64,000 nucleotides of DNA from Desulfobacteraceae bacterium (lineage in GTDB: Bacteria > Desulfobacterota > Desulfobacteria > Desulfobacterales > Desulfosalsimonadaceae). Below are positions 1 through 64,000 of the stretch, in pieces; position 1 is the stretch's first letter, and every line of letters starts with the position of its first letter. Location: the NCBI GenBank assembly GCA_011390465.1, contig JAABSH010000011.1:1-64000 (forward strand). Direction: 5' to 3'. The translations under genes were made by a program, and so were the position numbers. The notes beneath the pieces were generated by a model. It searched no databases, was not told the DNA's origin, and saw only the letters and a list, made by a program, of their open reading frames with translations.

Positions 1-252
1 CACATCTACCGGAATAATTTCTTGTTCCGTTATAATCAGCTCCAGGGCAATACGGTATGAAATGTTAATGGAAACCGATGACAGCGATTTCAGCCGGCCT
101 TTTAAGGCATGAAGCCGCAGAGAGGGATGGAACGGATTGATTTCAAGCAGTTTAAGTGTTTTTTCATACTGCCCGGTCAAATCCGGATGTTTTTTTAAAA
201 ATTTTGCAGCCTTTTTATTGTACGCATCCGTGTATATAATTTTAAAGGTCAT
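1..252 (-). CDS. RelE/ParE-family toxin (3' end missing)
   Basis: Reading leftward from the ATG at 252, the frame stays open to the window edge, giving about 84 residues of a basic protein that starts MTFKIIYTDAYNKKAAKF. The visible part has the RelE/YafQ pattern: a short strand, a Lys-rich helix (KKAAKFLKKHPDL), then LHALKGRLKSLSSVSINISYR and an end near IIPVDV, just before where the family normally has its catalytic GxHDxVY strand. That part lies outside the window. The ATG overlaps the 3' end of the antitoxin gene by 11 bases, so the two are translationally coupled. Family knowledge says such proteins are ribosome-dependent mRNA endonucleases or gyrase poisons; which one cannot be decided here. 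Confidence 0.8.
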   Translation of the reverse strand, partial: MTFKIIYTDAYNKKAAKFLKKHPDLTGQYEKTLKLLEINPFHPSLRLHALKGRLKSLSSVSINISYRIALELIITEQEIIPVDV

Positions 253-496
253 TGGTTATCCGTTTGATGTGGTCGTCAACGCTTTCGGCTATAAACCTTC
301 CTGCCTTAACATCGGCGCGGGCCTGATTCAACGCGGCTTCCAATTCGCATTCACGCAGATAATTGTAATGTTCCAGGTCCATTACCACCCAGCGTTCCTT
401 GCCCCGGACAGTGATAATTGCTTCTCCGGTTTTTCCGGCGCTTTCTTCGATAGCGGACACGCCTTTTGTTTTCAGGTCATTGGCTGTAATCGTCAT
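242..496 (-). CDS. Phd/YefM-family antitoxin
   Basis: 84 residues. The N-terminal half has the Phd/YefM DNA-binding fold pattern: MTITANDLKTKGVSAIEE, then ITVRGKERWVVMDLEHYNYL, matching the family's short helix, 'g.p.aVlv..d.Y..l' strand and helix. The C-terminal half (about residues 50-84) is a charged helix of the kind that wraps the toxin. A good ribosome site (AAGGAAGG) lies just upstream of the ATG. It comes first in the pair and overlaps the toxin gene, the usual order for Phd-type modules. Its presumed role is to neutralise the toxin and autorepress the operon through the palindrome at 518-539. The assignment rests on sequence pattern and gene arrangement. Confidence 0.85.
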   Translation of the reverse strand: MTITANDLKTKGVSAIEESAGKTGEAIITVRGKERWVVMDLEHYNYLRECELEAALNQARADVKAGRFIAESVDDHIKRITNDL

Positions 497-517
497 GATT
501 GCCTTCCTTAAATCGCA

Positions 518-539
518 TTATTAAAAGTAATATTAATAA
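518..539. promoter_or_regulatory. AT-rich palindrome upstream of antitoxin: putative autoregulatory operator
   Basis: Perfect 7-bp arms TTATTAA (518-524) and TTAATAA (533-539) are separated by 8 bases, about 20 bp upstream of the antitoxin start at 496. Phd-family antitoxins repress their own operon by binding such palindromes, so an operator overlapping the -10 region is a reasonable inference. AT-rich palindromes also arise by chance, so confidence is moderate. Confidence 0.45.
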
Positions 540-593
540 GTCGATTTTAAGATTTTAATTGAATATTGTCAACAGTGCTATCCAGGCATGCGC

Positions 594-757
594 GGTAAAT
601 TTGTTCTGCCTTTTTTAAGGCAGGCACGGTGGCCTGCCCTACGAACCGGTCAAGGTCTCCGGCCTGTGCAGCCTGCCCTACGAACCGGTCAAGGTCTCCG
701 GCCTGTGCAGGGTCGGCCACCGTGCCGACCGGTCAAACTTGAGCCAGGCGGATAAGC
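594..757. repeat. Intergenic palindromic element, left copy flanking the SNF2 gene
   Basis: This non-coding stretch between the antitoxin and SNF2 genes starts with GGTAAATTTGTT (594-605), shared with the element at 56137. It then has a hairpin GGCAGGC-ACGGTG-GCCTGCC, a 39-bp unit present twice in perfect tandem (632-670 and 671-709), the inverted hairpin GGTCGGC-ACGGTG-GCCGACC read on the minus strand, and ends in TTGAGCCAGGCGGATAAGC (739-757). From about 618 to 757 it is an inverted copy of 3521-3622. Only the locus-1 copy carries the 39-bp duplication. No coding potential was seen. Confidence 0.85.
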
Positions 758-844
758 AAAAAACAGAATTGCTTGAATAATGCAGAGAAGCAACGTATTT
801 TCCTCACTAAAAATTTTAAAGAATGTGAAGGAGAAACTTTCCAC

Positions 845-3511
845 GTGAGATTGAACAAAATCCTGACGGTATCGGTCACCCCGGACAGAACCCTTTTGCC
901 GGAGTGGATGGACACGGAAGAAAAAATTTCTGAAAAAACCCAAGAAATTCAAAACACAATTTTCAGCGCATACACAAGAGATGCCGGGTCATGGCTTTTT
1001 TATCTCGGGTTTTCCCGGGAAACCAGCGAACTGTCGGCGTCAATTCGTTATTTTATAAAATTCTCCGGCCTGTTTATTCAAAAACTCAGCCGGATGCCCG
1101 ATCTTGAGGCATTGCGGCACACGGCCCGGGCAAAAATTTCCAGAGATGAGCTGACCCGGCTGGTTGAGACAGCGCCCATGATCCCGGGTGCCGAATATAT
1201 TGACGCCGACATGCTGGCCGGCCTTTGGAAGGAACTCGGCCGGAATTTTTCCGATTTGATTCAGAACCACCCGGACAGTGTGGCATCCTTTTTCAGGGAC
1301 TTGAGTCCGGATGTGCATCTTGCCGGGCGGGTGTTTTTTCATCTGGTGGAAAACAAAGCCGCGGCCCTGCCCTTTGCGTTTATGGCCACCTATTCCACCG
1401 GCATGGGACAAAACGGAAAATCCAGCCATTTGCCGTTAAAAAACGCGCTTCATGAATTTAAAAACGATCAGGACAAACTCCTGGAACTGCTCTCAACGGT
1501 TTATAAATCCGCTGAAAAAAGCGACCGGGTCCGGGAGTTGATTGACACGGGCGAACTGTTTCATCCCCTGGCCTGGGACAGCAGCGAAGCGTATGAATTT
1601 TTAAAGGAAATTCCCCTTTACGAGGCATCCGGTGTGCTGTGCCGGATTCCGGACTGGTGGAAACCGCGATCCGCGGGCGTATCGTTGAACGTGTCCCTGG
1701 GCGACACAAAACCCTTGCTTGCGGGGCTGGACGCGATTGTGGATTTTAATCCGGAAATTCTGCTGGGCCATGCCGTGATTTCGGAGGCGGAAGCACGGCA
1801 AATGCTGGAAACCAGCGAAGGGCTTGCCTTTTTAAAAAACAAATGGGTGCCGGTGGATCATGAAAAATTAAAAAAGGTGATTGACGCCTATGACAATTTA
1901 AAAGACCTGACCGCTGCCGGGCTGAGTCTGCGCGATGCCATGCGCATGCAGCTGAATCCGGAAAAAAACATCAAAGGGCTGGACCCGGATGTGGATATTT
2001 CCGTTTCAAACGGTGAGTGGCTGATGTCTGTTATTGAAAACCTCCAAAATCCCGGCCGGATCGGCAATGTCAAAACCGGCACCGGGTTTGCGGCCCGGCT
2101 GCGGGATTACCAGCAAAAGGGATTAAACTGGCTGTATTTTCTGGACACCCTGAATCTCGGTGCCTGCCTGGCAGATGATATGGGCCTTGGCAAAACCGTT
2201 CAGGTGCTTGCTTTTTTGAGCACATTGAAAAAAAAGCAAAATGCCGGTGCCAGCCTGCTGGTTATACCGGCATCCCTGATTGCCAACTGGAACAGTGAAA
2301 TCTTGAAATTCTTTCCGGATATCCGGTTTGTGACGGCCCATCCCCAATATTGCGGCGCGGACAATCCGGTTGAAGCCATTCCCCAAAACCTTGGCCGGCT
2401 GGATCTTGTGATCACCACCTATGCCATGGTGCAGCGCTATGAGTGGCTGGCGGATCACCTTTGGCATTACGTGATACTGGACGAGGCCCAGGCCATTAAA
2501 AACCCGGGCACCCGGCAGACCCGGGCCGTGAAAAAACTAAAAGCCTGCAACCGCATCATCATGACCGGCACGCCGGTGGAAAACCGCATTTCCGATCTGT
2601 GGTCTCTTTTTGATTTTTTAAACCCCGGCCTGCTTGGCAGTAAAAATGAATTCAAACAATTTTCCAAACAACTGAAAACCGATCCCCAGGGGTATGCCCG
2701 GCTGCGCAGGCTTGTTTCTCCCTATGTATTGCGGCGCCTGAAAACCGACAAAACCGTTATTTCAGACCTGCCCGACAAGGTGGAGATGAAAACCTATGCC
2801 GGGTTAAGCAAAAAACAGGTGGTGCTGTATCAAAAAGCAGTGACGGACCTGAAAAACCTGATTGAAACCACGGACGGCATTCAGCGCAAAGGCGTGGTGC
2901 TGTCTTCCTTGATGAAGTTTAAACAGCTGTGCAATCACCCGGATCAATTCGCCGGCACCGGGCCGTTTAAAGAAGCGGACAGCGGAAAATTCACCCGGCT
3001 CAGGGAAATCTGCGAAACCATTTATGAAAAACGGGAACGGGTGCTTGTTTTTACGCAGTTCAGGGAGATGTGTGACCCTTTGAGCCGCTTTCTGGAAACC
3101 CTTTTTAACCGGCCCGGTCTGGTTTTTCACGGCAGCGTGGCAGTGGGCAAACGAAAAAAGATTATTGATCAGTTTCAGAGCGACGTTTATTATCCGTTTA
3201 TGATTTTGTCCTTAAAAGCCGGCGGCGTGGGCCTGAACCTGACCCGGGCCAGCCATGTGATTCATTTTGACCGGTGGTGGAATCCGGCAGTGGAAAATCA
3301 GGCCACGGACCGGGCTTTTCGCATCGGCCAGAAAAAAAACGTGGTGGTGCACAAATTTGTCACCCGGGGCACCATTGAAGAAAAAATTGATCAAATGCTG
3401 GAAGACAAGCAGCAAATGTCCGACCAGGTGATCTCCGCGTCCGGCGAGTCCATGATTACGGAAATGGATAACAGGGAGTTGATCAAATTGTTTCAATTGT
3501 CATTATCCTGA
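845..3511 (+). CDS. SNF2-family DNA translocase/helicase
   Basis: About 888 residues from the GTG at 845, chosen because AAGGAGA lies 10 bases before it. A TTG at 773 in the same frame would add 24 residues but has no clear ribosome site. The C-terminal half is a full SNF2 motor: motif I DDMGLGKT (about residue 445), DEAQ motif II (about 545), MTGTPVEN motif III (about 573), VFTQFREM, LSLKAGGVGLNLT, and motif VI DRWWNPAVENQATDRAFRIGQ-like near 815. The N-terminal ~400 residues are not a domain I recognise, but their layout resembles the bacterial SNF2/HepA-like proteins that travel with SWIM proteins. It is an ATP-driven double-strand DNA translocase by family. The next gene on the same strand is a SWIM zinc-finger protein, a common bacterial partnership. 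The gene is bracketed by inverted copies of an intergenic element. Confidence 0.9.
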   Translation: MRLNKILTVSVTPDRTLLPEWMDTEEKISEKTQEIQNTIFSAYTRDAGSWLFYLGFSRETSELSASIRYFIKFSGLFIQKLSRMPDLEALRHTARAKISRDELTRLVETAPMIPGAEYIDADMLAGLWKELGRNFSDLIQNHPDSVASFFRDLSPDVHLAGRVFFHLVENKAAALPFAFMATYSTGMGQNGKSSHLPLKNALHEFKNDQDKLLELLSTVYKSAEKSDRVRELIDTGELFHPLAWDSSEAYEFLKEIPLYEASGVLCRIPDWWKPRSAGVSLNVSLGDTKPLLAGLDAIVDFNPEILLGHAVISEAEARQMLETSEGLAFLKNKWVPVDHEKLKKVIDAYDNLKDLTAAGLSLRDAMRMQLNPEKNIKGLDPDVDISVSNGEWLMSVIENLQNPGRIGNVKTGTGFAARLRDYQQKGLNWLYFLDTLNLGACLADDMGLGKTVQVLAFLSTLKKKQNAGASLLVIPASLIANWNSEILKFFPDIRFVTAHPQYCGADNPVEAIPQNLGRLDLVITTYAMVQRYEWLADHLWHYVILDEAQAIKNPGTRQTRAVKKLKACNRIIMTGTPVENRISDLWSLFDFLNPGLLGSKNEFKQFSKQLKTDPQGYARLRRLVSPYVLRRLKTDKTVISDLPDKVEMKTYAGLSKKQVVLYQKAVTDLKNLIETTDGIQRKGVVLSSLMKFKQLCNHPDQFAGTGPFKEADSGKFTRLREICETIYEKRERVLVFTQFREMCDPLSRFLETLFNRPGLVFHGSVAVGKRKKIIDQFQSDVYYPFMILSLKAGGVGLNLTRASHVIHFDRWWNPAVENQATDRAFRIGQKKNVVVHKFVTRGTIEEKIDQMLEDKQQMSDQVISASGESMITEMDNRELIKLFQLSLS

Positions 3512-3520
3512 CGGCTTTCT

Positions 3521-3622
3521 GCTTATCCGTTTGGCTCAAATCAGACCGGTCGGCACGGTGGCCGACCCTACACAGTCCGGAGACTTCGACCGGTTCGCAG
3601 GGCAGGCCACCGTGCCTGCCGG
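3521..3622. repeat. Intergenic palindromic element, right copy (inverted relative to 618-757)
   Basis: It begins GCTTATCCGTTTGGCTCAA (3521-3539) ten bases after the SNF2 stop, then has hairpin GGTCGGC-ACGGTG-GCCGACC and, further on, the oppositely oriented hairpin GGCAGGC-ACGGTG-GCCTGCC read on the minus strand. Reverse-complemented, it aligns along its length with 618-757, apart from the 39-bp duplication there and scattered substitutions. It sits between the SNF2 and SWIM genes and may act as a transcript-end or transcript-stability structure. Confidence 0.85.
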
Positions 3623-3698
3623 AAATAAAATAAGGGTCTTTATTGATTATCAACCTGAATAACCAAATTAAACAACTTAACCAAAGGAAACCCTGCCA

Positions 3699-4805
3699 AT
3701 GAGTTATTATGGTTTTCCCAGATATGTTTCTGTGGCGGAAAAAAAAGCCAGGGCTGAAAAAAAGCGCATTCAGTTAAAAAAGAAAAATCCGGGTATCGCC
3801 CCGATCATCATCCAGGGGCAGGCCCTGGCACAAACCTGGTGGGGGAAAGCCTGGAACACAAATCTTGAAAAATACGCGGACTACAGCAACCGCATCGGCA
3901 GGGGCAGAAGCTATGTGCGCCACGGCGCGGTTCTGGATTTGCAGATCACGCCGGGCAAGGTCACGGCCCTGGTCGACGGATCCAGGGCAAAACCCTATGC
4001 CATTACCGTGACCATTCAACCCATGCCGAAAGAAAACTGGACAGCCATTAAAAAAGCCTGCGCCGGCAAAATGGAGAGCATGCAGCAGCTGATCGCGGGA
4101 AAATTTCCCAAAGAACTGGCAGAAATTTTTACTGCAAAAGGCAGCGGATTGTTTCCCGGGCCGGATGAAATCAATTTTGAATGCAGCTGTCCGGACTGGG
4201 CCTATATGTGCAAGCATGTTGCCGCGACCCTTTACGGCATCGGCGCGCGCCTGGATGATGATCCCCGGCTTTTTTTTCTTTTGCGAAAAGCAGATATTAA
4301 GGATCTGGTTTCTGAAACCCTGAGGGAAAGCACGGATGCGCTGCTTTCCAAAGCGAACAGGAAATCCTCCCGGGTTCTTGAAGACAGTGACGCCTTGTCT
4401 GATCTTTTTGGAATCGACCTGGGGGGACCGGAAAAGTCAGCAGCTCCCCCGGCTCCCCCGGCTCCCCCCAAAAAGAGGCTGAAAAAGCCACCGAAAAAAG
4501 CACCCTCCAAAACAACACAGGGGAAAACAGCGGGTGCGCGGAAATTGCCAAAGCCAAAAACGGCAAAACCCGCACCACCTGCCAAAAAGAAAAAAACTGC
4601 CGCAAAAACCAACGCAAAAACGCCCACTGCCGCGGCCCTGGTTGAAGAGATCATCAAAACACACAAAAAAAGCATTCAGTTTGCCGAAATAACCGCCAAA
4701 TCCGGCTTTGACGATCAAAAAGTAAGAAACATCCTCTACCGCCTGAAAAAACAGGGAAAAATCAGCCTCATCGTCCGGGGCGTTTACCAGGCAGTGGATG
4801 AATAA
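3699..4805 (+). CDS. SWIM zinc-finger protein with basic linker and C-terminal winged helix-like domain
   Basis: 368 residues. The SWIM zinc motif CxC-x6-CxH is at Cys162, Cys164, Cys171 and His173, a DNA- or protein-binding finger known mainly beside SNF2 ATPases in bacteria. The N-terminal part contains WWGKAWNTNLEKYADYSNRIGRGRSYVRHG, the conserved core of bacterial SWIM proteins (given here as a landmark at about residues 48-77). Residues ~245-310 form a low-complexity Pro/Ala/Lys linker resembling a histone-like tail. The last ~55 residues have a compact helix-turn-helix pattern (VEEIIKTHKKSIQFAEI then VRNILYRLKKQGKI), suggesting a winged helix. A ribosome site AAAGGAAA precedes the ATG. 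It follows the SNF2 gene on the same strand and probably works with it on DNA; the cellular role is unknown. Confidence 0.85.
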   Translation: MSYYGFPRYVSVAEKKARAEKKRIQLKKKNPGIAPIIIQGQALAQTWWGKAWNTNLEKYADYSNRIGRGRSYVRHGAVLDLQITPGKVTALVDGSRAKPYAITVTIQPMPKENWTAIKKACAGKMESMQQLIAGKFPKELAEIFTAKGSGLFPGPDEINFECSCPDWAYMCKHVAATLYGIGARLDDDPRLFFLLRKADIKDLVSETLRESTDALLSKANRKSSRVLEDSDALSDLFGIDLGGPEKSAAPPAPPAPPKKRLKKPPKKAPSKTTQGKTAGARKLPKPKTAKPAPPAKKKKTAAKTNAKTPTAAALVEEIIKTHKKSIQFAEITAKSGFDDQKVRNILYRLKKQGKISLIVRGVYQAVDE

Positions 4806-4842
4806 GGCAGCGACGCTGGGCAAAACATTGTCCCGTGCCGCA

Positions 4843-5667
4843 TTATTTCCAGTGGATTGTCGGTTTTTTACGTTCCGGCAGGCGAAAATATCTGGGTTTT
4901 GCATGGCCCAGCATCATGGCATAATGATGAACATGGCCCGCGGGCAGACCCACCGCGTCTTTGAGCGGCTGCCAGGCATGCAGGGCCATGTGGATGATCC
5001 CGGCCCAGCAGGTGCCGATGCCCCGGGGCTGGGCCGCCAGCTCCAGGTAAGACAGGGCCAGGCTCACATCCACCATGCCGCTCACGGCCGCAGCCGGGGC
5101 GGAAGCAATCACCAGGGCCGGCGCATCCCGCAGCACTGCATCCATGCCCATATCCCAGGCCGCGATAATTAAGGGAAAATACGGCGGATAATCCGCGTTG
5201 GGATCATTTTTCAGGGCATACTTCATCCCGTCAACCGCAATGCCGGCGATATCGTGAATTTTTTCCTTATCATTAAACACTGTCCATTCCACCAGCTGGC
5301 TGTTGCCGCCGGTGGGCGCATACCGGGCAATATCGATCAGATGCTGAAGGGTTTTCTGTTCCACGGGCCGGTCTTTGAAAAACCGCACGGACCGCCGGGA
5401 CCGCAGAAACTGGATTGCCTGGTCCTCACTGATGGCCAGATTTTTGTCAATGACCGGACAGGCCTCCAGGGGCACGGGTTCAAGGCTCAGGGCATTGTGA
5501 GGGCAGACCGCGACGCAATGGCCGCAGCGCAGGCAAATCCCCTCACCGCCGGCCACCATCTCCGGAAAGCTGTTCTTGTCCTGCTGATGTAAGATGGCAA
5601 GCGGGCATTCTCCCACGCAGATACCGTCTTTTTTGCATTTGTCCGGGTCGATAATCAAAAATCCCAT
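4843..5667 (-). CDS. Nitroreductase-family flavoprotein with N-terminal ferredoxin domain
   Basis: 274 residues. Residues 1-60 are a two-cluster ferredoxin domain: the first motif is C11-x2-D-x2-C17-x3-C21-P, with Asp at the usual second Cys, and the second is a complete CLRCGHCVAVCP. The rest is an FMN nitroreductase fold: RSRRSVRFFKDRPV at about 90 and RYAPTGGNSQ at about 115 are the classical FMN-binding segments. Such fusions are common in anaerobes and are thought to take electrons from ferredoxin to reduce an unknown small acceptor. An Asp ligand often goes with a labile 3Fe/4Fe cluster. The gene converges with the SWIM gene and has a strong site GAGGTG five bases before its ATG. The substrate cannot be inferred. 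Confidence 0.88.
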   Translation of the reverse strand: MGFLIIDPDKCKKDGICVGECPLAILHQQDKNSFPEMVAGGEGICLRCGHCVAVCPHNALSLEPVPLEACPVIDKNLAISEDQAIQFLRSRRSVRFFKDRPVEQKTLQHLIDIARYAPTGGNSQLVEWTVFNDKEKIHDIAGIAVDGMKYALKNDPNADYPPYFPLIIAAWDMGMDAVLRDAPALVIASAPAAAVSGMVDVSLALSYLELAAQPRGIGTCWAGIIHMALHAWQPLKDAVGLPAGHVHHYAMMLGHAKPRYFRLPERKKPTIHWK

Positions 5668-5713
5668 TTTTCACCTCTTTTTTTTATATGGTTAAATTTA
5701 AAGATAATCAAAA

Positions 5714-6289
5714 TCACAGGGCCTCCAACACAAACCCGAGCCATGCGTCTTTTGAATTCAAAACAGACGCGGTATTGGACGTGTGGCGCACCCGGAACCG
5801 CAGATTTTTGAAAATGTCTTCAAAATCGGATGCCTGCCACAGATAAAAAATTCTGCCGAACCCGTCTGTTGTTTCGCCCTGCCCCTGTTTGAGCGAGATG
5901 TAGAAAATGCCGCCGGGTTTCAGGGCCTTTGCGATATTTTGCAGCACAAACGCCAGCCGGTGGTGGGGAATGTGCACGAGTGCGCCGGAAGCCAGAATCG
6001 CATCAAAAGAAAGCGCGGAAAAATCATATGTTTCAAAATCACCTTCAATGACCCGGCACCCGGAATGGGCCGCGGCCAGCCGGGCCAGGCCCGGGGAGCG
6101 CTCAAAACCGGTGGGGGAAAAGCCCCTGTTTTTGAGCCACAACAGATCCCGCCCGGACCCGCAGCCCATGTCCAGGACAGTGGCATCTTCTGGCAACGCC
6201 CTGGCAAAAGGCATGAGAAAAGATGCCGGATCAACACAAACCGTCCGCCTGAAGTACATGTCACAATTGGCCTGATAAAAATCCGTCAT
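5714..6289 (-). CDS. Class I SAM-dependent methyltransferase
   Basis: 191 residues from the ATG at 6289, which has AAAGG six bases upstream. A TTG at 6307 in frame would add six residues. Motif I is ATVLDMGCGSGRDLLWL, the glycine-rich SAM loop, followed by FSPTGFERSPGLARLA (acidic residue at the end of strand 2, Glu), DAILASGALVHIPH (motif post-I/II) and KPGGIFYISLKQG (motif III). This matches the small UbiE/TehB-like Methyltransf_11/25 group. The substrate is not predictable. It lies 46 bases upstream of the nitroreductase gene on the same strand and may be co-transcribed. Confidence 0.85.
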   Translation of the reverse strand: MTDFYQANCDMYFRRTVCVDPASFLMPFARALPEDATVLDMGCGSGRDLLWLKNRGFSPTGFERSPGLARLAAAHSGCRVIEGDFETYDFSALSFDAILASGALVHIPHHRLAFVLQNIAKALKPGGIFYISLKQGQGETTDGFGRIFYLWQASDFEDIFKNLRFRVRHTSNTASVLNSKDAWLGFVLEAL

Positions 6290-6404
6290 GGGTTGCCTTT
6301 GCTGCAATCAGATCATTGTAAAACCATGATTTAATCAAAGAGCTCTCAAAAATGCTTTTGTTTTTCTCAGTGGTCTCGGTGTTCTCTGTGGTTAAAAAAA
6401 ATTT

Positions 6405-7166
6405 TTAACCAGCCAATTCGTCTATCCGCTGCACCACCTTCGGCAGAATCTCCCCTGCCCGCGCGGTGATCAGCAGATCGCAAACCGCATCATAAGGGGT
6501 TTCGGAAAGGTTCACAATGGCCAGAAACGCGTTATTCCGCCGGGCAATATCCGGCATGGAAGCAGCCGGATGAACAATCAGGGTGGAGCCGACCGCAAGA
6601 AACACATCGCAGGTCTGAGAAGCGGCAAACGCGGCGTTCAGGTCCTGTTCCCGCAGGTTCTGGCCGAAGGAAATGGTATCCGGCTTTAAGTAGCCGCCGC
6701 AGTTGCAGACCGGGGCGCTTTCCCCGTTTTTAATCCGGTCAAGGGTGTCAGCAAGCGGCACAAGTTTTCCGCAGGACATGCAGCGGATGCGGGTGGTGTT
6801 GCCGTGGAGTTCAATGACACGGTCTTCGGGCAGGCCGGCTTTCTGGTGCAGGCCGTCAATGTTCTGGGTGATCACCCGATCCACCAGGCCTTTTTGGTAC
6901 AAATCCGCCACTGCGTAATGGGCCGCGTTGGGCACGGCCCCGGCAAGCTGTTCGCTCAATTCGCATTTCTGCAGCCAGTAACGGATGCGGGCGGCTTCCG
7001 AAGACATGAATTCATCAAAATACACGGGCTTGAATTTGTCCCAGATGCCGCCCTTGCTTCGATAATCGGAAATTCCGCTTTCCGTTGAAATGCCGGCGCC
7101 GGTGAACACGATATTTTTTTTGCCCCGGGCCAGTTTTTCCGCAAGCAGATTGATTTTATTTTTCAT
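6405..7166 (-). CDS. cobB: Sir2-family NAD-dependent protein deacylase (sirtuin)
   Basis: 253 residues. NAD-binding GAGISTESGISDYRSKGGIW is at about 21-40, with Asp-Tyr-Arg where most members have Asp-Phe-Arg. TQNIDGLHQKAG (about 113) and the catalytic His in ELHGN follow. A zinc site is formed by CMSC and CNC (a short CxC second knuckle seen in some archaeal-like sirtuins). LKPDTISFGQ and VGSTLIVHPA complete the Rossmann fold. Family members remove acetyl or other acyl groups from lysines using NAD and commonly regulate acetyl-CoA synthetase. No obvious partner is adjacent. The symbol is given by family only. Confidence 0.9.
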   Translation of the reverse strand: MKNKINLLAEKLARGKKNIVFTGAGISTESGISDYRSKGGIWDKFKPVYFDEFMSSEAARIRYWLQKCELSEQLAGAVPNAAHYAVADLYQKGLVDRVITQNIDGLHQKAGLPEDRVIELHGNTTRIRCMSCGKLVPLADTLDRIKNGESAPVCNCGGYLKPDTISFGQNLREQDLNAAFAASQTCDVFLAVGSTLIVHPAASMPDIARRNNAFLAIVNLSETPYDAVCDLLITARAGEILPKVVQRIDELAG

Positions 7167-7280
7167 GATTCTGTTTCCCTTCTTGAACCTAATTTGATCG
7201 TTTTAAATTTTGAAAAAATTATTTTCCCATTAAATTATGGATGTTGACCAATTTTAAGGCTCAAAATTTAAAACCCTTCG

Positions 7281-7382
7281 GGATTGCCGAGCTTACCGCA
7301 TCTACTGCGTCAAATGCGCTCCCGCATAAGCAATTATAGCGGAAACGCATTTTCCTTGTATATCCGGCAACCTCGACAATCG
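7281..7382. repeat. Long imperfect hairpin in the 308-bp gap 7167-7474
   Basis: The outer arms 7281-7298 (GGATTGCCGAGCTTACCG) and 7365-7382 pair at about 14 of 18 positions. Inside, AATGCGCTCCCGC near 7313 pairs with GCGGAAACGCATT near 7340 at 11 of 13. This nested palindrome resembles dispersed intergenic repeats of Desulfobacterales. It has no other copy in this window. The rest of the gap is AT-rich, with no gene seen. Confidence 0.65.
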
Positions 7383-7474
7383 CTCAATTTAGGTTGAAAT
7401 TACCGCAGATATTTTCTAATTTAGCATAAAACCAACACCTGATAAACAGGGAAAAGCGCAAAAAGGAGCCTGAT

Positions 7475-7708
7475 ATGAGTGAAATCCGGATGACAGCGGA
7501 AGTGCGAACGGATTATGACTGCGAAGCAACGGGAATGCCGGCGGAACGATGGGGAGAAGCGGTTTTCAAAATCGGCGACGAAGAGCTGGTCATGGAAGTG
7601 AGCGTGGAAAAAGACGTGATCGTGGCCCTGATGGCCGGTGACGATGTGGTCTGGAAAGGCACGCTGACCGGATTGAAAGAGATGCTGAAGAATGCGATTA
7701 AAAAATAA
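7475..7708 (+). CDS. Small acidic hypothetical protein (77 aa)
   Basis: 77 residues with an excellent ribosome site (AAAGGAG, 7 bases before ATG), so it is probably real. The sequence alternates beta-strand-like segments (EVRTDYDCEA, GEAVFKIGDEELVMEVSVEKDVIVAL, GDDVVWKGTLTG) and ends in a short basic helix (LKEMLKNAIKK). It has no signal peptide or membrane segment, and I do not recognise the family. It stands alone between a sirtuin and a HicAB module. Sixteen bases after its stop begins a GGTTATCCGCCTGGCTCAA sequence that matches the end of the SNF2-flanking elements. Confidence 0.65.
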   Translation: MSEIRMTAEVRTDYDCEATGMPAERWGEAVFKIGDEELVMEVSVEKDVIVALMAGDDVVWKGTLTGLKEMLKNAIKK

Positions 7709-7712
7709 TCTG

Positions 7713-7732
7713 GGTTATCCGCCTGGCTCAAA
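7713..7732 (+). repeat. Solo copy of the SNF2-flanking element terminus
   Basis: GGTTATCCGCCTGGCTCAA reproduces the outer end of the elements at 739-757 (inverted) and 3521-3539 (direct). No hairpin unit follows, so it is either a remnant or a short motif that such elements use as a border. Confidence 0.6.
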
Positions 7733-7859
7733 TTATTCATGTGGCATTATCTCATGGCCGTTTGTAGTGTGCCCGTGAGGGCATATAATTTAATGCCTTA
7801 CGGCGTCACTGCGAACCAGAGTACCGGGCTTGAACGAAAGGGTTAACCAGATATTCGAA

Positions 7860-8204
7860 TTAGTGAGCAGTCGTGGAAATGTATTTTTCAGCGGCAATCG
7901 CTAAAAGTTCAGAGCGCTTCATGCCATGTTTGCCACGGAATTCATCCACATTTTTTAATAGAGACGCGGGAAACATGACATTAAAACGTTTTTTGGGTTC
8001 TTCAGCCCTGGTTGCTGTCGGCCTGGGTATAGGTTTGTTATACTTTTTCGCAGTTTCAATCCAAAGATTGATAGCGGTTTCTATTTCCTTGAGAGCTTCT
8101 TCAGGGGTTTCTCCGAAAGCAGAACACCCTTTCAGTTCATCAACTTCAGCAATATAATCGCCGTCCCCATCTGGGTCTGGAAAAATTTTTACCGTGTAAT
8201 CCAT
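7860..8204 (-). CDS. hicB: HicB-family antitoxin
   Basis: 114 residues. Residues 1-55 are the partial RNase H-like HicB fold: YTVKIFPDPDGDGDYIAEVDELKGCSAFG, then ETPEEALKEIETAINLWIETAKKYNKPIPRP, almost the family consensus. Residues ~70-110 (KKRFNVMFPASLLKNVDEF, RSELLAIAAEKYI) look like a ribbon-helix-helix DNA-binding domain, so this is the RHH type of HicB rather than the HTH type. It lies three bases downstream of the toxin gene (toxin-first order, typical of hicAB), with GGAG in the end of hicA as ribosome site. It is expected to bind HicA and repress the promoter at 8486-8514. Confidence 0.92.
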   Translation of the reverse strand: MDYTVKIFPDPDGDGDYIAEVDELKGCSAFGETPEEALKEIETAINLWIETAKKYNKPIPRPTATRAEEPKKRFNVMFPASLLKNVDEFRGKHGMKRSELLAIAAEKYISTTAH

Positions 8205-8207
8205 TAC

Positions 8208-8444
8208 TTATTCTCCATCAACAATCTTAATTGCTTGCCTGACCTGATAACTTTTTGCTGTCCCATCTTTTTTTTTCTGTGCAATTATCGGGGTTTCAAT
8301 TTCGATGTGAACAAAAATGTGATGACTTCCGCTGATCCTATCAAGTTTGAATCCATTATGTTCAAGCCATGCAATAAAATCAGCAAATTTTATATTATGC
8401 GGGTTTCTCCTGATCTTTAGATTCTTCTTATCGGCTTTGGTCAT
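8208..8444 (-). CDS. hicA: HicA-family mRNA interferase toxin
   Basis: 78 residues. It carries the double-stranded RNA-binding-like HicA fold with the catalytic histidine in ISGSHHIFVH (Gly-Ser-His motif). The preceding segment IKFADFIAWLEHNGFKLDR and the C-terminal YQVRQAIKIV match the family's first and last helices. The N-terminal extension TKADKKNLKIRRNPHNI is a little longer than usual. HicA enzymes cleave mRNA. The gene heads the operon and is followed directly by hicB. Confidence 0.9.
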   Translation of the reverse strand: MTKADKKNLKIRRNPHNIKFADFIAWLEHNGFKLDRISGSHHIFVHIEIETPIIAQKKKDGTAKSYQVRQAIKIVDGE

Positions 8445-8485
8445 ATTTCTGAATCATTCAGGTGAATTCAACTTTAATAAATAAT

Positions 8486-8514
8486 ATAATAGTGTGTAAA
8501 TACACATTTGTCAA
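8486..8514 (-). promoter_or_regulatory. hicAB sigma70-type promoter with operator palindrome in the spacer
   Basis: On the minus strand TTGACA (8514-8509), a 17-base spacer and TATTAT (8491-8486) form a near-consensus promoter about 40 bases upstream of hicA. Within the spacer lies a perfect palindrome TGTGTAAATACACA (8493-8506; plus-strand reading; 6-bp arms, 2-base centre). A repressor bound there would cover both promoter boxes, as expected for autorepression by the ribbon-helix-helix HicB. Confidence 0.8.
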
Positions 8515-8550
8515 TTTTTGGGGTCGCTATAGGTATTCTTGCCATTGTAA

Positions 8551-9771
8551 TCACCCAAAATCGTCGTAGGCAATCATTTCCGGTTCCACGCCGTAGCTGT
8601 CCAGCATATCCAGGACTGCGCTGAGCATGAGCGGCGGGCCGCAGATGTAGTATTCCACTTCCTGGGGATCGGGGTGAGTGCTGATGTATTCATCTTCAAG
8701 ACACTGGTGAATGTAACCGGTCATGCCGTCCCAGTGGTCTTCGGGCAAGGGCTCGGAGAGCGCGATATGAAAAGTGAAATTGTCATTTTCCCTTTCCAGT
8801 TCCCGGAATTCTTCTTCGTAAAAAATTTCCTCTTTGGACCGGGCCCCGTACCAGAACGTTATTTTCCGGTCGGTTTTCAGGGTTCTCAACTGGTGAAAAA
8901 TATGGCTGCGCATGGGCGCCATGCCGGCCCCGCCGCCGATAAAGCACATTTCCCGGTTCGTGTCCCTGGCCATGAAATCCCCATAGGGGCCGCTCAGGGT
9001 CACCTTAGCCCCGGGTTTCAGCCCGAACACATAGGATGAGCCCACGCCCGGCGGCAGGTCCGGCTGGCCCGGGGGCGGTGTGGCAATGCGGATGGTAAAC
9101 CGCAGACGGTGATTTTCCGACGGCGGGCTGGCCAGGGAATAGGCCCGGAACACCGGCTTATCAGATCTGGCTTTGAGCTGGCGCAGGTTAAATTTTTCCC
9201 AGGCCGCTTCAAACCGGTCCGTCACGTCAAATTCCGTAAATTCAACCTTGTATTCCGGAATATCAATCTGAATGTAGGCCCCGGCCTCAAATTCCAAAGT
9301 TTCGCCGTCATCCAGCTCCAGCACCAGTTCTTTGATAAAGGTGGCCACGTTTTTATTGGATACCACGGTGGCATTGTATTTTTTAATACTGAAAATTTCC
9401 GGCGGAATTTCAATCTCCATGTCTTCGCGCACTTTTACCTGGCAGGACAGCCGGATGTGTTCCTTTTTTTCCATGCGGGAAAGATGGGGCAGTTCCGTGG
9501 GCAGAATATCGCCCCCGCCCTTCTGGATTTTGCACCGGCACTGACCGCAGGAGCCGCCGCCGCCGCAGGCGGACGGCAGAAAAATGTCATTATTGGACAA
9601 TGCCGCCAGCAGCGTGGTGCCGACGGTGGCTTTCACGGGTTGTGAATCGTCGCCATTGATAATAATGGTCTGGTCGCCCTTGCGCACCACCCGGGCTTCC
9701 ACAAACAGCAGCAGAAACACCAGCATCAGGATGACAGCGGTAAAAATGCTTATGCTGACGGCAAAAATCAA
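8551..9771 (-). CDS. nqrF: Na+-translocating NADH:quinone reductase subunit F (NADH/FAD/2Fe-2S)
   Basis: 406 residues, the normal NqrF size. An N-terminal membrane helix ([21 protein letters not shown]; about 2-22) is followed by a [2Fe-2S] domain with [12 protein letters not shown] and a later Cys in RLSCQV. A ferredoxin-reductase module follows, with [11 protein letters not shown] (FAD), [14 protein letters not shown] and YYICGPPLM (NADH). The chain ends in DDFG. NqrF takes electrons from NADH and is the entry point of the pump. It starts at a TTG (9771) whose last bases overlap the nqrE stop (TTGA), so a 4-base overlap supports this start. It is the last gene of the operon. Confidence 0.96.
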
Positions 9772-10376
9772 AATACAATTCCTGAAAACAACATAAAGGC
9801 CATGGCCATGAGGCCGGTAACAATCATGGTGAGCCCGTAGCCTTCCATGCCGTAAGGGGGATTGGCGTAGCGGAGCTTGATGCGGATGGCGGCCATGGAC
9901 ACAATGGCCATGAGCCAGCCCACGCCCGATCCAAACCCGAACACCACGGATTCAATGAATGTGTGGTTCCGCTCCACCATAAAAAGCGAGGTGCCCAGAA
10001 TGGCGCAGTTTACCGCAATAAGCGGCAGAAACACGCCCAGGCCCGCATACAGGGCCGCGGAAAACCGGTCGATGATCATTTCAATGGCCTGAACCATGGC
10101 GGCGATCACCGCGATAAACAGAATGAATTTGAGAAAACTGAGATTAAGATTGGGAAATCCCAGCCAGTAAAGGGCTCCCGGGGCCAACAGATAGTTGTAA
10201 ATCAGCCAGTTCACCGGCGTGGTGACGGTAAGCACAAACACCACGGCAAATCCCAGGCCGATGGCCGTGTCGATATTTTTGGACACCGCCACAAAGGAAC
10301 ACATCCCCAAAAAATAGGCCAGCAGGATGTTTCCGGTAAAAACGGAATTTAAAAATATGCCGATCAGGTTTTCCAT
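9768..10376 (-). CDS. nqrE: Nqr subunit E
   Basis: 202 residues from the ATG at 10376, which overlaps the nqrD stop by one base (TAATG). A longer frame exists upstream but is not needed. The start [26 protein letters not shown], given here in part, is typical of NqrE. About six membrane helices are visible, including the half-helix with conserved Cys (AYFLGMCSF) and NCAILG near residue 115, where the paired subunits D and E hold an intramembrane Fe centre by family knowledge. It pairs with NqrD in the membrane. Confidence 0.95.
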
Positions 10377-10996
10377 TACTGATCCAGCTCCCTTTTCCCG
10401 GCCACGGCCTTCTGAAGCCACACCAGCAGGCCGATAATGATGAATGCGGCCGGGGCCAGCAGCATGAACCCGGCATCCACATACCCGGCTTTGTACAAAA
10501 CATCCGGAACCATCTGAATACCGAAAAGCGTTCCGGACCCGAGAAGCTCCCGGAAAAACGCCACGATCAGCAGCACGGACCCGTACCCGAACCCGTTTCC
10601 CACACCGTCGATAAACGCCAGATGAGGGGGATTGGACAGGGCAAAGGCCTCTGCCCGGCCCAGGACAATGCAGTTGGTAATGATGAGCCCCACAAACACG
10701 GAAAGCTGCTTGCTCACGTCGTACATGTAAGCCCGCAAAAATTCATCAGTCAAAATCACAAACGTCGAAATAATGGACAGCTCCACAATGATCCGGATAT
10801 TTTTGGGAATCTGTTTGCGCAAAAGGGAAATCATAAGGCTTGAGCAGGACAGCACAAAAGTCATGGAAAGGGCCATGACAAAGGCGGTTTTGAGCTGCAC
10901 GGTAACCGCCAGGGCCGAACAGATGCCCAGCATCTGAATATTGATGGGGTTGTCCGTCCAGATGGGGCGCAGAAAAATTTGAAGCGTCTTATTCAT
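10376..10996 (-). CDS. nqrD: Nqr subunit D
   Basis: 206 residues from the ATG at 10996, giving [17 protein letters not shown], the usual NqrD start. This start overlaps the end of nqrC by 8 bases. About six membrane helices are present. Conserved cysteines fall in [10 protein letters not shown] and [15 protein letters not shown], the mirror images of those in NqrE, as expected for the D/E pair holding an intramembrane iron centre. [10 protein letters not shown] near residue 135 is the family signature. Confidence 0.95.
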
Positions 10997-11750
10997 GATC
11001 AGGGTCTTCACACCAGGGTTCATGGTTCTGCATCCGGCATTGCAGCGCGTTCTGCCGGAAATTCAGGGATACGGGTTCATATTTTTTCAGAATCCGGTGC
11101 AGCCCCTGGGTCAGGTACTGGCCGGTCAACGTGGCCCCGCTGATGCCGTCCACATAATTGGACAGTTTTTCATCTGCCACGCTGTCTGCCGCGCTGCCTT
11201 TGGCAATGGCAACGGCCACGAATTCATTTTCCGGATTCACGATTTTTTTGCCCACAAAATTTTCCTGAAACCATTGATTCTCAATTTCTCCGCCCAGGCC
11301 CGGGGTTTCGGAATGCTTGTATACGGTAAAGCCTTCAATGGTGGCGCCGTCGTCTTTCAGGGCCATGTACCCGTGAATTTTACCCCACAGGCCGTTGGAT
11401 TCCACGGGAATAATGTAAGAGCGGATGCGGCTGTCTTCATCCATGGCCAGATAAAGGGGCATCAGGCCGGACTGTTCCGGGGTTTCCAGGGTGTCCGGAT
11501 TGATGATGGCCCCTTCCCCATCCACATAATATTTAAAAATATTTTCCTTGTACAGCCGGTCAATTTCTTCGCCGGTATATTTCCGGCCGGGCGCGACCAG
11601 CGAAATAGACTGCAATATGTTTTTCCTGCGGTCAATCTGAAAATTTCTTTCCTGAACCGGCTGCAGCCGGGAGGAGGCCGCTGTGAGCAGCGAACTGCAC
11701 ACCAGGCACAGCACCAGGGCAAACACGATGGATTTCATCCGGTCAGACAT
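10989..11750 (-). CDS. nqrC: Nqr subunit C (covalent FMN subunit)
   Basis: 253 residues from the ATG at 11750 (MSDRMKSIVFALVLCLVCSS), which overlaps the nqrB stop by 8 bases. One N-terminal membrane helix is followed by a periplasmic FMN-binding domain. The flavin attachment motif SGATLT (in DGISGATLTGQ, about residue 203) carries FMN on its threonine by phosphoester linkage in characterised NqrC. The C-terminal ~25 residues are rich in Cys, His and acidic residues ([18 protein letters not shown]) and appear to be an extension of unknown use; this tail encodes the overlap with nqrD. Confidence 0.95.
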   Translation of the reverse strand: MSDRMKSIVFALVLCLVCSSLLTAASSRLQPVQERNFQIDRRKNILQSISLVAPGRKYTGEEIDRLYKENIFKYYVDGEGAIINPDTLETPEQSGLMPLYLAMDEDSRIRSYIIPVESNGLWGKIHGYMALKDDGATIEGFTVYKHSETPGLGGEIENQWFQENFVGKKIVNPENEFVAVAIAKGSAADSVADEKLSNYVDGISGATLTGQYLTQGLHRILKKYEPVSLNFRQNALQCRMQNHEPWCEDPDHE

Positions 11751-12933
11751 TGGGAATCCTTTTTGCCATGTGCAGGCGTATCTCAACAAAATCAAACAGC
11801 GGCGCAAACAGATTCATAAACAGAATCGCCATCATCACCCCTTCGGGAAACGCGGGATTAAACACCCGGATCAGCACCGTGAGCATGCCGATGAGAAACC
11901 CGTAAATCCATTTGGACACTGTTGTTCCGGGAGCGGACACCGGGTCTGTGGCCATATAAACAATGCCGAACATGAACCCGCCCGCGGCCAGGTGGTAAAA
12001 GGGATTCACATTTGCCCAGGGATTTAACGACGCAGTGCTGAAAATGCCGATCAGAAAACTGGTGGCAAGCAGCCCCACGACCCCGCCGATCATGATGCGG
12101 TAGCTGGCAACACCCGTTACAATCAGAATCACCGCGCCGATGAGACAGCAGATGGCCGATGTCGCGCCCACGCTGCCCGGATAATTGCCGATAAACAGCC
12201 TTGTCAGGGTAAATCCGGCATCGTGCAGCATGGCTTCAAGGGTCTGGAATGATCCGGTGAGAATGGTCATGGCAAGGGGCGTTGCGCCGGAAACCGCAGC
12301 CACTGTCGTATCCCGGGCCGCCACCCAGACCGCGTCCCCGGACATCTGGGCCGGATACGCGAAAAAAACAAACGCCCGGGCCGTGAGCGCGGGATTGAAA
12401 ATATTACGGCCCGTGCCGCCGAAAACTTCTTTTCCAATAATCACGCCAAAGGAAATGCCCACCGCTGCCTGCCACAGGGGCATGGTGGGCGGCAGGGTCA
12501 TGGGAAACAGCAGGCCGGTGACCAGAAACCCTTCGCTGATGGGATGTTTCCGGATCACGGAAAACAGCATTTCCCAAAAAAATCCCGCCACATAGGAGAC
12601 GACAATGAGCGGCATAACGGTGATCAGGCCGCTGGTCAGAATATTTAGAAACCGCAACTCGCCGCCGGATGCGGCCAGGGACTGGTATCCGGTGTTATAG
12701 ATACCGAAAAAGAGCGGCGGCATGAGCGCCAGCAGCACAATGCTCATAAACCGCTTTAAATCAATGCCGTCGCGCACAAACGGCGCTTTTTGAACCGGAA
12801 TGGCCGGAATAAAAAAAATGGTTTCCACTGCTTCAAACAGCGGTTTGAATTTTTCCAGCCGGCCGTTTTCCGCAAAATGACGGCGGTTTTTTTCAAAGGC
12901 CCGGCGAAGGCCGTTTTCCAGCTGTTTAAACAC
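11743..12933 (-). CDS. nqrB: Nqr subunit B (membrane flavin subunit)
   Basis: 396 residues from the GTG at 12933 (MFKQLENGLRRAFEKNRRHF), chosen because NqrB proteins begin with this amphipathic segment followed by GRLEKFKPLFEAVET, and because it overlaps nqrA by 8 bases like the other junctions. About ten membrane helices are predicted. The covalent FMN site SGAT (VSGATPLAMT, about residue 215) is present, as is GGTGRNIFNPALTARAF. NqrB also carries riboflavin and forms the sodium path in studied enzymes. An in-frame extension to 13011 lies inside nqrA and is unlikely to be used. Confidence 0.95.
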   Translation of the reverse strand: MFKQLENGLRRAFEKNRRHFAENGRLEKFKPLFEAVETIFFIPAIPVQKAPFVRDGIDLKRFMSIVLLALMPPLFFGIYNTGYQSLAASGGELRFLNILTSGLITVMPLIVVSYVAGFFWEMLFSVIRKHPISEGFLVTGLLFPMTLPPTMPLWQAAVGISFGVIIGKEVFGGTGRNIFNPALTARAFVFFAYPAQMSGDAVWVAARDTTVAAVSGATPLAMTILTGSFQTLEAMLHDAGFTLTRLFIGNYPGSVGATSAICCLIGAVILIVTGVASYRIMIGGVVGLLATSFLIGIFSTASLNPWANVNPFYHLAAGGFMFGIVYMATDPVSAPGTTVSKWIYGFLIGMLTVLIRVFNPAFPEGVMMAILFMNLFAPLFDFVEIRLHMAKRIPNV

Positions 12934-14278
12934 CCTGTTGCAGCTCCTTGTGATAGCGCCGTCGTGCGGCAATGAGAAAATCCGTGAGATCAATTTTGGA
13001 CGGACACACAAATGAACACAATCCGCATTCCACGCAATCCAGCAGCCCGTGCTTCAGCGCGTCTTCAATTTCATCCGCGTAAAGGCTTTTATAAGTATAC
13101 TGGGGCATGATGTTTACCGGGCAGACAGCAGCGCAGTATCCGCAGTTCACGCAGGGACGTTCCTCCCCGTGCAACCCCGTATCCGCCGGCAGCGGTTTGG
13201 AGAAAAACGTGGACATAATTGTCCGGGAATTGGAGAGTTTTGAAAATCCCGGCCGCACAAATCCGAAAAATTCGCCCTGGTGCGGGTCTTTGACCACCAT
13301 GACAGATGTTTCATAAAAACCCAGAAACGTGTCTGCCGTGCCCGAATAACCGGAAAACAAACCCCCGGCCACCCACCGGGCCGGATCAGGCGATGCTTTG
13401 CCGGCTGCCACATCTTTAAACCGGGCTCCCATGCGGGTTTTAACGTGGCAGCCGTCCGAAGTGCCATCGGAAAACGCCACGATCCGGTCTGTGGGATAGG
13501 CCCCGGTCTGCAAAAATTTTCCCAGCACCACCACATCCTGGCCGTCCATATACCAGTCCTGATTTTCATCCGGGGATTTCTTGGTGTGAAACAGCACCAC
13601 ACCGGCATCAGATGCGGGAAAGCCGCCGCGTATCCGATGGGTGGGCGTGATATCAATGTCGTGTTTTTCCTGTTTTGAACCGGTGTCAAACCACGAAATA
13701 TTCACCGTATTGGCAAGACGCTCAAGGGCTTTGAGGCCCAGATCAAAAAATGACTGATTGTTTTTCAAATAAACCCCGGCTGCCGGCTGAAACGGGTCTG
13801 CCGACCCCAGGGTAATCCAGACGGCGTTTGGAGTGGCCTTGGGATCTGCAATGGCACGAAAGGGCAGCTGACGGATGAACCCCCACATGCCGCCGGCCAT
13901 GAGATGGGCAATCAGGTCCTGCCGGTCCAGGGCGGCAATTTCTGATGCCTGAAACGTTTTAAAGGATTCTTTTGCTTCATCCGCATCCAGAAGAATGATG
14001 ATTTCTTCGATTACCCGCCGGGGGCCATAGGTGATTTTTTCTATTTTACCGGCTCCGGGAGAAAGAAATTTTATGTCAGGATTTTTTTTGTCTTCAAAAA
14101 GCGCGGTGCCGATTTTTACCCGGTCGCCTTCAGCAACCAGCAGCCGGGGTTTTATAAAAGGAATGGCAACCGGCACGGCAGCCACCCGGGACACCGCGGA
14201 CCGGTCCACCACCTCGGAAGAAGGTTTTCCGGCAATTTTTTCGCAGGACCACCCTTTTTTGACCTTAACGGTTTTCAT
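12926..14278 (-). CDS. nqrA: Nqr subunit A carrying two ferredoxin-type Cys motifs
   Basis: 450 residues, the normal NqrA length. N-terminal KGWSCEKIAGKPSSEV and VAIPFIKPRLLVAEGDRVKIGTALFEDKK form the RnfC/NqrA barrel-sandwich part. Near the C-terminus there are two complete CxxCxxCxxxCP motifs, Cys376/379/382/386 (CVNCGYCAAVCP) and Cys415/418/421/425 (CVECGLCSFVCP). The well-studied Vibrio subunit, as I recall it, keeps only a fragment of the second motif and has no cluster; RnfC, the homologue, has both. The position as first gene of an nqrABCDEF operon and the partners with SGAT motifs identify this as Nqr, not Rnf. It probably binds two [4Fe-4S] clusters. Confidence 0.92.
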   Translation of the reverse strand: MKTVKVKKGWSCEKIAGKPSSEVVDRSAVSRVAAVPVAIPFIKPRLLVAEGDRVKIGTALFEDKKNPDIKFLSPGAGKIEKITYGPRRVIEEIIILLDADEAKESFKTFQASEIAALDRQDLIAHLMAGGMWGFIRQLPFRAIADPKATPNAVWITLGSADPFQPAAGVYLKNNQSFFDLGLKALERLANTVNISWFDTGSKQEKHDIDITPTHRIRGGFPASDAGVVLFHTKKSPDENQDWYMDGQDVVVLGKFLQTGAYPTDRIVAFSDGTSDGCHVKTRMGARFKDVAAGKASPDPARWVAGGLFSGYSGTADTFLGFYETSVMVVKDPHQGEFFGFVRPGFSKLSNSRTIMSTFFSKPLPADTGLHGEERPCVNCGYCAAVCPVNIMPQYTYKSLYADEIEDALKHGLLDCVECGLCSFVCPSKIDLTDFLIAARRRYHKELQQGV

Positions 14279-14306
14279 ATCTTACATATCTTAACGGTTT
14301 TCATAT
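14264..14306. repeat. 17-bp direct duplication at the nqrA start
   Basis: CTTAACGGTTTTCATAT occurs at 14264-14280 and again at 14290-14306. On the minus strand each copy begins ATGAAAACCGTTAAG, the first codons of nqrA. The upstream copy opens a 9-codon frame whose TGA overlaps the nqrA ATG (ATGA). It could be a leader peptide or a simple slippage scar. Confidence 0.7.
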
Positions 14307-14389
14307 GATGATAGGCGATTGTACTTTGCTGACTGAATCTGACGCGTTACGGTTGCGTCTTGATCACCATTTCGGCCACTTCGCCTGCA

Positions 14390-14437
14390 GGGTGCGGGGT
14401 TTATCCCCACCCGAAACAGGAGGGCGTAAAGCCCTCC
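14390..14437. repeat. Two adjacent GC-rich hairpins between nqrA and the activase gene
   Basis: The first hairpin, 14390-14412, pairs GGGTG(c)GGGG with CCCCACCC around TTTAT. The second, 14419-14437, pairs GGAGGGC with GCCCTCC around GTAAA and is followed by CCTAC. They lie in the 250-bp gap 14279-14534, upstream of nqrA and downstream of the activase gene, both on the minus strand. They may end or protect the activase transcript. No gene was seen in the gap. Confidence 0.6.
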
Positions 14438-14534
14438 CCTACAGTGGCTATGATCAAGCCCTGCGGTTGCATTCACTGCCACAGAATTAAACCGATACCA
14501 TAAAGATTTTTATTTTTCGATAAAATTTTATTTT

Positions 14535-17500
14535 TCAGCCGTACTTCCGCATCTGCTCATGCAGGCGACGGGCCTGCAGGCAAAACGCTTCCAGTTTTGC
14601 GTGAATGAGCTGAGGAAAGGGAGAGCCGTCGGTTTCAATGGCCAGAAACGGCAAATCATCAACTTCCGCCAGCACTTTTTTAAGCTGCGGGGCCGCGCCG
14701 TCAGCGCTCCGCAGTTTCACTTCCCGGTTCATGGTATCCGTTAAAATAGCTTCAGACAAGCGGTTGGGCATGCACCCAAAGGGCCCCAGGGCAATGACGC
14801 CGCAGACACGGGTCCCGGCTTCGGCAAGCGCGCTGCCAATGGTCAGCACGGCTTCGCCAGTCAGTTTTTCAGAAATAAACGGGGCTGCCGTATGGATAAT
14901 TTCCCGGACATTTACCGGTTCAGCGGCAATAAGCCCGGACTGGGAAAAAATCCGGGTCAGCCGCTGTTCATACCGGTCCATAAAAATCCGGCGCAGGGCA
15001 AAATTCAGGCGGGCTTTTACGGACATGGCAGTTCCGTTCCCATTGCCCTGAAACAGGTAATCCGCATACCGGAACCATTCCGCCACTGGCGAACAGGTCA
15101 CGGCAAATCCCATCTCCGCCAGGCGCCAGGGCAGATTCTGCCGGGAAAAATCTTCCCGCCGCACAAAGATCTCACCCGTGAGCAGAATTTGCGGCACTGC
15201 ATCACAGGGCATTTTCTTGGGCAGGGCCGCCAGGGTTTGCAGGTGCCAGGAAAGCTCCCGGCAGAGATCGTTGAAATCGCCCTTTTCAATCACATGCACC
15301 AGCGCGGAAACCGCCTTTTCAAACGCTGCTTCCGCCTGATCCGTGTCCCGGGCACTGGCCAGCAGCCGGGAACGGACATCTTCCATCAAATCCGCGCAGA
15401 CCACCGCCCGCCACGCCCGTCGATTGTCAAAGCCTTTTCCCATGGTAGAATACGTATTGTCCGACGTCAGGGAAAATACCGCCACATCCGGCAGTTTCAG
15501 GCGTTCTATCAGATCCCGCATAAACACGGCATACTGGCCGAACCGGCACGGGCCGCTGGCAGACGGCATGAAATACACCAGAATTTCATCCGGCTGCTTT
15601 TTGTGATAAACATAATCCAACAGCGTGCCGGTGGTCAGAATCAGCGGAAGGCATTCTTTGCACGATGTATTGGCCCGCCCCAGCTTAAGGGTGGATTCGT
15701 CCGCCGGTTGGACCTCGGCCACATGATACCCTGCCCTTTGGAACACAGCGGCAATGGCCCGGGTGGAAATCCGGCCCATGGAAGGAATCAGAAAGGTCAC
15801 CCGGGAATCGGTCATGGGCAGCACCTGGCCCGCGGAGGTTTTTACCATGGGCACGCCTTTGCGCATAAAGGTTTCTGCCGGAGCAACCGGTTTTGCGGGG
15901 GGCTGTTGGACTCCCTGCTGCCGTGTGCGGATCTCCCGGTACTGGTGCACAATATCCAGGAATGCCTCAATTCGGGTTTCCAGGCCCGCATCCGCGGTGT
16001 GGCTGTCCAGCTCCAGGGTCAGAGACGGTTTGCGGCCCATAATGGCCCGGAAATAGGTGAGCAGAAAAGAATCCGGGCCGCAGGAAAAATTGGTGATATA
16101 GGTGCCGAACAATTGGGGATGATTTTCCACCAGCCGGGCCGCCTTTAAAATTATCTGGCCCATGCCCCAGTACATTCCGGGTTTTGCGGTTTCATTTTCA
16201 AAAGGCAGAAAATCAAAGGGAATCACCTGAATGCCCCGGGACGCAAATTTATGGGGAATGCCCATATGGGCTTCTTCCACCATGGCATTATACGGCCGGC
16301 CAAAAATCACCACCGCGATTTTTTCCGGATGAGACGCCAGTTCCGTAAGTATTTGCCGGCCTTTTTCCTTCATCCGGTCATAACACGCCTGCTGAACCGC
16401 AATCGCCCGGTTAACGGCGGCGTCTGCTGATTTGGCGGAAACCCCCATGTCCCGGGCCAGTTGAACCATCGGATCCCTGGCGTCGGTGATGCCATGGCGC
16501 AAATCCATAAACGGCGTCAGCACCCGGGTGCCGTTTTTTGCCAAATCATCCAGCAATGGTTTAAATGCGGTTTTCAGATAAAACGGCTCTCCCTGAACAA
16601 ACGGGCAGGCCTGGGCACCCGGCTGGGCACCCGGCTGGGCATCGGGAGCCCCGTTATTTTCAATGGGAATAGAGCGCAGATGGGGCAGGAAAATAAAATC
16701 CAGCCCCTGGGCCGTGCTGATCAGGGTATGAAAAAATCCATGGGCCAGTTCCGCGGGGTAGCAGAAAGCCGCATTCCGGAGATCCCGCCCCCGCCTGGAC
16801 GCCACACGGGGCAATACCAGCTCCATGTTCAGAGATTTGAAAAATGTTTTGTAAAACGGATACAGGGTATTGACCAGAAAACTTTTATTGATCCCCACCC
16901 GGGGCCGGCCGGCAGTTTGGGCGAGGGGCAGGTCCCGGTTTTCAAAAATCAGCTTTTCCCGAAACCGCACCAGATCCAGAGATTCAACATCAAACGCAAG
17001 GTTGCGACGGAGGTTGTAATACCGGTTGCAGGCCCCGCCAAAGGGATATTTTTTTCCTTCCAGAATAATCATATTGATTTCGCAGCGGCGGTCGCATTTT
17101 TCCTTTCCCCCCCCGCAGACAAAGGATTTGCCGTATTGTACTTCCCGGGCAGCCAAATGGTCCAGATCAAATTTTTTAGGCGTCATCACCCCCAGTTCCA
17201 GCCGCTTTTTGATTTCCAGGGCCGCCCCGAACGCGCCCATCAGGCCGGGTTCCGGAGGCACAATGATCTTTTTGCCGGTCAGGGCCGCCATGGCAAGGGG
17301 CACGGCCCGGTTGTAACACACCCCGCCCTGCATGAATATTTTTTCGCCCACGGGCCGGTTGCCTTTGACCCGGTTGTTGTAGTTCATGCAGATGGAGTAC
17401 ACCAGGCCGGCAATGATGTCGTGATAATCAATTCCCTCATGAATGGCGGTTTTAATGTCCGAAGAGATAAAAGCCGCGCACTGGTCATTGAAATTCGGGG

Positions 17501-18935
17501 GACGGGTTCCTTTCAGGGCAAAATCCGCGATATCTTCCACCTTCACATTCATGGTTTCAAAGGCGGCTTCTTCCAGAAACGATCCCGTGCCCGCGGAGCA
17601 GGCCTCGTTCATGGCGTAATCCGAGGGCACGCCGGCGGTGATATAAGTGTATTTGGCATCCTGGCCCCCGATTTCAAACAGGGTGTCCACCCCGGGATCA
17701 AAATGCACGGCAGCCGAGGCATGGGCGATAATTTCATTGATCACGCCGTCGGTCAGGGCATGAAGTCCGGCAATCTGCCGCCCGGAGCCGCAGACCCCCA
17801 GACCGTTGATGGTGATGCCTACAGGACCAGTGCTTTGGCGTACCTGATCCGCGATCGCCTGGTAGCATTTTCTGGCGGCGCCCACCGGGTCGCCGTCCGT
17901 GAGCAGGTAAACAGACGCCAGCATGGCATTGTCCTGAACCCTCAGCAGCACGGCCTTGGTGGTGGTGGATCCCACATCAAGGCCCAGGATACAGTCATCG
18001 CCGGAGTGCGGCGGCGCAGTGGTCATGGTATTGAACACCACCTGATCCTGAAACCGGTTCAGGGCCGGCAGGGTGTCATAAGAGCTGGCGTGCAGATTAA
18101 AAAGCTCCGCATAACCCGTATTTTCAGCAGCCCGGTTGTCAAGGGCCCACAGGGCCGCGCCCAGGGCTTCAAAACAGACCGCCATCTCCGGAACTTGAAG
18201 ACCGGGAATCTCCTTTTTGAGATAGGCAATCATCATCTGGTTCCGGGTGGCCCCGCCCACAATCATGATATTCTGCTTTTCAATTTTTTTGAGCAGCTCC
18301 AGAATTTTATCCGCCATCATGTGGCAGAGACCGGCAGTCACCCGGGACTTGGGAATGCCTTTATTGATGGCATGGGTACAGTCCGACTTGCAGAACACCG
18401 AACACCGGCCGGACACTGCATAGGGGTCTTCCACGGCAGACCAGCGCATGGCTTCTTCAAAAGAAACATTCATGCGCCGGAGCTGCTGGTTGAAAAATTC
18501 ACCGGTGCCGGAGGCGCATTTGTTGCCGGTCAGCACATTGGAAATCCGGCCCTTGCGGTTCAAGACATAGGTCATAAAAGTCTCGCCCCCGGCAGAGACC
18601 ACGGCCGGGGTATGGATACCGGGCTTTTTGACAAATTCAAAAGCGTATTCCACGGCTTCGGGTTCGGATATGGACGGGAAATTCACGAGATGCCGGAACC
18701 GGCGGCCCGTGGCAGCGATTCTGTCAAAATCCTGAACATGAAGACCCGCCAGGGCCGTCTGAAGCTGCTTGCGGGGATTGCCGCCGTGGGAAAGGGTTTG
18801 GTGGTCCAGCACCTGAATCCGACTCTCACTGCTTCCGCGGGCAGGCACCTGTTTCACCTGAACCAGGGAAATAGTGGAAGCCCCGAGGCAGATGCCCAGG
18901 GAACTGATGGTTTCTGAACCTTGAGAGTCTGACAT
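14535..18935 (-). CDS. Giant CoA-substrate-specific enzyme activase (BcrA/BadF/HgdC type, fused)
   Basis: 1,466 residues from the ATG at 18935, with GAGG eight bases upstream. Domain order: a first ASKHA ATPase (about 10-275; LGICLGASTISLV, then GNKCASGTGEFF with the cluster Cys), a second ASKHA ATPase (about 320-585; LGLDVGSTTTKAVLL, EIGGQDAKYTY, NEACSAGTGSFLEEAA), a DUF2229-like domain (from ~670, GINKSFLVNTLYPF), and a C-terminal part resembling the 2-hydroxyacyl-CoA dehydratase fold (FLIPSMGRISTRAIAAVFQ and CKECLPLILTTGTLLDY). By family, activases use ATP to push one electron into dehydratases or aryl-CoA reductases. Members with all these pieces in one chain are widespread in anaerobes, but their substrate is mostly unknown. 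No dehydratase genes lie next to it here. Confidence 0.9.
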   Translation of the reverse strand: MSDSQGSETISSLGICLGASTISLVQVKQVPARGSSESRIQVLDHQTLSHGGNPRKQLQTALAGLHVQDFDRIAATGRRFRHLVNFPSISEPEAVEYAFEFVKKPGIHTPAVVSAGGETFMTYVLNRKGRISNVLTGNKCASGTGEFFNQQLRRMNVSFEEAMRWSAVEDPYAVSGRCSVFCKSDCTHAINKGIPKSRVTAGLCHMMADKILELLKKIEKQNIMIVGGATRNQMMIAYLKKEIPGLQVPEMAVCFEALGAALWALDNRAAENTGYAELFNLHASSYDTLPALNRFQDQVVFNTMTTAPPHSGDDCILGLDVGSTTTKAVLLRVQDNAMLASVYLLTDGDPVGAARKCYQAIADQVRQSTGPVGITINGLGVCGSGRQIAGLHALTDGVINEIIAHASAAVHFDPGVDTLFEIGGQDAKYTYITAGVPSDYAMNEACSAGTGSFLEEAAFETMNVKVEDIADFALKGTRPPNFNDQCAAFISSDIKTAIHEGIDYHDIIAGLVYSICMNYNNRVKGNRPVGEKIFMQGGVCYNRAVPLAMAALTGKKIIVPPEPGLMGAFGAALEIKKRLELGVMTPKKFDLDHLAAREVQYGKSFVCGGGKEKCDRRCEINMIILEGKKYPFGGACNRYYNLRRNLAFDVESLDLVRFREKLIFENRDLPLAQTAGRPRVGINKSFLVNTLYPFYKTFFKSLNMELVLPRVASRRGRDLRNAAFCYPAELAHGFFHTLISTAQGLDFIFLPHLRSIPIENNGAPDAQPGAQPGAQACPFVQGEPFYLKTAFKPLLDDLAKNGTRVLTPFMDLRHGITDARDPMVQLARDMGVSAKSADAAVNRAIAVQQACYDRMKEKGRQILTELASHPEKIAVVIFGRPYNAMVEEAHMGIPHKFASRGIQVIPFDFLPFENETAKPGMYWGMGQIILKAARLVENHPQLFGTYITNFSCGPDSFLLTYFRAIMGRKPSLTLELDSHTADAGLETRIEAFLDIVHQYREIRTRQQGVQQPPAKPVAPAETFMRKGVPMVKTSAGQVLPMTDSRVTFLIPSMGRISTRAIAAVFQRAGYHVAEVQPADESTLKLGRANTSCKECLPLILTTGTLLDYVYHKKQPDEILVYFMPSASGPCRFGQYAVFMRDLIERLKLPDVAVFSLTSDNTYSTMGKGFDNRRAWRAVVCADLMEDVRSRLLASARDTDQAEAAFEKAVSALVHVIEKGDFNDLCRELSWHLQTLAALPKKMPCDAVPQILLTGEIFVRREDFSRQNLPWRLAEMGFAVTCSPVAEWFRYADYLFQGNGNGTAMSVKARLNFALRRIFMDRYEQRLTRIFSQSGLIAAEPVNVREIIHTAAPFISEKLTGEAVLTIGSALAEAGTRVCGVIALGPFGCMPNRLSEAILTDTMNREVKLRSADGAAPQLKKVLAEVDDLPFLAIETDGSPFPQLIHAKLEAFCLQARRLHEQMRKYG

Positions 18936-19002
18936 TTTCAAAACCTCATTGAGGGTGCAGGGTCAATGTGTCTGTTCAGGTTTAAGGTTTAAGGCATTTT
19001 AT

Positions 19003-19644
19003 TCAATCAATGATGCTCAGCCGCTGGTACCGCATCCGGGTTTTGTCAAACATCCCGCATTCATTGTTTTCCGCAGATCCCACAACAATGATATACCGCT
19101 CATCCGGATAAAAAACAATGGATTCATCCGGCGAAACCCTTTCCCGGGTCACCCGGCCGGCAGACCACCGGAACAGAATACTGGCATGGGAGTGGCCGCA
19201 GAAAAGCACGGAAAATCCGGTAACGGCAAAGATACGCTCCGCCGGGTCCGCAGTTCCGGTATCAATGGGTTCATAAAACGACCGGATGGAATCAAACGGC
19301 TGGGAATGGGCATACCAGATGCCGTCATCCACAAGTCGCATGGGCATATGCTTTAAATAAGAATAAAGTTCATTTTTTCGGTCCGGACACAGACCCGGGA
19401 CATTGTTTTGCGCCAGCCGGTTTTCCATCTGATAATCATTATTGCCCTTGACCCCCTGCACCTGGTGGCGCACGATGGTTTGGTATATGGCGTAGAGATC
19501 GTCATTTTTGCAGGAATCAAAGATATCCCCAAGATGCACCAGTGATCGGGCGCCGGCGGCCCTGAGCCGCTCAATGCCGTTTTCAATGGACAGCAGACTG
19601 CCGTGGGAATCTGCCAGCAATCCGATTTTTTCCGCCTGTTTCAA
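19003..19644 (-). CDS. Calcineurin-like metallophosphoesterase (YfcE-like)
   Basis: 213 residues from a TTG at 19644; no ATG is suitably placed. Metal ligands follow the family: LLADSHG (about 8-14), HLGDIFD (about 36), GNNDYQMEN (about 67) and CGHSHAS (about 148). The size and order fit small YfcE/MJ0936-type phosphodiesterases, which hydrolyse phosphodiester model substrates with two metals. The natural substrate is unknown. It lies 68 bases upstream of the activase gene on the same strand, so the two may be co-transcribed. Confidence 0.88.
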   Translation of the reverse strand: MKQAEKIGLLADSHGSLLSIENGIERLRAAGARSLVHLGDIFDSCKNDDLYAIYQTIVRHQVQGVKGNNDYQMENRLAQNNVPGLCPDRKNELYSYLKHMPMRLVDDGIWYAHSQPFDSIRSFYEPIDTGTADPAERIFAVTGFSVLFCGHSHASILFRWSAGRVTRERVSPDESIVFYPDERYIIVVGSAENNECGMFDKTRMRYQRLSIID

Positions 19645-19987
19645 AATGGGTTCCGGGATAACGCGTCAAGGGGTTGCATTTTATTTCTTTCTACCGACCT
19701 TAACCTACAGGATTGTATAGACAATGTCAATTCGGAGCAATTTTGCCCCGGGATGAAGGTGTTTTCGCATTCAATCGCAAAAAAATATGGCTTTTGTCTT
19801 TTTTTTTTGATAAGCAAAGCGTGTTTCATGCGGTTTTACAATTTGCAATTAAAAATTCCCCCGGCCGGATTGTTCATGAGGCGGGTATGTTGCTTTTTTC
19901 CCGCACATTCCTTCAGCCCCGGAACAACGCCGGTTTCATATATCTGATTCATCCGGTTTAATTATAATAACGATATAAAGGTGACCC
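19645..19987. other. 343-bp intergenic region between divergent genes
   Basis: No convincing gene was found. It must hold the divergent start signals for the phosphoesterase and the small protein at 19988. A TATAAT sits at 19963-19968, 20 bases before that ATG, but no good -35 box is apparent. No dispersed repeat was recognised. Confidence 0.4.
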
Positions 19988-20305
19988 ATGGCGGAAAAAC
20001 ATGACGAAACAAAATGGCTTTTTGTAATTATTCAGAATCCCGGCCGCAGTGAACAGTTTTTTGGCCTTGAAGATCCGGAAACCGGTGTGGCCTACATTCC
20101 GGCCTTCCGGAAAAAAGAACACGCCCAGGATTGTCTGATTCATCTGCCCACCCAGAGAGGCACTAAATACGAGCCCCAGGCAGTTGTCCTGAGCGATCTG
20201 ACCCGGGACGCATTTGCAAATAATTTTTTTGTGTTTGTTTTGGACGGAGAATGCACCATTATCGAAAAAATCTTTCCCGACCATCCGGATTCACCGGTTC
20301 ATTAA
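19988..20305 (+). CDS. Conserved-looking hypothetical protein (105 aa)
   Basis: 105 residues, ribosome site AAAGGTG before the ATG. The protein is soluble and alternates strands and helices: KWLFVIIQNPG, QFFGLEDPETGVAYIPAFRKKEHAQDCL, YEPQAVVLSDL, FFVFVLDGECTIIEKI. The pattern 'value to check, then a field compared with a running maximum' faintly recalls SseB-like domains, but I cannot assign the family. It is 45 bases upstream of elbB on the same strand and may share its transcript. Confidence 0.65.
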   Translation: MAEKHDETKWLFVIIQNPGRSEQFFGLEDPETGVAYIPAFRKKEHAQDCLIHLPTQRGTKYEPQAVVLSDLTRDAFANNFFVFVLDGECTIIEKIFPDHPDSPVH

Positions 20306-20350
20306 ACTTTGATCAATCATTTTATCAAGCTCTGATTCAGGGGGAGCCCA

Positions 20351-21004
20351 ATGAAAAAAATTGGTGTGCTGTTTTCCGGCTGCGGCGTTTTTGACGGTGT
20401 TGAAATTCAGGAAGCGGTCATTACCCTGCTGGTGCTGGACCGCAATGGCGCCGGTGCCGTGTGCATGGCCCCGGACATTGATCAATATCATGTGGTAAAT
20501 CATCTGAATGAGCAGGTCAGCAGCGAAACGCGCAATGTGCTGGTGGAATCCGCCCGGATCACCCGGGGCGAGATGAAAAATCTCAGTTTTGTGTCTTCCG
20601 CCAGCCTGGACGGGCTGATCATCCCCGGCGGATTTGGGGTTGCCAAAAACCTGAGCAATTTCGCGTTCAAGGGCAAAAATGCGGATGTGCATCCGGAGGT
20701 TGTCAGGCTGGTCCGGGAAATGGCATCTGAAAAAAAACCCATTGGCGCCATCTGCATTTCTCCGGCCATTCTTACCAGAATTCTTGAGGAAAACCACCCT
20801 GAAGTTACCATTGGCAATGACCTGGGAACCATTGACGCCATCGAGGAAATGGGAGGGGTTCATCAGATCTGCGCTGTGGACCAGATTCACAGGGATGCGG
20901 CCAATAACCTTTTTACCACCCCGGCCTACATGCTCGGACCGGGCATCAAAGATGTCGCCGCAGGCATTGAAAAGCTGGTGGCGGCTGTGGTAGCGGCGGC
21001 CTGA
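20351..21004 (+). CDS. elbB: ElbB-like glyoxalase (DJ-1/PfpI superfamily)
   Basis: 217 residues. It begins KKIGVLFSGCGVFDGVEIQEAVITL-like (residues 2-26), the ElbB signature, followed by RNVLVESARITRGE (about 61), DGLIIPGGFGVAKNLSNFAFKG (about 86) and PIGAICISPAI (about 127), where Cys is the nucleophile of the DJ-1 fold. Characterised ElbB has weak glyoxalase activity and was first linked to isoprenoid biosynthesis by genetics. A strong site GGGGGAG precedes the ATG. The gene converges with the DHH/CBS gene; 23 bases separate their stops. Confidence 0.93.
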   Translation: MKKIGVLFSGCGVFDGVEIQEAVITLLVLDRNGAGAVCMAPDIDQYHVVNHLNEQVSSETRNVLVESARITRGEMKNLSFVSSASLDGLIIPGGFGVAKNLSNFAFKGKNADVHPEVVRLVREMASEKKPIGAICISPAILTRILEENHPEVTIGNDLGTIDAIEEMGGVHQICAVDQIHRDAANNLFTTPAYMLGPGIKDVAAGIEKLVAAVVAAA

Positions 21005-21027
21005 GCCTGTTCCGGAAGTGCCCGCGG

Positions 21028-22326
21028 CTAATCCGGCAGCAGATCATAAAAATAAATCATGGCGTCCGACCGGGACATAATGCCGATGATTTTATCGTCT
21101 TTCACCACCGGCAGCCGGCCGATGTCATGTTTCACCATAATCCGCGCCGCTTCCATGGGACTTTTGTCCGGACTGATGGTGATATTCCGGGTGTTCATGA
21201 ATGCCTTGACCGGGGCTTTCATCTGGGATGATTTTTTGATTTTTTTGAAATCCCGCCGGGAGATCACCCCCACCAGTTTTTCGCCATCCACCACGGGCAG
21301 ACCGGTATAGCCTTTTTCCTTTAACAGTCCGGCCACTTCTTCCATGGGGGTGTCCGAGGCAACACTGCACACGGGATAGGACATGAGATCTGATACCAGC
21401 ACGGATGCCTGCTGATTTCCTTTGAGCAGTTCCAGGAGCCATTCTTTCAGGGCGGACGGGTTGACGGATTTCACCATGACGGAACCGGCCCCGGGATGCC
21501 CGCCCCCGCCCATGCTCCGCATCACCGTGCCCACATTAATGTCCTCCACGCTGCTGCGGCCAATGACAATGCATTTTTCGCTGTCTTTGTGCACAAAAAT
21601 ACCAAACGCGGCATCCACGTTCAGAATATCCCGGTACATGTTCACCACCAGGGAAAGATTGTTCACATGTCCTTCTATGTGCATGGTGTTAATGCTCACC
21701 GTGTAATTTTGAATGCGGGTGCGGGGAGCGGTTTTCAGCATCTCAAACAGAATGTTTTTTTGTTTTTCCCCGTACGCCGGCTGCAGAAAGGTGGCAAGAA
21801 TGTGCAAATCCGCATTGTTTTCCAAAAGATAGCCAGCGGCATAGGCATCTTCCGCCGTGGTGGAAGGAAAGGAGAGACTGCCGGTGTCTTCATACAGCCC
21901 GGTCAGAAAAAGGGTGGCCTGCATAGGGGTGAGTTTCATTTTCTGTTTCCGGATTTCACGGATCATAAGGGTAATATTGGCGCCGATGGTTTCCTGAACG
22001 ATTTTTGACGGCTTCATGTCACACTGGCTTTCATGGTGATCCCATACCACCACATCAAGATCCTTTTTTCCCCGAAGGGCTTTGTTGTTTTCCAGACGGG
22101 ACCATCTGCCGGTATCCACGACGATCAGCTGGGTTACGCGGTCCAGATCAACCTCATTTAGGGTCATGGCCTCAAAAAGATCCTTGTGAATGGACAAAAA
22201 CGCTTTGACATTGGGATTCAGGGCCTTGGGCAGCACCGGAACCGCTTCGGGATATAAAATCGTTGCCGCAATAACAGAGGCAAATCCGTCAAAATCCGCA
22301 CTCCGGTGAGTGGTAATAATTTGCAT
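21028..22326 (-). CDS. DHH-family phosphoesterase with two CBS domains
   Basis: 432 residues. The DHH domain spans about 1-190: TTHRSADFDGFAS, VVDTGRW and VVWDHHESQ are its metal motifs. The DHHA1 part ends with GGGGHPGAGSV (about 280). Two CBS repeats follow (about 318-372 and 375-430), each with the ...GLPVVDGEKLVGVISRRD / GRLPVVKDDKIIGIMSRSD pattern that binds adenine nucleotides. In many deltaproteobacteria and Aquifex-type bacteria this DHH-CBS unit is fused to a poly(A)-polymerase/CCA-type nucleotidyltransferase; here the protein stops after CBS2 and no such domain is encoded next door. Likely a nanoRNase/c-di-NMP-type phosphodiesterase controlled by AMP/ATP; the substrate is unproven. 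Confidence 0.85.
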   Translation of the reverse strand: MQIITTHRSADFDGFASVIAATILYPEAVPVLPKALNPNVKAFLSIHKDLFEAMTLNEVDLDRVTQLIVVDTGRWSRLENNKALRGKKDLDVVVWDHHESQCDMKPSKIVQETIGANITLMIREIRKQKMKLTPMQATLFLTGLYEDTGSLSFPSTTAEDAYAAGYLLENNADLHILATFLQPAYGEKQKNILFEMLKTAPRTRIQNYTVSINTMHIEGHVNNLSLVVNMYRDILNVDAAFGIFVHKDSEKCIVIGRSSVEDINVGTVMRSMGGGGHPGAGSVMVKSVNPSALKEWLLELLKGNQQASVLVSDLMSYPVCSVASDTPMEEVAGLLKEKGYTGLPVVDGEKLVGVISRRDFKKIKKSSQMKAPVKAFMNTRNITISPDKSPMEAARIMVKHDIGRLPVVKDDKIIGIMSRSDAMIYFYDLLPD

Positions 22327-22402
22327 AAACGCACCTGTGTTGTTTAAGAAATCATGATATTGGAATCAAAAACCAGGCAGGAAGCCCGAACTGGAGGCCG
22401 AA

Positions 22403-22444
22403 CAAAAAGCCAAACAAAAGCCAAGCAAAAGCCAAGCAAAAGCC
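22403..22444. repeat. 11-bp tandem repeat (AAAAGCCAAGC)
   Basis: Nearly four units of an 11-bp repeat (AAAAGCCAAAC, then AAAAGCCAAGC twice, then AAAAGCCGGAC) lie upstream of the DHH/CBS gene. It belongs to the 660-bp intergenic stretch 22327-22985, which also holds a palindromic repeat and the signals for the MoxR/Bat operon. No gene was seen in the stretch. Confidence 0.75.
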
Positions 22445-22630
22445 GGACCGGAAGTATGGAAACATGCTGGTTTTCGCTTTAAGCGTCAACAAACCGGAAC
22501 CCATTGAAATGAGAAAAAATCGATATCATATAAATATCTTAGGACCTCTGAAAAAAAAGTCAAGGAGTTTGCCCCGGGGACACCGCAAATTCGGTTTATC
22601 TTTTTTGCATATCCAGTTCGATCAAGTTCT

Positions 22631-22715
22631 GTCATTGCGAGGGAGGTACGACCGAAGCAATCCCCTGAAAACAGGGAAATTACTTCGTCGTTGGTTCCTC
22701 ACGCCTCGTAATGAC
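22631..22715. repeat. GTCATTGCGAGG-type palindromic repeat
   Basis: An 85-bp element with inverted ends GTCATTGCGAGG (22631) and CCTCGTAATGAC (to 22715). Inside are GACCGAAGCAATCCC and, inverted, AATTACTTCGTCG. This is a well-known dispersed repeat seen in many unrelated bacterial genomes. It could fold into a long hairpin and may shield the divergent transcripts from each other. Confidence 0.85.
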
Positions 22716-22775
22716 AGCTGGTTTTATACAGATTACAGCATCAACTTGCGTTAAGTGGATAACCAGATTAAAAAA

Positions 22776-22814
22776 TTTTAATCTGATTTTAATCCTTTTT
22801 TAATCTTTTATGAT
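22776..22814 (+). promoter_or_regulatory. Three direct repeats at 11-bp period before a -10 box: putative response-regulator site
   Basis: TTTTAATC occurs at 22776-22783, 22787-22794 and 22798-22805, exactly 11 bp apart, followed after three bases by TATGAT (22809-22814). OmpR/PhoB-family activators bind direct repeats of this period and replace the -35 box just upstream of -10. The arrangement would activate the MoxR/Bat operon 170 bases downstream. This is an inference; AT-rich sequence weakens it. Confidence 0.5.
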
Positions 22815-22864
22815 GTAGAAGCATATCGCGACAGGCGAGACCCCGTGTTTTACAGGACAGAACC

Positions 22865-22892
22865 TTGACAACAGACGAATCATGGTTATGGT
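22865..22892 (+). promoter_or_regulatory. Putative sigma70 promoter for the MoxR/Bat operon
   Basis: TTGACA (22865-22870), a 16-base spacer and TATGGT (22887-22892) lie about 90 bases before the moxR start codon. It is a second possible start site besides the one after the 11-bp repeats. Confidence 0.4.
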
Positions 22893-22985
22893 AAACGACA
22901 AATTCCGGTTCCGGAATGAACCTTTTTTCATCTGTAATATCTCACACATCTCAAAATTTTTTCGTTTTCACACAAGGAGACGGTT

Positions 22986-23975
22986 ATGGCGGTAGACGTA
23001 AAACAGATCGGCGAACGGGTGGCTGCGGAAAGCACAGTAATTCAACAAATCCGCTCGGAAATCCACAAGGTGATTGTGGGACAGGAAAAACTCATTAACG
23101 GCCTGCTGCTGGCCCTGCTCTGCAACAACCACGTGCTTATCGAAGGGGTGCCGGGACTGGCCAAAACCCTGTCCGTCACCACCCTTGCCCGGATGATCCA
23201 GGCCACGTTTCAGCGGATTCAGTTTACCCCGGATCTTCTGCCCGCGGATGTTATCGGCACCCTGATCTATAATCCCAAAACCGGAGCGTTCACCACCAAA
23301 AAAGGACCAATATTTGCCAATATTGTGCTGGCCGATGAAATCAACCGGGCCCCGGCCAAGGTCCAGAGCGCGCTTCTGGAAGCCATGCAGGAACGCCAGG
23401 TCACCATTGGCGACAAAAGTTTTCCCCTGGATGACCCGTTTCTTGTGATGGCCACCCAGAATCCCATAGAGCAGGAAGGCACCTATCCCCTGCCCGAAGC
23501 CCAGGTGGACCGGTTCATGTTCAAACTGAAAATTTCCTATCCCACCAAAAAGGAAGAGCATGAAATCCTGAAAAAAATGGCCCGCTCCGCTCCGGTTGTG
23601 GATGTCAACCCGGTGATCACGCCGGCGGACATCCGGCGGCTGCGCACCCTGAGCGATGAAATTTATATGGATGAAAAAATCGAAGAATACATTGTCAATC
23701 TGATTGAAGCCACCCGTCATCCGGAGGCTTACAAACTGGATCTGGGACCGCTGATCCGCTATGGCGCGTCCCCCCGGGCCACGATTTTTCTGGCCATGGC
23801 CGCCAAAGCCACGGCCCTGGTGGAAGGCCGGGGGTATGTCACGCCCCAGGATATCAAAACCGTGGCCCCGGATATTCTGCGCCACCGGGTAATCGTGACC
23901 TATGAGGCAGAAGCAGAAGAGAAAACATCCGAAGACATGATTGAACAGATTCTGGAAACGGTTGAAGTTCCATGA
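22986..23975 (+). CDS. MoxR-family AAA+ ATPase
   Basis: 329 residues. Walker A is GVPGLAKT (about 56-63), Walker B VLADEINRAP (about 115), and the MoxR signature ATQNPIEQEGTYPLPEAQ-DRF is at about 157-178. The C-terminal lid is helical. MoxR proteins act as chaperones that help metal or cofactor insertion into, or assembly of, partner proteins, usually with von Willebrand A-domain proteins. It heads a nine-gene operon with two such proteins (BatA, BatB). A strong AAGGAGA precedes the ATG. Its stop overlaps the next start (ATGA). Confidence 0.95.
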   Translation: MAVDVKQIGERVAAESTVIQQIRSEIHKVIVGQEKLINGLLLALLCNNHVLIEGVPGLAKTLSVTTLARMIQATFQRIQFTPDLLPADVIGTLIYNPKTGAFTTKKGPIFANIVLADEINRAPAKVQSALLEAMQERQVTIGDKSFPLDDPFLVMATQNPIEQEGTYPLPEAQVDRFMFKLKISYPTKKEEHEILKKMARSAPVVDVNPVITPADIRRLRTLSDEIYMDEKIEEYIVNLIEATRHPEAYKLDLGPLIRYGASPRATIFLAMAAKATALVEGRGYVTPQDIKTVAPDILRHRVIVTYEAEAEEKTSEDMIEQILETVEVP

Positions 23976-24853
23976 TTTCCCGGGACCTGGCAAAAAAAAT
24001 CCGCTATATTCAGATTTATACCAGCAAAACGGTCAATGACGCTCTGGCCGGGGAATATGCCAGTGTGTTCAAGGGCCGGGGCATGGAGTTCAATGAAGTG
24101 CGGCCCTACCGCATGGGCGACGATATCCGGTCCATTGACTGGAACGTCACGGCCCGGACCGGGGAGCCCCATGTCAAACTGTTTGTGGAAGAGCGGGAGC
24201 TCACGGTGGTGTTTCTGGTGGATCTGTCCGCGTCCGGGGCCTTTGGCAGCACCCGCAAAATCAAAAATGAAGTGGCAGCGGAAATCTGCGCCCTGCTCGC
24301 TTTTTCCGCTATTAAAAACAACGACAAGGTCGGCCTGATCGTTTTTACCGACCGGATTGAAATGTTTATTCCCCCGGCCAAAGGCACCACCCATGTGCTG
24401 CGGCTGATCCGGGAACTGCTGGAATTTACCCCCCGGGAAACAAAAACCAGCATCTCCGCGGGGATTGAGTATCTGGCCCGGGTGATCACCCGGCGGTGCG
24501 TGGTGTTTCTGATTTCGGATTTTCTGGAACAGGACTATGAAAAATCCCTGGCCGTGCTCAGCAAAAAACATGATCTCATTGCCGTATCCATCACCGATCC
24601 CCGGGAAATCACCCTGCCGGATGTGGGCCTGATTGAACTGGAGGACGCGGAAACCGGAGAGCTGATTCTCATTGATACCAGCAGCCGGAAAATCCGGAAC
24701 AAGTATGAAAAAATGGGCCAGGATAGAACCAGAACCCTGAAAAAACTGTTTCGTTCCATGAATGTGGATCAGATTGATATCATGACCCACCGGGATTATG
24801 TGGTGGATCTGGTCCGGTTTTTCAAAACCCGGGAAAGACGACTTCAGCGCTGA
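23972..24853 (+). CDS. DUF58-domain protein of the MoxR/Bat operon
   Basis: 293 residues, starting inside the end of the MoxR gene (4-base overlap). The DUF58 signature is GRGMEFNEVRPYRMGDD (about 36-52) with IDWNVTARTGEPHVKLF following. The rest is VWA-like: VVFLVDLSASGAFG, with a degenerate metal site (Asp-Leu-Ser-Ala-Ser), then GLIVFTDRIEMFIPP and VFLISDFLEQDYE. No membrane helix is present. DUF58 proteins nearly always accompany MoxR and are thought to be its clients or adaptors. Confidence 0.92.
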   Translation: MISRDLAKKIRYIQIYTSKTVNDALAGEYASVFKGRGMEFNEVRPYRMGDDIRSIDWNVTARTGEPHVKLFVEERELTVVFLVDLSASGAFGSTRKIKNEVAAEICALLAFSAIKNNDKVGLIVFTDRIEMFIPPAKGTTHVLRLIRELLEFTPRETKTSISAGIEYLARVITRRCVVFLISDFLEQDYEKSLAVLSKKHDLIAVSITDPREITLPDVGLIELEDAETGELILIDTSSRKIRNKYEKMGQDRTRTLKKLFRSMNVDQIDIMTHRDYVVDLVRFFKTRERRLQR

Positions 24854-24878
24854 CCGGCACCATCACGGGAGATACACA

Positions 24879-25997
24879 ATGTCACCGGAAAAAACAGATC
24901 ACAACCTCAATTTTGACCTGCCCCCGCAAACAAACATGCCGCCGGCCCGGTTTTCGGCCGGGTTTCCGGCCTGGGCAGGGCTTCTCCTGATACTGCTGTT
25001 TGTGACAGCGGTTGCCAACCTTGGGGTCTCCATGGGGTTTTTCAGCTTCAACCCCGCATCCGCGCCCCCGGAAACCCGCATCATTCCCGGCCCGGACAAA
25101 CAAAAAGCCCTGGCATTAAAACTTGAAGAACAGGGACTGTCCCGGCCGGCGGCCCGGGCGTGGGAACAGTATCTGGCCGTTGCAAATCCGGACGCGGAAG
25201 AAATTGCTCTTGTCTGGTACCGCATCGCCGGGCAGCTTCAGGACGCAGGAGATTATGAAAAAGCCCTGGCGGCTTATTACCGGTCTGAGAGTTTTGCCGC
25301 AAGAGAAGACATTGCCGCAGAAATTGCCCTCCGGGTGCAGGAATGCCTGGAGGCCCTGGGTAAATTTTCCGCCCTGCGGCATGAACTGGCGGATCGGGTC
25401 GGCCTTGATCCTGATGAAACCAAGGCTTCCGAAAACACCAAACCCAAGACCAATGAAAAAATACTGGCGGAGATCGGGATGCAGAAAATTACCCGCACGG
25501 ACCTTGACCACCACATTGAAGCCCTGATTGACGGGCAGATGGGTCTGACCAAAAGCGCCATGCCGGAACAGAACCGTCTGGCCCGAAAAAAAGACCTGTT
25601 CAGCCAGCTGGCGTCCCCGGAAAACCACCGCATGGTATTGGGCCAGCTGATTGCGGAAACCCTGCTGTACCGGAAAGCCCGCGAAACCGGCCTGGCGGAT
25701 GATCCAAAAATCCGGGAAATGCTGGATGCCAGAAAAAAAAGCCTGCTGGCCCAGGCATATGTGGAAAAAATCCTTTCAGAGCGCATCCACCTGACTGCCG
25801 CGGATTTGAAAACTTATTTTGAGGCCAATCCAGAAACTTTTAAAACCGAGGACAATCCTGAACCCGTGTTTGAAGATGTCAAAACAGCGGTGTACCAGAG
25901 CCTTTATGCCCAAAAAGCCGAAGAAATCCGTCAATCTCTGCTTTCAAGCCTGAAAGACGAATATGATGTGGTGATCCATCAAATTACCAATGAATAG
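24879..25997 (+). CDS. Membrane-anchored SurA-N-like chaperone lacking a parvulin domain
   Basis: 372 residues from the ATG at 24879 (ACGGGAGA upstream). One membrane helix lies at about 36-58 (GLLLILLFVTAVANLGVSMGF). Residues ~75-170 carry TPR-like pairs (ALALKLEEQGLSRPAARAWEQYL; DYEKALAAYYRSESF), given as landmarks. Residues ~190-370 resemble the SurA/PpiC N-terminal chaperone fold: ILAEIGMQKITRTDLDHHIE, LGQLIAETLLYRKARETGL, then TAADLKTYFEANPETFK and FEDVKTAVYQSL. In foldases a parvulin domain sits between those last two; here they are nearly adjacent, so it is likely a non-enzymatic chaperone. It overlaps the next gene by 8 bases. Confidence 0.75.
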   Translation: MSPEKTDHNLNFDLPPQTNMPPARFSAGFPAWAGLLLILLFVTAVANLGVSMGFFSFNPASAPPETRIIPGPDKQKALALKLEEQGLSRPAARAWEQYLAVANPDAEEIALVWYRIAGQLQDAGDYEKALAAYYRSESFAAREDIAAEIALRVQECLEALGKFSALRHELADRVGLDPDETKASENTKPKTNEKILAEIGMQKITRTDLDHHIEALIDGQMGLTKSAMPEQNRLARKKDLFSQLASPENHRMVLGQLIAETLLYRKARETGLADDPKIREMLDARKKSLLAQAYVEKILSERIHLTAADLKTYFEANPETFKTEDNPEPVFEDVKTAVYQSLYAQKAEEIRQSLLSSLKDEYDVVIHQITNE

Positions 25998-27171
25998 TTT
26001 TTGCACATACAAATGTTCAGCCAAACGCCGGACGTTGCCGGCCCTCATGGCCCTCCTTCTGGCCGGCGTCCTGACCCTGATGATGACGCTGGCAGTCGCG
26101 TGCAGCCCCGGCGAATCAACGGTTGACGCGCCGGTTGACGCGCCGGATGGTGTCTCGGACGACGTTTCAGACGACGCACCTCCGGAAGCGGGAAAACCCG
26201 GTGCGAACAAAACACCCGACGCCATACACAAAACCATCACCCGGGGGCCGGTAACCGTTGACCTGGATATTGACAACGCATCCCCCACCATCGCGGATCA
26301 GATAAATCTCTGCCTGAGTGTGGAATTTGATGAAAACTGGGATGTTACGCTGCCGGCCATGGGCGAGAAACTGGATCCGTTCGGTATTGTTTCTTATCAC
26401 ACCGACCCGCCGGAACTGATTGCGGACAGCCGTTCCCGCATCCGCCGCTGCTATGTGCTGGAGCCGTTTTTGTCCGGTGAGTACACCATCCGGCCCATGA
26501 CAATAAAATTTCAGGACACGGCCCGGCCGGATGATCCAGAGCATAAGCCAGAGCATAAGCCAGAGCATAAGCCAGAGCATAAGCCAGAGCATAAAATTGA
26601 AACCGAAGCCGTCACCCTTGAGGTGAAATCTCTGCTGCCGGAAAATTTTGAAGAATTAACCCTTCACGACATTCATCCCCCGGTGCCCCTGCCCCGGTCT
26701 TACACGCCCTGGATATGGGCGGGCGGCGGTTTGGCAGTGCTGCTGGCGGCGGGAATTGTCGGCGCCGGGATCTGGCAGAGAAAAAGGCGGCATGGCAGCG
26801 CAGGGGAACTCAGACAAATTCCGCCCCATGAACAGGCATTTGCGGAACTCCAGGCCCTGGTGGATGAAAACCTTGTTGAAAAAGGGGAAGTCAAAGCCTT
26901 TTATCAAAAAATATCAAATATTCTAAGGCATTATATTGAAAACCGGTTTCACCTGAAAGCACCGGAGCAGACCACTGAAGAATTTCTTGCCGTCATCCGG
27001 TCCGACAACAGTTTTGCCCGCCAGGAGAAGGCCTTGCTTCAGGCATTTCTCACCCATTGCGATCTTGTGAAATTTGCAAAATTTGCACCTGCAACAGAAG
27101 ATATTCAGAAAACGTTTGACGCCTGCAAGGCCTTTCTTCTTGAAACCCGGGAAAAGGAAACTGCGATCTGA
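25990..27171 (+). CDS. Exported, membrane-anchored Bat-operon protein (BatX/DUF4381-like)
   Basis: 393 residues. The N-terminus is a signal sequence (LPALMALLLAGVLTLMMTLAVACS); the Cys-containing end is only a weak lipobox (Ala at -3). An extracytoplasmic beta domain spans ~75-200, with a run of five PEHK repeats at about 183-202. A membrane helix is at ~240-262 (WIWAGGGLAVLLAAGIVGAGI). The cytoplasmic C-terminal domain has FYQKISNILRHYIENRFHLKAPEQTTEEFL, the pattern of the DUF4381-like protein usually placed before batA (described here by its position, ~305-340). It probably supports the MoxR/Bat complex. Its stop overlaps the next ATG (TGATG). Confidence 0.75.
   Translation: MNSFCTYKCSAKRRTLPALMALLLAGVLTLMMTLAVACSPGESTVDAPVDAPDGVSDDVSDDAPPEAGKPGANKTPDAIHKTITRGPVTVDLDIDNASPTIADQINLCLSVEFDENWDVTLPAMGEKLDPFGIVSYHTDPPELIADSRSRIRRCYVLEPFLSGEYTIRPMTIKFQDTARPDDPEHKPEHKPEHKPEHKPEHKIETEAVTLEVKSLLPENFEELTLHDIHPPVPLPRSYTPWIWAGGGLAVLLAAGIVGAGIWQRKRRHGSAGELRQIPPHEQAFAELQALVDENLVEKGEVKAFYQKISNILRHYIENRFHLKAPEQTTEEFLAVIRSDNSFARQEKALLQAFLTHCDLVKFAKFAPATEDIQKTFDACKAFLLETREKETAI
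26536..26595 (+). repeat. Five 12-bp in-frame repeats encoding PEHK
   Basis: CCAGAGCATAAG is repeated at 26536, 26548, 26560, 26572 and 26584 with only the last base of the last unit changed. The repeats are identical at the nucleotide level, so they are recent or kept homogeneous. Copy-number change by slippage would keep the frame. Confidence 0.95.
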
Positions 27172-28244
27172 TGATGCATTTTGAATCACCATGGGCCTTT
27201 CTGCTGCTGGTTCTGATCCCCCTGCTGCCGATGATTCAGCGGTATTGGCAGCAAAAAAAACGGCAACGGGGCGCCATCCGGTTTTCTTCCGTGAGCAACG
27301 CGGCAAATGCGGGCCGCTCCTGGCGGCAGCGGCTCTACAACCTGCCGATGGGGATCCGGATGCTGGCCCTGATCTGCCTGATTATTGCCCTGGCCCGGCC
27401 CCAGACCGGACGGGAGGAAGTGGTGGACATCAGCAAAGGGGTGGCCATTGAAATGGTCATTGACCGCTCCGGCAGCATGGCAGCGGAAATGGAAATCAAC
27501 GGCCGGCAGAAAACCCGGCTGGATGTGGTAAAAGACGTGTTTAAAAGCTTCGCCCTGGGCGACGGTAAAGACCTTTCCGGCCGGCCCAATGACCTTATCG
27601 GCATCATTGCGTTTGCCCGTTACGCGGACACCATCTGCCCGCTGACCCTGGCCCACGGGGCCCTTGAACCGTTTCTGGATACGGTGAAGCTCGTGCAGGT
27701 GCGCAGCGAAGACGGCACAGCCATCGGCGACGCCTTGGCCCTGGCCGCGGCCCGGCTGGAAAAAGCAGAAGACACCCTTGCCCGGCAGCAGCAGGACAGG
27801 AAAAAAACTTATACCATTAAAAGCAAAATCATTATTCTGCTGTCTGACGGAGAAAACAACGCCGGCAAACGAAAGCCCCTGGAAGCGGCAGAAATGGCAG
27901 CAAAATGGGGCATTCGGGTTTATACCATCGCCATTGGCGGAGACGCGTCCATGCAGTCCATCCGGACCCCGTTCGGGGTTTACAAGGTTCCAATGGGACA
28001 TGCCGTGGACACCACCACCATGCAGCGGATTGCCGAAGAAACCGGCGGATTTTTCCGGGAAGCCGGAGATGCCGCCTCTCTGGCCGCCATTTACCAGGAA
28101 ATTGATGCAATGGAAAAAAGCAATATTGAATCCGTTAAATACGTGGACTACAAGGAAGCCTTTCTGCCCTTTGCCATGCTCGGGCTGATACTCGTAGCCG
28201 CGGAAATCGTGCTTTCCAGCACTGTTTTTCGAAAACTGCCCTGA
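27171..28244 (+). CDS. batA: BatA, VWA-domain membrane protein
   Basis: 357 residues. Short N-terminal membrane segments (AFLLLVLIPLLPMI; GIRMLALICLIIALARP) precede a VWA domain with MIDAS motif EMVIDRSGSMAAEM (about 95), GIIAFARYADTICPLTLAHG (about 142-161) and IILLSDGENNAGKR (about 222). A C-terminal helix follows near 325. This is the BatA layout: two N-terminal helices, VWA outside the membrane, C-terminal anchor. The metal-ion adhesion motif is complete. Two tandem ATGs (27171 and 27174) are possible starts. Confidence 0.93.
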   Translation: MMHFESPWAFLLLVLIPLLPMIQRYWQQKKRQRGAIRFSSVSNAANAGRSWRQRLYNLPMGIRMLALICLIIALARPQTGREEVVDISKGVAIEMVIDRSGSMAAEMEINGRQKTRLDVVKDVFKSFALGDGKDLSGRPNDLIGIIAFARYADTICPLTLAHGALEPFLDTVKLVQVRSEDGTAIGDALALAAARLEKAEDTLARQQQDRKKTYTIKSKIIILLSDGENNAGKRKPLEAAEMAAKWGIRVYTIAIGGDASMQSIRTPFGVYKVPMGHAVDTTTMQRIAEETGGFFREAGDAASLAAIYQEIDAMEKSNIESVKYVDYKEAFLPFAMLGLILVAAEIVLSSTVFRKLP

Positions 28245-28249
28245 TCATT

Positions 28250-29263
28250 ATGATACTTCAAAACATTACCATACTGCATTTTCTGTGGCTCATCCCGTTG
28301 CTGGCGGGCATCTGTGCTTATGCGTGGCATCGCCGGAGAACCGGGCTGCAACGGTTTATCGACGCCGGTCTGCTGGACCGGATTCCGGTTTCCGTGAGCT
28401 ACGGACGGCGGTTCTGGAAATCTGTTATGGTACTTGGGGCTTTGATGTTTCTGATTCTTGCCATGGCCCGGCCCGCATGGAATCCCAAACCGGAAACCGT
28501 GGAGCGGAAAGGCCGGGATGTGGTCTTTTTGCTGGATGTGTCCCGAAGCATGCTGGCCGAAGACCTGTATCCCAACCGCCTGGCGCGGGCTAAACTGGCC
28601 ATCCTGGACTGCATTGACCGGCTCGAAGGGGATCGGGTGGGGCTGGTGGCCTTTGCCGGCACGGCCGCGGTAAAATGCCCCCTGACCCTGGATTATGGCT
28701 TTTTCCGCATGATGCTCAAGGATATTTCAACAGACAGCATTGCCCGGGGCGGCACCATGATCGGCGACGGCATCCGCAAAATCTTAACCGACGTGTTTGA
28801 CAATCAGGAAAAAGAATACAAGGATATTATTTTGATCACGGACGGCGAAGATCATGACAGTTTCCCCGTGGAAGCAGCCAAAGCAGCCGGTGAAAAAGGC
28901 ATCCGGATTATCGCCATCGGTCTGGGGGATGAAAACGAGGGCAAACGGATTCCCGTAACCACGGCGGCCGGTGAAAAAACCTTTCTCAAATACAATGGCC
29001 GGGAAATCTGGTCCCGGCTGGACGCGGACACCCTGCGCGAAATGGTAAACGCCACCCCCGGCGGCAAATATCTGAACGTGGCCACCGGCGCCATTGATCT
29101 GGGCAATGTTTATGCCCGGCTGATCGCCACGGCAGAAAAAAAACACCTGGAATCGGAAACCATCAAACGATATGAAGAAAAGTTCCAGATTTTCCTGGCA
29201 GCGGCATTTTTTCTCCTTGCTGTGGAATTTCTGGTCACTGAACGGAAAAAAATCAAAAAATGA
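28250..29263 (+). CDS. batB: BatB, VWA-domain membrane protein
   Basis: 337 residues, paralogous to the preceding gene. The MIDAS is VVFLLDVSRSMLAEDLYPNRL (landmark; Asp-x-Ser-x-Ser at about 89), then GLVAFAGTAAVKCPLTLDYGF and IILITDGEDHDSFP. Membrane helices are at about 7-20, 48-66 and near 310-328 (FLAAAFFLLAVEFLV). BatB usually carries a short TPR-like tail or is followed by a TPR protein, as here. Its stop overlaps the next start. Confidence 0.93.
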   Translation: MILQNITILHFLWLIPLLAGICAYAWHRRRTGLQRFIDAGLLDRIPVSVSYGRRFWKSVMVLGALMFLILAMARPAWNPKPETVERKGRDVVFLLDVSRSMLAEDLYPNRLARAKLAILDCIDRLEGDRVGLVAFAGTAAVKCPLTLDYGFFRMMLKDISTDSIARGGTMIGDGIRKILTDVFDNQEKEYKDIILITDGEDHDSFPVEAAKAAGEKGIRIIAIGLGDENEGKRIPVTTAAGEKTFLKYNGREIWSRLDADTLREMVNATPGGKYLNVATGAIDLGNVYARLIATAEKKHLESETIKRYEEKFQIFLAAAFFLLAVEFLVTERKKIKK

Positions 29264-30576
29264 CGGCTTCTCACGAAACAGTCCAAAAAATGACCGTTTT
29301 TTCACTGCGTTCCCGATCTGCTGCCAGGATTCTTGCCTGGCTTATGGTCTGTGTGCTGCACGTCTTTGCGGGTATTGGCACGGATTCCGGGTATGCCGGT
29401 GACACAGAAAGTCTGGTAAAAAAGGGCAACGCGCTGTTTGAAAACGGCGATTATGACGGGGCTCTCAGGGCCTATGAAGAAGCTGCGGTCTTTGATCCGG
29501 AATCCCCGCGGATTCTTTTTAACAAAGGCACTGCATTGTTTAAAAAACAGAATTTCACCGCGGCCCGGGAAGCGTTTCAAAAGGCGGCGTTAAAGAGCCG
29601 GGACACAAATCTGGAAGCCCGGGCCCGATATAATGCGGGCCTGTGTTTTTTCCAGGAAGGAGAACGCCAGAAAGACAGTGATCTTCAAAAGACCATTGAC
29701 GCCTATACCAGCAGCATTCAATTGTTTCAGGAAGCCTTGAAACTGAATCCCGAATTTACCCGGGCCGCGGAAAACCTGGAAATGGTCCGGCTGATGATGA
29801 AATCCGTGCTGGATGAAATCAAAAAACAGGAAGAAGCCGCGCAAAAACAGCAGGCGGCGGCCCGGAAAACAGCAGAAAAAATTAAAAATTTAATTGACCG
29901 GCAGCAGGCCCTGCTGGATACCAGCCGGGCCGGCATGGAAACCCCGCCCCCATCTGCTGCCGATCAAAGAGCGAAAAACCAGGAACTTGCGGACCAACAG
30001 AATCAATTAAAACAGGATACCACAACTTTTTCCGAAGAACTGGCAGCTTCCGCCGGAACCACCGCCAATCCGGCAGCGGGGAACGCCCCTGGCCCGGGCT
30101 CACCACCGGCAATACATCCGGCCAATCCCCATCTGGATGCTTCCGCAAATGCCCAGGACAAGGCCGTGGGAAAGCTCACGGACAATAATCTGCCGGAGGC
30201 CGCAAATCACCAGGAAACATCCCTTGACGCTTTGGAAAAAGCCCTTGAAGCCTTGAGCCAACAGCAAAGCCAGAATCAGGGCCAGAACCAGCAGGCCGAA
30301 AAACAGCAAACCGGAGAACAGCAAACTGCCCCTGAAAAACCAGACGATGCAGCAAACGACCCGGAAAACAACCCGGCAAATGAAACTGATAAAAATGCAG
30401 GGACCGAAGACAGAGAAAAAGATGAAGCAGCAGACAACAGCGACCCCTCAGATGCGGCCCGGGCCTTTGAGCTGACGGATGATCCGGAAAGCATCATCGA
30501 AGAAGAAAGAAAAAACAAACAACAGCGGATGCCCGTGTCCAGCGGCGCTTTTAAAGATGTGGACAAAAACTGGTAA
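29260..30576 (+). CDS. batC: BatC-like TPR protein
   Basis: 438 residues, starting at an ATG that overlaps the batB stop. A membrane or signal helix lies near 18-40 (ILAWLMVCVLHVFAGIG). TPR units follow at about 50-165 (GNALFENGDYDGALRAYEEA; GTALFKKQNFTAAREAFQKA; AIQLFQEALKLNPEFTRAAENL-like). The second half is low-complexity, rich in Gln, Asn, Glu and Pro, with a run QQQSQNQGQNQQAEKQQ near 330. It ends with an acidic, then basic tail. It is presumably the scaffold that links the Bat proteins. Confidence 0.85.
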   Translation: MTASHETVQKMTVFSLRSRSAARILAWLMVCVLHVFAGIGTDSGYAGDTESLVKKGNALFENGDYDGALRAYEEAAVFDPESPRILFNKGTALFKKQNFTAAREAFQKAALKSRDTNLEARARYNAGLCFFQEGERQKDSDLQKTIDAYTSSIQLFQEALKLNPEFTRAAENLEMVRLMMKSVLDEIKKQEEAAQKQQAAARKTAEKIKNLIDRQQALLDTSRAGMETPPPSAADQRAKNQELADQQNQLKQDTTTFSEELAASAGTTANPAAGNAPGPGSPPAIHPANPHLDASANAQDKAVGKLTDNNLPEAANHQETSLDALEKALEALSQQQSQNQGQNQQAEKQQTGEQQTAPEKPDDAANDPENNPANETDKNAGTEDREKDEAADNSDPSDAARAFELTDDPESIIEEERKNKQQRMPVSSGAFKDVDKNW

Positions 30577-30636
30577 AACAAACGCCCGTAAAAAAGCATC
30601 GCTCAAACAAACCCCGGTAAAAAACAGGACTGGCAG

Positions 30637-32553
30637 GTGAAACGTTTTCTGTCCATACATACCCTTTTGATTCTGTGCATAACCGGCTTGTGTATCGCCG
30701 GCTTATGTATCGCCGGGCCGGCGGCTCAGCCGGCTTCCGCCGCTGCCCTTCAGGCGGAAGCCGTGGTGGAGCAGACCACTGTATATCAGGGGGAACCGTT
30801 TATGCTGCGCATCCGGGTAAGCGGCAGCGACCAGGTTGAGCCGCCGGATTCCGGCATCCTTGAAAATATGGACGGCTTTTCCGTGACATATCAGGGCGGA
30901 TCCGGCAACAACAGCACTTCCATCACCATTGTAAACGGAAAAATGACCCGGAACATCAAACGGGGGTACGTGTTTTCATATGAGCTGATTCCTCAAAAAA
31001 CCGGCACCCTCACCATTCCGCCGATAGAAATCCGGGCGGACGCTCAAAGCGTGAAAACCCGGTCCGTCCGGATTCATGTGAGAGCGCCCGGGGAAACCGA
31101 TGATGTCAAACTCCGGGTTTTTTTGAGCAAAAATCACTGTTATACCGGCGAACCCGTTACCCTCACGGCCCGGCTCTATCTGCGAAAAGATGTGCGCACC
31201 GCTGTTTTTACCCTTCCGGCCCTGAACCGGACCGACTGGTTTTACGTTATTGATCCAAAGGCAGCGCAAAAACAAGGGAAAAAATACTACCGGATTCCCG
31301 TAAACAACGAAGAGGTCATCGCTCTGCAGGGCCAGGAAACCCTGGACGGGACACTGTATTCCACTGTCTCGTTTTCAAAAATTCTGATTCCCGGAAAACC
31401 CGGCGCATTTACGCTGGATCAGGCCACTGTGGCCTGCGAGGTGTTCACCGGATATCGTGAAAATCAGCGCCGGAATCCGTTCGGAGATGAATTTTTCTCT
31501 GATTTTTTCAATACCCGTCAGGGGGTTTATCAAAAAGTGGTGGCTCCGTCTCCAGCCGTGGACCTGACCGTTCGCGAACTGCCGGTTCAGGGCCGGCCGG
31601 ACAATTTTGCCGGCCACATTGGCCAATACGGGATTTCCGCCACCGCCAGCCCCCTTGAAGTCAGTGTGGGGGATCCCATCACCCTGACCATCACCCTGAG
31701 CGGGCCGTCCTATCTGGAACACGTCAATCTTCCGCCCCTGGAAAATCAGAAAAACCTGGCCCGGCAGTTTAAAATACCCGAAGAGCGGGCCACCGGGGAA
31801 ATCCAGAACCACAAAAAAATTTTTACCCAGACCATCCGCGCGCTAAGCGCGGATGTCACCCATATTCCCGCCATCCAGCTTCCCTATTTTGATACAGAAA
31901 ACAGCACCTATAAAACTGCCGAAACCCGGCCCATTCCCCTGACGGTCAAAGAAACCCGCGTTGTCACGGCAATGGATGCGGAAGGGCGGTCCCTGTCCGC
32001 GGCTCAGGGCAGAACCGTGGAGACCTGGGACCGGGGGATTGCCTATAATTACGAAGACGCCTCTGTGCTGGAAGATCAGCGCACCGGACTGCAGCTGATC
32101 CAGACCCCGGCATGGACAGGTGCCATTGCCGCGCCCCCGGTGCTTTACCTGATGGTGCTGGCAGTCTCTGCCGTGATCCGCAGAAAAAAGGCAGATCCCG
32201 GTGCCCTGATGGCCAGAAAAGCGTTTCGCCGGTTGTCAAAAACCCTTGGGGCCATTAAAAAAACAGAACCCGCAGCAGATGAAACCGACAGAATTTTAAA
32301 GGCCCTGTGCCAGTATCTCGGCGCCCGGCTGGGTCTGTCGTCTCTTGCCATTGTATACAGCGACGCGGCCCCTGCTCTGGCGGAAAAAGGGGCCTCATCC
32401 GAACTGCTGCATGATCTTGAAAAAATTTTCACGGCCTGCGAAGCCGGGCGCTATGCCGGTGCCCGGGATCGGTCTGCTTCCGGGGAACCCGTGGCGGAAC
32501 TTTCGGAAAAAACCTTGAAAACAGCGGCAAAAATCGAAAAATTATGCAAATGA
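30637..32553 (+). CDS. batD: BatD, exported beta-sandwich membrane protein
   Basis: 638 residues from a GTG (30637), with CAGGA upstream. The signal peptide ends near ASAAALQAEA and contains an imperfect 15-bp duplication (GLCIA twice). The exported region begins EAVVEQTTVYQGEPFMLRIRV-like and has DGFSVTYQGGSGNNSTSI, both typical of BatD, then further oxygen-tolerance-type beta domains. A membrane helix lies at about 492-508 (AAPPVLYLMVLAVSAVI), followed by a ~120-residue cytoplasmic helical tail. It overlaps batE by 10 bases. Confidence 0.9.
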   Translation: MKRFLSIHTLLILCITGLCIAGLCIAGPAAQPASAAALQAEAVVEQTTVYQGEPFMLRIRVSGSDQVEPPDSGILENMDGFSVTYQGGSGNNSTSITIVNGKMTRNIKRGYVFSYELIPQKTGTLTIPPIEIRADAQSVKTRSVRIHVRAPGETDDVKLRVFLSKNHCYTGEPVTLTARLYLRKDVRTAVFTLPALNRTDWFYVIDPKAAQKQGKKYYRIPVNNEEVIALQGQETLDGTLYSTVSFSKILIPGKPGAFTLDQATVACEVFTGYRENQRRNPFGDEFFSDFFNTRQGVYQKVVAPSPAVDLTVRELPVQGRPDNFAGHIGQYGISATASPLEVSVGDPITLTITLSGPSYLEHVNLPPLENQKNLARQFKIPEERATGEIQNHKKIFTQTIRALSADVTHIPAIQLPYFDTENSTYKTAETRPIPLTVKETRVVTAMDAEGRSLSAAQGRTVETWDRGIAYNYEDASVLEDQRTGLQLIQTPAWTGAIAAPPVLYLMVLAVSAVIRRKKADPGALMARKAFRRLSKTLGAIKKTEPAADETDRILKALCQYLGARLGLSSLAIVYSDAAPALAEKGASSELLHDLEKIFTACEAGRYAGARDRSASGEPVAELSEKTLKTAAKIEKLCK

Positions 32554-33425
32554 TATATCAAATAACCTTTATCCTGATGATGATTTTATGCCCTGTTTTG
32601 GGCGGGACACCTCCTGCTGATGCAGCATCGGCAGCCGCCGACACAACACCAGACGCAGCCGCCGACACAGCCGGACACCTGACAGAGACAGAGATCTCGC
32701 GTTTGTTTCACGAGGCCAATGACCTGTTTGCAAAAGCCAACCAGGCCGCGGCAGCCGATCCGGAAAAAGCCATGACCCTGTACCGGAAATCCCTTTTACG
32801 ATACCGAAAAATCGCGGAACAGGGAAACATTGAAAACGGCAGGCTCTACTATAATATCGCCAACCTCTATTTTAAAACCCGGGATATCGGCCGGGCCATC
32901 CTGAACTACCGAAAAGCAGAAATCTACCTGGGAAACGATATCAATCTGGAGAAAAATCTGGCCTTTGCCCGGCAGATGCGCAAAGATGACATCCGCGTTA
33001 AACAGGAAACAAAAATCCTGAAAACTGTGTTTTTCTGGCACTATGATCTGTCTTCGAAAACCCGGCTGTTTCTTTTTGCCGGATCATTTGCCCTGTTCTG
33101 GGGATTTGCGGGAATCCGCATTTTTATCAAACGACCGGCGGTTAAAGGCGCAGCCGTGGTCTGGGCCGTTCTTGCGGTGCTGTTTGGTACTTCTTTAATC
33201 GTGGAATACACGGTCCGGAAAAACACGGTGCCCGGGGTGGTGGTAAGCGAGAAAGTGGTGGCCAGAAAAGGAAACAGCCGCTCCTATGAACCCAGCTTTA
33301 AAGATCCACTGCACGCGGGCACGGAGTTTATTGTGCTGGAACATCGGGGAAACTGGATTCAGGTGCGGCTGCCCGACGACCGGACCTGCTGGCTGCCGGC
33401 GGCAGATGTTGAACTGGTGGGCTGA
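32544..33425 (+). CDS. batE: BatE, TPR and SH3-like membrane protein
   Basis: 293 residues. A signal peptide is followed by a short Ala/Asp/Thr-rich spacer. TPRs lie at about 80-150 (YYNIANLYFKTRDIGRAILNY and RKAEIYLGNDINLEKNLAFA as landmarks). Two membrane helices are at ~175-190 and ~205-222. A C-terminal SH3-like domain (VVARKGNSRSYEPSFKDPL, AGTEFIVLEHRGNWIQVRLPD, then WLPAADVELV) closes the protein. This layout is diagnostic for BatE, the last member of the operon. A 7-bp inverted pair CTGAAAC/GTTTCAG spans the stop region towards the convergent gene but has no U-run. Confidence 0.9.
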   Translation: MQMIYQITFILMMILCPVLGGTPPADAASAAADTTPDAAADTAGHLTETEISRLFHEANDLFAKANQAAAADPEKAMTLYRKSLLRYRKIAEQGNIENGRLYYNIANLYFKTRDIGRAILNYRKAEIYLGNDINLEKNLAFARQMRKDDIRVKQETKILKTVFFWHYDLSSKTRLFLFAGSFALFWGFAGIRIFIKRPAVKGAAVVWAVLAVLFGTSLIVEYTVRKNTVPGVVVSEKVVARKGNSRSYEPSFKDPLHAGTEFIVLEHRGNWIQVRLPDDRTCWLPAADVELVG

Positions 33426-33450
33426 AACGCCTTTAATTCACGCCCCTGTT

Positions 33451-34560
33451 TCAGATATACAGCTCACAGTGCCGGGCCGCGGCCTTATCCAGCATGGCCG
33501 GCAGACCGCCCTGTTCAGACGGCAAAAATCCCAGAGACTTCTGCCACACTTCATCATCTTCCATGCAGAAATACAGGGTAACGCCAGGGGCCAGCCGGCG
33601 GATCATTTCTACAATGCGCCGGTACATGCGGATGCGCAGGGGTTTGAAATACCGCATTTTGCCGTCAATGCCCCGGACAAACTCGCCGTAAACAATTTTA
33701 GACTGTCCGAACCGCTTCTCAACCACTGGTTTTAAATCCGGCATAAACCGGAAAGACCCCAGGCTGATCCAGACAATATTGTCCGGATCGATTCGGGAAA
33801 ACAGCAGCGCAATCACTTCCTGATACTCTTTTTCCCACCCCGGATAAACGATCAGGGGATCAAAATGAAATGCCAGAGGATATCCTGCCTTCTGGCATTT
33901 TTCCGCGGCTGCCAGCCGGGCGTGTATGCCGGCCGTGCGCCTTTCTTCCGCCGCCACGACCTGAAGCGTGTTCAATGACCAGGCCATGATGGTTTTGCGC
34001 TGGTGGCGCAGATCCAGAAGAGATGCAATGTTGACGGTTTTGGTTTTGAGCTCGAGAACCGCCCGGTGCTGGCCGGCAAAAGCGGAAATCAGCATTTCGG
34101 AAAGGGGATAAACCTCTTCCCAGATCAGGCTGTCCGTGTATTCGCCAGTGCCGATGCGGGTGAGCCGGGGCTGGGCAAACCACTCATCCAGGGCAGCTGT
34201 CATGTCGGTGTGATTTACAAAAAACTGCAACACCGGCGGGTGAAAATAAGACTGAAGAATACAGTAGGCGCAGTCCATGGTACAGAAGGTGCCCACATGC
34301 AGAATCATATAATTGCAGCAGGTATAATATTCCGTGCCCGGGCACTGCCGGATGAACCGGCCCCGGTTCCGGGTGAGAAACAGTACTTTCTTCCCCTGGT
34401 CCACCGGAGATTGGGCCGCCGTAATCCGCCGGTACATCTCATCCGGCGCATCAATAATATGACAGGGGATATCACGGGAACCCTTCAGATTCGTGCAAAT
34501 CCGCTGTGTGGCCGGAAAATCCTGAATCGAAGCATCAATATATAATTCATCAATCTTCAT
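33451..34560 (-). CDS. Spore photoproduct lyase-like radical SAM protein
   Basis: 369 residues. The radical SAM cluster motif is C93-x3-C97-x2-C100 (GTFCTMDCAYCILQSYF), the spacing and following ILQ of the SPL family. ELKTKTVNI (about 173) and WSLNT (about 194) are barrel strands conserved in SPL-type enzymes, and YPGWEKEYQEVI follows near 238. True SPL reverts spore photoproduct in UV-damaged DNA, but this organism is not expected to sporulate, so the substrate may be another DNA lesion or something else. It lies 15 bases downstream of a ParB-like gene on the same strand, an arrangement that suggests a joint function. Confidence 0.85.
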   Translation of the reverse strand: MKIDELYIDASIQDFPATQRICTNLKGSRDIPCHIIDAPDEMYRRITAAQSPVDQGKKVLFLTRNRGRFIRQCPGTEYYTCCNYMILHVGTFCTMDCAYCILQSYFHPPVLQFFVNHTDMTAALDEWFAQPRLTRIGTGEYTDSLIWEEVYPLSEMLISAFAGQHRAVLELKTKTVNIASLLDLRHQRKTIMAWSLNTLQVVAAEERRTAGIHARLAAAEKCQKAGYPLAFHFDPLIVYPGWEKEYQEVIALLFSRIDPDNIVWISLGSFRFMPDLKPVVEKRFGQSKIVYGEFVRGIDGKMRYFKPLRIRMYRRIVEMIRRLAPGVTLYFCMEDDEVWQKSLGFLPSEQGGLPAMLDKAAARHCELYI

Positions 34561-34575
34561 GTCGTCTATCGACCT

Positions 34576-35628
34576 TCATTTGACCGGCAGATCTTCAAAA
34601 TCTTTTTCCAGGATGCGGATAAAATCCGGATGATCCCGGAGGCGTTCCAGCGCCCGGACAAGGACGGTGAAGTCTTCTCTGGTTGAAAAATCCCCCTGAA
34701 ACGAAAACCTGTTCCCTTCAAAATCCCGGGGCGGTATCAGCCGCAGGGCTTCGGGAAGCTTGAGCCGGGCCGCATGGGCGGCATATTGTTTTTCAAACCA
34801 GACCATTTCCGGATACCGCATCCGCCGCAAAAGGGTTTTCAGTTCCCGGATTTTCCAGTTCCGGTCATGCTCTGTGTCCTCGAGCACCGCACGGATCTCT
34901 TCTGCGGACAGCACCGCCTTGAGGGTCACGTCGTTAAGCCGGGCAAGGGCTTTTACCATCCGGAGAATCTCTTTTTGATGATTCAGGGTGGGATTAAGGG
35001 CGTCAAAAATTTCCAGCAGCATCAGGGCATCGGGTTTTTCAAGGGCCCCGAGGGCCAGACCGATGGTCAGGGAAATACGGTCCAGGGCCACCTTTTCCTG
35101 AATGGCCCCATCCGCCTGATTCAGTTCCAGAAGTTTTTCAAGAAGCCCCGGATTCAGGGCCAGACCGGCGGCGCCGGCGCAGCGGCAAAGCGCCCGGGAA
35201 TCTTTGAAGTATTCAGATAATTTGGCGGCGGCAACCGCCTGTTCCATAAGGTTCAGCTTCCGGTGAAAGGCGTTGTCGCTGATGGCGATCAAAAGCAGAT
35301 CCGGATCAGGCGCGGCGCTGTCACAAATCCGGGCATGAATCCTTTCCCATCCCAGCGCCCGGCAGGCAGCGATGCGGCGAAAACCGCACACCACCCGGTA
35401 ACGGCTGTTCGGTGAATCCCCGGGGGAATTTTCCGGTAAACGCTCGGAAGCATCTTTGGGGCGGCGCCAGAGCACGGGCGGTGACAGCAGGCCCGCCTGT
35501 TGGATGGATGCAGATAGAGCGGTCCCGGAAAGCCCGGTGATTTCCGCCGCCTCCGCAGTTGTGATTTTATAAAACGTATCCCGGGTGTCAATATCACGGA
35601 TCGGCACCGTATCAAAAAAAAGGCGCAT
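34576..35628 (-). CDS. ParB-like nuclease/CTPase-fold protein paired with the SPL-like enzyme
   Basis: 350 residues from the ATG at 35628 (a TTG lies one codon before; neither has a clear ribosome site). Residues ~10-105 match a ParB N-terminal domain: a short SLxAGLLSPPVL-type segment (ALSASIQQAGLLSPPVLW), then box II as VVCGFRRIAACRALGW, where Phe replaces the usual Glu of GERR. SDNAFHRKLNLMEQAVAAAKL resembles ParB's ENxxRxxLxxxEEA helix. The C-terminal 150 residues are helical, with no canonical dimerisation domain. It lacks a ParA neighbour, so chromosome partition is unlikely. An adaptor or DNA-binding role for the SPL-like enzyme is inferred only from adjacency. Confidence 0.78.
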   Translation of the reverse strand: MRLFFDTVPIRDIDTRDTFYKITTAEAAEITGLSGTALSASIQQAGLLSPPVLWRRPKDASERLPENSPGDSPNSRYRVVCGFRRIAACRALGWERIHARICDSAAPDPDLLLIAISDNAFHRKLNLMEQAVAAAKLSEYFKDSRALCRCAGAAGLALNPGLLEKLLELNQADGAIQEKVALDRISLTIGLALGALEKPDALMLLEIFDALNPTLNHQKEILRMVKALARLNDVTLKAVLSAEEIRAVLEDTEHDRNWKIRELKTLLRRMRYPEMVWFEKQYAAHAARLKLPEALRLIPPRDFEGNRFSFQGDFSTREDFTVLVRALERLRDHPDFIRILEKDFEDLPVK

Positions 35629-35675
35629 CAATTTATTGGTTTTGGTTATTGGTTTTGGTTGGTTGCTTGTATGGG

Positions 35676-36560
35676 TTATTGGGTCAGGGCCGTGAGGGCT
35701 TCCATGTATTTCCGGCGGGTATTGGCGATCACTTCGCCGGGAAGCGACGGCGCGGGCGGGGTTTTATTCCACTGGATGGAGGTAAGGTAATCTCTTAAGT
35801 ACTGTTTATCATAACTGTTCTGGGGACCGCCGGGCTGGTAGGTCGCTTTGGGCCAGAACCGGGAGGAATCCGGGGTCAGCACTTCATCAATCAGAATCAG
35901 TTGATTTCCCACAGTTCCGAATTCAAATTTGGTGTCTGCAATGATAATGCCTTTTTCCGCAGCCAGGGCCGCGCCTTTTTTGTAAATGGCAAGGCTTAGC
36001 TCCCGAACGGTTTCTGCCAGTTCCGCGCCGATGAGATCAACCGCCGCGTCAAAGCTGATGTTAATGTCGTGGGCTCCCTGCTCTTCTTTGGTGGAAGGCG
36101 TGAAAATGGGTTCTGCGAGCTGCTCTGATTCTTTAAGTCCGGCAGGCAGGGAAATGCCGCATACCGTTCTGTTTTCCTGATAGGATTTCCAGCCGGATCC
36201 GGAAATATAGCCCCGGACAACACATTCAATGGGCAGCGGAGCGGCTTTTTTCACCAGCATGCTGCGTCCGGCCAGATCCGCTGCATAGGGCCGGCAGGCC
36301 GCGGGAAATGCAGCCACATCACTGGCAATAAGATGGTTGGGCACAATGTCCGCCATCACATTGAACCAGAACAACGATATTTTTGTCAGAATTTCACCTT
36401 TTCCCGGAATCGGATCCGGCATGACCACATCATAGGCGGAAATCCGGTCCGTGGCGATCAACAGAATATTGTCATCCACTTCATAAATATCTCTAACTTT
36501 TCCCCGTTTGATCAGGTTCAGCCCGGGAAAATCCGTTTCCAAAATTGCCGCTGGTGTCAT
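35676..36560 (-). CDS. purC: Phosphoribosylaminoimidazole-succinocarboxamide synthase
   Basis: 294 residues, the longer bacterial/yeast-like form. It begins [34 protein letters not shown] (the first strands and SAICAR motif; residues 16-49 in position), with [18 protein letters not shown] (about 112), [17 protein letters not shown] (about 151) and TKFEFG and [14 protein letters not shown] (about 225). It converts CAIR plus aspartate and ATP to SAICAR in purine synthesis. AAGGAAG precedes the ATG. Downstream, 35632-35675 is a short TTGGTT-rich spacer. Other pur genes are not in the window. Confidence 0.96.
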
Positions 36561-36631
36561 TTATTCACTTCCTTGTATCATCACAACAAAAAATTATAAT
36601 CTGGTGTTCAGGACCTTATCGCAACAAAACC

Positions 36632-36982
36632 CTATTTTTCATATTGCCTGTTAAATTCACTGATATATTTTCGCAGAATTGCCAGGGATTCCGGATTCAC
36701 TTCGATAAACTCAATGCCGGTTTCAAACATATTGCTGTCGCCGCGGTTGGTGTACACCACCTTGCCTTTAATGTCCACCAGGTCATCTTCAATTCCAATG
36801 GAAATCAGGACAATGTATTTGGTCTGAATCGGCTCATTGGTTTCCAGCTGAAGACCGCTTTCACTGATATTTAATGTCCGGCCCATCCCCTGGTTCCACT
36901 CTTTTCCGTCTGAATCAAGGGTCACATAGCTAAGGAGATTCAATGCGTCGACCCGTTCATGTTTGCGCTTATTAATTCCCAT
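36632..36982 (-). CDS. PilZ-domain protein (putative c-di-GMP receptor)
   Basis: 116 residues forming a single PilZ domain. The RxxxR motif is Arg6-Lys-His-Glu-Arg10 and the second motif NISESG is near 40, the two elements that clasp dimeric c-di-GMP. Strands such as GKVVYTNRGDSNMFETGIEF complete the barrel. It follows the DUF4388/cNMP gene by about 130 bases on the same strand and probably belongs to the same signalling group. Confidence 0.9.
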   Translation of the reverse strand: MGINKRKHERVDALNLLSYVTLDSDGKEWNQGMGRTLNISESGLQLETNEPIQTKYIVLISIGIEDDLVDIKGKVVYTNRGDSNMFETGIEFIEVNPESLAILRKYISEFNRQYEK

Positions 36983-37116
36983 AGGACAGCTCCTTGTTTC
37001 CAGGATACATTATAAACCCTGACAAAAAAATTGTATATTTTGTTTATATGCGGTTAGGGGCAATTATTTGACCTTTATTCAATTATTTTTGCAGATAAAA
37101 CAAAAAGAATCAACCT

Positions 37117-38298
37117 TCATTCACTGCTCCGGTCAATTTTTAAAATGTCCATGAGCCGGCCGGTGGTAACGGACAGGCAATTGGCCGTATGCAGTACAAT
37201 ATTTTTCAGGGTCAAAGACATTTCATCAAATTCTTCTTTCAGATCGATCAGGTCCAGGGGCACCGCCTCCAGATCCTCGGAAGCATAAACTTCCGCGGCA
37301 TGGGGCTCGTGAAAGGTGCTTAAGAACGGAATCTCACCAATAAAATCCCCGGGTTTTAAGCGGCATAAAAAAACATGCTGTTTGTCCGCGGGCTTCACCA
37401 CCACGGCCTGGCCTTTTTTGATCTGGTGAATCCGGTCATTGCCGTTTCCTTGAAGCGCAATGCGTTTGAGCCCGTCTATGTTCTGGATCAGGCGGTCATT
37501 TTTCAGGTAAGCCCGGGCGCAGCCGGTGGTTACCTGGACCAGCCGGTTTTCAATGGAAGCAAGAATCTCCTGCAGCGGACCGGACAGCCGGACATAATCT
37601 TCCATGATCCGATGAAAATCCAGTACCCCAAGCTGCACATCCGTGACCGCGGTCACTGTGGCGCTCCGGACATAGCTTTTTCTGGAAAGGGCACTGACCG
37701 CGCCGATAAACGCCCCTTCGGTCAGCTTGTTAACGGGAACCTGGCCTTCGGGCAATACCCTTCGCACTTCCACAGTGCCTTCGAGAATCACCCACAGCCA
37801 GTTGCCGAATTTTTCCTGAGCCACAATGGTCTGGCCCTTGGAAAATTCGTCTTCATCCACAATATACAGATAATCTACCAACGGGCCTTTGATTACCGGG
37901 ATGCCGGAAGTATTGTCAGTCTTCGTTCCGGTGCTTCTGGTGGCAGACTCGCCCAGAGTTTCAATCAACCCGTCATCCAGCAGCCGCAATCCGTCCAGGA
38001 TTACTTCCATGCGGTTTTTTAAAATGGTTTTGCGGCGAAGAATTTTTTCACTGTAAAATTCAAATGTCCCGTCCAACCACCCGAAAAACTGATTCAGGGC
38101 TTCCAGGCCTTTCCGGTCCTGAAATTCCGCGTCAACCGGATTACCGTCCACAATATACACATGCCCGGTATTTTCCCCTTCGGCCCGTATCATGCGAAGG
38201 ATGCCGGTGCTGCCGGCGTTGCCGAGCATTTGAAGCAGCTCCCCCAGATCCAGAAAACTCAGCTTGCCTTTTAATACAACCTCTGAGGTAATCATCAT
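37117..38298 (-). CDS. DUF4388 (PATAN-like) protein with two cyclic-nucleotide-binding domains
   Basis: 393 residues. Residues ~5-110 are DUF4388: GKLSFLDLGELLQMLGNAGSTGILRM, given as landmark, with VYIVDGNPVDAEF and EALNQFFGWLDGTFEF. The first cNMP-type domain is at ~140-260 (FSKGQTIVAQEKFGNWLWVILEGTVEV, LTEGAFIGAVSAL). A second, degenerate one is at ~275-365 (IKKGQAVVVKPADKQHVFL, LKPGDFIGEIPFL). Neither shows the complete phosphate-binding RTA motif, so nucleotide binding is uncertain. The stop-to-start gap with the MglA-like gene upstream is only 6 bases, so the two are co-expressed and likely interact. Confidence 0.85.
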   Translation of the reverse strand: MMITSEVVLKGKLSFLDLGELLQMLGNAGSTGILRMIRAEGENTGHVYIVDGNPVDAEFQDRKGLEALNQFFGWLDGTFEFYSEKILRRKTILKNRMEVILDGLRLLDDGLIETLGESATRSTGTKTDNTSGIPVIKGPLVDYLYIVDEDEFSKGQTIVAQEKFGNWLWVILEGTVEVRRVLPEGQVPVNKLTEGAFIGAVSALSRKSYVRSATVTAVTDVQLGVLDFHRIMEDYVRLSGPLQEILASIENRLVQVTTGCARAYLKNDRLIQNIDGLKRIALQGNGNDRIHQIKKGQAVVVKPADKQHVFLCRLKPGDFIGEIPFLSTFHEPHAAEVYASEDLEAVPLDLIDLKEEFDEMSLTLKNIVLHTANCLSVTTGRLMDILKIDRSSE

Positions 38299-38304
38299 AA
38301 CTGC

Positions 38305-38919
38305 CTAATGGGCCCACTTGAATTCTTTCTGCAGGGACTGCAGGGTCAGTTTCAGGGCCGCCGTCAGCGTATTTCCCACTCCTTCGCCGGTTACCGCACT
38401 GGCGGGGAATGACGGGACTTTAAGCTGGCGGTTGAGTTCATGCTCCATCTTTTCAAGGGGCATCACCGGCAGCCCCTTGGTTTCAAGATCGCGCTTGTTG
38501 TATTGCAGCACCAGGGGAATTTTCCGAATATTCAGGCCCATTTTCATCAGGTTCTCATGCAAATCCTTCAGGGACACCATGTTTTTCTCCCGCCGGACCG
38601 CCAGGGAATCCGCCACAAAAACCACCCCGTCCACTCCTTTGAGCACCAGCTGGCGGGTGGCTTTGTACTTCACCTGCCCGGGCACGGTGTAGAGCTGAAC
38701 CTTTACATCGCACCCTTTTATTTTTCCCAGGCCAATGGGCAAAAAATCAAAAAAAAGGGTCCGGTCGCCTTCGGTGTCAATGGAAATCATCTTGCCAAGC
38801 ACCTGTTTTTGAAACTTTTTATGAATAAACTCCAGGTTGGTGGTTTTGCCGCTGCGGCCAGGTCCGTAAAACACAAGTTTGCACTCAATTTGCCGATTTT
38901 TAAGATTAATTACCGCCAT
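38305..38919 (-). CDS. MglA-like small Ras-family GTPase
   Basis: 204 residues. The P-loop is FYGPGRSGKTT (about 17-27), followed by DTEGDRTLFFDFLP, the characteristic MglA switch region, and YTVPGQVKYKATRQLVLKGVDGVVFVADS, where Thr-Val-Pro-Gly replaces the usual DxxG. The guanine-specificity motif is NKRDL (about 140). MglA governs cell polarity, motility and type IV pili in myxobacteria together with the GAP MglB. No MglB/roadblock gene is next to it, and the partner here is the DUF4388/cNMP protein six bases downstream. Confidence 0.92.
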   Translation of the reverse strand: MAVINLKNRQIECKLVFYGPGRSGKTTNLEFIHKKFQKQVLGKMISIDTEGDRTLFFDFLPIGLGKIKGCDVKVQLYTVPGQVKYKATRQLVLKGVDGVVFVADSLAVRREKNMVSLKDLHENLMKMGLNIRKIPLVLQYNKRDLETKGLPVMPLEKMEHELNRQLKVPSFPASAVTGEGVGNTLTAALKLTLQSLQKEFKWAH

Positions 38920-38989
38920 GTAGTATTCTCCAGAAAACCGTGATCCAAATTATTATTAGGCGCAATGGAATTTCCGCTGGATACGACCT

Positions 38990-39907
38990 CTATGAAACGA
39001 TTTTGATGATTTTAATTTCAAGACTGAAATCTCCTTTTTTCGGCCCTGCGTCAATGGCATTGTTGGAAGAAACAAATCCTTCACCATAAAAAATAGCCAC
39101 TGGTGAATAAAAAATCATATTTTTGATCAGGGCCCCGACATGAATGCTGTCCGTCAGCTCCTTTTCCCGGCGGGGAATAATCATCTGAATGTATTTACCA
39201 GACTGAAAACTGATTTCGAGTTCAATGGATTCCCCTTTGCGGGGTCCTCCGGGCAAAACAAATTTCACCGCGCTGATATCCAGAATGTCTTCATCTTCCA
39301 CTTCTGAATCCGGCTCAATGGTCTGCTGGCATTCCAGTTCCTCAAGTTCATGCTCAACGCCGGCGCCGTCCATTAATTCGTTGAAATACGCCTGAATGAC
39401 CTCTGTTTCATCCGGGGGAAACAATTTTTGTTTGCGCCATTTCTGATACAGGGACACGGCATATTCCCCATAATTCTGCTGCACCCAGCACCAGAGTATA
39501 TTTTTTGCCGCTTCCAGGCGCAGTTTGTCATATTCCAGCAGACGGTTCAACTCTTCAATGGCTTTATCATACTGCCCGAACTTGGCCAGGGCAACGGCAC
39601 CGCCCAGGACAGCCGACCCTTTTGCTTCGGGATCATCAAAAGTGTACATCTCTTTTATCAGAGACTGCGCGTCTTCGTTCACCTCCCGCATCGGCTGAAT
39701 CCGGTCCAGTTTGTTCAACTTTTGGCTGGTTTCCTTAATTTTCACCGCAAGTTTATTCAAAATGCCGTCCCGGTTCCGGATTTTGCCGGATGACCGGACA
39801 AGTCCTTCCACGGCCTGATATTTTTCCAGGGCTTCCGCCAGCAATCCATGAGAGGCGTAGAGTTCCGCTTCCTGAAAATATTTTTTGATTTTCTCACCAA
39901 GATTCAT
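38990..39907 (-). CDS. TPR-containing protein of the MglA-like operon
   Basis: 305 residues. The N-terminus is a TPR hairpin (AELYASHGLLAEALEKYQAVE), with a further TPR pair at ~100-150 (LGGAVALAKFGQYDKAIEELNRLL; AAKNILWCWVQQNYGEYAVSLY). An acidic linker lies at ~190-212. The C-terminal ~90 residues are beta-rich (VKFVLPGGPRKGESIELEIS; YIQMIIPRREKEL) and may be a PilZ-like or other barrel; I cannot assign it. It lies 70 bases upstream of the MglA-like gene on the same strand. It is probably a scaffold in the same pathway. Confidence 0.75.
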   Translation of the reverse strand: MNLGEKIKKYFQEAELYASHGLLAEALEKYQAVEGLVRSSGKIRNRDGILNKLAVKIKETSQKLNKLDRIQPMREVNEDAQSLIKEMYTFDDPEAKGSAVLGGAVALAKFGQYDKAIEELNRLLEYDKLRLEAAKNILWCWVQQNYGEYAVSLYQKWRKQKLFPPDETEVIQAYFNELMDGAGVEHELEELECQQTIEPDSEVEDEDILDISAVKFVLPGGPRKGESIELEISFQSGKYIQMIIPRREKELTDSIHVGALIKNMIFYSPVAIFYGEGFVSSNNAIDAGPKKGDFSLEIKIIKIVS

Positions 39908-40284
39908 GCGCTGGACTCCGGATAAGATTCAGGATAAGTTTGCTGTACGGATATATACCACATGATCAATCACTTGAATATATAAAAAACATGAAAAATT
40001 ACCGGCGGTCATGGATTACCGGGCCGACGCTGAATTTATGAGGGTGTTGTCAGTTTCGAGTCTGTTCATTCGTCAAGTATTATCACATGAATAACAATTA
40101 AATCAAACAGGTTTTTGGTGATTTTTACTGCAACCCCGGACAAAATACCTGCTTTTTGATAATGGCATTGGCGGAAACCTGCTTTCGTATTCAATACCTG
40201 CACGGGTGCCCCTTGTCAAGATTGCGGAAAAATAACCCGCGCCACCAAGCATTGTAAGTAAAACTTACAATTTTATAATTTTAA

Positions 40285-41391
<1,107 letters not shown>

Positions 41392-41432
41392 TCCCGGGAC
41401 ACCGCCTCATTCCTTCAGCGCATTCCGCCGGC

Positions 41433-43337
41433 TCATTCCGCCGGCCCGTTCAAGCCGGTCCGGTTCAAATCAGTCCGGTTCAGACAGGCCTGAACCGCTG
41501 CCGCAACTTTCCGGTTCATTCCCGGGGCCGCCGCAAGTTCATCAATTGTGGCGGCCCTGATTTTCTGCATGCTGGAAAATTTTTTGAGGAGCGCGGCTTT
41601 TCGCTGTTTTCCGATGCCGGGAATGCTGTCCAGAGCAGAGTGCAGCGCGGCTTTGGACCGCTTTTTCCGGTGAAAGGAAATAGCAGACCGGTGGGCTTCA
41701 TCCCGGATCTGCTGCAGAAAATACAGCAGGGAAATCTGCTTCCCGAAATTCACCGGATTCATCCGGCCGGGTTTAAAAATTTTATCATGGGGCTCGTCTT
41801 TGGCCGGGTCTTTCTTGGCAATGCCGATGACATCAAAGGCCCCGGTCAATTCTAAAGATTCCAGCACCTTGCAGGCGATGTTGAGCTGTCCCTTGCCCCC
41901 GTCCACCATGAGCAGATCCGGCTGCGGGCCGCCTTGTTCCTGTTTTTTAAACCGCCGCGTGAGCACTTCTTTCATGGCAGCATAATCATCCTGCTGATCC
42001 ACACTTTTAAGAGTGTATTTGCGATAACTGTTCCGGTCCGGCGTTCCGTTGGTAAACACCACCATGGCCGCCACCAGATGAGTGCCCATGATGCCGGAAT
42101 TGTCAAAGCATTCAATGCGGAGCGGCAGCCGCTCCAGCCGCAGCAGTGCCTTCAGGCGCGTCAGCAGCTCGGTCCGGGCCGCGGTATCCTCCATTTTCTT
42201 CTGCAGCCGCGATTCCGCGTTTTCCCGGGCCATCCGGATCAGGCGGGTTTTGTTTCCCCGCCGGGGGGTCTGAACATGCACGGCCCCGCCCCGGATGCCG
42301 GAGAGCCACTCATTGTAGACACCGGCATCCGCGAGAAATTCCGGCACCAGGATTTCCGGTGGAATATAACCGGTTTCCGGATAATACTGTTTTAAAAATC
42401 CTTGGATGATTTCAATATCAGATGACATTTCATCTTCAAGTCCGTACTCGCGAACCGTTTGAAGATATCCTTTGCGGATCAGCAGCACCACCACCGCTGC
42501 CAGAGCCCCGGAACGGGCCACACCGATAACATCCCGGTCCACAAAATCCGTTGAAACCGCCATCTGCCGCTCCACGGTTTTTTCCAAAGCCCATATTTTA
42601 TCCCGCAGCCTGGCAGCCCGCTCAAATGCCTGTTCCCGGGCCGCAGCCGCCATGTCGTCTTTGAGCTGGCCCACCAGCTCATGGATCTGGCCGTTTAGAA
42701 ACATGCGCACTTCACCTACAATGGCATGGTATTCGGACGGGTCCACCGGATAACAGCAGGGTCCCAGACACAATCCCATCTGATAATTCAAACAGGGCCG
42801 GGACCGGGGTTTCACCGGCCCGGGGCCGCATTTGCGAAGCCGGAACGTTTTCTTGATCAGCTTGAGGGTCTGGTGCACGGCGCCGGGGGAAGAAAACGGA
42901 CCAAAATACACGGCATGATCTTTTTTGGGCTTTCGCACAACCTGAAGGCAGGGAAAATCGGATTTTATGTCAATACGGATAAACGGGTACCGCTTGTCAT
43001 CTTTTAAAATGACATTATAACGGGGCTTATAGCGTTTGATCAGGGTGGATTCGAGCAGCAGGGCTTCTTTTTCCGACCCCGTGATAATGGTTTCAAAATC
43101 CGCAATTTTTTTGACCAGCACCCCGGTTTTAATATCCGGCTGGGTGGTGCGGGCAAAATAGGAAGAGAGCCGTTTTTTTAAACTGGCCGCCTTTCCCACA
43201 TAAATTACCCGGCCCTGTTGATCTTTCATCAGATACACCCCGGGACCGGCAGACACCAGACGCAGCCGGCCGGAAAAATTCCCGGCCCTGGGGCCGGATT
43301 TTTTTTCAGTCATCGGGTCAGGCATGTGGCCTTTCAT
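41433..43337 (-). CDS. uvrC: Excinuclease ABC subunit C
   Basis: 634 residues. The GIY-YIG nuclease is at the start (PGVYLMKDQQGRVIYVGKAASLKKRL; given as position 32-57). CLNYQMGLCLGPC and a UVR segment (AAREQAFERAARLRDKIWALEK) near 225 bind UvrB. The C-terminal RNase H-like endonuclease has IECFDNSGIMGTHLVAAMVVF and LLMVDGGKGQL. A helix-hairpin-helix pair ends the chain (ALDSIPGIGKQRKAALLKKF). It cuts both sides of a lesion in nucleotide excision repair. The first ATG at 43337 overlaps the uvrB stop (ATGA). Confidence 0.97.
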   Translation of the reverse strand: MKGHMPDPMTEKKSGPRAGNFSGRLRLVSAGPGVYLMKDQQGRVIYVGKAASLKKRLSSYFARTTQPDIKTGVLVKKIADFETIITGSEKEALLLESTLIKRYKPRYNVILKDDKRYPFIRIDIKSDFPCLQVVRKPKKDHAVYFGPFSSPGAVHQTLKLIKKTFRLRKCGPGPVKPRSRPCLNYQMGLCLGPCCYPVDPSEYHAIVGEVRMFLNGQIHELVGQLKDDMAAAAREQAFERAARLRDKIWALEKTVERQMAVSTDFVDRDVIGVARSGALAAVVVLLIRKGYLQTVREYGLEDEMSSDIEIIQGFLKQYYPETGYIPPEILVPEFLADAGVYNEWLSGIRGGAVHVQTPRRGNKTRLIRMARENAESRLQKKMEDTAARTELLTRLKALLRLERLPLRIECFDNSGIMGTHLVAAMVVFTNGTPDRNSYRKYTLKSVDQQDDYAAMKEVLTRRFKKQEQGGPQPDLLMVDGGKGQLNIACKVLESLELTGAFDVIGIAKKDPAKDEPHDKIFKPGRMNPVNFGKQISLLYFLQQIRDEAHRSAISFHRKKRSKAALHSALDSIPGIGKQRKAALLKKFSSMQKIRAATIDELAAAPGMNRKVAAAVQACLNRTDLNRTGLNGPAE

Positions 43338-45346
43338 CAGCCTGCGGCTTCAAAGTCAAAAAGCATTAATTTTTTGAGCGTATTGATGCGGTCCCGGTAT
43401 TCCGCGGCCTTTTCAAACTCCAGTTCCCGGGCCGCGGCCTGCATTTTCGTTTCTAATGAAGCAATCCGGGCCGCGATACTTTCATGGTCATGATACGGCA
43501 ACTGATTTTCTTCCACCTGTAACTGGCCTTCGTCAGACCGGGGGTAAAACCGGCTCATGAGCGCGGAAGAAATGTCTTTGACAATGGTCTCCGGCGTGAT
43601 GTTGTTTTCCTGGTTATACTGTTCCTGAATCTTCCGGCGGCGGCCGGTTTCATCAATGGCTGTCTGCATGGACGGCGTAATCACATCGCCATACATCAGG
43701 ACTTTGCCGTTGACGTTCCGGGCGGCCCGGCCGCAGGTCTGAATCAGGGACCGGGCAGAGCGCAGAAACCCTTCCTTGTCCGCATCCAGAATGGCCACCA
43801 TGCTGACTTCCGGAATGTCCAGCCCTTCCCGCAGCAGATTAATGCCCACCAGCACATCAAATTCCCCCTTGCGAAGATCCTGGATGATTTCAAGACGTTC
43901 CAGGGTTTTAATGTCTGAATGCAGATACCGCACGGCCATGCCCAGATCAGAATAATAATCCGTTAAATCTTCGGCCATGCGCTTGGTCAGAGTGGTCACC
44001 AGCACCCGCTCGTTTTTTTCAATGCGCCGCTGAATTTCTTCGAACAGATCATCCACCTGATTTTTGGCATCCCGGATTTCAATAACCGGGTCCACAAGCC
44101 CGGTGGGCCGGACAATCTGCTCCACCACATGTCCTTTACTGGCGTCCATTTCATAATCCGCGGGCGTGGCAGACACATAAATCACCTGGGCGGTGCGGGC
44201 CTGAAATTCGTCAAATCTCAGGGGCCGGTTGTCCATGGCCGACGGCAGCCGGAACCCGTAATTCACGAGGGTTTCCTTGCGGGACCGGTCGCCGTTGTAC
44301 ATTCCCCGCAACTGGGGCACGGCAATATGGCTTTCATCAATAAACAGCAGAAACTCATCCGGAAAATAATCGAAGAGCGTGGGCGGCGGTTCCCCGGCCC
44401 GGCGGCCGGTGAGGTGGCGGGAGTAATTTTCAATGCCATTGCAGTATCCGAGCTCCTGGATCATCTCCAGATCAAACTGGGTGCGCTCTTCAATGCGCTG
44501 GGCCTCAATCAGTTTGTTCTCTCTGGTAAAATAATCCACCCGGTCCCGCATTTCCGCGTACACATCCCCTATCACCCGTTCCCGGGTGCGTTCCCGGGTA
44601 ACGTAATGACTGGCCGGATACAGAAACAGATGGTTCAGATGTTTTTTCCGGGTGCCGGTGAGAGGATCGATTTCACTGAGAGCGTCAATCATGTCTCCGA
44701 AAAAATCAATGCGTATCGCTGTGTTTTCTTCGTAAGCCGGAAAAACTTCCACCCGGTCCCCCCGGACCCGGAATGTGCCCCGGTAAAAATCCATGTCATT
44801 GCGCTCATACTGAATTTCCACCAGCCGGGACAGGAGCTGGTCCCGCGAAAACGCCATGTCCGTTTCCAGTTCCAGGCGCATGGCAATATAATCTTCGGGC
44901 GCGCCCAGGCCGTAGATGCAGGAAACACTGGCCACCACCAGCACATCCGGCCGGGACAGCACCGAACGGGTGGCGGAATGCCGCATTTTGTCAATCATTT
45001 CATTGATGGCGGAGTCTTTCTGGATATAGGTATCGGACACCGGAAGGTAGGCTTCGGGCTGGTAGTAATCATAATAGCTGACAAAATATTCTACCGCGTT
45101 TTCCGGAAACAGGCCCTTGAATTCATTATAGAGCTGGGCCGCCAGGGTTTTGTTGGGGGCCAGCACCAGGGCGGGTTTCTGAATTTTTTCAATGATGTTG
45201 GCCATGGTAAAGGTTTTGCCGGAACCGGTAACCCCCAGCATGACCTGATGGTTTCTGCCTTTCACAAGCCCCTGGCTGAGGGCCGCAATGGCCCGGGGCT
45301 GGTCCCCCTTGGGCGTCATGGATGAGACGATTTGAAAACGGGACAT
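43337..45346 (-). CDS. uvrB: Excinuclease ABC subunit B
   Basis: 669 residues, normal length. Walker A is [14 protein letters not shown] (about 39-52), with the beta-hairpin region [18 protein letters not shown] near 92, and helicase motifs [29 protein letters not shown] and [13 protein letters not shown]-terminal UVR domain ([27 protein letters not shown]) binds UvrC. It loads on damage with UvrA, which is not in the window. It lies 8 bases after cysS and overlaps uvrC, so cysS-uvrB-uvrC form one transcript. Confidence 0.97.
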
Positions 45347-45354
45347 GGAAGTGG

Positions 45355-46836
45355 TCAGGAGATCACCCGCCAGATGGTGCCGTCCGGCCGGTCTTCGATT
45401 TCAATGTTCATTTCTTTGAGCTGATCCCGGATGGCATCTGCCTGCCCGAAATCTTTGGCCTTGCGCGCGGCCTGCCGTTGGGCGATCATGGCATCGATTT
45501 CCGCGGCATCCACTGCCTGACGGTCCATGGCCCGTTCTTTTTTGCTGTTAAAATACCCCTGAGGGGAAAGGGTCAAAAGCCCCAGAATATCCCCCATTTT
45601 TAAAATTGCACCGCAGGCCGTCTGAATTTCAACAAGGGGTTCCGGATTTTCAGGCGTTGCTTCTGATGCTGATTTTTCAGCATGGTCAAGGCGCCGGTTG
45701 AGATGCCGCACGGCATCAAACAGCACGCCAATGGCCTGGGCCGTATTAAAATCATCATTCATGGCATCATAAAAAAGCGCCAGAAAATCCCGTTCACCTG
45801 CAGGCGGCACGCTGATTTCCGTATTTTTATCCAGCAGGCCCCCAAGATATTTTTCAAGGCGTTCCAGCAGTGCGTAAATTTTATCAAGACCGGCCCCTGT
45901 GTTGCGCAGGGCCTGATCCGTAAAATCCACAGGGGAGCGGTAATGATGGGACAGCAAAAACAGCCGGATGACCTCGGGATGGTATTCTTTTACAATGTCT
46001 TTGATCATGAGAAAATTGCCCAGGGATTTGGACATTTTCTCGTGGTTGATGTTCACAAATCCATTGTGCACCCAGTATTTGACAAAAGTCTGGCCGAACG
46101 CGGCTTCGGACTGGGCGATTTCATTTTCATGATGGGGAAAAATCAGATCCTTGCCCCCGCCGTGAATATCAAAACTGGCGCCCAGATAATCCTTGCTCAT
46201 AGCGGAACATTCAATATGCCATCCCGGCCGGCCCCGGCCCCAGGGACTGTCCCAGGAAGGCTCGTTGGGTTTGGCGCTTTTCCACAGCACAAAATCAAAG
46301 GGATTTTTCTTTCGCGGGTCCACCTCTATGCGCGCGCCGGCTTCCATATCGGAAAGGTTCCGGCCGGAAAGCCGGCCATAACCCTCAAACGCCGTCACGG
46401 AAAAAAACACATCCCCGTCCGCGGCATACGCATATCCCTTGTCCACCAGAATTTCGATAATCGCGATGATATGGGGAATATGTTCCGTGGCCAGGGGTTC
46501 CAGGGTGGGCCGGAGCACATTGAGCCCGTCCATGTCATGATGAAATTCATCAATGTATTTTTTTGCCAGGGATTCCGGAGACAGTCCGAGCTCATGGGAG
46601 CGATTGATGATTTTGTCGTCAACATCGGTAAAATTGCGCACATAGGTTACCTTGTATCCCACAGCGGTCAGATACCGGTAAATCACGTCAAACACAATCA
46701 CGGACCGGGCATGGCCGATATGGCAGGAATCATAGACCGTGGGACCGCACACATACATTTTGACCTGGCCGGGGGTAATGGGCGCAAAAACTTCCTTTGT
46801 CCGCGTCATGGAATTATAGAGGGTAATACGATTCAT
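45355..46836 (-). CDS. cysS: Cysteinyl-tRNA synthetase
   Basis: 493 residues. HIGH motif is [16 protein letters not shown] (about 30-45), followed by [12 protein letters not shown]. The zinc-site Cys and His residues are at [14 protein letters not shown] and [15 protein letters not shown] is intact ([13 protein letters not shown], about 270). Length and order match class I bacterial CysRS. It charges tRNA-Cys. It is downstream of ispF, a common bacterial neighbour, with 170 bases of repeat-rich spacer. Confidence 0.97.
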
Positions 46837-46910
46837 AACACTCGCTTTGTCTGTTTGATCGGTGAAAATTGTTTTTTAGTATTTTATCAATTCGGTGTTC
46901 AGTTCTTTGA

Positions 46911-46983
46911 AATCGGGATTCGATCCCGATTCCGGATTCGATAGCGATAGCGATTTCGATCCCGATTTCGATTTTGATTCTGT
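46911..46983. repeat. GATTCG/GATAGC simple-sequence tract between ispF and cysS
   Basis: About 73 bp built of 6-bp units such as GATTCG, GATCCC, GATTCC, GATAGC and GATTTC. It opens with a perfect palindrome ATCGGGAT-TCG-ATCCCGAT. Similar tracts are frequent in Desulfobacterales genomes. It breaks the otherwise tight ispF-cysS spacing. No protein was assigned, although one frame reads as Ile/Glu dipeptides. Confidence 0.75.
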
Positions 46984-47006
46984 TGCCGGAACCGGAGTGA
47001 AACAGA

Positions 47007-47516
47007 TCAATCCTTTTGGCAATCCAGCAGCACCACACACATGGCCGCGATCCCTTCCCCCCTGCCAACCGGTCCCAGGCCTTCGGTCGTGGTGGCCTTG
47101 ATGTTCACCCGGTTCGGCAACACCGGCAAAACAGCGGCGATCCGCTCTTTCATCCGGTCCGCCCAGGGCGCAATTTTCGGGGCCTGGGCAAAAATGGTGA
47201 CATCAATATTAACGATTTTCGGGGTGATAATTTCGTGATCAACGATTTCCGAACAGTGCTGTTCCACCAATGCCCATGTTTTTTCAAGCAGGGTGACACT
47301 GGCGATATTTTTATATGCCGGGTCCGTATCCGGAAAATGCCTGCCGATATCGCCCATGGCAGCAGCCCCCAGAAGGGCGTCGCACAGGGCATGCAGCAGG
47401 GCATCCGCGTCGGAATGACCGTCCAGTCCTTTCTCAAAAGGGATTTCAACCCCCCCCAGAAAAAGGGGCCGGCCCTCTACCAGACGATGCACATCATATC
47501 CCTGCCCTATGCGCAT
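47007..47516 (-). CDS. ispF: 2-C-methyl-D-erythritol 2,4-cyclodiphosphate synthase
   Basis: 169 residues, slightly longer than the usual ~157. Metal-binding MRIGQGYDVHRL (Asp8, His10) and GLDGHSDADALLHALCDALLG (His of HSDAD) are intact, as are DIGRHFPDTDPAYKN and the signature NIKATTTEGLGPVGRGEGIAA near 140-160. It makes the cyclic diphosphate in the non-mevalonate isoprenoid pathway. There is no fused IspD domain and no ispD gene in the window. AAAGGAG precedes the ATG. Confidence 0.97.
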   Translation of the reverse strand: MRIGQGYDVHRLVEGRPLFLGGVEIPFEKGLDGHSDADALLHALCDALLGAAAMGDIGRHFPDTDPAYKNIASVTLLEKTWALVEQHCSEIVDHEIITPKIVNIDVTIFAQAPKIAPWADRMKERIAAVLPVLPNRVNIKATTTEGLGPVGRGEGIAAMCVVLLDCQKD

Positions 47517-47559
47517 TTCAGAACCAGTCTCCTTTTATGCGGCATTTCACCTCCGAATG

Positions 47560-49266
47560 CTAAAAATGATAAAAAAGACCAAATTTAAAAGACCAGCCCC
47601 CGATATTGGTCTCATTGTCCCCAAACCGGTCAATCTGAGAATATGCGGCTTCCACCAGTGCCCCCGTGCCCCGGGTGTCTTTATCCGTGCTATAGAGGCG
47701 CACCCCGATATTGCCGTGATATCCTCCTATCCATTCTTCAATCTCACTGTCGGGTCCGCTGGTGTCGACTTCCTCCTGGCAATACCAGTAATCCGGGCCG
47801 GCACCCACATACCCCACCACATACGGCATGAGCTTCAGGCTGAACTTCAGGGAAGCCGCCACCGGCACCAGGGTCAATTTGGTCCGGATGCGTGTTTGCG
47901 TGCCGGACTCGGACAAAAGACAGCCTTTTTCCTTTAAAAAACCCGCTTCCAGATTCAGGGAAAAATGTTTCGACAAAAATCGCTCGTAAAACCCATACAC
48001 CGGAAAGGTATCTTCACCATAGAAGTCTTCAAATTCCGATTCCTGAGCCATAAAATACCCAACTGAAACCCCCGCGATATTATTGCCCGGCATTTCCGGT
48101 ATTTCCGGCGGCGGCGGGTTTTCTGCCCGGGAAAAAGCCGCCGTGCCGACGACACTCAAACAGCAGAGAAACAGCACAGCTGCCCTTTTAAAACCGCGCC
48201 GCTGCAACCTGAAGAAAAATAAAACACCGGCCATGAAACCGCAGAAAACCAGAATACGCCCCAAATGGCCGGCGCCGGCCGCGGCCGTGATAAAACATCC
48301 GCCGTCAACCGCTTCCGGCTGGTTCAGAAACCGGCGGGTGTCTTCCACGGTTACGCTGATTTCAAGGGTTCGGGTACTTTCGTTGCCGCTGGTGTCATAG
48401 GCAGAGGCGGAAAAATACCACACCGATCCCACCGGAAGGTCATCAAGGGTATAGGTAAAGCTGCCCCCCAGATCCACCTGCTCGTCCAGGGCACCGGCAG
48501 TGGTGCCGTAATATAAAATGGTTCCGCTAAAATCCGCCATTCCCTGGTTGCTGTTTCCAACATTCACCTGAATGGACCGGTCCCCCTCAAGGCCTCCGGA
48601 AACGCCGGCCGGCGGAAACGGGGCGAGACGGTCTTCTTTCGTATCCACCACCACCTCGTCCGCGGCTTCGGATTCATTGCCGGAGATATCCACGGCGGTA
48701 AGGGAAAAATAATACCGGGTGGCGGTTTCAAGCCCGGTTACGTTAAAATAGGATTCATCACCGTCCGCGGCCTCCAGAACCGTTGTATAAGAACCAGCGC
48801 TTGTGCCGTAATAAAGATTATAATAATCCAGGTCTTCGGCCGGGCTCTGATCCCATTTGAATGCGGCCGAAGTTTCCGTGACCGCGTTTAAACCGGTAAT
48901 AAAAAAGCCCGTGGGCGTGGCCGGTATGCTGGCCTCCGCGGAAGTGGTGGCGGATATCACGACGGACAGATCACTTTCTTCTGAATTTTCATTGGACGAC
49001 ACTGCCACGTAATAGGTGGTGGAAGGCGTGAGACCGGAAATAGTATATTTCGTCACGGAATCATCCACCGTGGCGCGGTTGTCGAGATTGCCCGATGAGG
49101 TGCCCCAGTAAACAAAATAATTATCTGATTCACTGTCCCCGTTCCAGTCCACCAGAAGGGTGGTTTCTCCGGCAGACAGGGTCACATTATCCGGAATATC
49201 CGCAGCAAAGACGACTGCGGAAAAAAAAACCAGCACCAGACACACAAATGGCAATCCGTTTTTCAT
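47560..49266 (-). CDS. Fibronectin type III surface protein joined to an outer-membrane beta-barrel
   Basis: 568 residues. A signal peptide (PFVCLVLVFFSAVVFAA) is followed by three FnIII domains at about 23-108, 113-212 and 216-307 (Trp/Tyr core positions and TYYVAVSS, RYYFSLTAVDISGNES, VWYFSASAYDTSGNES). At ~322 GGCFITAAAGAG recalls the CFI-box seen before C-terminal sorting segments. A hydrophobic stretch and Arg cluster follow (MAGVLFFFRLQRR). A second signal-like peptide (RAAVLFLCCLSVVGTAAFSRA, ~360-380) begins what looks like a separate beta-barrel of ~185 residues ending in Phe (GLFYHF). An internal in-frame ATG at 48234 could start the second part alone. Cell-surface location is likely; the function is unknown. 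Confidence 0.8.
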   Translation of the reverse strand: MKNGLPFVCLVLVFFSAVVFAADIPDNVTLSAGETTLLVDWNGDSESDNYFVYWGTSSGNLDNRATVDDSVTKYTISGLTPSTTYYVAVSSNENSEESDLSVVISATTSAEASIPATPTGFFITGLNAVTETSAAFKWDQSPAEDLDYYNLYYGTSAGSYTTVLEAADGDESYFNVTGLETATRYYFSLTAVDISGNESEAADEVVVDTKEDRLAPFPPAGVSGGLEGDRSIQVNVGNSNQGMADFSGTILYYGTTAGALDEQVDLGGSFTYTLDDLPVGSVWYFSASAYDTSGNESTRTLEISVTVEDTRRFLNQPEAVDGGCFITAAAGAGHLGRILVFCGFMAGVLFFFRLQRRGFKRAAVLFLCCLSVVGTAAFSRAENPPPPEIPEMPGNNIAGVSVGYFMAQESEFEDFYGEDTFPVYGFYERFLSKHFSLNLEAGFLKEKGCLLSESGTQTRIRTKLTLVPVAASLKFSLKLMPYVVGYVGAGPDYWYCQEEVDTSGPDSEIEEWIGGYHGNIGVRLYSTDKDTRGTGALVEAAYSQIDRFGDNETNIGGWSFKFGLFYHF

Positions 49267-49378
49267 TGCTTGGCTCCTGCATTAAAATTTTTTTATTCCG
49301 TGCGCAACAACCGCCATATTACCGGGCAAACCGTTTTCCATAAAGCCCGGCATTCATGTTACCTTACAAAACAACTGC

Positions 49379-50131
49379 TTATTTTTCAAATGCTTTCCAC
49401 ATGGCATGGGCCGGTACATCCGTCATGATCACATCCACTGCCAGATCCAGCAGCCGGTCCAGCGTTTCAGGCCGGTTGCACGAATACGTCATGACCTGCC
49501 GGCCCGCATCCTGCATTTTTTCCACCAGCTCCCGGCTTAAAAGGGAGTGGTGCATGCAGACGCCGCAAAGAATGGACGGATCAATGTTCAGGCCGGCCAA
49601 ATCCGCAAAACCCTTGTGCAGGTTCAAAACATAATTCAGGCTTGGATCATTTAAAAAACCGGTCTGAATCAGCATTGGATCAAAGGACAGGATATACATG
49701 TGCTGCAGCCGGTTTCGCGGCACCAGATTCCGGACCTGTTCCACCACCATGGCTGCCAGTTCATTATACAGGGACAGTGCCCCATATCCGGGGGACGGCT
49801 TGATTTCGATCATCAGGCAAGTCCGGGAGCCGTAGGCGGTCAAAACTGCTTCCAGGGTCAGCATTTTTTCGCCGGCAAAGGCCGGGGAAAACCACCCTCC
49901 CCAGTCATATTTTTCCAGTTCATCACAGGTCAGGTCAGAAACAGATTGTTTGCCGCCGCCAATCTTTTCAAGAATTTCGTCATGAAATATCACGGGAACA
50001 CGGTCCCGGGTGATCCGGACATCCAGCTCAATGCCATCCATACCACAGGCCAGGGCTTTGTCAAATGCCGGTCGGGTATTTTCCGGCGCAACCGTCATGG
50101 CGCCGCGATGGGCCACAATTAAGGGTTTCAT
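49379..50131 (-). CDS. Glycerophosphodiester phosphodiesterase family protein
   Basis: 250 residues. The GDPD catalytic residues are in order: VAHRGAMTVAPENTRPAF (His8, Arg9, Glu17), DGIELDVRITRDRVPVIFHDEIL (Glu and Asp metal ligands, second catalytic His near 50), then MIEIKP near 110. No signal peptide is seen, so it is a cytoplasmic enzyme. It would hydrolyse glycerophosphodiesters to glycerol 3-phosphate and an alcohol, releasing phospholipid head groups. It lies 51 bases downstream of the small gene at 50183 on the same strand. Confidence 0.92.
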   Translation of the reverse strand: MKPLIVAHRGAMTVAPENTRPAFDKALACGMDGIELDVRITRDRVPVIFHDEILEKIGGGKQSVSDLTCDELEKYDWGGWFSPAFAGEKMLTLEAVLTAYGSRTCLMIEIKPSPGYGALSLYNELAAMVVEQVRNLVPRNRLQHMYILSFDPMLIQTGFLNDPSLNYVLNLHKGFADLAGLNIDPSILCGVCMHHSLLSRELVEKMQDAGRQVMTYSCNRPETLDRLLDLAVDVIMTDVPAHAMWKAFEK

Positions 50132-50182
50132 GGTATCAGGAACTTTCCTGCGGTATTGATGGCATCCAACAGCCGCATCTGT

Positions 50183-50407
50183 TCAGGAAGCCCGGTAGTT
50201 ATGAATATCTTTGACATAGGCGTCAAAACCGCGGGTTTTTAAAAAACCAGACACCATTTCATTGACTTTTTCCGCCGTATCTACCCGGTAGATCCCTTTA
50301 GCATCGGTTCCGGCGATTTTTTTGGCGTTTTCCACAATGGTTTTCAAGGTTTCCACACTTATATCCAGGGTCACATTAATGGCAATGGTTTCGTCAGATT
50401 CAGCCAT
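50183..50407 (-). CDS. Small hypothetical protein (74 aa)
   Basis: 74 residues with a clear ribosome site (AAGGAAA) before the ATG. It reads TIAINVTLDISVETLKTIVENAKKIAG, then TDAKGIYRVDTAEKVNEMVSGFLKTRGFDAYVKDI, a strand-helix-helix pattern with no membrane segment. I do not recognise the family. It sits between the glycerophosphodiesterase and the Hsp70/DUF3731 gene, about 100 bases from the latter. Confidence 0.65.
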   Translation of the reverse strand: MAESDETIAINVTLDISVETLKTIVENAKKIAGTDAKGIYRVDTAEKVNEMVSGFLKTRGFDAYVKDIHNYRAS

Positions 50408-50511
50408 GGGTTTTTCCTTTTTTCGTATAATAAATTACTGCGTTGTGGGCGGGGTTATCCGAATTCAGGACGCAAAAAAATTTCTGCGCTAAAAACAACC
50501 GTCAAAACCCA

Positions 50512-53283
50512 TCATCCTTCATGCAGGATAATCCCGGACGGCAGGGATTCACCAAAAAGTGTGGTTTCTTCAGCCGTCTGTACCGGCCGGACACGCTTTA
50601 AAAATTCCGCTTCAGCCGGCAGGTCATGATTTTCCAGCCAGGCAATGATCTTATTTATGAATTCCGGGTCCAGATCCCGCACCCGGTCCCCGGTTTTCCG
50701 GGCCAGCTGGGCAAGGGCCGCGCCAACCGGCCGGGGATTTTTCCATTCCACCGCCATGAGCCGGCCAGCCCAGTCCGCAGCTTCCCGGGCCGGTACCACC
50801 CGGTCCACAGGACCGTAAAGCAGTTCCCGCGCCCCGATCCGGGACAGGGACCAGAACAGCGGGGCCCGGCTTTTCTTAGGGTGCAGTTCAACGAGCAGCT
50901 GCCGGCCGAATTCGATTTTATCTTTCAGGGTAAGCCGTTCCATATTGGCCAGTGCCATCCAGATCTCGGTGCGCTCCTGAGCGGACATCCGGATTTTGCC
51001 GCCTTTTTTCGGCATGAGCACGGACCGAAGATCCTGAACAAACTGGCGCTGTTTTCCCGCGGGCAGCCCGGCCGCCACCCGGCGCCACAGAATCCACCAT
51101 TCATTGTTCACCTGGGGATTTTTTCTAAAAAGAATGCCCTGGGGATAAATTTTCCACAGGGCCTGAATCCGCTGGTCATCCATGCCGTCTCCGAATCCCG
51201 GCCGCAGGCAGTATCCGGTTAAGTTCAGCCACCGGATTTCATGTTCCGGAGACAACCGGCGATTCTCGCTGATGTCCAGCAGCTCATCTGCCAGCCGGCG
51301 GATAAACGCCAGGGGCCATTTCTCTTTTGGCCGGTCCACGCACCGGCTGATGGTTTTTGCAAGCGCAATCAGCGCATCCGCCGAACCCGCCGGGGAAAAT
51401 GCCTGCCGGACAGTGGCAACAGCCGATTCAATCACGCCGGAATCAAATACCTCGCTGTCCGCCACGCCGGTGACACCGTCCGGATCCCGGAGCTGAAACT
51501 GCAGCCGCCACCGGTGAGGGGTGGACACGGAGCGGCACCACAAAAACAACACCCCGGTTTCACTGAATTCCGCCTCTACCTGCACCGGGATTTCCTTTTT
51601 CACGCCTTTCTGGCCGAATTGAATCACCGTCTGAATGGGGGGAAGGGGCGTCAGGGTATCGTCGATGGCGATTTCATCGCCGGTCTTGTCACCGGAACGA
51701 AACGTGGAACTGTAGAGATCAAACACCACCGGCTGATTGGTCAGCACCTGAAATTTTTTATCCGGCAGCGCGATGCGGGCCCCTTCGTCAAGGCCCCGTT
51801 CCACAAGACACACAGCGGATTTTTCCATTTCATTGTTTTCATTTTTTCGCTCAAACCCGAGATAATACGCCCGGGCGCTGCCACTGCCCACCCGGACCCC
51901 CTGCCCGATTTTTACCAGCCCGTAATAGGCCGCCCCAAGGGCCACGGCCAGGTCCGGAGACGGGTTGTTCAGCAGTACCGGTCCGTTATCAGCATCCTGG
52001 TCGAACCACCGGGCCACGGCCTGCCGGATGCGGTTCTGGATCAGTTCGGATTTTAAGGATCCGCCATTAAAAAGGATAAAATCCGGTACCGGTGGTTTGG
52101 CAAGCAAATTCCAGACATCCTCCCGGTGTTTTTCCAGAAACTGGCCGATATGGCGGGTAATAGCCGGCTCTGTCGCATAGGGGAGACCAAATTCGGAAAT
52201 GCCTTTGCGCACCATTTTTGCCGACGCATCGCCTTTTTCCACTTCCGGGAAAAACCCGTCCAGCACAATGGCTTCCAGGTGTTCGCGCTCCAGCCGGGCG
52301 GTGAGAGTGCCGCCGATAAGACTGCTCCCCTCCCCGATCATGGTGATGGTTTCATACGCCAGGCCCTTATCCAGGATATTCTCTTTGGCCTGGCGGCATA
52401 GATGACAGAGGGTTTTCCACCGGTCCGCGGTCAACTGGGCGGATTGCTTGAAAAGGGTTTCCACATGCCGGGCCAGGGCCAGGTCAATGTTGTCCCCGCC
52501 GAGAATCAGATGGTCTCCCACGGCAATACGCTCAAACCGGGGCGAGCCCTCGGTTTCCCGGAGGGTAATGAGGGTGAAATCACTGGTGCCGCCGCCCACA
52601 TCGCACACCAGCACAAGCTGCCCCGGGGCAATCACCTGCTGCCAGTTCTGTTCATGCTGAATCAGCCAGCTGTAAAATGCCGCCAGCGGCTCTTCGAGCA
52701 GGGTGACATTTTTCAGTCCCGCCAGCCGGGCCGCTTCCATGGTGAGATCCCGGGCCACTTCATCAAAAGACGCGGGCACTGTGATGATCAGTTTCTGATT
52801 TTCCAGAAACTGGTCATCATCATCCCCTTTTGAATGATTCCAGGCATTGCGGATGTGCAAAAGATAACTGGCCGTGGCTTCCACCGGAGAAATCCGGTTT
52901 ACCTCTTCCCCGGCCCCCCAGGGCAATATCTTTGCCCGGCGGTCTGCTTTGGCATGGCAAAGCCAGCTTTTGGCCGACGACACCAGGCGGGACGGAATCC
53001 GGGCACCGTAATCCCGGGCAAAACGGCCCACAAACAGATTGTCCGCACCGTGCCAGGGCAGCTGAACAGAATCTTCAGATATGTCATATTTTCCGGGAAG
53101 ATAGCAGAACGACGGCAGCACCGGCAGGGGCGACACTTCCCCCGGGCCGGTAAGCTGGGGCACCTGAAACAGACGGATGCCGTTGTTCTTTTTTCCCTCG
53201 GCCTTCAAATCAACATAGGATACCGCGGAATTGGTGGTTCCGAGGTCAATGCCGACAATATATCTGATGTTTTCCACTGCCAC
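50512..53283 (-). CDS. Hsp70-family protein with long C-terminal DUF3731-like domain
   Basis: 923 residues from the GTG at 53283, preceded by an AGGA site and one base from the upstream stop. An ATG at 53331 is in frame but lies inside the previous gene. The actin-like ATPase core is IVGIDLGTTNSAVSYV (phosphate 1), VCDVGGGTSDFTLI (phosphate 2) and FLFNGGSLKS near 415, where the adenosine site lies. The peptide-binding region is short and diverged. Residues ~600-923 are not DnaK-like and match the DUF3731 type seen in this cluster. It pairs with a second, shorter Hsp70 (53285-55090) and DUF2760. It is likely a specialised chaperone with unknown clients. Confidence 0.88.
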   Translation of the reverse strand: MAVENIRYIVGIDLGTTNSAVSYVDLKAEGKKNNGIRLFQVPQLTGPGEVSPLPVLPSFCYLPGKYDISEDSVQLPWHGADNLFVGRFARDYGARIPSRLVSSAKSWLCHAKADRRAKILPWGAGEEVNRISPVEATASYLLHIRNAWNHSKGDDDDQFLENQKLIITVPASFDEVARDLTMEAARLAGLKNVTLLEEPLAAFYSWLIQHEQNWQQVIAPGQLVLVCDVGGGTSDFTLITLRETEGSPRFERIAVGDHLILGGDNIDLALARHVETLFKQSAQLTADRWKTLCHLCRQAKENILDKGLAYETITMIGEGSSLIGGTLTARLEREHLEAIVLDGFFPEVEKGDASAKMVRKGISEFGLPYATEPAITRHIGQFLEKHREDVWNLLAKPPVPDFILFNGGSLKSELIQNRIRQAVARWFDQDADNGPVLLNNPSPDLAVALGAAYYGLVKIGQGVRVGSGSARAYYLGFERKNENNEMEKSAVCLVERGLDEGARIALPDKKFQVLTNQPVVFDLYSSTFRSGDKTGDEIAIDDTLTPLPPIQTVIQFGQKGVKKEIPVQVEAEFSETGVLFLWCRSVSTPHRWRLQFQLRDPDGVTGVADSEVFDSGVIESAVATVRQAFSPAGSADALIALAKTISRCVDRPKEKWPLAFIRRLADELLDISENRRLSPEHEIRWLNLTGYCLRPGFGDGMDDQRIQALWKIYPQGILFRKNPQVNNEWWILWRRVAAGLPAGKQRQFVQDLRSVLMPKKGGKIRMSAQERTEIWMALANMERLTLKDKIEFGRQLLVELHPKKSRAPLFWSLSRIGARELLYGPVDRVVPAREAADWAGRLMAVEWKNPRPVGAALAQLARKTGDRVRDLDPEFINKIIAWLENHDLPAEAEFLKRVRPVQTAEETTLFGESLPSGIILHEG

Positions 53284-53284
53284 C

Positions 53285-55090
53285 CTATTCCTGCTCCCGG
53301 ACGTTGAATTCCAGTTTCCATTTCTGGTCATTTTCTCTGGACACGCACCACAATTCCAGGGTCCCGATTTCCGTAACCTTAATCTCCAGGGTCACCCGCA
53401 CCATCTGGCCGGAGGTTCCGTCGAGCACGGTTTCAATGGAAGTGATCTCTTCGATTTCATCCTGCCAGTCTTCCACAATTTCGCCGGCAGCATCTTTTTT
53501 CCGGCTGAGGGATCCCAGAAAATCAAAACTGACCGGCTCCCCCACCACCAGCACAAACTCCCGGTCCGGAATACGAATGTCTGTTCCCTCTTCCGTGCCA
53601 AAGGCCGCCACGCACAGGGCTTTTACCGGCGCGGGCATGCCCGGCACCGCCGGCATGGAGGCGGCGATGCCAATATAATAGGACCGGCCAAGACCGCCCC
53701 GGATGCGGATTCCCCGGCCCCGGCGGGCAAGCCCGTAATAAGCGGCCCCCCGGGCCACGGCCAGATCAAAATCCTCGGAATTAAGTTCCCGGATGGCAGC
53801 AGATGCGCCATCTTCCTGCCAGCCATCCATAATTTGCATGATATGCCGGCGCACTTTTTCAGATTTCATCACCCCGCCGTTAAACAGCACGGCCGTGGGC
53901 AGTACATTTGGAGTGGCTGTGTCTTTCTGCTGCTGATAGATGAATTTTGCCAGGTGCCGGGAAACGGCAGGATCGGATTCATAGGAGAGACCTGCTTCCT
54001 GAAGCCCCAGTTTCCGGGATTTTTCCGGTACAGCGGTCTTTGGGCAGGACGGAAAAAATCCGTCTAACACGGCATTTTCAATTTCAGTGCGGGTAATGGC
54101 GGTTTTAAGGGTGCCGCCGATCAGCTGAGTCCCCCGGCCCAGTATGGTCACCGGATGTTCAGCAGATGACGGATCCGTCAACACGGTTTCTTTGGCGTTG
54201 CGGCAGCTGTGCACCAGTCCCCGCATCTGCCAGGCATCCAGCCGTGTTCCGGCGGCAGCCATTTTTGCGGCCACCCCGTAGGCCAGGGTCAGGTCCATGT
54301 TATCGCCCCCCACCAGGAGATGATTGCCCACGGCCACCCGTTCCAGAACCAGTTCCCCGTTGCCTTCATTCACATGAATAAGGCTGAAGTCGCTGGTGCC
54401 GCCGCCCACATCGCATACCAGCACCCGGTCCCCGGTTTTTACTTTTTTTCGCCAGGCATTGCCGGCAGCATCAATCCAGGAATAAAACGCGGCCTGGGGC
54501 TCTTCCAGCAGCGTCACATGCCCCAGCCCGGCCTGCTGGGCCGCCTGCAGGGTCAAATCCCGGGCCACCGCATCAAAGGACGCAGGTACGGTAAGAAAAA
54601 TTTCCTGGTTTTCCATTTTCAGGGCATCATCGCCGGATGCCATGACATGGTTCCAGGCATCCTTGATATGCTGAAGAATCACGGAAGATGCCGCCACCGG
54701 CGAGAGTTTGGCCAAATCCGCCGGTCCCTCCCAGGGCAGCACCGGCTTGTTCCGGTCGATCATGGTATTGCACAGCCAGGATTTGCTGGATGAAATGAGC
54801 CGCTGGGGCACTTCAGCCCCCCGATCCCGGGCAAAGGCCCCCACAATGATATCATTATCCGGGTTCCATGGCAGGGCGATGCTGCCGGCCCCGACTTCCC
54901 GGGATGCAGGAAGATAAATATAGGACGGCAGCAGGGGGCGGTTTTCCACTACCCCGCCGGCCACCAGCTGCGGGATGTCAAATACGGTGATCTCAGGTTC
55001 CGGGTCTTCAGGAACAGAAATTTTTGTGTAGGCAACAATACTGTTGGTGGTTCCCAGGTCAATGCCGATAATAAATTCTGGATTTAACAC
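53285..55090 (-). CDS. Hsp70-family protein (short paralogue)
   Basis: 601 residues from a GTG at 55090, preceded by CAGGAG nine bases upstream. It shares the core with its neighbour: IIGIDLGTTNSIVAYT, RLISSSKSWLCN, VTLLEEPQAAFYSWID, VCDVGGGTSDFSLI and FNGGVMKSEKVR. The signature RLISSSKSWLC/RLVSSAKSWLC in both replaces the usual DnaK sequence, showing they are close paralogues of one Hsp70 subgroup. It lacks the typical EEVD-like lid tail and ends after a beta-sandwich. No DnaJ or GrpE gene is adjacent. Confidence 0.9.
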   Translation of the reverse strand: MLNPEFIIGIDLGTTNSIVAYTKISVPEDPEPEITVFDIPQLVAGGVVENRPLLPSYIYLPASREVGAGSIALPWNPDNDIIVGAFARDRGAEVPQRLISSSKSWLCNTMIDRNKPVLPWEGPADLAKLSPVAASSVILQHIKDAWNHVMASGDDALKMENQEIFLTVPASFDAVARDLTLQAAQQAGLGHVTLLEEPQAAFYSWIDAAGNAWRKKVKTGDRVLVCDVGGGTSDFSLIHVNEGNGELVLERVAVGNHLLVGGDNMDLTLAYGVAAKMAAAGTRLDAWQMRGLVHSCRNAKETVLTDPSSAEHPVTILGRGTQLIGGTLKTAITRTEIENAVLDGFFPSCPKTAVPEKSRKLGLQEAGLSYESDPAVSRHLAKFIYQQQKDTATPNVLPTAVLFNGGVMKSEKVRRHIMQIMDGWQEDGASAAIRELNSEDFDLAVARGAAYYGLARRGRGIRIRGGLGRSYYIGIAASMPAVPGMPAPVKALCVAAFGTEEGTDIRIPDREFVLVVGEPVSFDFLGSLSRKKDAAGEIVEDWQDEIEEITSIETVLDGTSGQMVRVTLEIKVTEIGTLELWCVSRENDQKWKLEFNVREQE

Positions 55091-55115
55091 GCTCGAATAC
55101 TCCTGAACACAGGGT

Positions 55116-55931
55116 TTACATTACTTCCACTTCCGCGGGGGCCAGGACGGAAGGATCTTTGACCATGGACAGGGTGGGCAGTTCCAGCCGGGCGGCCCGC
55201 CAGCCTTTGTGCCGCAAAATCCCTTTGAACGGTGGTTCACCAGTGACATTACCGGTCAATTTAAGGGTGTTGGCATCAAAATCCGCGGGCACGGAAATGG
55301 TGTCGCCTTCGGTCGCGTCCATCACAGGTTTTGGATTCAGCTGTTTATTCAGGGAATTTTTGCAGTTATCCTGAATACTCCGCACGGCCGCGCCGATCTG
55401 GGCATCTTCGTAAAGGCTGAGATCTTCGGCAAAAAAATCAATAAGCCGCCCTTCCCGCTGCAAGACGGACAGCAGGTGCAGGTAATACCGTTTATGGGTC
55501 TCGGCAATTTCTTTTTTGGACATTACAGGTTCGGCCAGAACATCTTCCACGGGTTTTTGTTTTTTCGGCTTTTGTTTTTCCCTGCCTTGGGCCGGTGCCC
55601 GGCCGGCAGGTTGTGCGCTAAACTTTGAATGGGCGCGTTTTACAGAAGATCGCAGGATCAGCCACAGCAAAAGGGCGGCCAAAAAGAACCCCCCTGTGAC
55701 CACGGGATAATAAAACCGGCTGACAGCGTCCCACAGGGGCAAAGCCGTATTAAGTCCCTTTTCCAGGGCTTCCGAATGCACGGCAGCGTCTTTCAGCGAC
55801 TGCGCCGGTAAAACAGTGCTCATAAACCGGACGCTGTAATAAAATGCCGCATTCGCCACAAGGCACAACAGCATCATTACAAAAAACGTCCACAAAAAAA
55901 TCCGCCTGGAAAATGACTTTATGACATTCAT
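55116..55931 (-). CDS. DUF2760 membrane protein of the Hsp70 cluster
   Basis: 271 residues from the ATG at 55931 (GGGAG upstream); an in-frame TTG at 55970 is less likely. Two membrane helices lie at about 12-34 (IFLWTFFVMMLLCLVANAAFYYS) and ~80-97 (GGFFLAALLLWLILRSSV). A Lys/Pro/Gln-rich linker follows (~104-130). The C-terminal domain has KRYYLHLLSVLQREGRLIDFFAEDLSLYEDAQIGAAVR, the DUF2760 core described by position (~150-190), and ends VLAPAEVEVM. DUF2760 proteins usually sit directly before Hsp70 pairs, as here. It may recruit the Hsp70 proteins to the membrane. Confidence 0.85.
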   Translation of the reverse strand: MNVIKSFSRRIFLWTFFVMMLLCLVANAAFYYSVRFMSTVLPAQSLKDAAVHSEALEKGLNTALPLWDAVSRFYYPVVTGGFFLAALLLWLILRSSVKRAHSKFSAQPAGRAPAQGREKQKPKKQKPVEDVLAEPVMSKKEIAETHKRYYLHLLSVLQREGRLIDFFAEDLSLYEDAQIGAAVRSIQDNCKNSLNKQLNPKPVMDATEGDTISVPADFDANTLKLTGNVTGEPPFKGILRHKGWRAARLELPTLSMVKDPSVLAPAEVEVM

Positions 55932-56136
55932 GTCCCATACTCCCGTATTTTTTAAACCCGTGGTTAACAATTGCTTAAAGGATTAATACCTAAGTTGATC
56001 GCTCAACTCAGGTAATAATAAGTCGTCCGCCACATTTTTCAAGGGCGTGAATCTGTAAACAGCTTAACGGTAAAATAAAAAGCAATTGTTAATTGAATTT
56101 CACACTCAGTGTCAAGTATCAAACCGTGCCAGGCAC

Positions 56137-56276
56137 GGTAAATTTGTTCTATTCAATTTGATTGGCTGGCACGGTGGCCAGCCCTACGACACGCGTCGCA
56201 GGGTCGGCCACCGTGCCGACCCTCAATATATCAAGAGGCTCATGTTTATGGACTTTGCGGTTAAAACAAATTTACC
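56137..56276. repeat. 140-bp element with 12-bp perfect terminal inverted repeats
   Basis: Ends are GGTAAATTTGTT (56137-56148) and AACAAATTTACC (56265-56276). Inside are hairpins GGCTGGC-ACGGTG-GCCAGCC and, reversed, GGTCGGC-ACGGTG-GCCGACC. It belongs to the same family as 594-757 and 3521-3622. It lies in the gap 55932-56358 between the divergent DUF2760 and small-protein genes, and no gene was seen there. Confidence 0.8.
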
Positions 56277-56358
56277 CTGAACCTGCCGGATTAAGCTTGA
56301 TCCCCGTTACCCGGTTATGCTATACATAGATTTACCAATGCGCAAAAGGAAGAAAGTG

Positions 56359-56550
56359 ATGACAATTAAAAGAGACAGATTTGATTTTGAGATCGGCTAT
56401 CTGGTGAAAAGCCCGTGCAAGGAATGTGTTCACCGGGATTGCCTGCCCGAATGTTCGGAAAAATGCCTGCTGCTGGAAAGAATTCAGACCGCCATCGCCC
56501 GCGGGGTATCCTGCACCGGCCGGGGGCGGTATCAGTCGGTAACCCTTTAA
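56359..56550 (+). CDS. Small cysteine-rich protein (63 aa)
   Basis: 63 residues from the ATG at 56359, where AAGGA lies eight bases upstream; an ATG at 56317 in frame lacks one. Five cysteines sit close together (SPCKECVHRDCLPECSEKC; residues ~18-34) and a sixth near the C-terminus (VSCTGRG). The spacing CxxC...C...C...C suggests a zinc or other metal knuckle. I do not know the family. It lies 372 bases before smc on the same strand, but a repeat element separates them. Confidence 0.7.
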   Translation: MTIKRDRFDFEIGYLVKSPCKECVHRDCLPECSEKCLLLERIQTAIARGVSCTGRGRYQSVTL

Positions 56551-56698
56551 AATATAACTTGCAAAACCCGCCCCTTCCGTCTTCCGGACGGACGTACCGG
56601 TTTTATCCGTTAAATCCTGCCACCCACTGCCCCTTATCTCCCAAAATGAGTTTTTTGTTGCGCCTTTCAAAGGATTCAGATAAAAAAAACAGCATTTT

Positions 56699-56852
56699 GA
56701 CGGCTTCGTAAAAAATCAAAACGTCTTCCTCTGTCATTCCCGCGAAAGCGGGAATCCAGCGATTTCAAAATTTCTGAATGCCGGTTCAGGCCTGTCCCGG
56801 ACTTTGATCCGGGATCCGGCATGACGGAATCCGACTTTTTGCAAAACCGTCA
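56699..56852. repeat. MITE-like palindromic repeat, copy upstream of smc
   Basis: A 154-bp element with matching ends TGACGGCTTCGTAAAAA (56699) and TTTTTGCAAAACCGTCA (to 56852). Inside, GTCATTCCCGCGAAAGCGG forms a hairpin and GGATCCGGCATGAC closes a second one. It is an inverted copy of 60649-60791. It fills much of the gap 56551-56921, which holds no gene I can see. Confidence 0.85.
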
Positions 56853-56921
56853 GCAGATACCATTTTTCAGGCCGCTGCCGCGCCACGCGGGCAATTCCAT
56901 TAAAAATGCTGTAAATGTGCC

Positions 56922-59900
56922 ATGCTGATCAAACGTCTCGAAATCACGGGATTTAAATCTTTTCCCAACAAAACCGTCATTGATTTCCCACCCGGGGTCT
57001 CCGCCATTGTGGGACCCAATGGATGCGGCAAAAGCAATATCATTGACGCCATCAAGTGGGTAATGGGGGAGCAGAGCATTAAGCAGCTCCGGGGAAAATC
57101 CATGGGCGATGTGATTTTTTCAGGTACGGAAAAACGCCCGGCCCTGAACATGGCCGAAGTGGCCATGGTGCTTTCCAACGACACGCCCGCGGATAATGAC
57201 AATCTGGTCAGCCAACTCACGGAAATCATGATCACCCGCCGGCTTTTCCGGTCCGGCGAAAGCGCCTACCTGATCAACAAACAGCCCTGCCGCCTGAAAG
57301 ATATCCACAATATATTTATGGGCAGCGGCATGGGGGCCCGTTCCTGCGCCATTGTCCAGCAGGGAAATATCGGCGCTATTACAGACGCCGCGCCGGAAGA
57401 CCGCCGGATTTTTATTGAAGAGGCCGCCGGCGTCACCCGGTACAAAACCCGAAAAAACGAAGCCATCAGCAAAGTGAGCGCCACCCGCCAGAACCTGCTG
57501 CGGCTGGAAGATATTGTTGAAGAAATCAGAAAGCAGATGACCTCCCTGCGGCGTCAGGCCCGGAAAGCCCAGCGTTACAAGGATTTCCGGCAGGGGCTGA
57601 AACAGTCGGACATGCTGGTATCAACGTACTATCATGAACAGTTTACCGCCCGGATAACCGAAACCCAGGCCCTGTTGTCCGAACTCAAAGCAAAAGACGC
57701 GGCCCAGGCCCGGGAACTGGCTGCGCTCAATGCCGCGCTGGATAAAATATCAGCTGAGCGGTCAGAGAAAAACCAAAAAATTTCCCATAAAAAAATGGAA
57801 AAATCAGAAGCGGAAAAACAGATTGAAACCTGCAAAAACGACCTGAAATATCTTAAAACCGAAGAAAAACGCCTGAGCGAGGAAATCACCGGGCTTAATG
57901 CTGCCGTGGGCGATCTCTTCGCCAAAAGCGAGAAAATCAAAGATGAAATCGCCGAAGAAACCGCTAAAATTAAAACCCTCAACGCCCGGACCGAAGAAAA
58001 TAAAATCGCCCTTGATAAACAGGTGGCACTTACCAGCGGTATCCGAAGCCAGCTGGCAGAACAGCAGAAAATGCTGGATTCCAGAAAAAAACAGCTTATG
58101 CAGGTGATGGCGCAAAAAGCCAAATTCCAGAACATCTTTCAAAATGCCGCTGCAGGCAAAGACCAGCTTCAACAGCAACTCCAGCGCCTGGAAAAAGAAG
58201 AAACCACACTTGATGAGCAGATAAAAAAATTACAACTGGCCATTTCCGAAACCGAAAAGGCCCTTGAAACCCTTGAAAGTGCCCGGGAAAATGTCCTTCA
58301 GCGCATCAGCGAAGCCAAACTGCAGCTGGATCATCAAAGTTCGGCCCTGGGAAAACAGATTAAAACCGTAAACGAATTGCAAAATCAGCGCCATAAAATC
58401 CACTCCGAGCATCTGGCCCTTAAAAAAATGGCGGATAATTATGAATGGTACCGGGACGGGGTCAAAGCCGTGATGCGGGATCTTGGAACCGGCAGCCCAA
58501 CGCATCGCCCGAATCATCCTGAGCCGGAGCATCGTGAAACGAATCCTCCTGCAACCCGTGACCTGAAAATCATGGGCATTGCCGCAGACGCCCTGGAGCC
58601 GGAGCCGGGATATGAACTGGCCCTGGAAGCCGCCCTGGGAGAGGCCCTTCAGTACATTATCGTCTCTGACCGGCTTCAGGCGGTCCAGGCGATTCAGTAT
58701 CTGAAAAAAAACAACACCGGCAGAAGCGGTTTCCTTCCCCTGCCTGAAAAAGAAACCGCCGCAGCCGGGCCTGTTTTTGCGGAAGCCCTGCCCCGGCAGG
58801 ATTCTGACGGCGAGGCCCTGCCCCGTCTGATCAACCATGTGAAAATCACCGCCCCCCACGGGGCAATGCTCGCTGATCTGCTGAAAGATATTGCCGTGGC
58901 AGCGGATTTTGAAGCGGCTCTGGCCGCGACTGATACTGAAAACAAATTCAGCAAAATTGTCACCCGGGAAGGAGATATGATCACCGCGGCTGGCGTGCTG
59001 GTGGGCGGGAGCGAGGAAAAGCTCTCCGGCATTTACAAGAAAAAAATGGAACTTAACGCTTTGAAACGCCAGCTTGCCGGGCTGGATCAGGCCCTGGAAA
59101 CCGCCCGCCATCAGCAGATCAATCTCGAAACAGCGGTCAAACAGCTGGAAACAGATCTTCAACAACGCACGGTGCGAAAAAATGAAATTGAAAAAAAGAT
59201 CACTGAAACGGAGAAACAGCATTTCCAGACTTCTGAAATCCTGAAAAACACCAGGACCCATTACCGGGTTTTGGCCCTTGAAAAAGAAAAACTCCAGGGC
59301 GAAAAAACCGATATGGAAGCGGAAATCGCTGCCCACGACGCCGCGCTGGCGGAAATCCGGGCAGAAGAAACCGCTGCGGAAGCGGATGTTGCGGACCTGA
59401 CAGACCAGCTTGCGGAACTCAATGACCAGCTCACCTCCGTGGGCCAGGCGGAAATGGAATTAAAACTGACCCGGACCCGGCTTGAAACGGAACTGGAAAA
59501 CGCGGAAAAAACCCTGGGCCGGCTGAAAGAATATCAAAGCGACGGGCACCGCCAGGCAGAACAGGTGAAAAACGACATTATCGTCAAAACCCGGAAAAAA
59601 ACAGACACCGCCCAAAAAATTTCCCAAACGGAAAAAAGCCTGTCCCGGCTCACGGCATCCCTGGACGCCATTGTTCAGGAACTCCGGGATCAGGATGATA
59701 CCTATCAGCAGATTGTAGCGGAAATTGCCACCACCGACACCACAATTCAATCCACCCGAACCCTGAGAGAAGAAATTCAGGAAAAAGTTCATACCCTTGA
59801 ACTGGAACTCTCCGGGCTGAACATCAAACGGGAAAACATTGTCAACCGGTTTCTGGAACGATACTCCCGATCATTTTCAGACTGCCTTGAGGAGCACCGG

Positions 59901-60608
59901 GAAAGCGTGCTGGCCGATGATTTTTCCATTGAAAAAACCGAAGCCGCCCTGGCCGCCTGCCGGCGAAAAATCGACCGGATCGGCGATGTGAACCTGGGCG
60001 CCATTGACGCCTATGAAGCCCAGAAAAAACGCTATGAATTCCTGGTGCAGCAGCGGGAAGACCTGGTAAAGGCCATGGATGACCTGGAAAGTGTGATCAA
60101 AAAAATCAACCGGATCACCCAGACCCTTTTCATGGAAATGTTTGAAAAGATCAATACCCAGTTCAAGGCCATATTCCCGCGGCTGTTTTCCGGCGGATCA
60201 GCGTGGCTGGAACTGACCCAGCCCAACACGCCCCTGGAAACCGGCGTAGAACTGATGATCCATCCTCCGGGAAAAAAGGTAACCCGCCTCAGTCTTTTGT
60301 CCGGCGGTGAAAAAGCCCTTTCCGCCATTGCGTTTATTTTTTCAATCTTCCTTATCAATCCGGCCGCCTATTGTCTGCTGGATGAAATTGACGCGCCCCT
60401 GGATGAGGCCAATACCCACCGGTTCAATGAACTGCTGAAAATTATCGGTGAAAAATCCCAGATTATCATGATTTCCCACAACAAACGGAGCATGGAATTT
60501 TCAGACAGGCTTTTCGGGGTTACCATGAATGAAAGCGGGGTATCAAAGCTGGTGTCCGTTGATCTTGAAAAACTGGCGGCAGCGCGGGATTCGCAACCTG
60601 CCCCTTGA
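56922..60608 (+). CDS. smc: Chromosome segregation ATPase SMC
   Basis: 1,228 residues. Walker A is VGPNGCGKSNIIDAI (about 31-45) in an N-terminal ATPase head, then two long coiled coils around the hinge at ~545-680 (LKIMGIAADALEPEPGYELAL landmark). The C-terminal head has ABC signature LSGGEKALSAIAF and Walker B YCLLDEIDAPLDEANTH. It condenses and segregates the chromosome with ScpA/ScpB, which are not in the window. Just before the hinge lies an unusual Pro/His/Glu-rich insert (about 520-545) that is likely flexible. No strong ribosome site is visible before the ATG. FtsY follows. Confidence 0.97.
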   Translation: MLIKRLEITGFKSFPNKTVIDFPPGVSAIVGPNGCGKSNIIDAIKWVMGEQSIKQLRGKSMGDVIFSGTEKRPALNMAEVAMVLSNDTPADNDNLVSQLTEIMITRRLFRSGESAYLINKQPCRLKDIHNIFMGSGMGARSCAIVQQGNIGAITDAAPEDRRIFIEEAAGVTRYKTRKNEAISKVSATRQNLLRLEDIVEEIRKQMTSLRRQARKAQRYKDFRQGLKQSDMLVSTYYHEQFTARITETQALLSELKAKDAAQARELAALNAALDKISAERSEKNQKISHKKMEKSEAEKQIETCKNDLKYLKTEEKRLSEEITGLNAAVGDLFAKSEKIKDEIAEETAKIKTLNARTEENKIALDKQVALTSGIRSQLAEQQKMLDSRKKQLMQVMAQKAKFQNIFQNAAAGKDQLQQQLQRLEKEETTLDEQIKKLQLAISETEKALETLESARENVLQRISEAKLQLDHQSSALGKQIKTVNELQNQRHKIHSEHLALKKMADNYEWYRDGVKAVMRDLGTGSPTHRPNHPEPEHRETNPPATRDLKIMGIAADALEPEPGYELALEAALGEALQYIIVSDRLQAVQAIQYLKKNNTGRSGFLPLPEKETAAAGPVFAEALPRQDSDGEALPRLINHVKITAPHGAMLADLLKDIAVAADFEAALAATDTENKFSKIVTREGDMITAAGVLVGGSEEKLSGIYKKKMELNALKRQLAGLDQALETARHQQINLETAVKQLETDLQQRTVRKNEIEKKITETEKQHFQTSEILKNTRTHYRVLALEKEKLQGEKTDMEAEIAAHDAALAEIRAEETAAEADVADLTDQLAELNDQLTSVGQAEMELKLTRTRLETELENAEKTLGRLKEYQSDGHRQAEQVKNDIIVKTRKKTDTAQKISQTEKSLSRLTASLDAIVQELRDQDDTYQQIVAEIATTDTTIQSTRTLREEIQEKVHTLELELSGLNIKRENIVNRFLERYSRSFSDCLEEHRESVLADDFSIEKTEAALAACRRKIDRIGDVNLGAIDAYEAQKKRYEFLVQQREDLVKAMDDLESVIKKINRITQTLFMEMFEKINTQFKAIFPRLFSGGSAWLELTQPNTPLETGVELMIHPPGKKVTRLSLLSGGEKALSAIAFIFSIFLINPAAYCLLDEIDAPLDEANTHRFNELLKIIGEKSQIIMISHNKRSMEFSDRLFGVTMNESGVSKLVSVDLEKLAAARDSQPAP

Positions 60609-60648
60609 TTAGCGTTAAAAAAGACAGGTGTTAAAAAACCTGATATTT

Positions 60649-60791
60649 ATTAATGAAAAAAGTCGGATCCGTCATGCCGGACTTGATCCGGCATCCAGGA
60701 CATATTGAAACTGCTGGATTCCCGCTTTCGCGGGAATGACAAGAAAAGACGATTTTCGACTTTTTACGAACCCGTCATTAATGAAAAAAGT
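60649..60791. repeat. MITE-like palindromic repeat between smc and ftsY, flanked by 15-bp direct repeats
   Basis: An inverted copy of 56699-56852, slightly shorter (GTCATGCC-type hairpin and CCCGCTTTCGCGGG present). The 15-mer ATTAATGAAAAAAGT occurs at 60649-60663 and 60777-60791 at its two edges. The left copy partly coincides with the element's own end, so a true target duplication is not certain. It lies between the smc stop and the ftsY ribosome site. Confidence 0.85.
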
Positions 60792-60807
60792 ACAAAAAGA
60801 GGTATAA

Positions 60808-62181
60808 ATGATTGATCAATTAAACCAGGCCTGGCAGATTATCGTTGATTTTCTCTCAGCCCTGCCCCTGAATGCGTTTCTCGATAAAATCAACGCTTAT
60901 CTCTATGAAATCGCCGGTTTTGGGGCCGTGGTCCTGCTGCTTTTGCTGCTGTTCCGCACCATCGGAAACCGCAGACGCGCCAGACACCCGGTTTTTACCA
61001 AAGACCCTGATGCGACACCAGATGAAAAAAGAGGTGAAGCAGCAGACAAACCGCTTATGGAACCGCCGGTGGCACTCTCCGAGAAAATACCGTCAAAAGT
61101 GACGCCAGAAACACCACCAGCGACAACAACGGAGACAACACCTGCGAAACAACCCGAAAAACAACCGGAACCGCCGGAGCCACAAAAGACACCACCTGCG
61201 CCGGATGAAGCGGTGGTGCCTGAAGAAGAAAAAACAAAGAAAAAACCTGCCCCCGGCGTCCCTGAACCTCCGACCGCGGAAAAAACCGGTTTTTTCAGCC
61301 GGCTGAAATCCGGACTCTCAAAAACCCGGAACTCGCTTTCCACCCGGTTTGACGCGGTGTTTTCCGGCAACCAAAAGCTGGATGATGACCTGATAGAAGA
61401 AATTGAGGAAGTCCTGATCACCGCCGACATTGGCGTTCCCACCACCATGAGGTTAATGGAACGGATCACCCGCCAGGCGGATCAGATCACCGGGGTCAAC
61501 GATTTTAAAGCGGCCCTGAAAAAAGAAATGCGCGATTTGGTGAGTATTTCCCATGATACCAAAATCACGGAATCTCCCCATGTGATCATGGTGGTGGGGG
61601 TCAACGGCGTGGGAAAAACCACCACCATCGGAAAACTGGCAGCCCAATTCACGTCTGAAGGCAAAAAAGTTCTGTTAGCTGCCGCCGACACCTTTCGGGC
61701 CGCCGCAGTGGAACAGCTTGAAATCTGGGCCAGCCGGGCCGGGGCCGATATTGTGCGGCACAAAGACAAATCCGATCCCGCTGCTGTGGCATTTGACAGC
61801 GTTGACGCCGCAATGGCCCGGGGCATTGACGTGGTGATTGTGGATACCGCCGGCCGGCTGCACACCAAAGTCAATCTCATGGAAGAACTTAAAAAAATAA
61901 AACGCAGCATCGGGAAAAAAATACCCGCGGCGCCCCATGAAACCTTTCTGGTGCTGGACGCCACCACGGGCCAGAACGCGGTGTCCCAGGCCCTGCTTTT
62001 CAATGAACACATTGATATTTCCGGCATCATCCTCACCAAGCTGGATGGTACGGCAAAAGGCGGAATCGTACTGAGCATCTGCAGTCAGCTCAAGGTGCCG
62101 ATCCGGTATATCGGTATCGGCGAAGGCGTGGCGGATCTTCAGAAATTTGATCCCGCCCTTTTTGTGGACGCGCTTCTATGA
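60808..62181 (+). CDS. ftsY: Signal recognition particle receptor FtsY
   Basis: 457 residues. A membrane helix near 37-51 (FGAVVLLLLLLFRTIG) is followed by a ~110-residue acidic/Pro/Thr/Lys-rich linker. The NG domain starts at ~155 (FFSRLKSGLSKTRNSLSTRF). GTPase motifs: GVNGVGKTTTIGKLA (G1, ~265), DTFRAAA, DTAGR (G3), TKLDGTAKGG (G4). It receives ribosomes carrying SRP at the membrane. The additional true transmembrane helix is a variation; E. coli FtsY binds lipids by amphipathic segments. AGAGGT precedes the ATG. Confidence 0.96.
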   Translation: MIDQLNQAWQIIVDFLSALPLNAFLDKINAYLYEIAGFGAVVLLLLLLFRTIGNRRRARHPVFTKDPDATPDEKRGEAADKPLMEPPVALSEKIPSKVTPETPPATTTETTPAKQPEKQPEPPEPQKTPPAPDEAVVPEEEKTKKKPAPGVPEPPTAEKTGFFSRLKSGLSKTRNSLSTRFDAVFSGNQKLDDDLIEEIEEVLITADIGVPTTMRLMERITRQADQITGVNDFKAALKKEMRDLVSISHDTKITESPHVIMVVGVNGVGKTTTIGKLAAQFTSEGKKVLLAAADTFRAAAVEQLEIWASRAGADIVRHKDKSDPAAVAFDSVDAAMARGIDVVIVDTAGRLHTKVNLMEELKKIKRSIGKKIPAAPHETFLVLDATTGQNAVSQALLFNEHIDISGIILTKLDGTAKGGIVLSICSQLKVPIRYIGIGEGVADLQKFDPALFVDALL

Positions 62182-62763
62182 TGGGGAGAGGGTTTTTCCA
62201 TGAAGTTGAAAAATCGCGTTGCGAATTCCGTACAATGTTTACCTTTTTCAGAAAAAACCGTATAATTTTTTAAAAAACCGTATTTTTCAGAAAAAAAGTC
62301 ATCCCCGCGATCCCGGGGCGCCGGCAAAATTTCAGCCGAAAAAGTAGGTTTTTCTATAGAATTTTTTTAGGAAAGTTCAACAACCCGGGCGGCAACAATC
62401 ATGTTTCAATGCAACCCTTTGAAATATAAGGTTTTGTTATTTTGTTAATCTGTAACTATCTATATTTACTTAAAATTAAAAAAAGAGCGCATTGCGTTGT
62501 TTTTTTTCTCTTCGATCCTGTGTAAAAGCGGCAAACCCTTATTTTTTATTACTAACCGCGCTTCATTAGTGATGATCAGGGGGTTTATAATTTCTAAAAA
62601 CATAAAAACCCCGTATCAAGGCGGTTAACAGGATATTATTTTTAAAAAAAATCCCTTTAACAGCGTTTTATCTATTGACAACCCCCGGAACCTCCTTTAC
62701 CGTTCGAATAAATCAGGACATTGCGGTAATTTTTTGCTAACTTTAAGTTAATTGGAGGGAACA
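62182..62763. other. 582-bp AT-rich intergenic region before the HU gene
   Basis: No gene was seen. AAAAAACCGTAT occurs twice (about 62253 and 62271), and a TTGACA lies at 62675, consistent with upstream control of the HU gene. The size suggests room for a small RNA, but no terminator or RNA fold was recognised. Confidence 0.4.
62675..62703 (+). promoter_or_regulatory. Putative HU gene promoter
   Basis: TTGACA at 62675-62680 with TACCGT 17 bases later (62698-62703); the -10 box is poor, so the evidence is mainly the consensus -35 and correct distance (about 60 bases) from the HU ATG. Confidence 0.3.
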
Positions 62764-63036
62764 ATGACAAAGGCAGAACTGGTAGAAAAAATGGCCAAAG
62801 AAGCAGGCATTTCAAAAGTCGCTGCATCAGCCGCACTGAATTCATTTATGGACGGTGTTACCAAAGCCTTGAAGAAAAAAGACGGCAAGGTAACCCTGGT
62901 GGGATTCGGAACATTTGCCAAAATTCGTCGTAAAGCCAGAACCGGTAGAAATCCGCAGACAGGCGATCCCATTAAAATTAAAGCACGCAATGTGGTAAAA
63001 TTCAAACCCGGAAAAACACTGAAAGACGCGGTGTAG
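62764..63036 (+). CDS. HU-family DNA-binding protein
   Basis: 90 residues from the ATG at 62764, with GGAGGGA just upstream; an in-frame ATG-like start at 62752 is weaker. It begins MTKAELVEKMAKEAGISK and has the diagnostic HU/IHF core VTLVGFGTFAKIRRKARTGRNPQTGDPIKI and ARNVVKFKPGKTLKDAV, in landmark form. It bends DNA as a dimer and organises the nucleoid. It is a typical HU rather than IHF by length and sequence. It is followed by a clear terminator. Confidence 0.96.
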   Translation: MTKAELVEKMAKEAGISKVAASAALNSFMDGVTKALKKKDGKVTLVGFGTFAKIRRKARTGRNPQTGDPIKIKARNVVKFKPGKTLKDAV

Positions 63037-63116
63037 CTGAAATCACAGTTGATTTTCGACTCCCGGGATCCCATCAAAAAATTACACCCGGGGACCTGGT
63101 TCTGATACGAAATCTG

Positions 63117-63160
63117 AAAAGGACCTGATGCGCTAACCTGCATTTGGTCCTTTTTTTTTA
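63117..63160 (+). terminator. Rho-independent terminator of the HU gene
   Basis: AAAAGGACC (63117-63125) pairs with GGTCCTTTT (from 63146), with an inner ATGC/GCAT stem, and a run of nine Ts follows (63151-63159). It is placed 80 bases after the HU stop. The rest of the gap 63037-63310 has nothing recognisable. Confidence 0.85.
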
Positions 63161-63310
63161 CTTTTGGGTTTTGGCTTGATTTCTGCAAATCCAATCCGGA
63201 TAAACCGGAAAAGGTAAAAGTGAGCAAAAATTTGAAGTGAGCCACGCCAAGGCTTGATTTCAGAGATAAAAACTAAATTTACCGCCGGCCAATCCTAACG
63301 CCAGCCAATT

Positions 63311-63588
63311 CTAACGCCGGATGGAAAAATCCGCAAAATCTCCGGTAAACGGCACGCTGACAATTTCAACATCTGAAACAGATGCCATGGGCGGCCCCTG
63401 CCTGCACCATTCAACCATCTGATCCACGGATTGGGAGGATCCTTCAAAAACCGTTTCCACACTGCCGTCCGAGAGGTTGCGCACCCATCCGGTAACGCCC
63501 TGCCGCCCGGCTTCAGCCTGAGTTTCCATGCGAAAAAACACTCCCTGCACCCTGCCCCGGATGATCGCATGCACCGCTTTTGATGCCA

Positions 63589-63589
<1 letters not shown>
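63311..63589 (-). CDS. acyP: Acylphosphatase
   Basis: 92 residues, normal size. It has the signature AIIRGRVQGVFFRMET (catalytic Arg in VFFR) and GWVRNLSDGSVETVFEG, where the catalytic Asn lies. It hydrolyses acyl phosphates such as acetyl or carbamoyl phosphate. Its ATG overlaps the stop of ligA by one base (TAATG), so the two genes are coupled. Confidence 0.95.

Positions 63590-64000
<411 letters not shown>

Follow-up and report, generated by a model that had tools for sequence, protein, structure and literature searches.

An SPL-like radical SAM enzyme and the ParB-like protein encoded directly upstream of it co-occur almost without exception in the order and phylum in which we found them, and together they probably constitute an undescribed two-part system acting on DNA or nucleotides. 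The two genes lie in a 64,000-nucleotide stretch from a Desulfobacteraceae bacterium (assembly GCA_011390465.1, contig JAABSH010000011.1, positions 1 to 64,000; called the window below), whose genome assembly comprises 3.9 Mb in 119 contigs. The initial annotation of this stretch had paired the two genes and suggested that they form a unit; both ORFs are present, 15 bp apart, at the positions given in Table 1, and their near-complete co-occurrence bears out the suggestion. Our evidence comes from direct observation of co-distribution, adjacency, model folds and residue conservation. The full explanation that we put first, tentatively, is that an active radical SAM enzyme and a dedicated partner form a unit with a nucleic acid target.

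Table 1. Positions of the enzyme and partner genes, their motifs and domains, and the neighboring purC gene in the window
Feature	Position	Strand	Evidence or remark
SPL-like radical SAM enzyme, 369 aa	33451..34560	(-)	PF20903; SPL-matching model
CMEDDE (residues 332-337), start of C-terminal stretch	33550..33567	(-)	C332, M333 and E334 in 57/57
GTGE (residues 137-140), E140 in place of Bacillus donor Cys141	34141..34152	(-)	Glu 55/57, Gln 2, Cys 0
CX3CX2C motif (C93, C97, C100) and Y99	34261..34284	(-)	57/57 sequences; Y99 = Y97 of B. subtilis SPL
C73, candidate hydrogen donor	34342..34344	(-)	55/57; hhalign pairs it with S77 of Bacillus SplB (S76 in Geobacillus SPL)
ParB-like partner, 350 aa from ATG at 35628	34576..35628	(-)	Model and profile matches; 15 bp upstream of enzyme gene
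C-terminal partner domain (residues 232-350; N-terminal border approximate)	34579..34935	(-)	Alone beside enzyme in three lineages
ParB_N fold and HTH region (residues 1-231)	34936..35628	(-)	Z 12.8 to KorB 8qa9; Noc DNA-binding domain match
Box III, DNxxxR (residues 118-123)	35260..35277	(-)	N119 41/54, R123 46/54
GFRR (residues 82-85), box II / P motif GxxR	35374..35385	(-)	G82 and R85 in 54/54; Glu at 83 in 0/54
purC (SAICAR synthase), upstream neighbor of partner; not claimed in mechanism	35676..36560	(-)	PF01259, 1.2e-77

We applied profiles for both proteins to the same 118 genomes of the order, calling the enzyme above 300 bits and the partner at an E value of at most 1.4e-38. The enzyme was present in 109 genomes; 105 had both genes, 8 had neither, 4 had the enzyme only, and 1 had the partner only. 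Fisher's test gives a p of 6e-9 for this distribution, which is not a true probability because the genomes are related. Among the four enzyme-only genomes (G007, G029, G054 and G077), a contig end cuts the enzyme gene in G007 and G077, and the enzyme of G054 adjoins a run of Ns. G101 (91% complete) has a partner gene that is preceded by a purC-like gene and followed by a gene other than the enzyme, which this genome lacks; this is a genuine exception unless the enzyme lies in an assembly gap. The eight genomes with neither gene (G016, G018, G023, G031, G069, G093, G097 and G112) fall in four families, of which f17, f19 and f32 have other members with both. A weaker SPL-like protein (144 to 197 bits) is encoded in five of the eight, and the two such proteins that were aligned have Gln at position 140, Ser at 101 and His at 234.

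The same pattern holds in 148 genomes of the phylum. The enzyme is found in 85, not counting four more with weak paralogs only and including two with fragments (G212 and G231), and all 85 carry the partner or its C-terminal domain, the case of G253 being a weak match in a fusion. The first profile detected the partner in 70 of the 85; the other 15 were recovered only by later, iterated profiles, either beside the enzyme or, for G164 and G216, genome-wide with an alignment designated A3. Three genomes have the partner only (G145, G214 and G252), and in each of them the locus runs out where a short contig ends. Both genes are absent from 60 genomes, a call based on a genome-wide A3 search in 20 and on the first profile at 1e-22 in the other 40. 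When run on 28 enzyme-lacking genomes (20 from the phylum and 8 from the order), A3 matched an ordinary ParB region, ending by position 216 of its 318, or nothing. Joint absence also occurs within genera: G128 (one contig, 99% complete) lacks both genes while its congeners G164, G216 and G259 have both, and G123 lacks both while its congener G159 has both. A scan of genome contigs with patterns taken from the window protein itself, in which 80 of 110 relatives were kept, gave taxa that were, among the matches listed, Desulfobacterota-like, Deltaproteobacteria or unresolved Proteobacteria. The co-occurrence that the initial annotation proposed to count is close to complete at both levels.

SPL is known for reversing a lesion in DNA through radical SAM chemistry. 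The window enzyme belongs to the SPL family by its match to PF20903 (93.6 bits, 1.5e-26; Pfam gathering cutoff, 27), and it scores below the cutoff of TIGR04070, the spore photoproduct lyase equivalog (112.3 versus 400 bits). Its similarity to the SPL family protein model TIGR03886 is more distant, at 58.6 bits and far under the cutoff of 437.55. A structural model of the enzyme (mean pLDDT, 86.5) matched Geobacillus SPL with a Z score of 33.7 over 323 residues at 2.5 Å. Six SPL entries matched at Z 33.4 to 33.7 over 321 to 324 residues, and the next family reached only Z 14.0. These SPL structures cover model residues 1 to 333 or 334, and the remainder has no SPL counterpart. The enzyme sequences have a median net charge of +1, compared with +2 for Bacillus SplB, which is uninformative about DNA binding, either way. 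Many radical SAM enzymes modify RNA, and RlmN is in the structural match list at a Z of about 13, the usual level for the superfamily. A tRNA or rRNA as the substrate modified by the pair is nevertheless improbable in our estimation, as clustering the protein neighbors of the loci revealed no ribosome- or tRNA-related gene as a constant neighbor.

We counted residue conservation over 57 aligned enzyme sequences. C93, C97, Y99, C100, D143, E170, K174, C332, M333 and E334 are invariant; the SPL cysteine spacing read from the window at the outset is genuine, the SPL fold is borne out by the model, and the radical SAM cysteines are retained in all 57. The hydrogen-donor residues of SPL, which the initial annotation proposed to look for by alignment, are not kept in their Bacillus form. 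In B. subtilis SPL, C141 is the donor and Y99 takes part in a radical relay, according to the text available of PMC3742179. This Bacillus pair is missing: Cys141 is replaced as given in Table 1, the two Gln residues belonging to paralogs L188 and L189, and the Bacillus Tyr99 site, I101 in the window, is Ile in 36 sequences, Val in 10, Phe in 8, Ser in 2, Ala in 1 and Tyr in none. What does stand, besides the radical SAM cysteines and Y99, is a Cys at or next to an alternative donor site, C73, which hhalign places at the Bacillus S77 site and MAFFT one residue off. C73 and C82 are each found in 55 of the 57 sequences, the exceptions being the f59 pair L130 and L131, and C81 is found in 50. Judging from PDB entry 4rh0, a C140A/S76C mutant of Geobacillus SPL, we take C74 of Clostridium acetobutylicum SPL to correspond to the Geobacillus S76 site. 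The C. acetobutylicum enzyme is reported, in the accessible part of PMC5368176, to use C74, on the opposite side of the pocket. One idea is that C73, C81, C82 and C332 are candidate ligands of an auxiliary cluster.

The window's genome was initially judged to be that of an apparent non-sporeformer. By the measure of SASP genes this holds well beyond the window: none was found in the 58 genomes of the order that were searched (the window's and 57 others), and a B. subtilis control was positive. Since SASP genes are absent from all 58, spore photoproduct is an unlikely substrate. We consider it very improbable that the enzyme is a classical spore photoproduct lyase that non-sporeformers have retained against UV lesions. 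Like SplB (TIGR04070, PF20903), it has the SPL fold, the CX3CX2C motif, a SAM-side Tyr, the aligned Lys174 and Ser195/Asn197, and, at the alternative donor site or beside it, a Cys. Unlike SplB, it has Glu for Cys141, no Tyr99, the invariant C332-M-E, a C-terminal extension, a constant partner and no SASP genes in its genomes, and it falls well short of the equivalog cutoff. SPL is moreover tied to spores, spore photoproduct being a lesion of endospore DNA (PMC3742179, in the portion available).

The identification of the partner as ParB-like is upheld by its structural model, although the window copy scores below the gathering cutoff of Pfam ParB_N (PF02195; 14.4 versus 26.3 bits). Of four full-length relatives, L116 and L121 are above this cutoff and L106 and L143 below it. 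The partner scores 25.2 bits against the 315 required by the Noc model TIGR04285, and among PDB sequences it matches Noc at 1.5e-6. The model, built on a 45-row alignment of the window and related-locus rows (mean pLDDT, 92.9), matched KorB 8qa9 (Z 12.8, 205 residues), ParB 6sdk (Z 12.7, 191 residues), Noc 7nfu (Z 11.6, 197 residues), PadC (Z 12.9, 98 residues) and Caulobacter ParB 7bm8 (Z 12.3, 99 residues, 2.4 Å), the last of which identifies the ParB_N fold. The root mean square deviations of the KorB, 6sdk and 7nfu matches are high (5.7 to 14.9 Å), which, from the models, may be put down to domain movement. Residues 110 to 229 matched the Noc DNA-binding domain in its DNA complex (6y93; Z 7.8, 114 residues, 2.2 Å). 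Further matches were to sulfiredoxin (Z 9.1) and to free serine kinase and SbnI (Z about 7). ParB-fold matches extend to about residue 231, and the structure comparison hardly covers the protein beyond residue 269; SpoT, NinB and other weak structural rows on the C-terminal domain (Z about 5) were rejected as untrusted.

The Glu of the GERR box serves hydrolysis. An altered box II had been noted in the partner, and the box does read GFRR, with the Glu missing from all 54 full-length sequences over which partner residues were counted. ParB-fold proteins require the Arg of GxxR to bind NTP, as described in the text available of PMC12704722. Because GxxR is retained in all 54 sequences, an altered box II need not mean an inactive protein. 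E129 is kept in 52 of the 54. No ParA gene adjoins the partner, as first observed: its upstream neighbor is purC and its other neighbor is the SPL-like gene. Another ParB-like protein, one that does exceed the ParB_N cutoff, is encoded on a different contig of the window's genome. The partner thus resembles the CTPase-fold proteins ParB, Noc and KorB in its ParB_N fold, HTH region and GxxR motif; it differs from them in lacking the GERR Glu, in scoring under the Pfam cutoff (in the window copy), in having its own C-terminal domain and in having a radical SAM companion.

The ParB fold, to which the initial annotation gave the binding of DNA or nucleotide, is dispensable in some lineages. In three lineages, namely, f92 (G151, G184, G209 and G233), f111 (G220 and G242) and G168, only the C-terminal domain of the partner is encoded upstream of the enzyme. 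These proteins align to the partner profile from position 148 to 167 up to position 311 to 321; they are 168 to 175 aa long in f92 and 178 aa in G242, and the starts of those of G168 and G220 are less certain, lying in long open frames. G190 and G206 were left out of this set, the gene running into a contig end in each. In G253, a single 504-aa ORF consists of a short C-terminal-domain-like stretch with an RYP motif followed by the enzyme; this is an apparent fusion of the two, and the partner match inside the enzyme ORF is weak (18 to 19 bits). P273, within the domain, is conserved in 58 of 58 sequences. We conclude from these lineages that the C-terminal domain is the constant companion of the enzyme and that some of them have lost the added ParB module or never acquired it. 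At least three lineages do without the ParB/HTH module, so DNA tethering by it is nonessential. The C-terminal domain also offers a clean handle on binding between enzyme and partner.

The two genes are often, though not always, neighbors. Among 80 loci of the order, the partner lies upstream on the same strand in 45, and none was seen within the available stretch in 35, some of which lack flanking sequence. Measured from enzyme starts as aligned by tblastn, the partner overlaps the enzyme start by 4 to 26 bp in 20 of 44 order loci, is less than 100 bp away in 5 and is further away in 19. In the phylum, 80 of the 85 enzyme-carrying genomes supplied 80 loci; in 53 of these, counting the G253 fusion, the partner is on the same strand and no more than 400 bp upstream. 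Both genes are present, though unlinked, in six single-contig genomes (G061, G057, G142, G177, G203 and G226), and they lie far apart on one contig in G043 as well. Co-occurrence where the genes are unlinked speaks against mere hitchhiking. It also bears on the notion that the partner only regulates transcription of the operon in dependence on CTP or ATP, in the manner of KorB, and makes no contact with the enzyme. KorB is among the best structural matches and the genes frequently overlap or adjoin, as such a regulator would lead one to expect. Yet the persistence of co-occurrence without linkage, the lineages that have the C-terminal domain but lack ParB_N and the HTH, and the G253 ORF in which that domain appears fused to the enzyme make this quite unlikely.

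Our best guess is that the partner is an NTP-binding adaptor that brings the enzyme to DNA or to a nucleotide. From the conserved residues we infer a course of catalysis in which a [4Fe-4S] cluster on C93, C97 and C100 would cleave SAM, the resulting 5'-deoxyadenosyl radical would abstract a hydrogen from a substrate held in the predicted pocket, and C73 may return the hydrogen. The pocket is presumably lined by E140, D143, H232, D234 and E334; this assignment follows from alignment with SPL. Several of these conserved residues are acidic, which is not what one would expect of a protein that binds DNA phosphate. The C-terminal domain of the partner would dock on the enzyme, and the ParB/HTH module, where present, is predicted to bind nucleotide and DNA and may either bring the enzyme to DNA or gate it. 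NTP hydrolysis of the ParB kind is unlikely because the partner lacks the GERR Glu. Such a system would most likely repair or modify a base in nucleic acid, acting on something other than spore photoproduct. In a bolder and unlikely version, the partner would be an NTP-switched clamp that carries the enzyme along DNA, where it reverses or installs an undescribed base change as part of core DNA maintenance widespread in a single phylum. To our knowledge, this would be the first ParB-fold protein to work with a radical SAM enzyme.

The neighboring genes do not decide the substrate. purC is found in 39 of the 45 order loci that show the partner (window included), and it is directly upstream of the partner in 8 of the 20 loci with the partner away from the enzyme (partner ORF called in 19). 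Of 81 order loci, 14 contain a cytidylate-kinase-like gene (PF13189), which in 12 immediately precedes the enzyme gene. We counted this nucleotide link, the cytidylate-kinase-like gene upstream of the enzyme and purC with the partner, in favor of our main explanation. The cytidylate-kinase-like gene would fit such a link whether the target is a nucleic acid or a small molecule. A TetR-like regulator is encoded in 17 of these 81 order loci, in 5 of them just ahead of the enzyme gene, and a short-chain dehydrogenase is encoded in 7 of 40 loci (downstream in 6); given their patchy occurrence, these two genes and the cytidylate-kinase-like gene were rejected as parts of the system. A GT2 glycosyltransferase gene lies upstream in 27 of 80 phylum loci and co-occurs with the enzyme in 78 phylum genomes, against 7 with the enzyme only, 4 with the GT2 gene only and 59 with neither; because only 17 first-look candidates were scored in many genomes, some of the 7 may be misses. 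We rejected it as a third member and regard it as an old neighbor, since five of the eight order genomes without enzyme and partner keep it and no ortholog was found in the window's genome when all 33 candidates were scored (best, 86.7 bits). No other repair gene appeared as a constant neighbor among the clustered protein neighbors of the loci.

Several of these observations could instead be read as pointing to a small-molecule substrate, with the ParB-like protein serving as an NTP sensor or kinase-like protein comparable to free serine kinase or SbnI and the enzyme rearranging or cleaving a nucleotide, a sugar or a cofactor precursor. The conserved acidic residues, the loss of the Bacillus donor pair, the structural alignment of the partner with those two proteins, the frequency of purC, cytidylate-kinase-like and GT2 genes at the loci and the absence of the HTH from some lineages are all in keeping with this. 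Against it, SPL, the best structural match, is known to act on DNA; the partner carries a Noc-like HTH region; no neighbor is present in all loci; and the GT2 gene stays behind in most of the order genomes lacking the pair. A small-molecule target is possible but rather unlikely, and we prefer a nucleic acid target since each fold is best known in a DNA context.

A defense or mobile origin was also rejected. PADLOC gave no match for either window protein, and a partner relative, L116, gave only weak matches, one of 2.3e-4 to a type II methyltransferase model and another of 0.0055. The pattern scan did not find the enzyme on viral contigs, and no plasmid or phage record matched the window C-terminal domain at 1e-5. 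Eleven plasmid records match the enzyme at 23 to 29% identity and, where annotated, are SPL-family proteins.

We found no description of an SPL-like/ParB-like pair in the literature, a search of mostly open-access coverage and thus weak evidence of novelty; the text available of PMC10853773 contains no such pair. Searches likewise returned nothing on SPL and radical SAM in non-spore-forming bacteria or on an operon of ParB, radical SAM and glycosyltransferase genes in Desulfo- taxa. A 2025 survey of ParB-fold proteins used Pfam cutoffs that the window partner fails, and its main text is without the words "radical SAM" or "photoproduct." With 109 of 118 order genomes carrying a sister enzyme of SPL, nearly always with a ParB-fold partner, and no SASP gene in the 58 order genomes searched, the pair would imply that the SPL fold has another substrate, DNA or nucleotide, or else that the ParB switch has been put to a new use. 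SplB-like photolyases with ImuB-C domains (PMC3765255, in the part available) are the closest parallel that we noted, in that an SplB-like enzyme is found beside a small helper domain, proposed by the authors to guide repair proteins to damaged DNA. Those systems have a different helper domain, and "ParB" is absent from the available text; we set them apart by description and not by sequence. An SPL homolog in vent Epsilonproteobacteria is mentioned in the accessible text of PMC2628731.

Among the genes neighbouring the SPL-like radical SAM enzyme and its ParB-like partner in related loci, a cytidylate-kinase-like gene (PF13189) lies near the SPL-like gene in L075 and in 13 other loci of the window's order, and directly upstream of it in 12 loci. 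The occurrence of a cytidylate-kinase-like neighbour next to a CTPase-fold partner is striking. Of the 80 phylum loci, 27 have a gene of a clean GT2 glycosyltransferase ortholog group on the upstream side of the pair. At five further loci the GT2 gene comes after a LytB/IspH-like gene, which in L215, the sole one of these five that was scanned, is fused to a UbiA-like part. In distant families, purC (SAICAR synthase) and the ParB-like gene remain linked even when the enzyme has been relocated (L235, L236, and L240-L245).

At one locus (L133, genome G054), the enzyme appears to share a frame of 924 residues with an unrelated oxidoreductase-like stretch. Since a 100-N gap separates the two parts, the joined frame looks like an assembly effect.

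Two genomes without the pair carry a different SPL-like paralog (L188 in G016 and L189 in G031). In both paralogs, three key positions were occupied by Gln (140), His (234), and Ser (101), and the ParB-like partner was not found beside either paralog within the stretch of locus examined. This paralog is perhaps a replacement.

Within the window itself, the gene run that converges on the SPL-like gene is apparently a Bat aerotolerance operon. The uvrC and uvrB genes were absent among the clustered neighbours of the other loci.

Neighbouring features in the window and in related loci
Feature	Location	Strand	Remarks
Gene run converging on the SPL-like gene	window 25990-33425		VWA/BatA and BatD domains in two genes scanned
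uvrC and uvrB, adjoining	window 41433-45346	same as pair	~7 kb from pair
Two adjoining Hsp70-type genes	window 50512-55090	minus	DUF3731 domain in one
Cytidylate-kinase-like gene	L075 275-895		
GT2 gene upstream of pair	L101-L105, L116, L117, L121, and others
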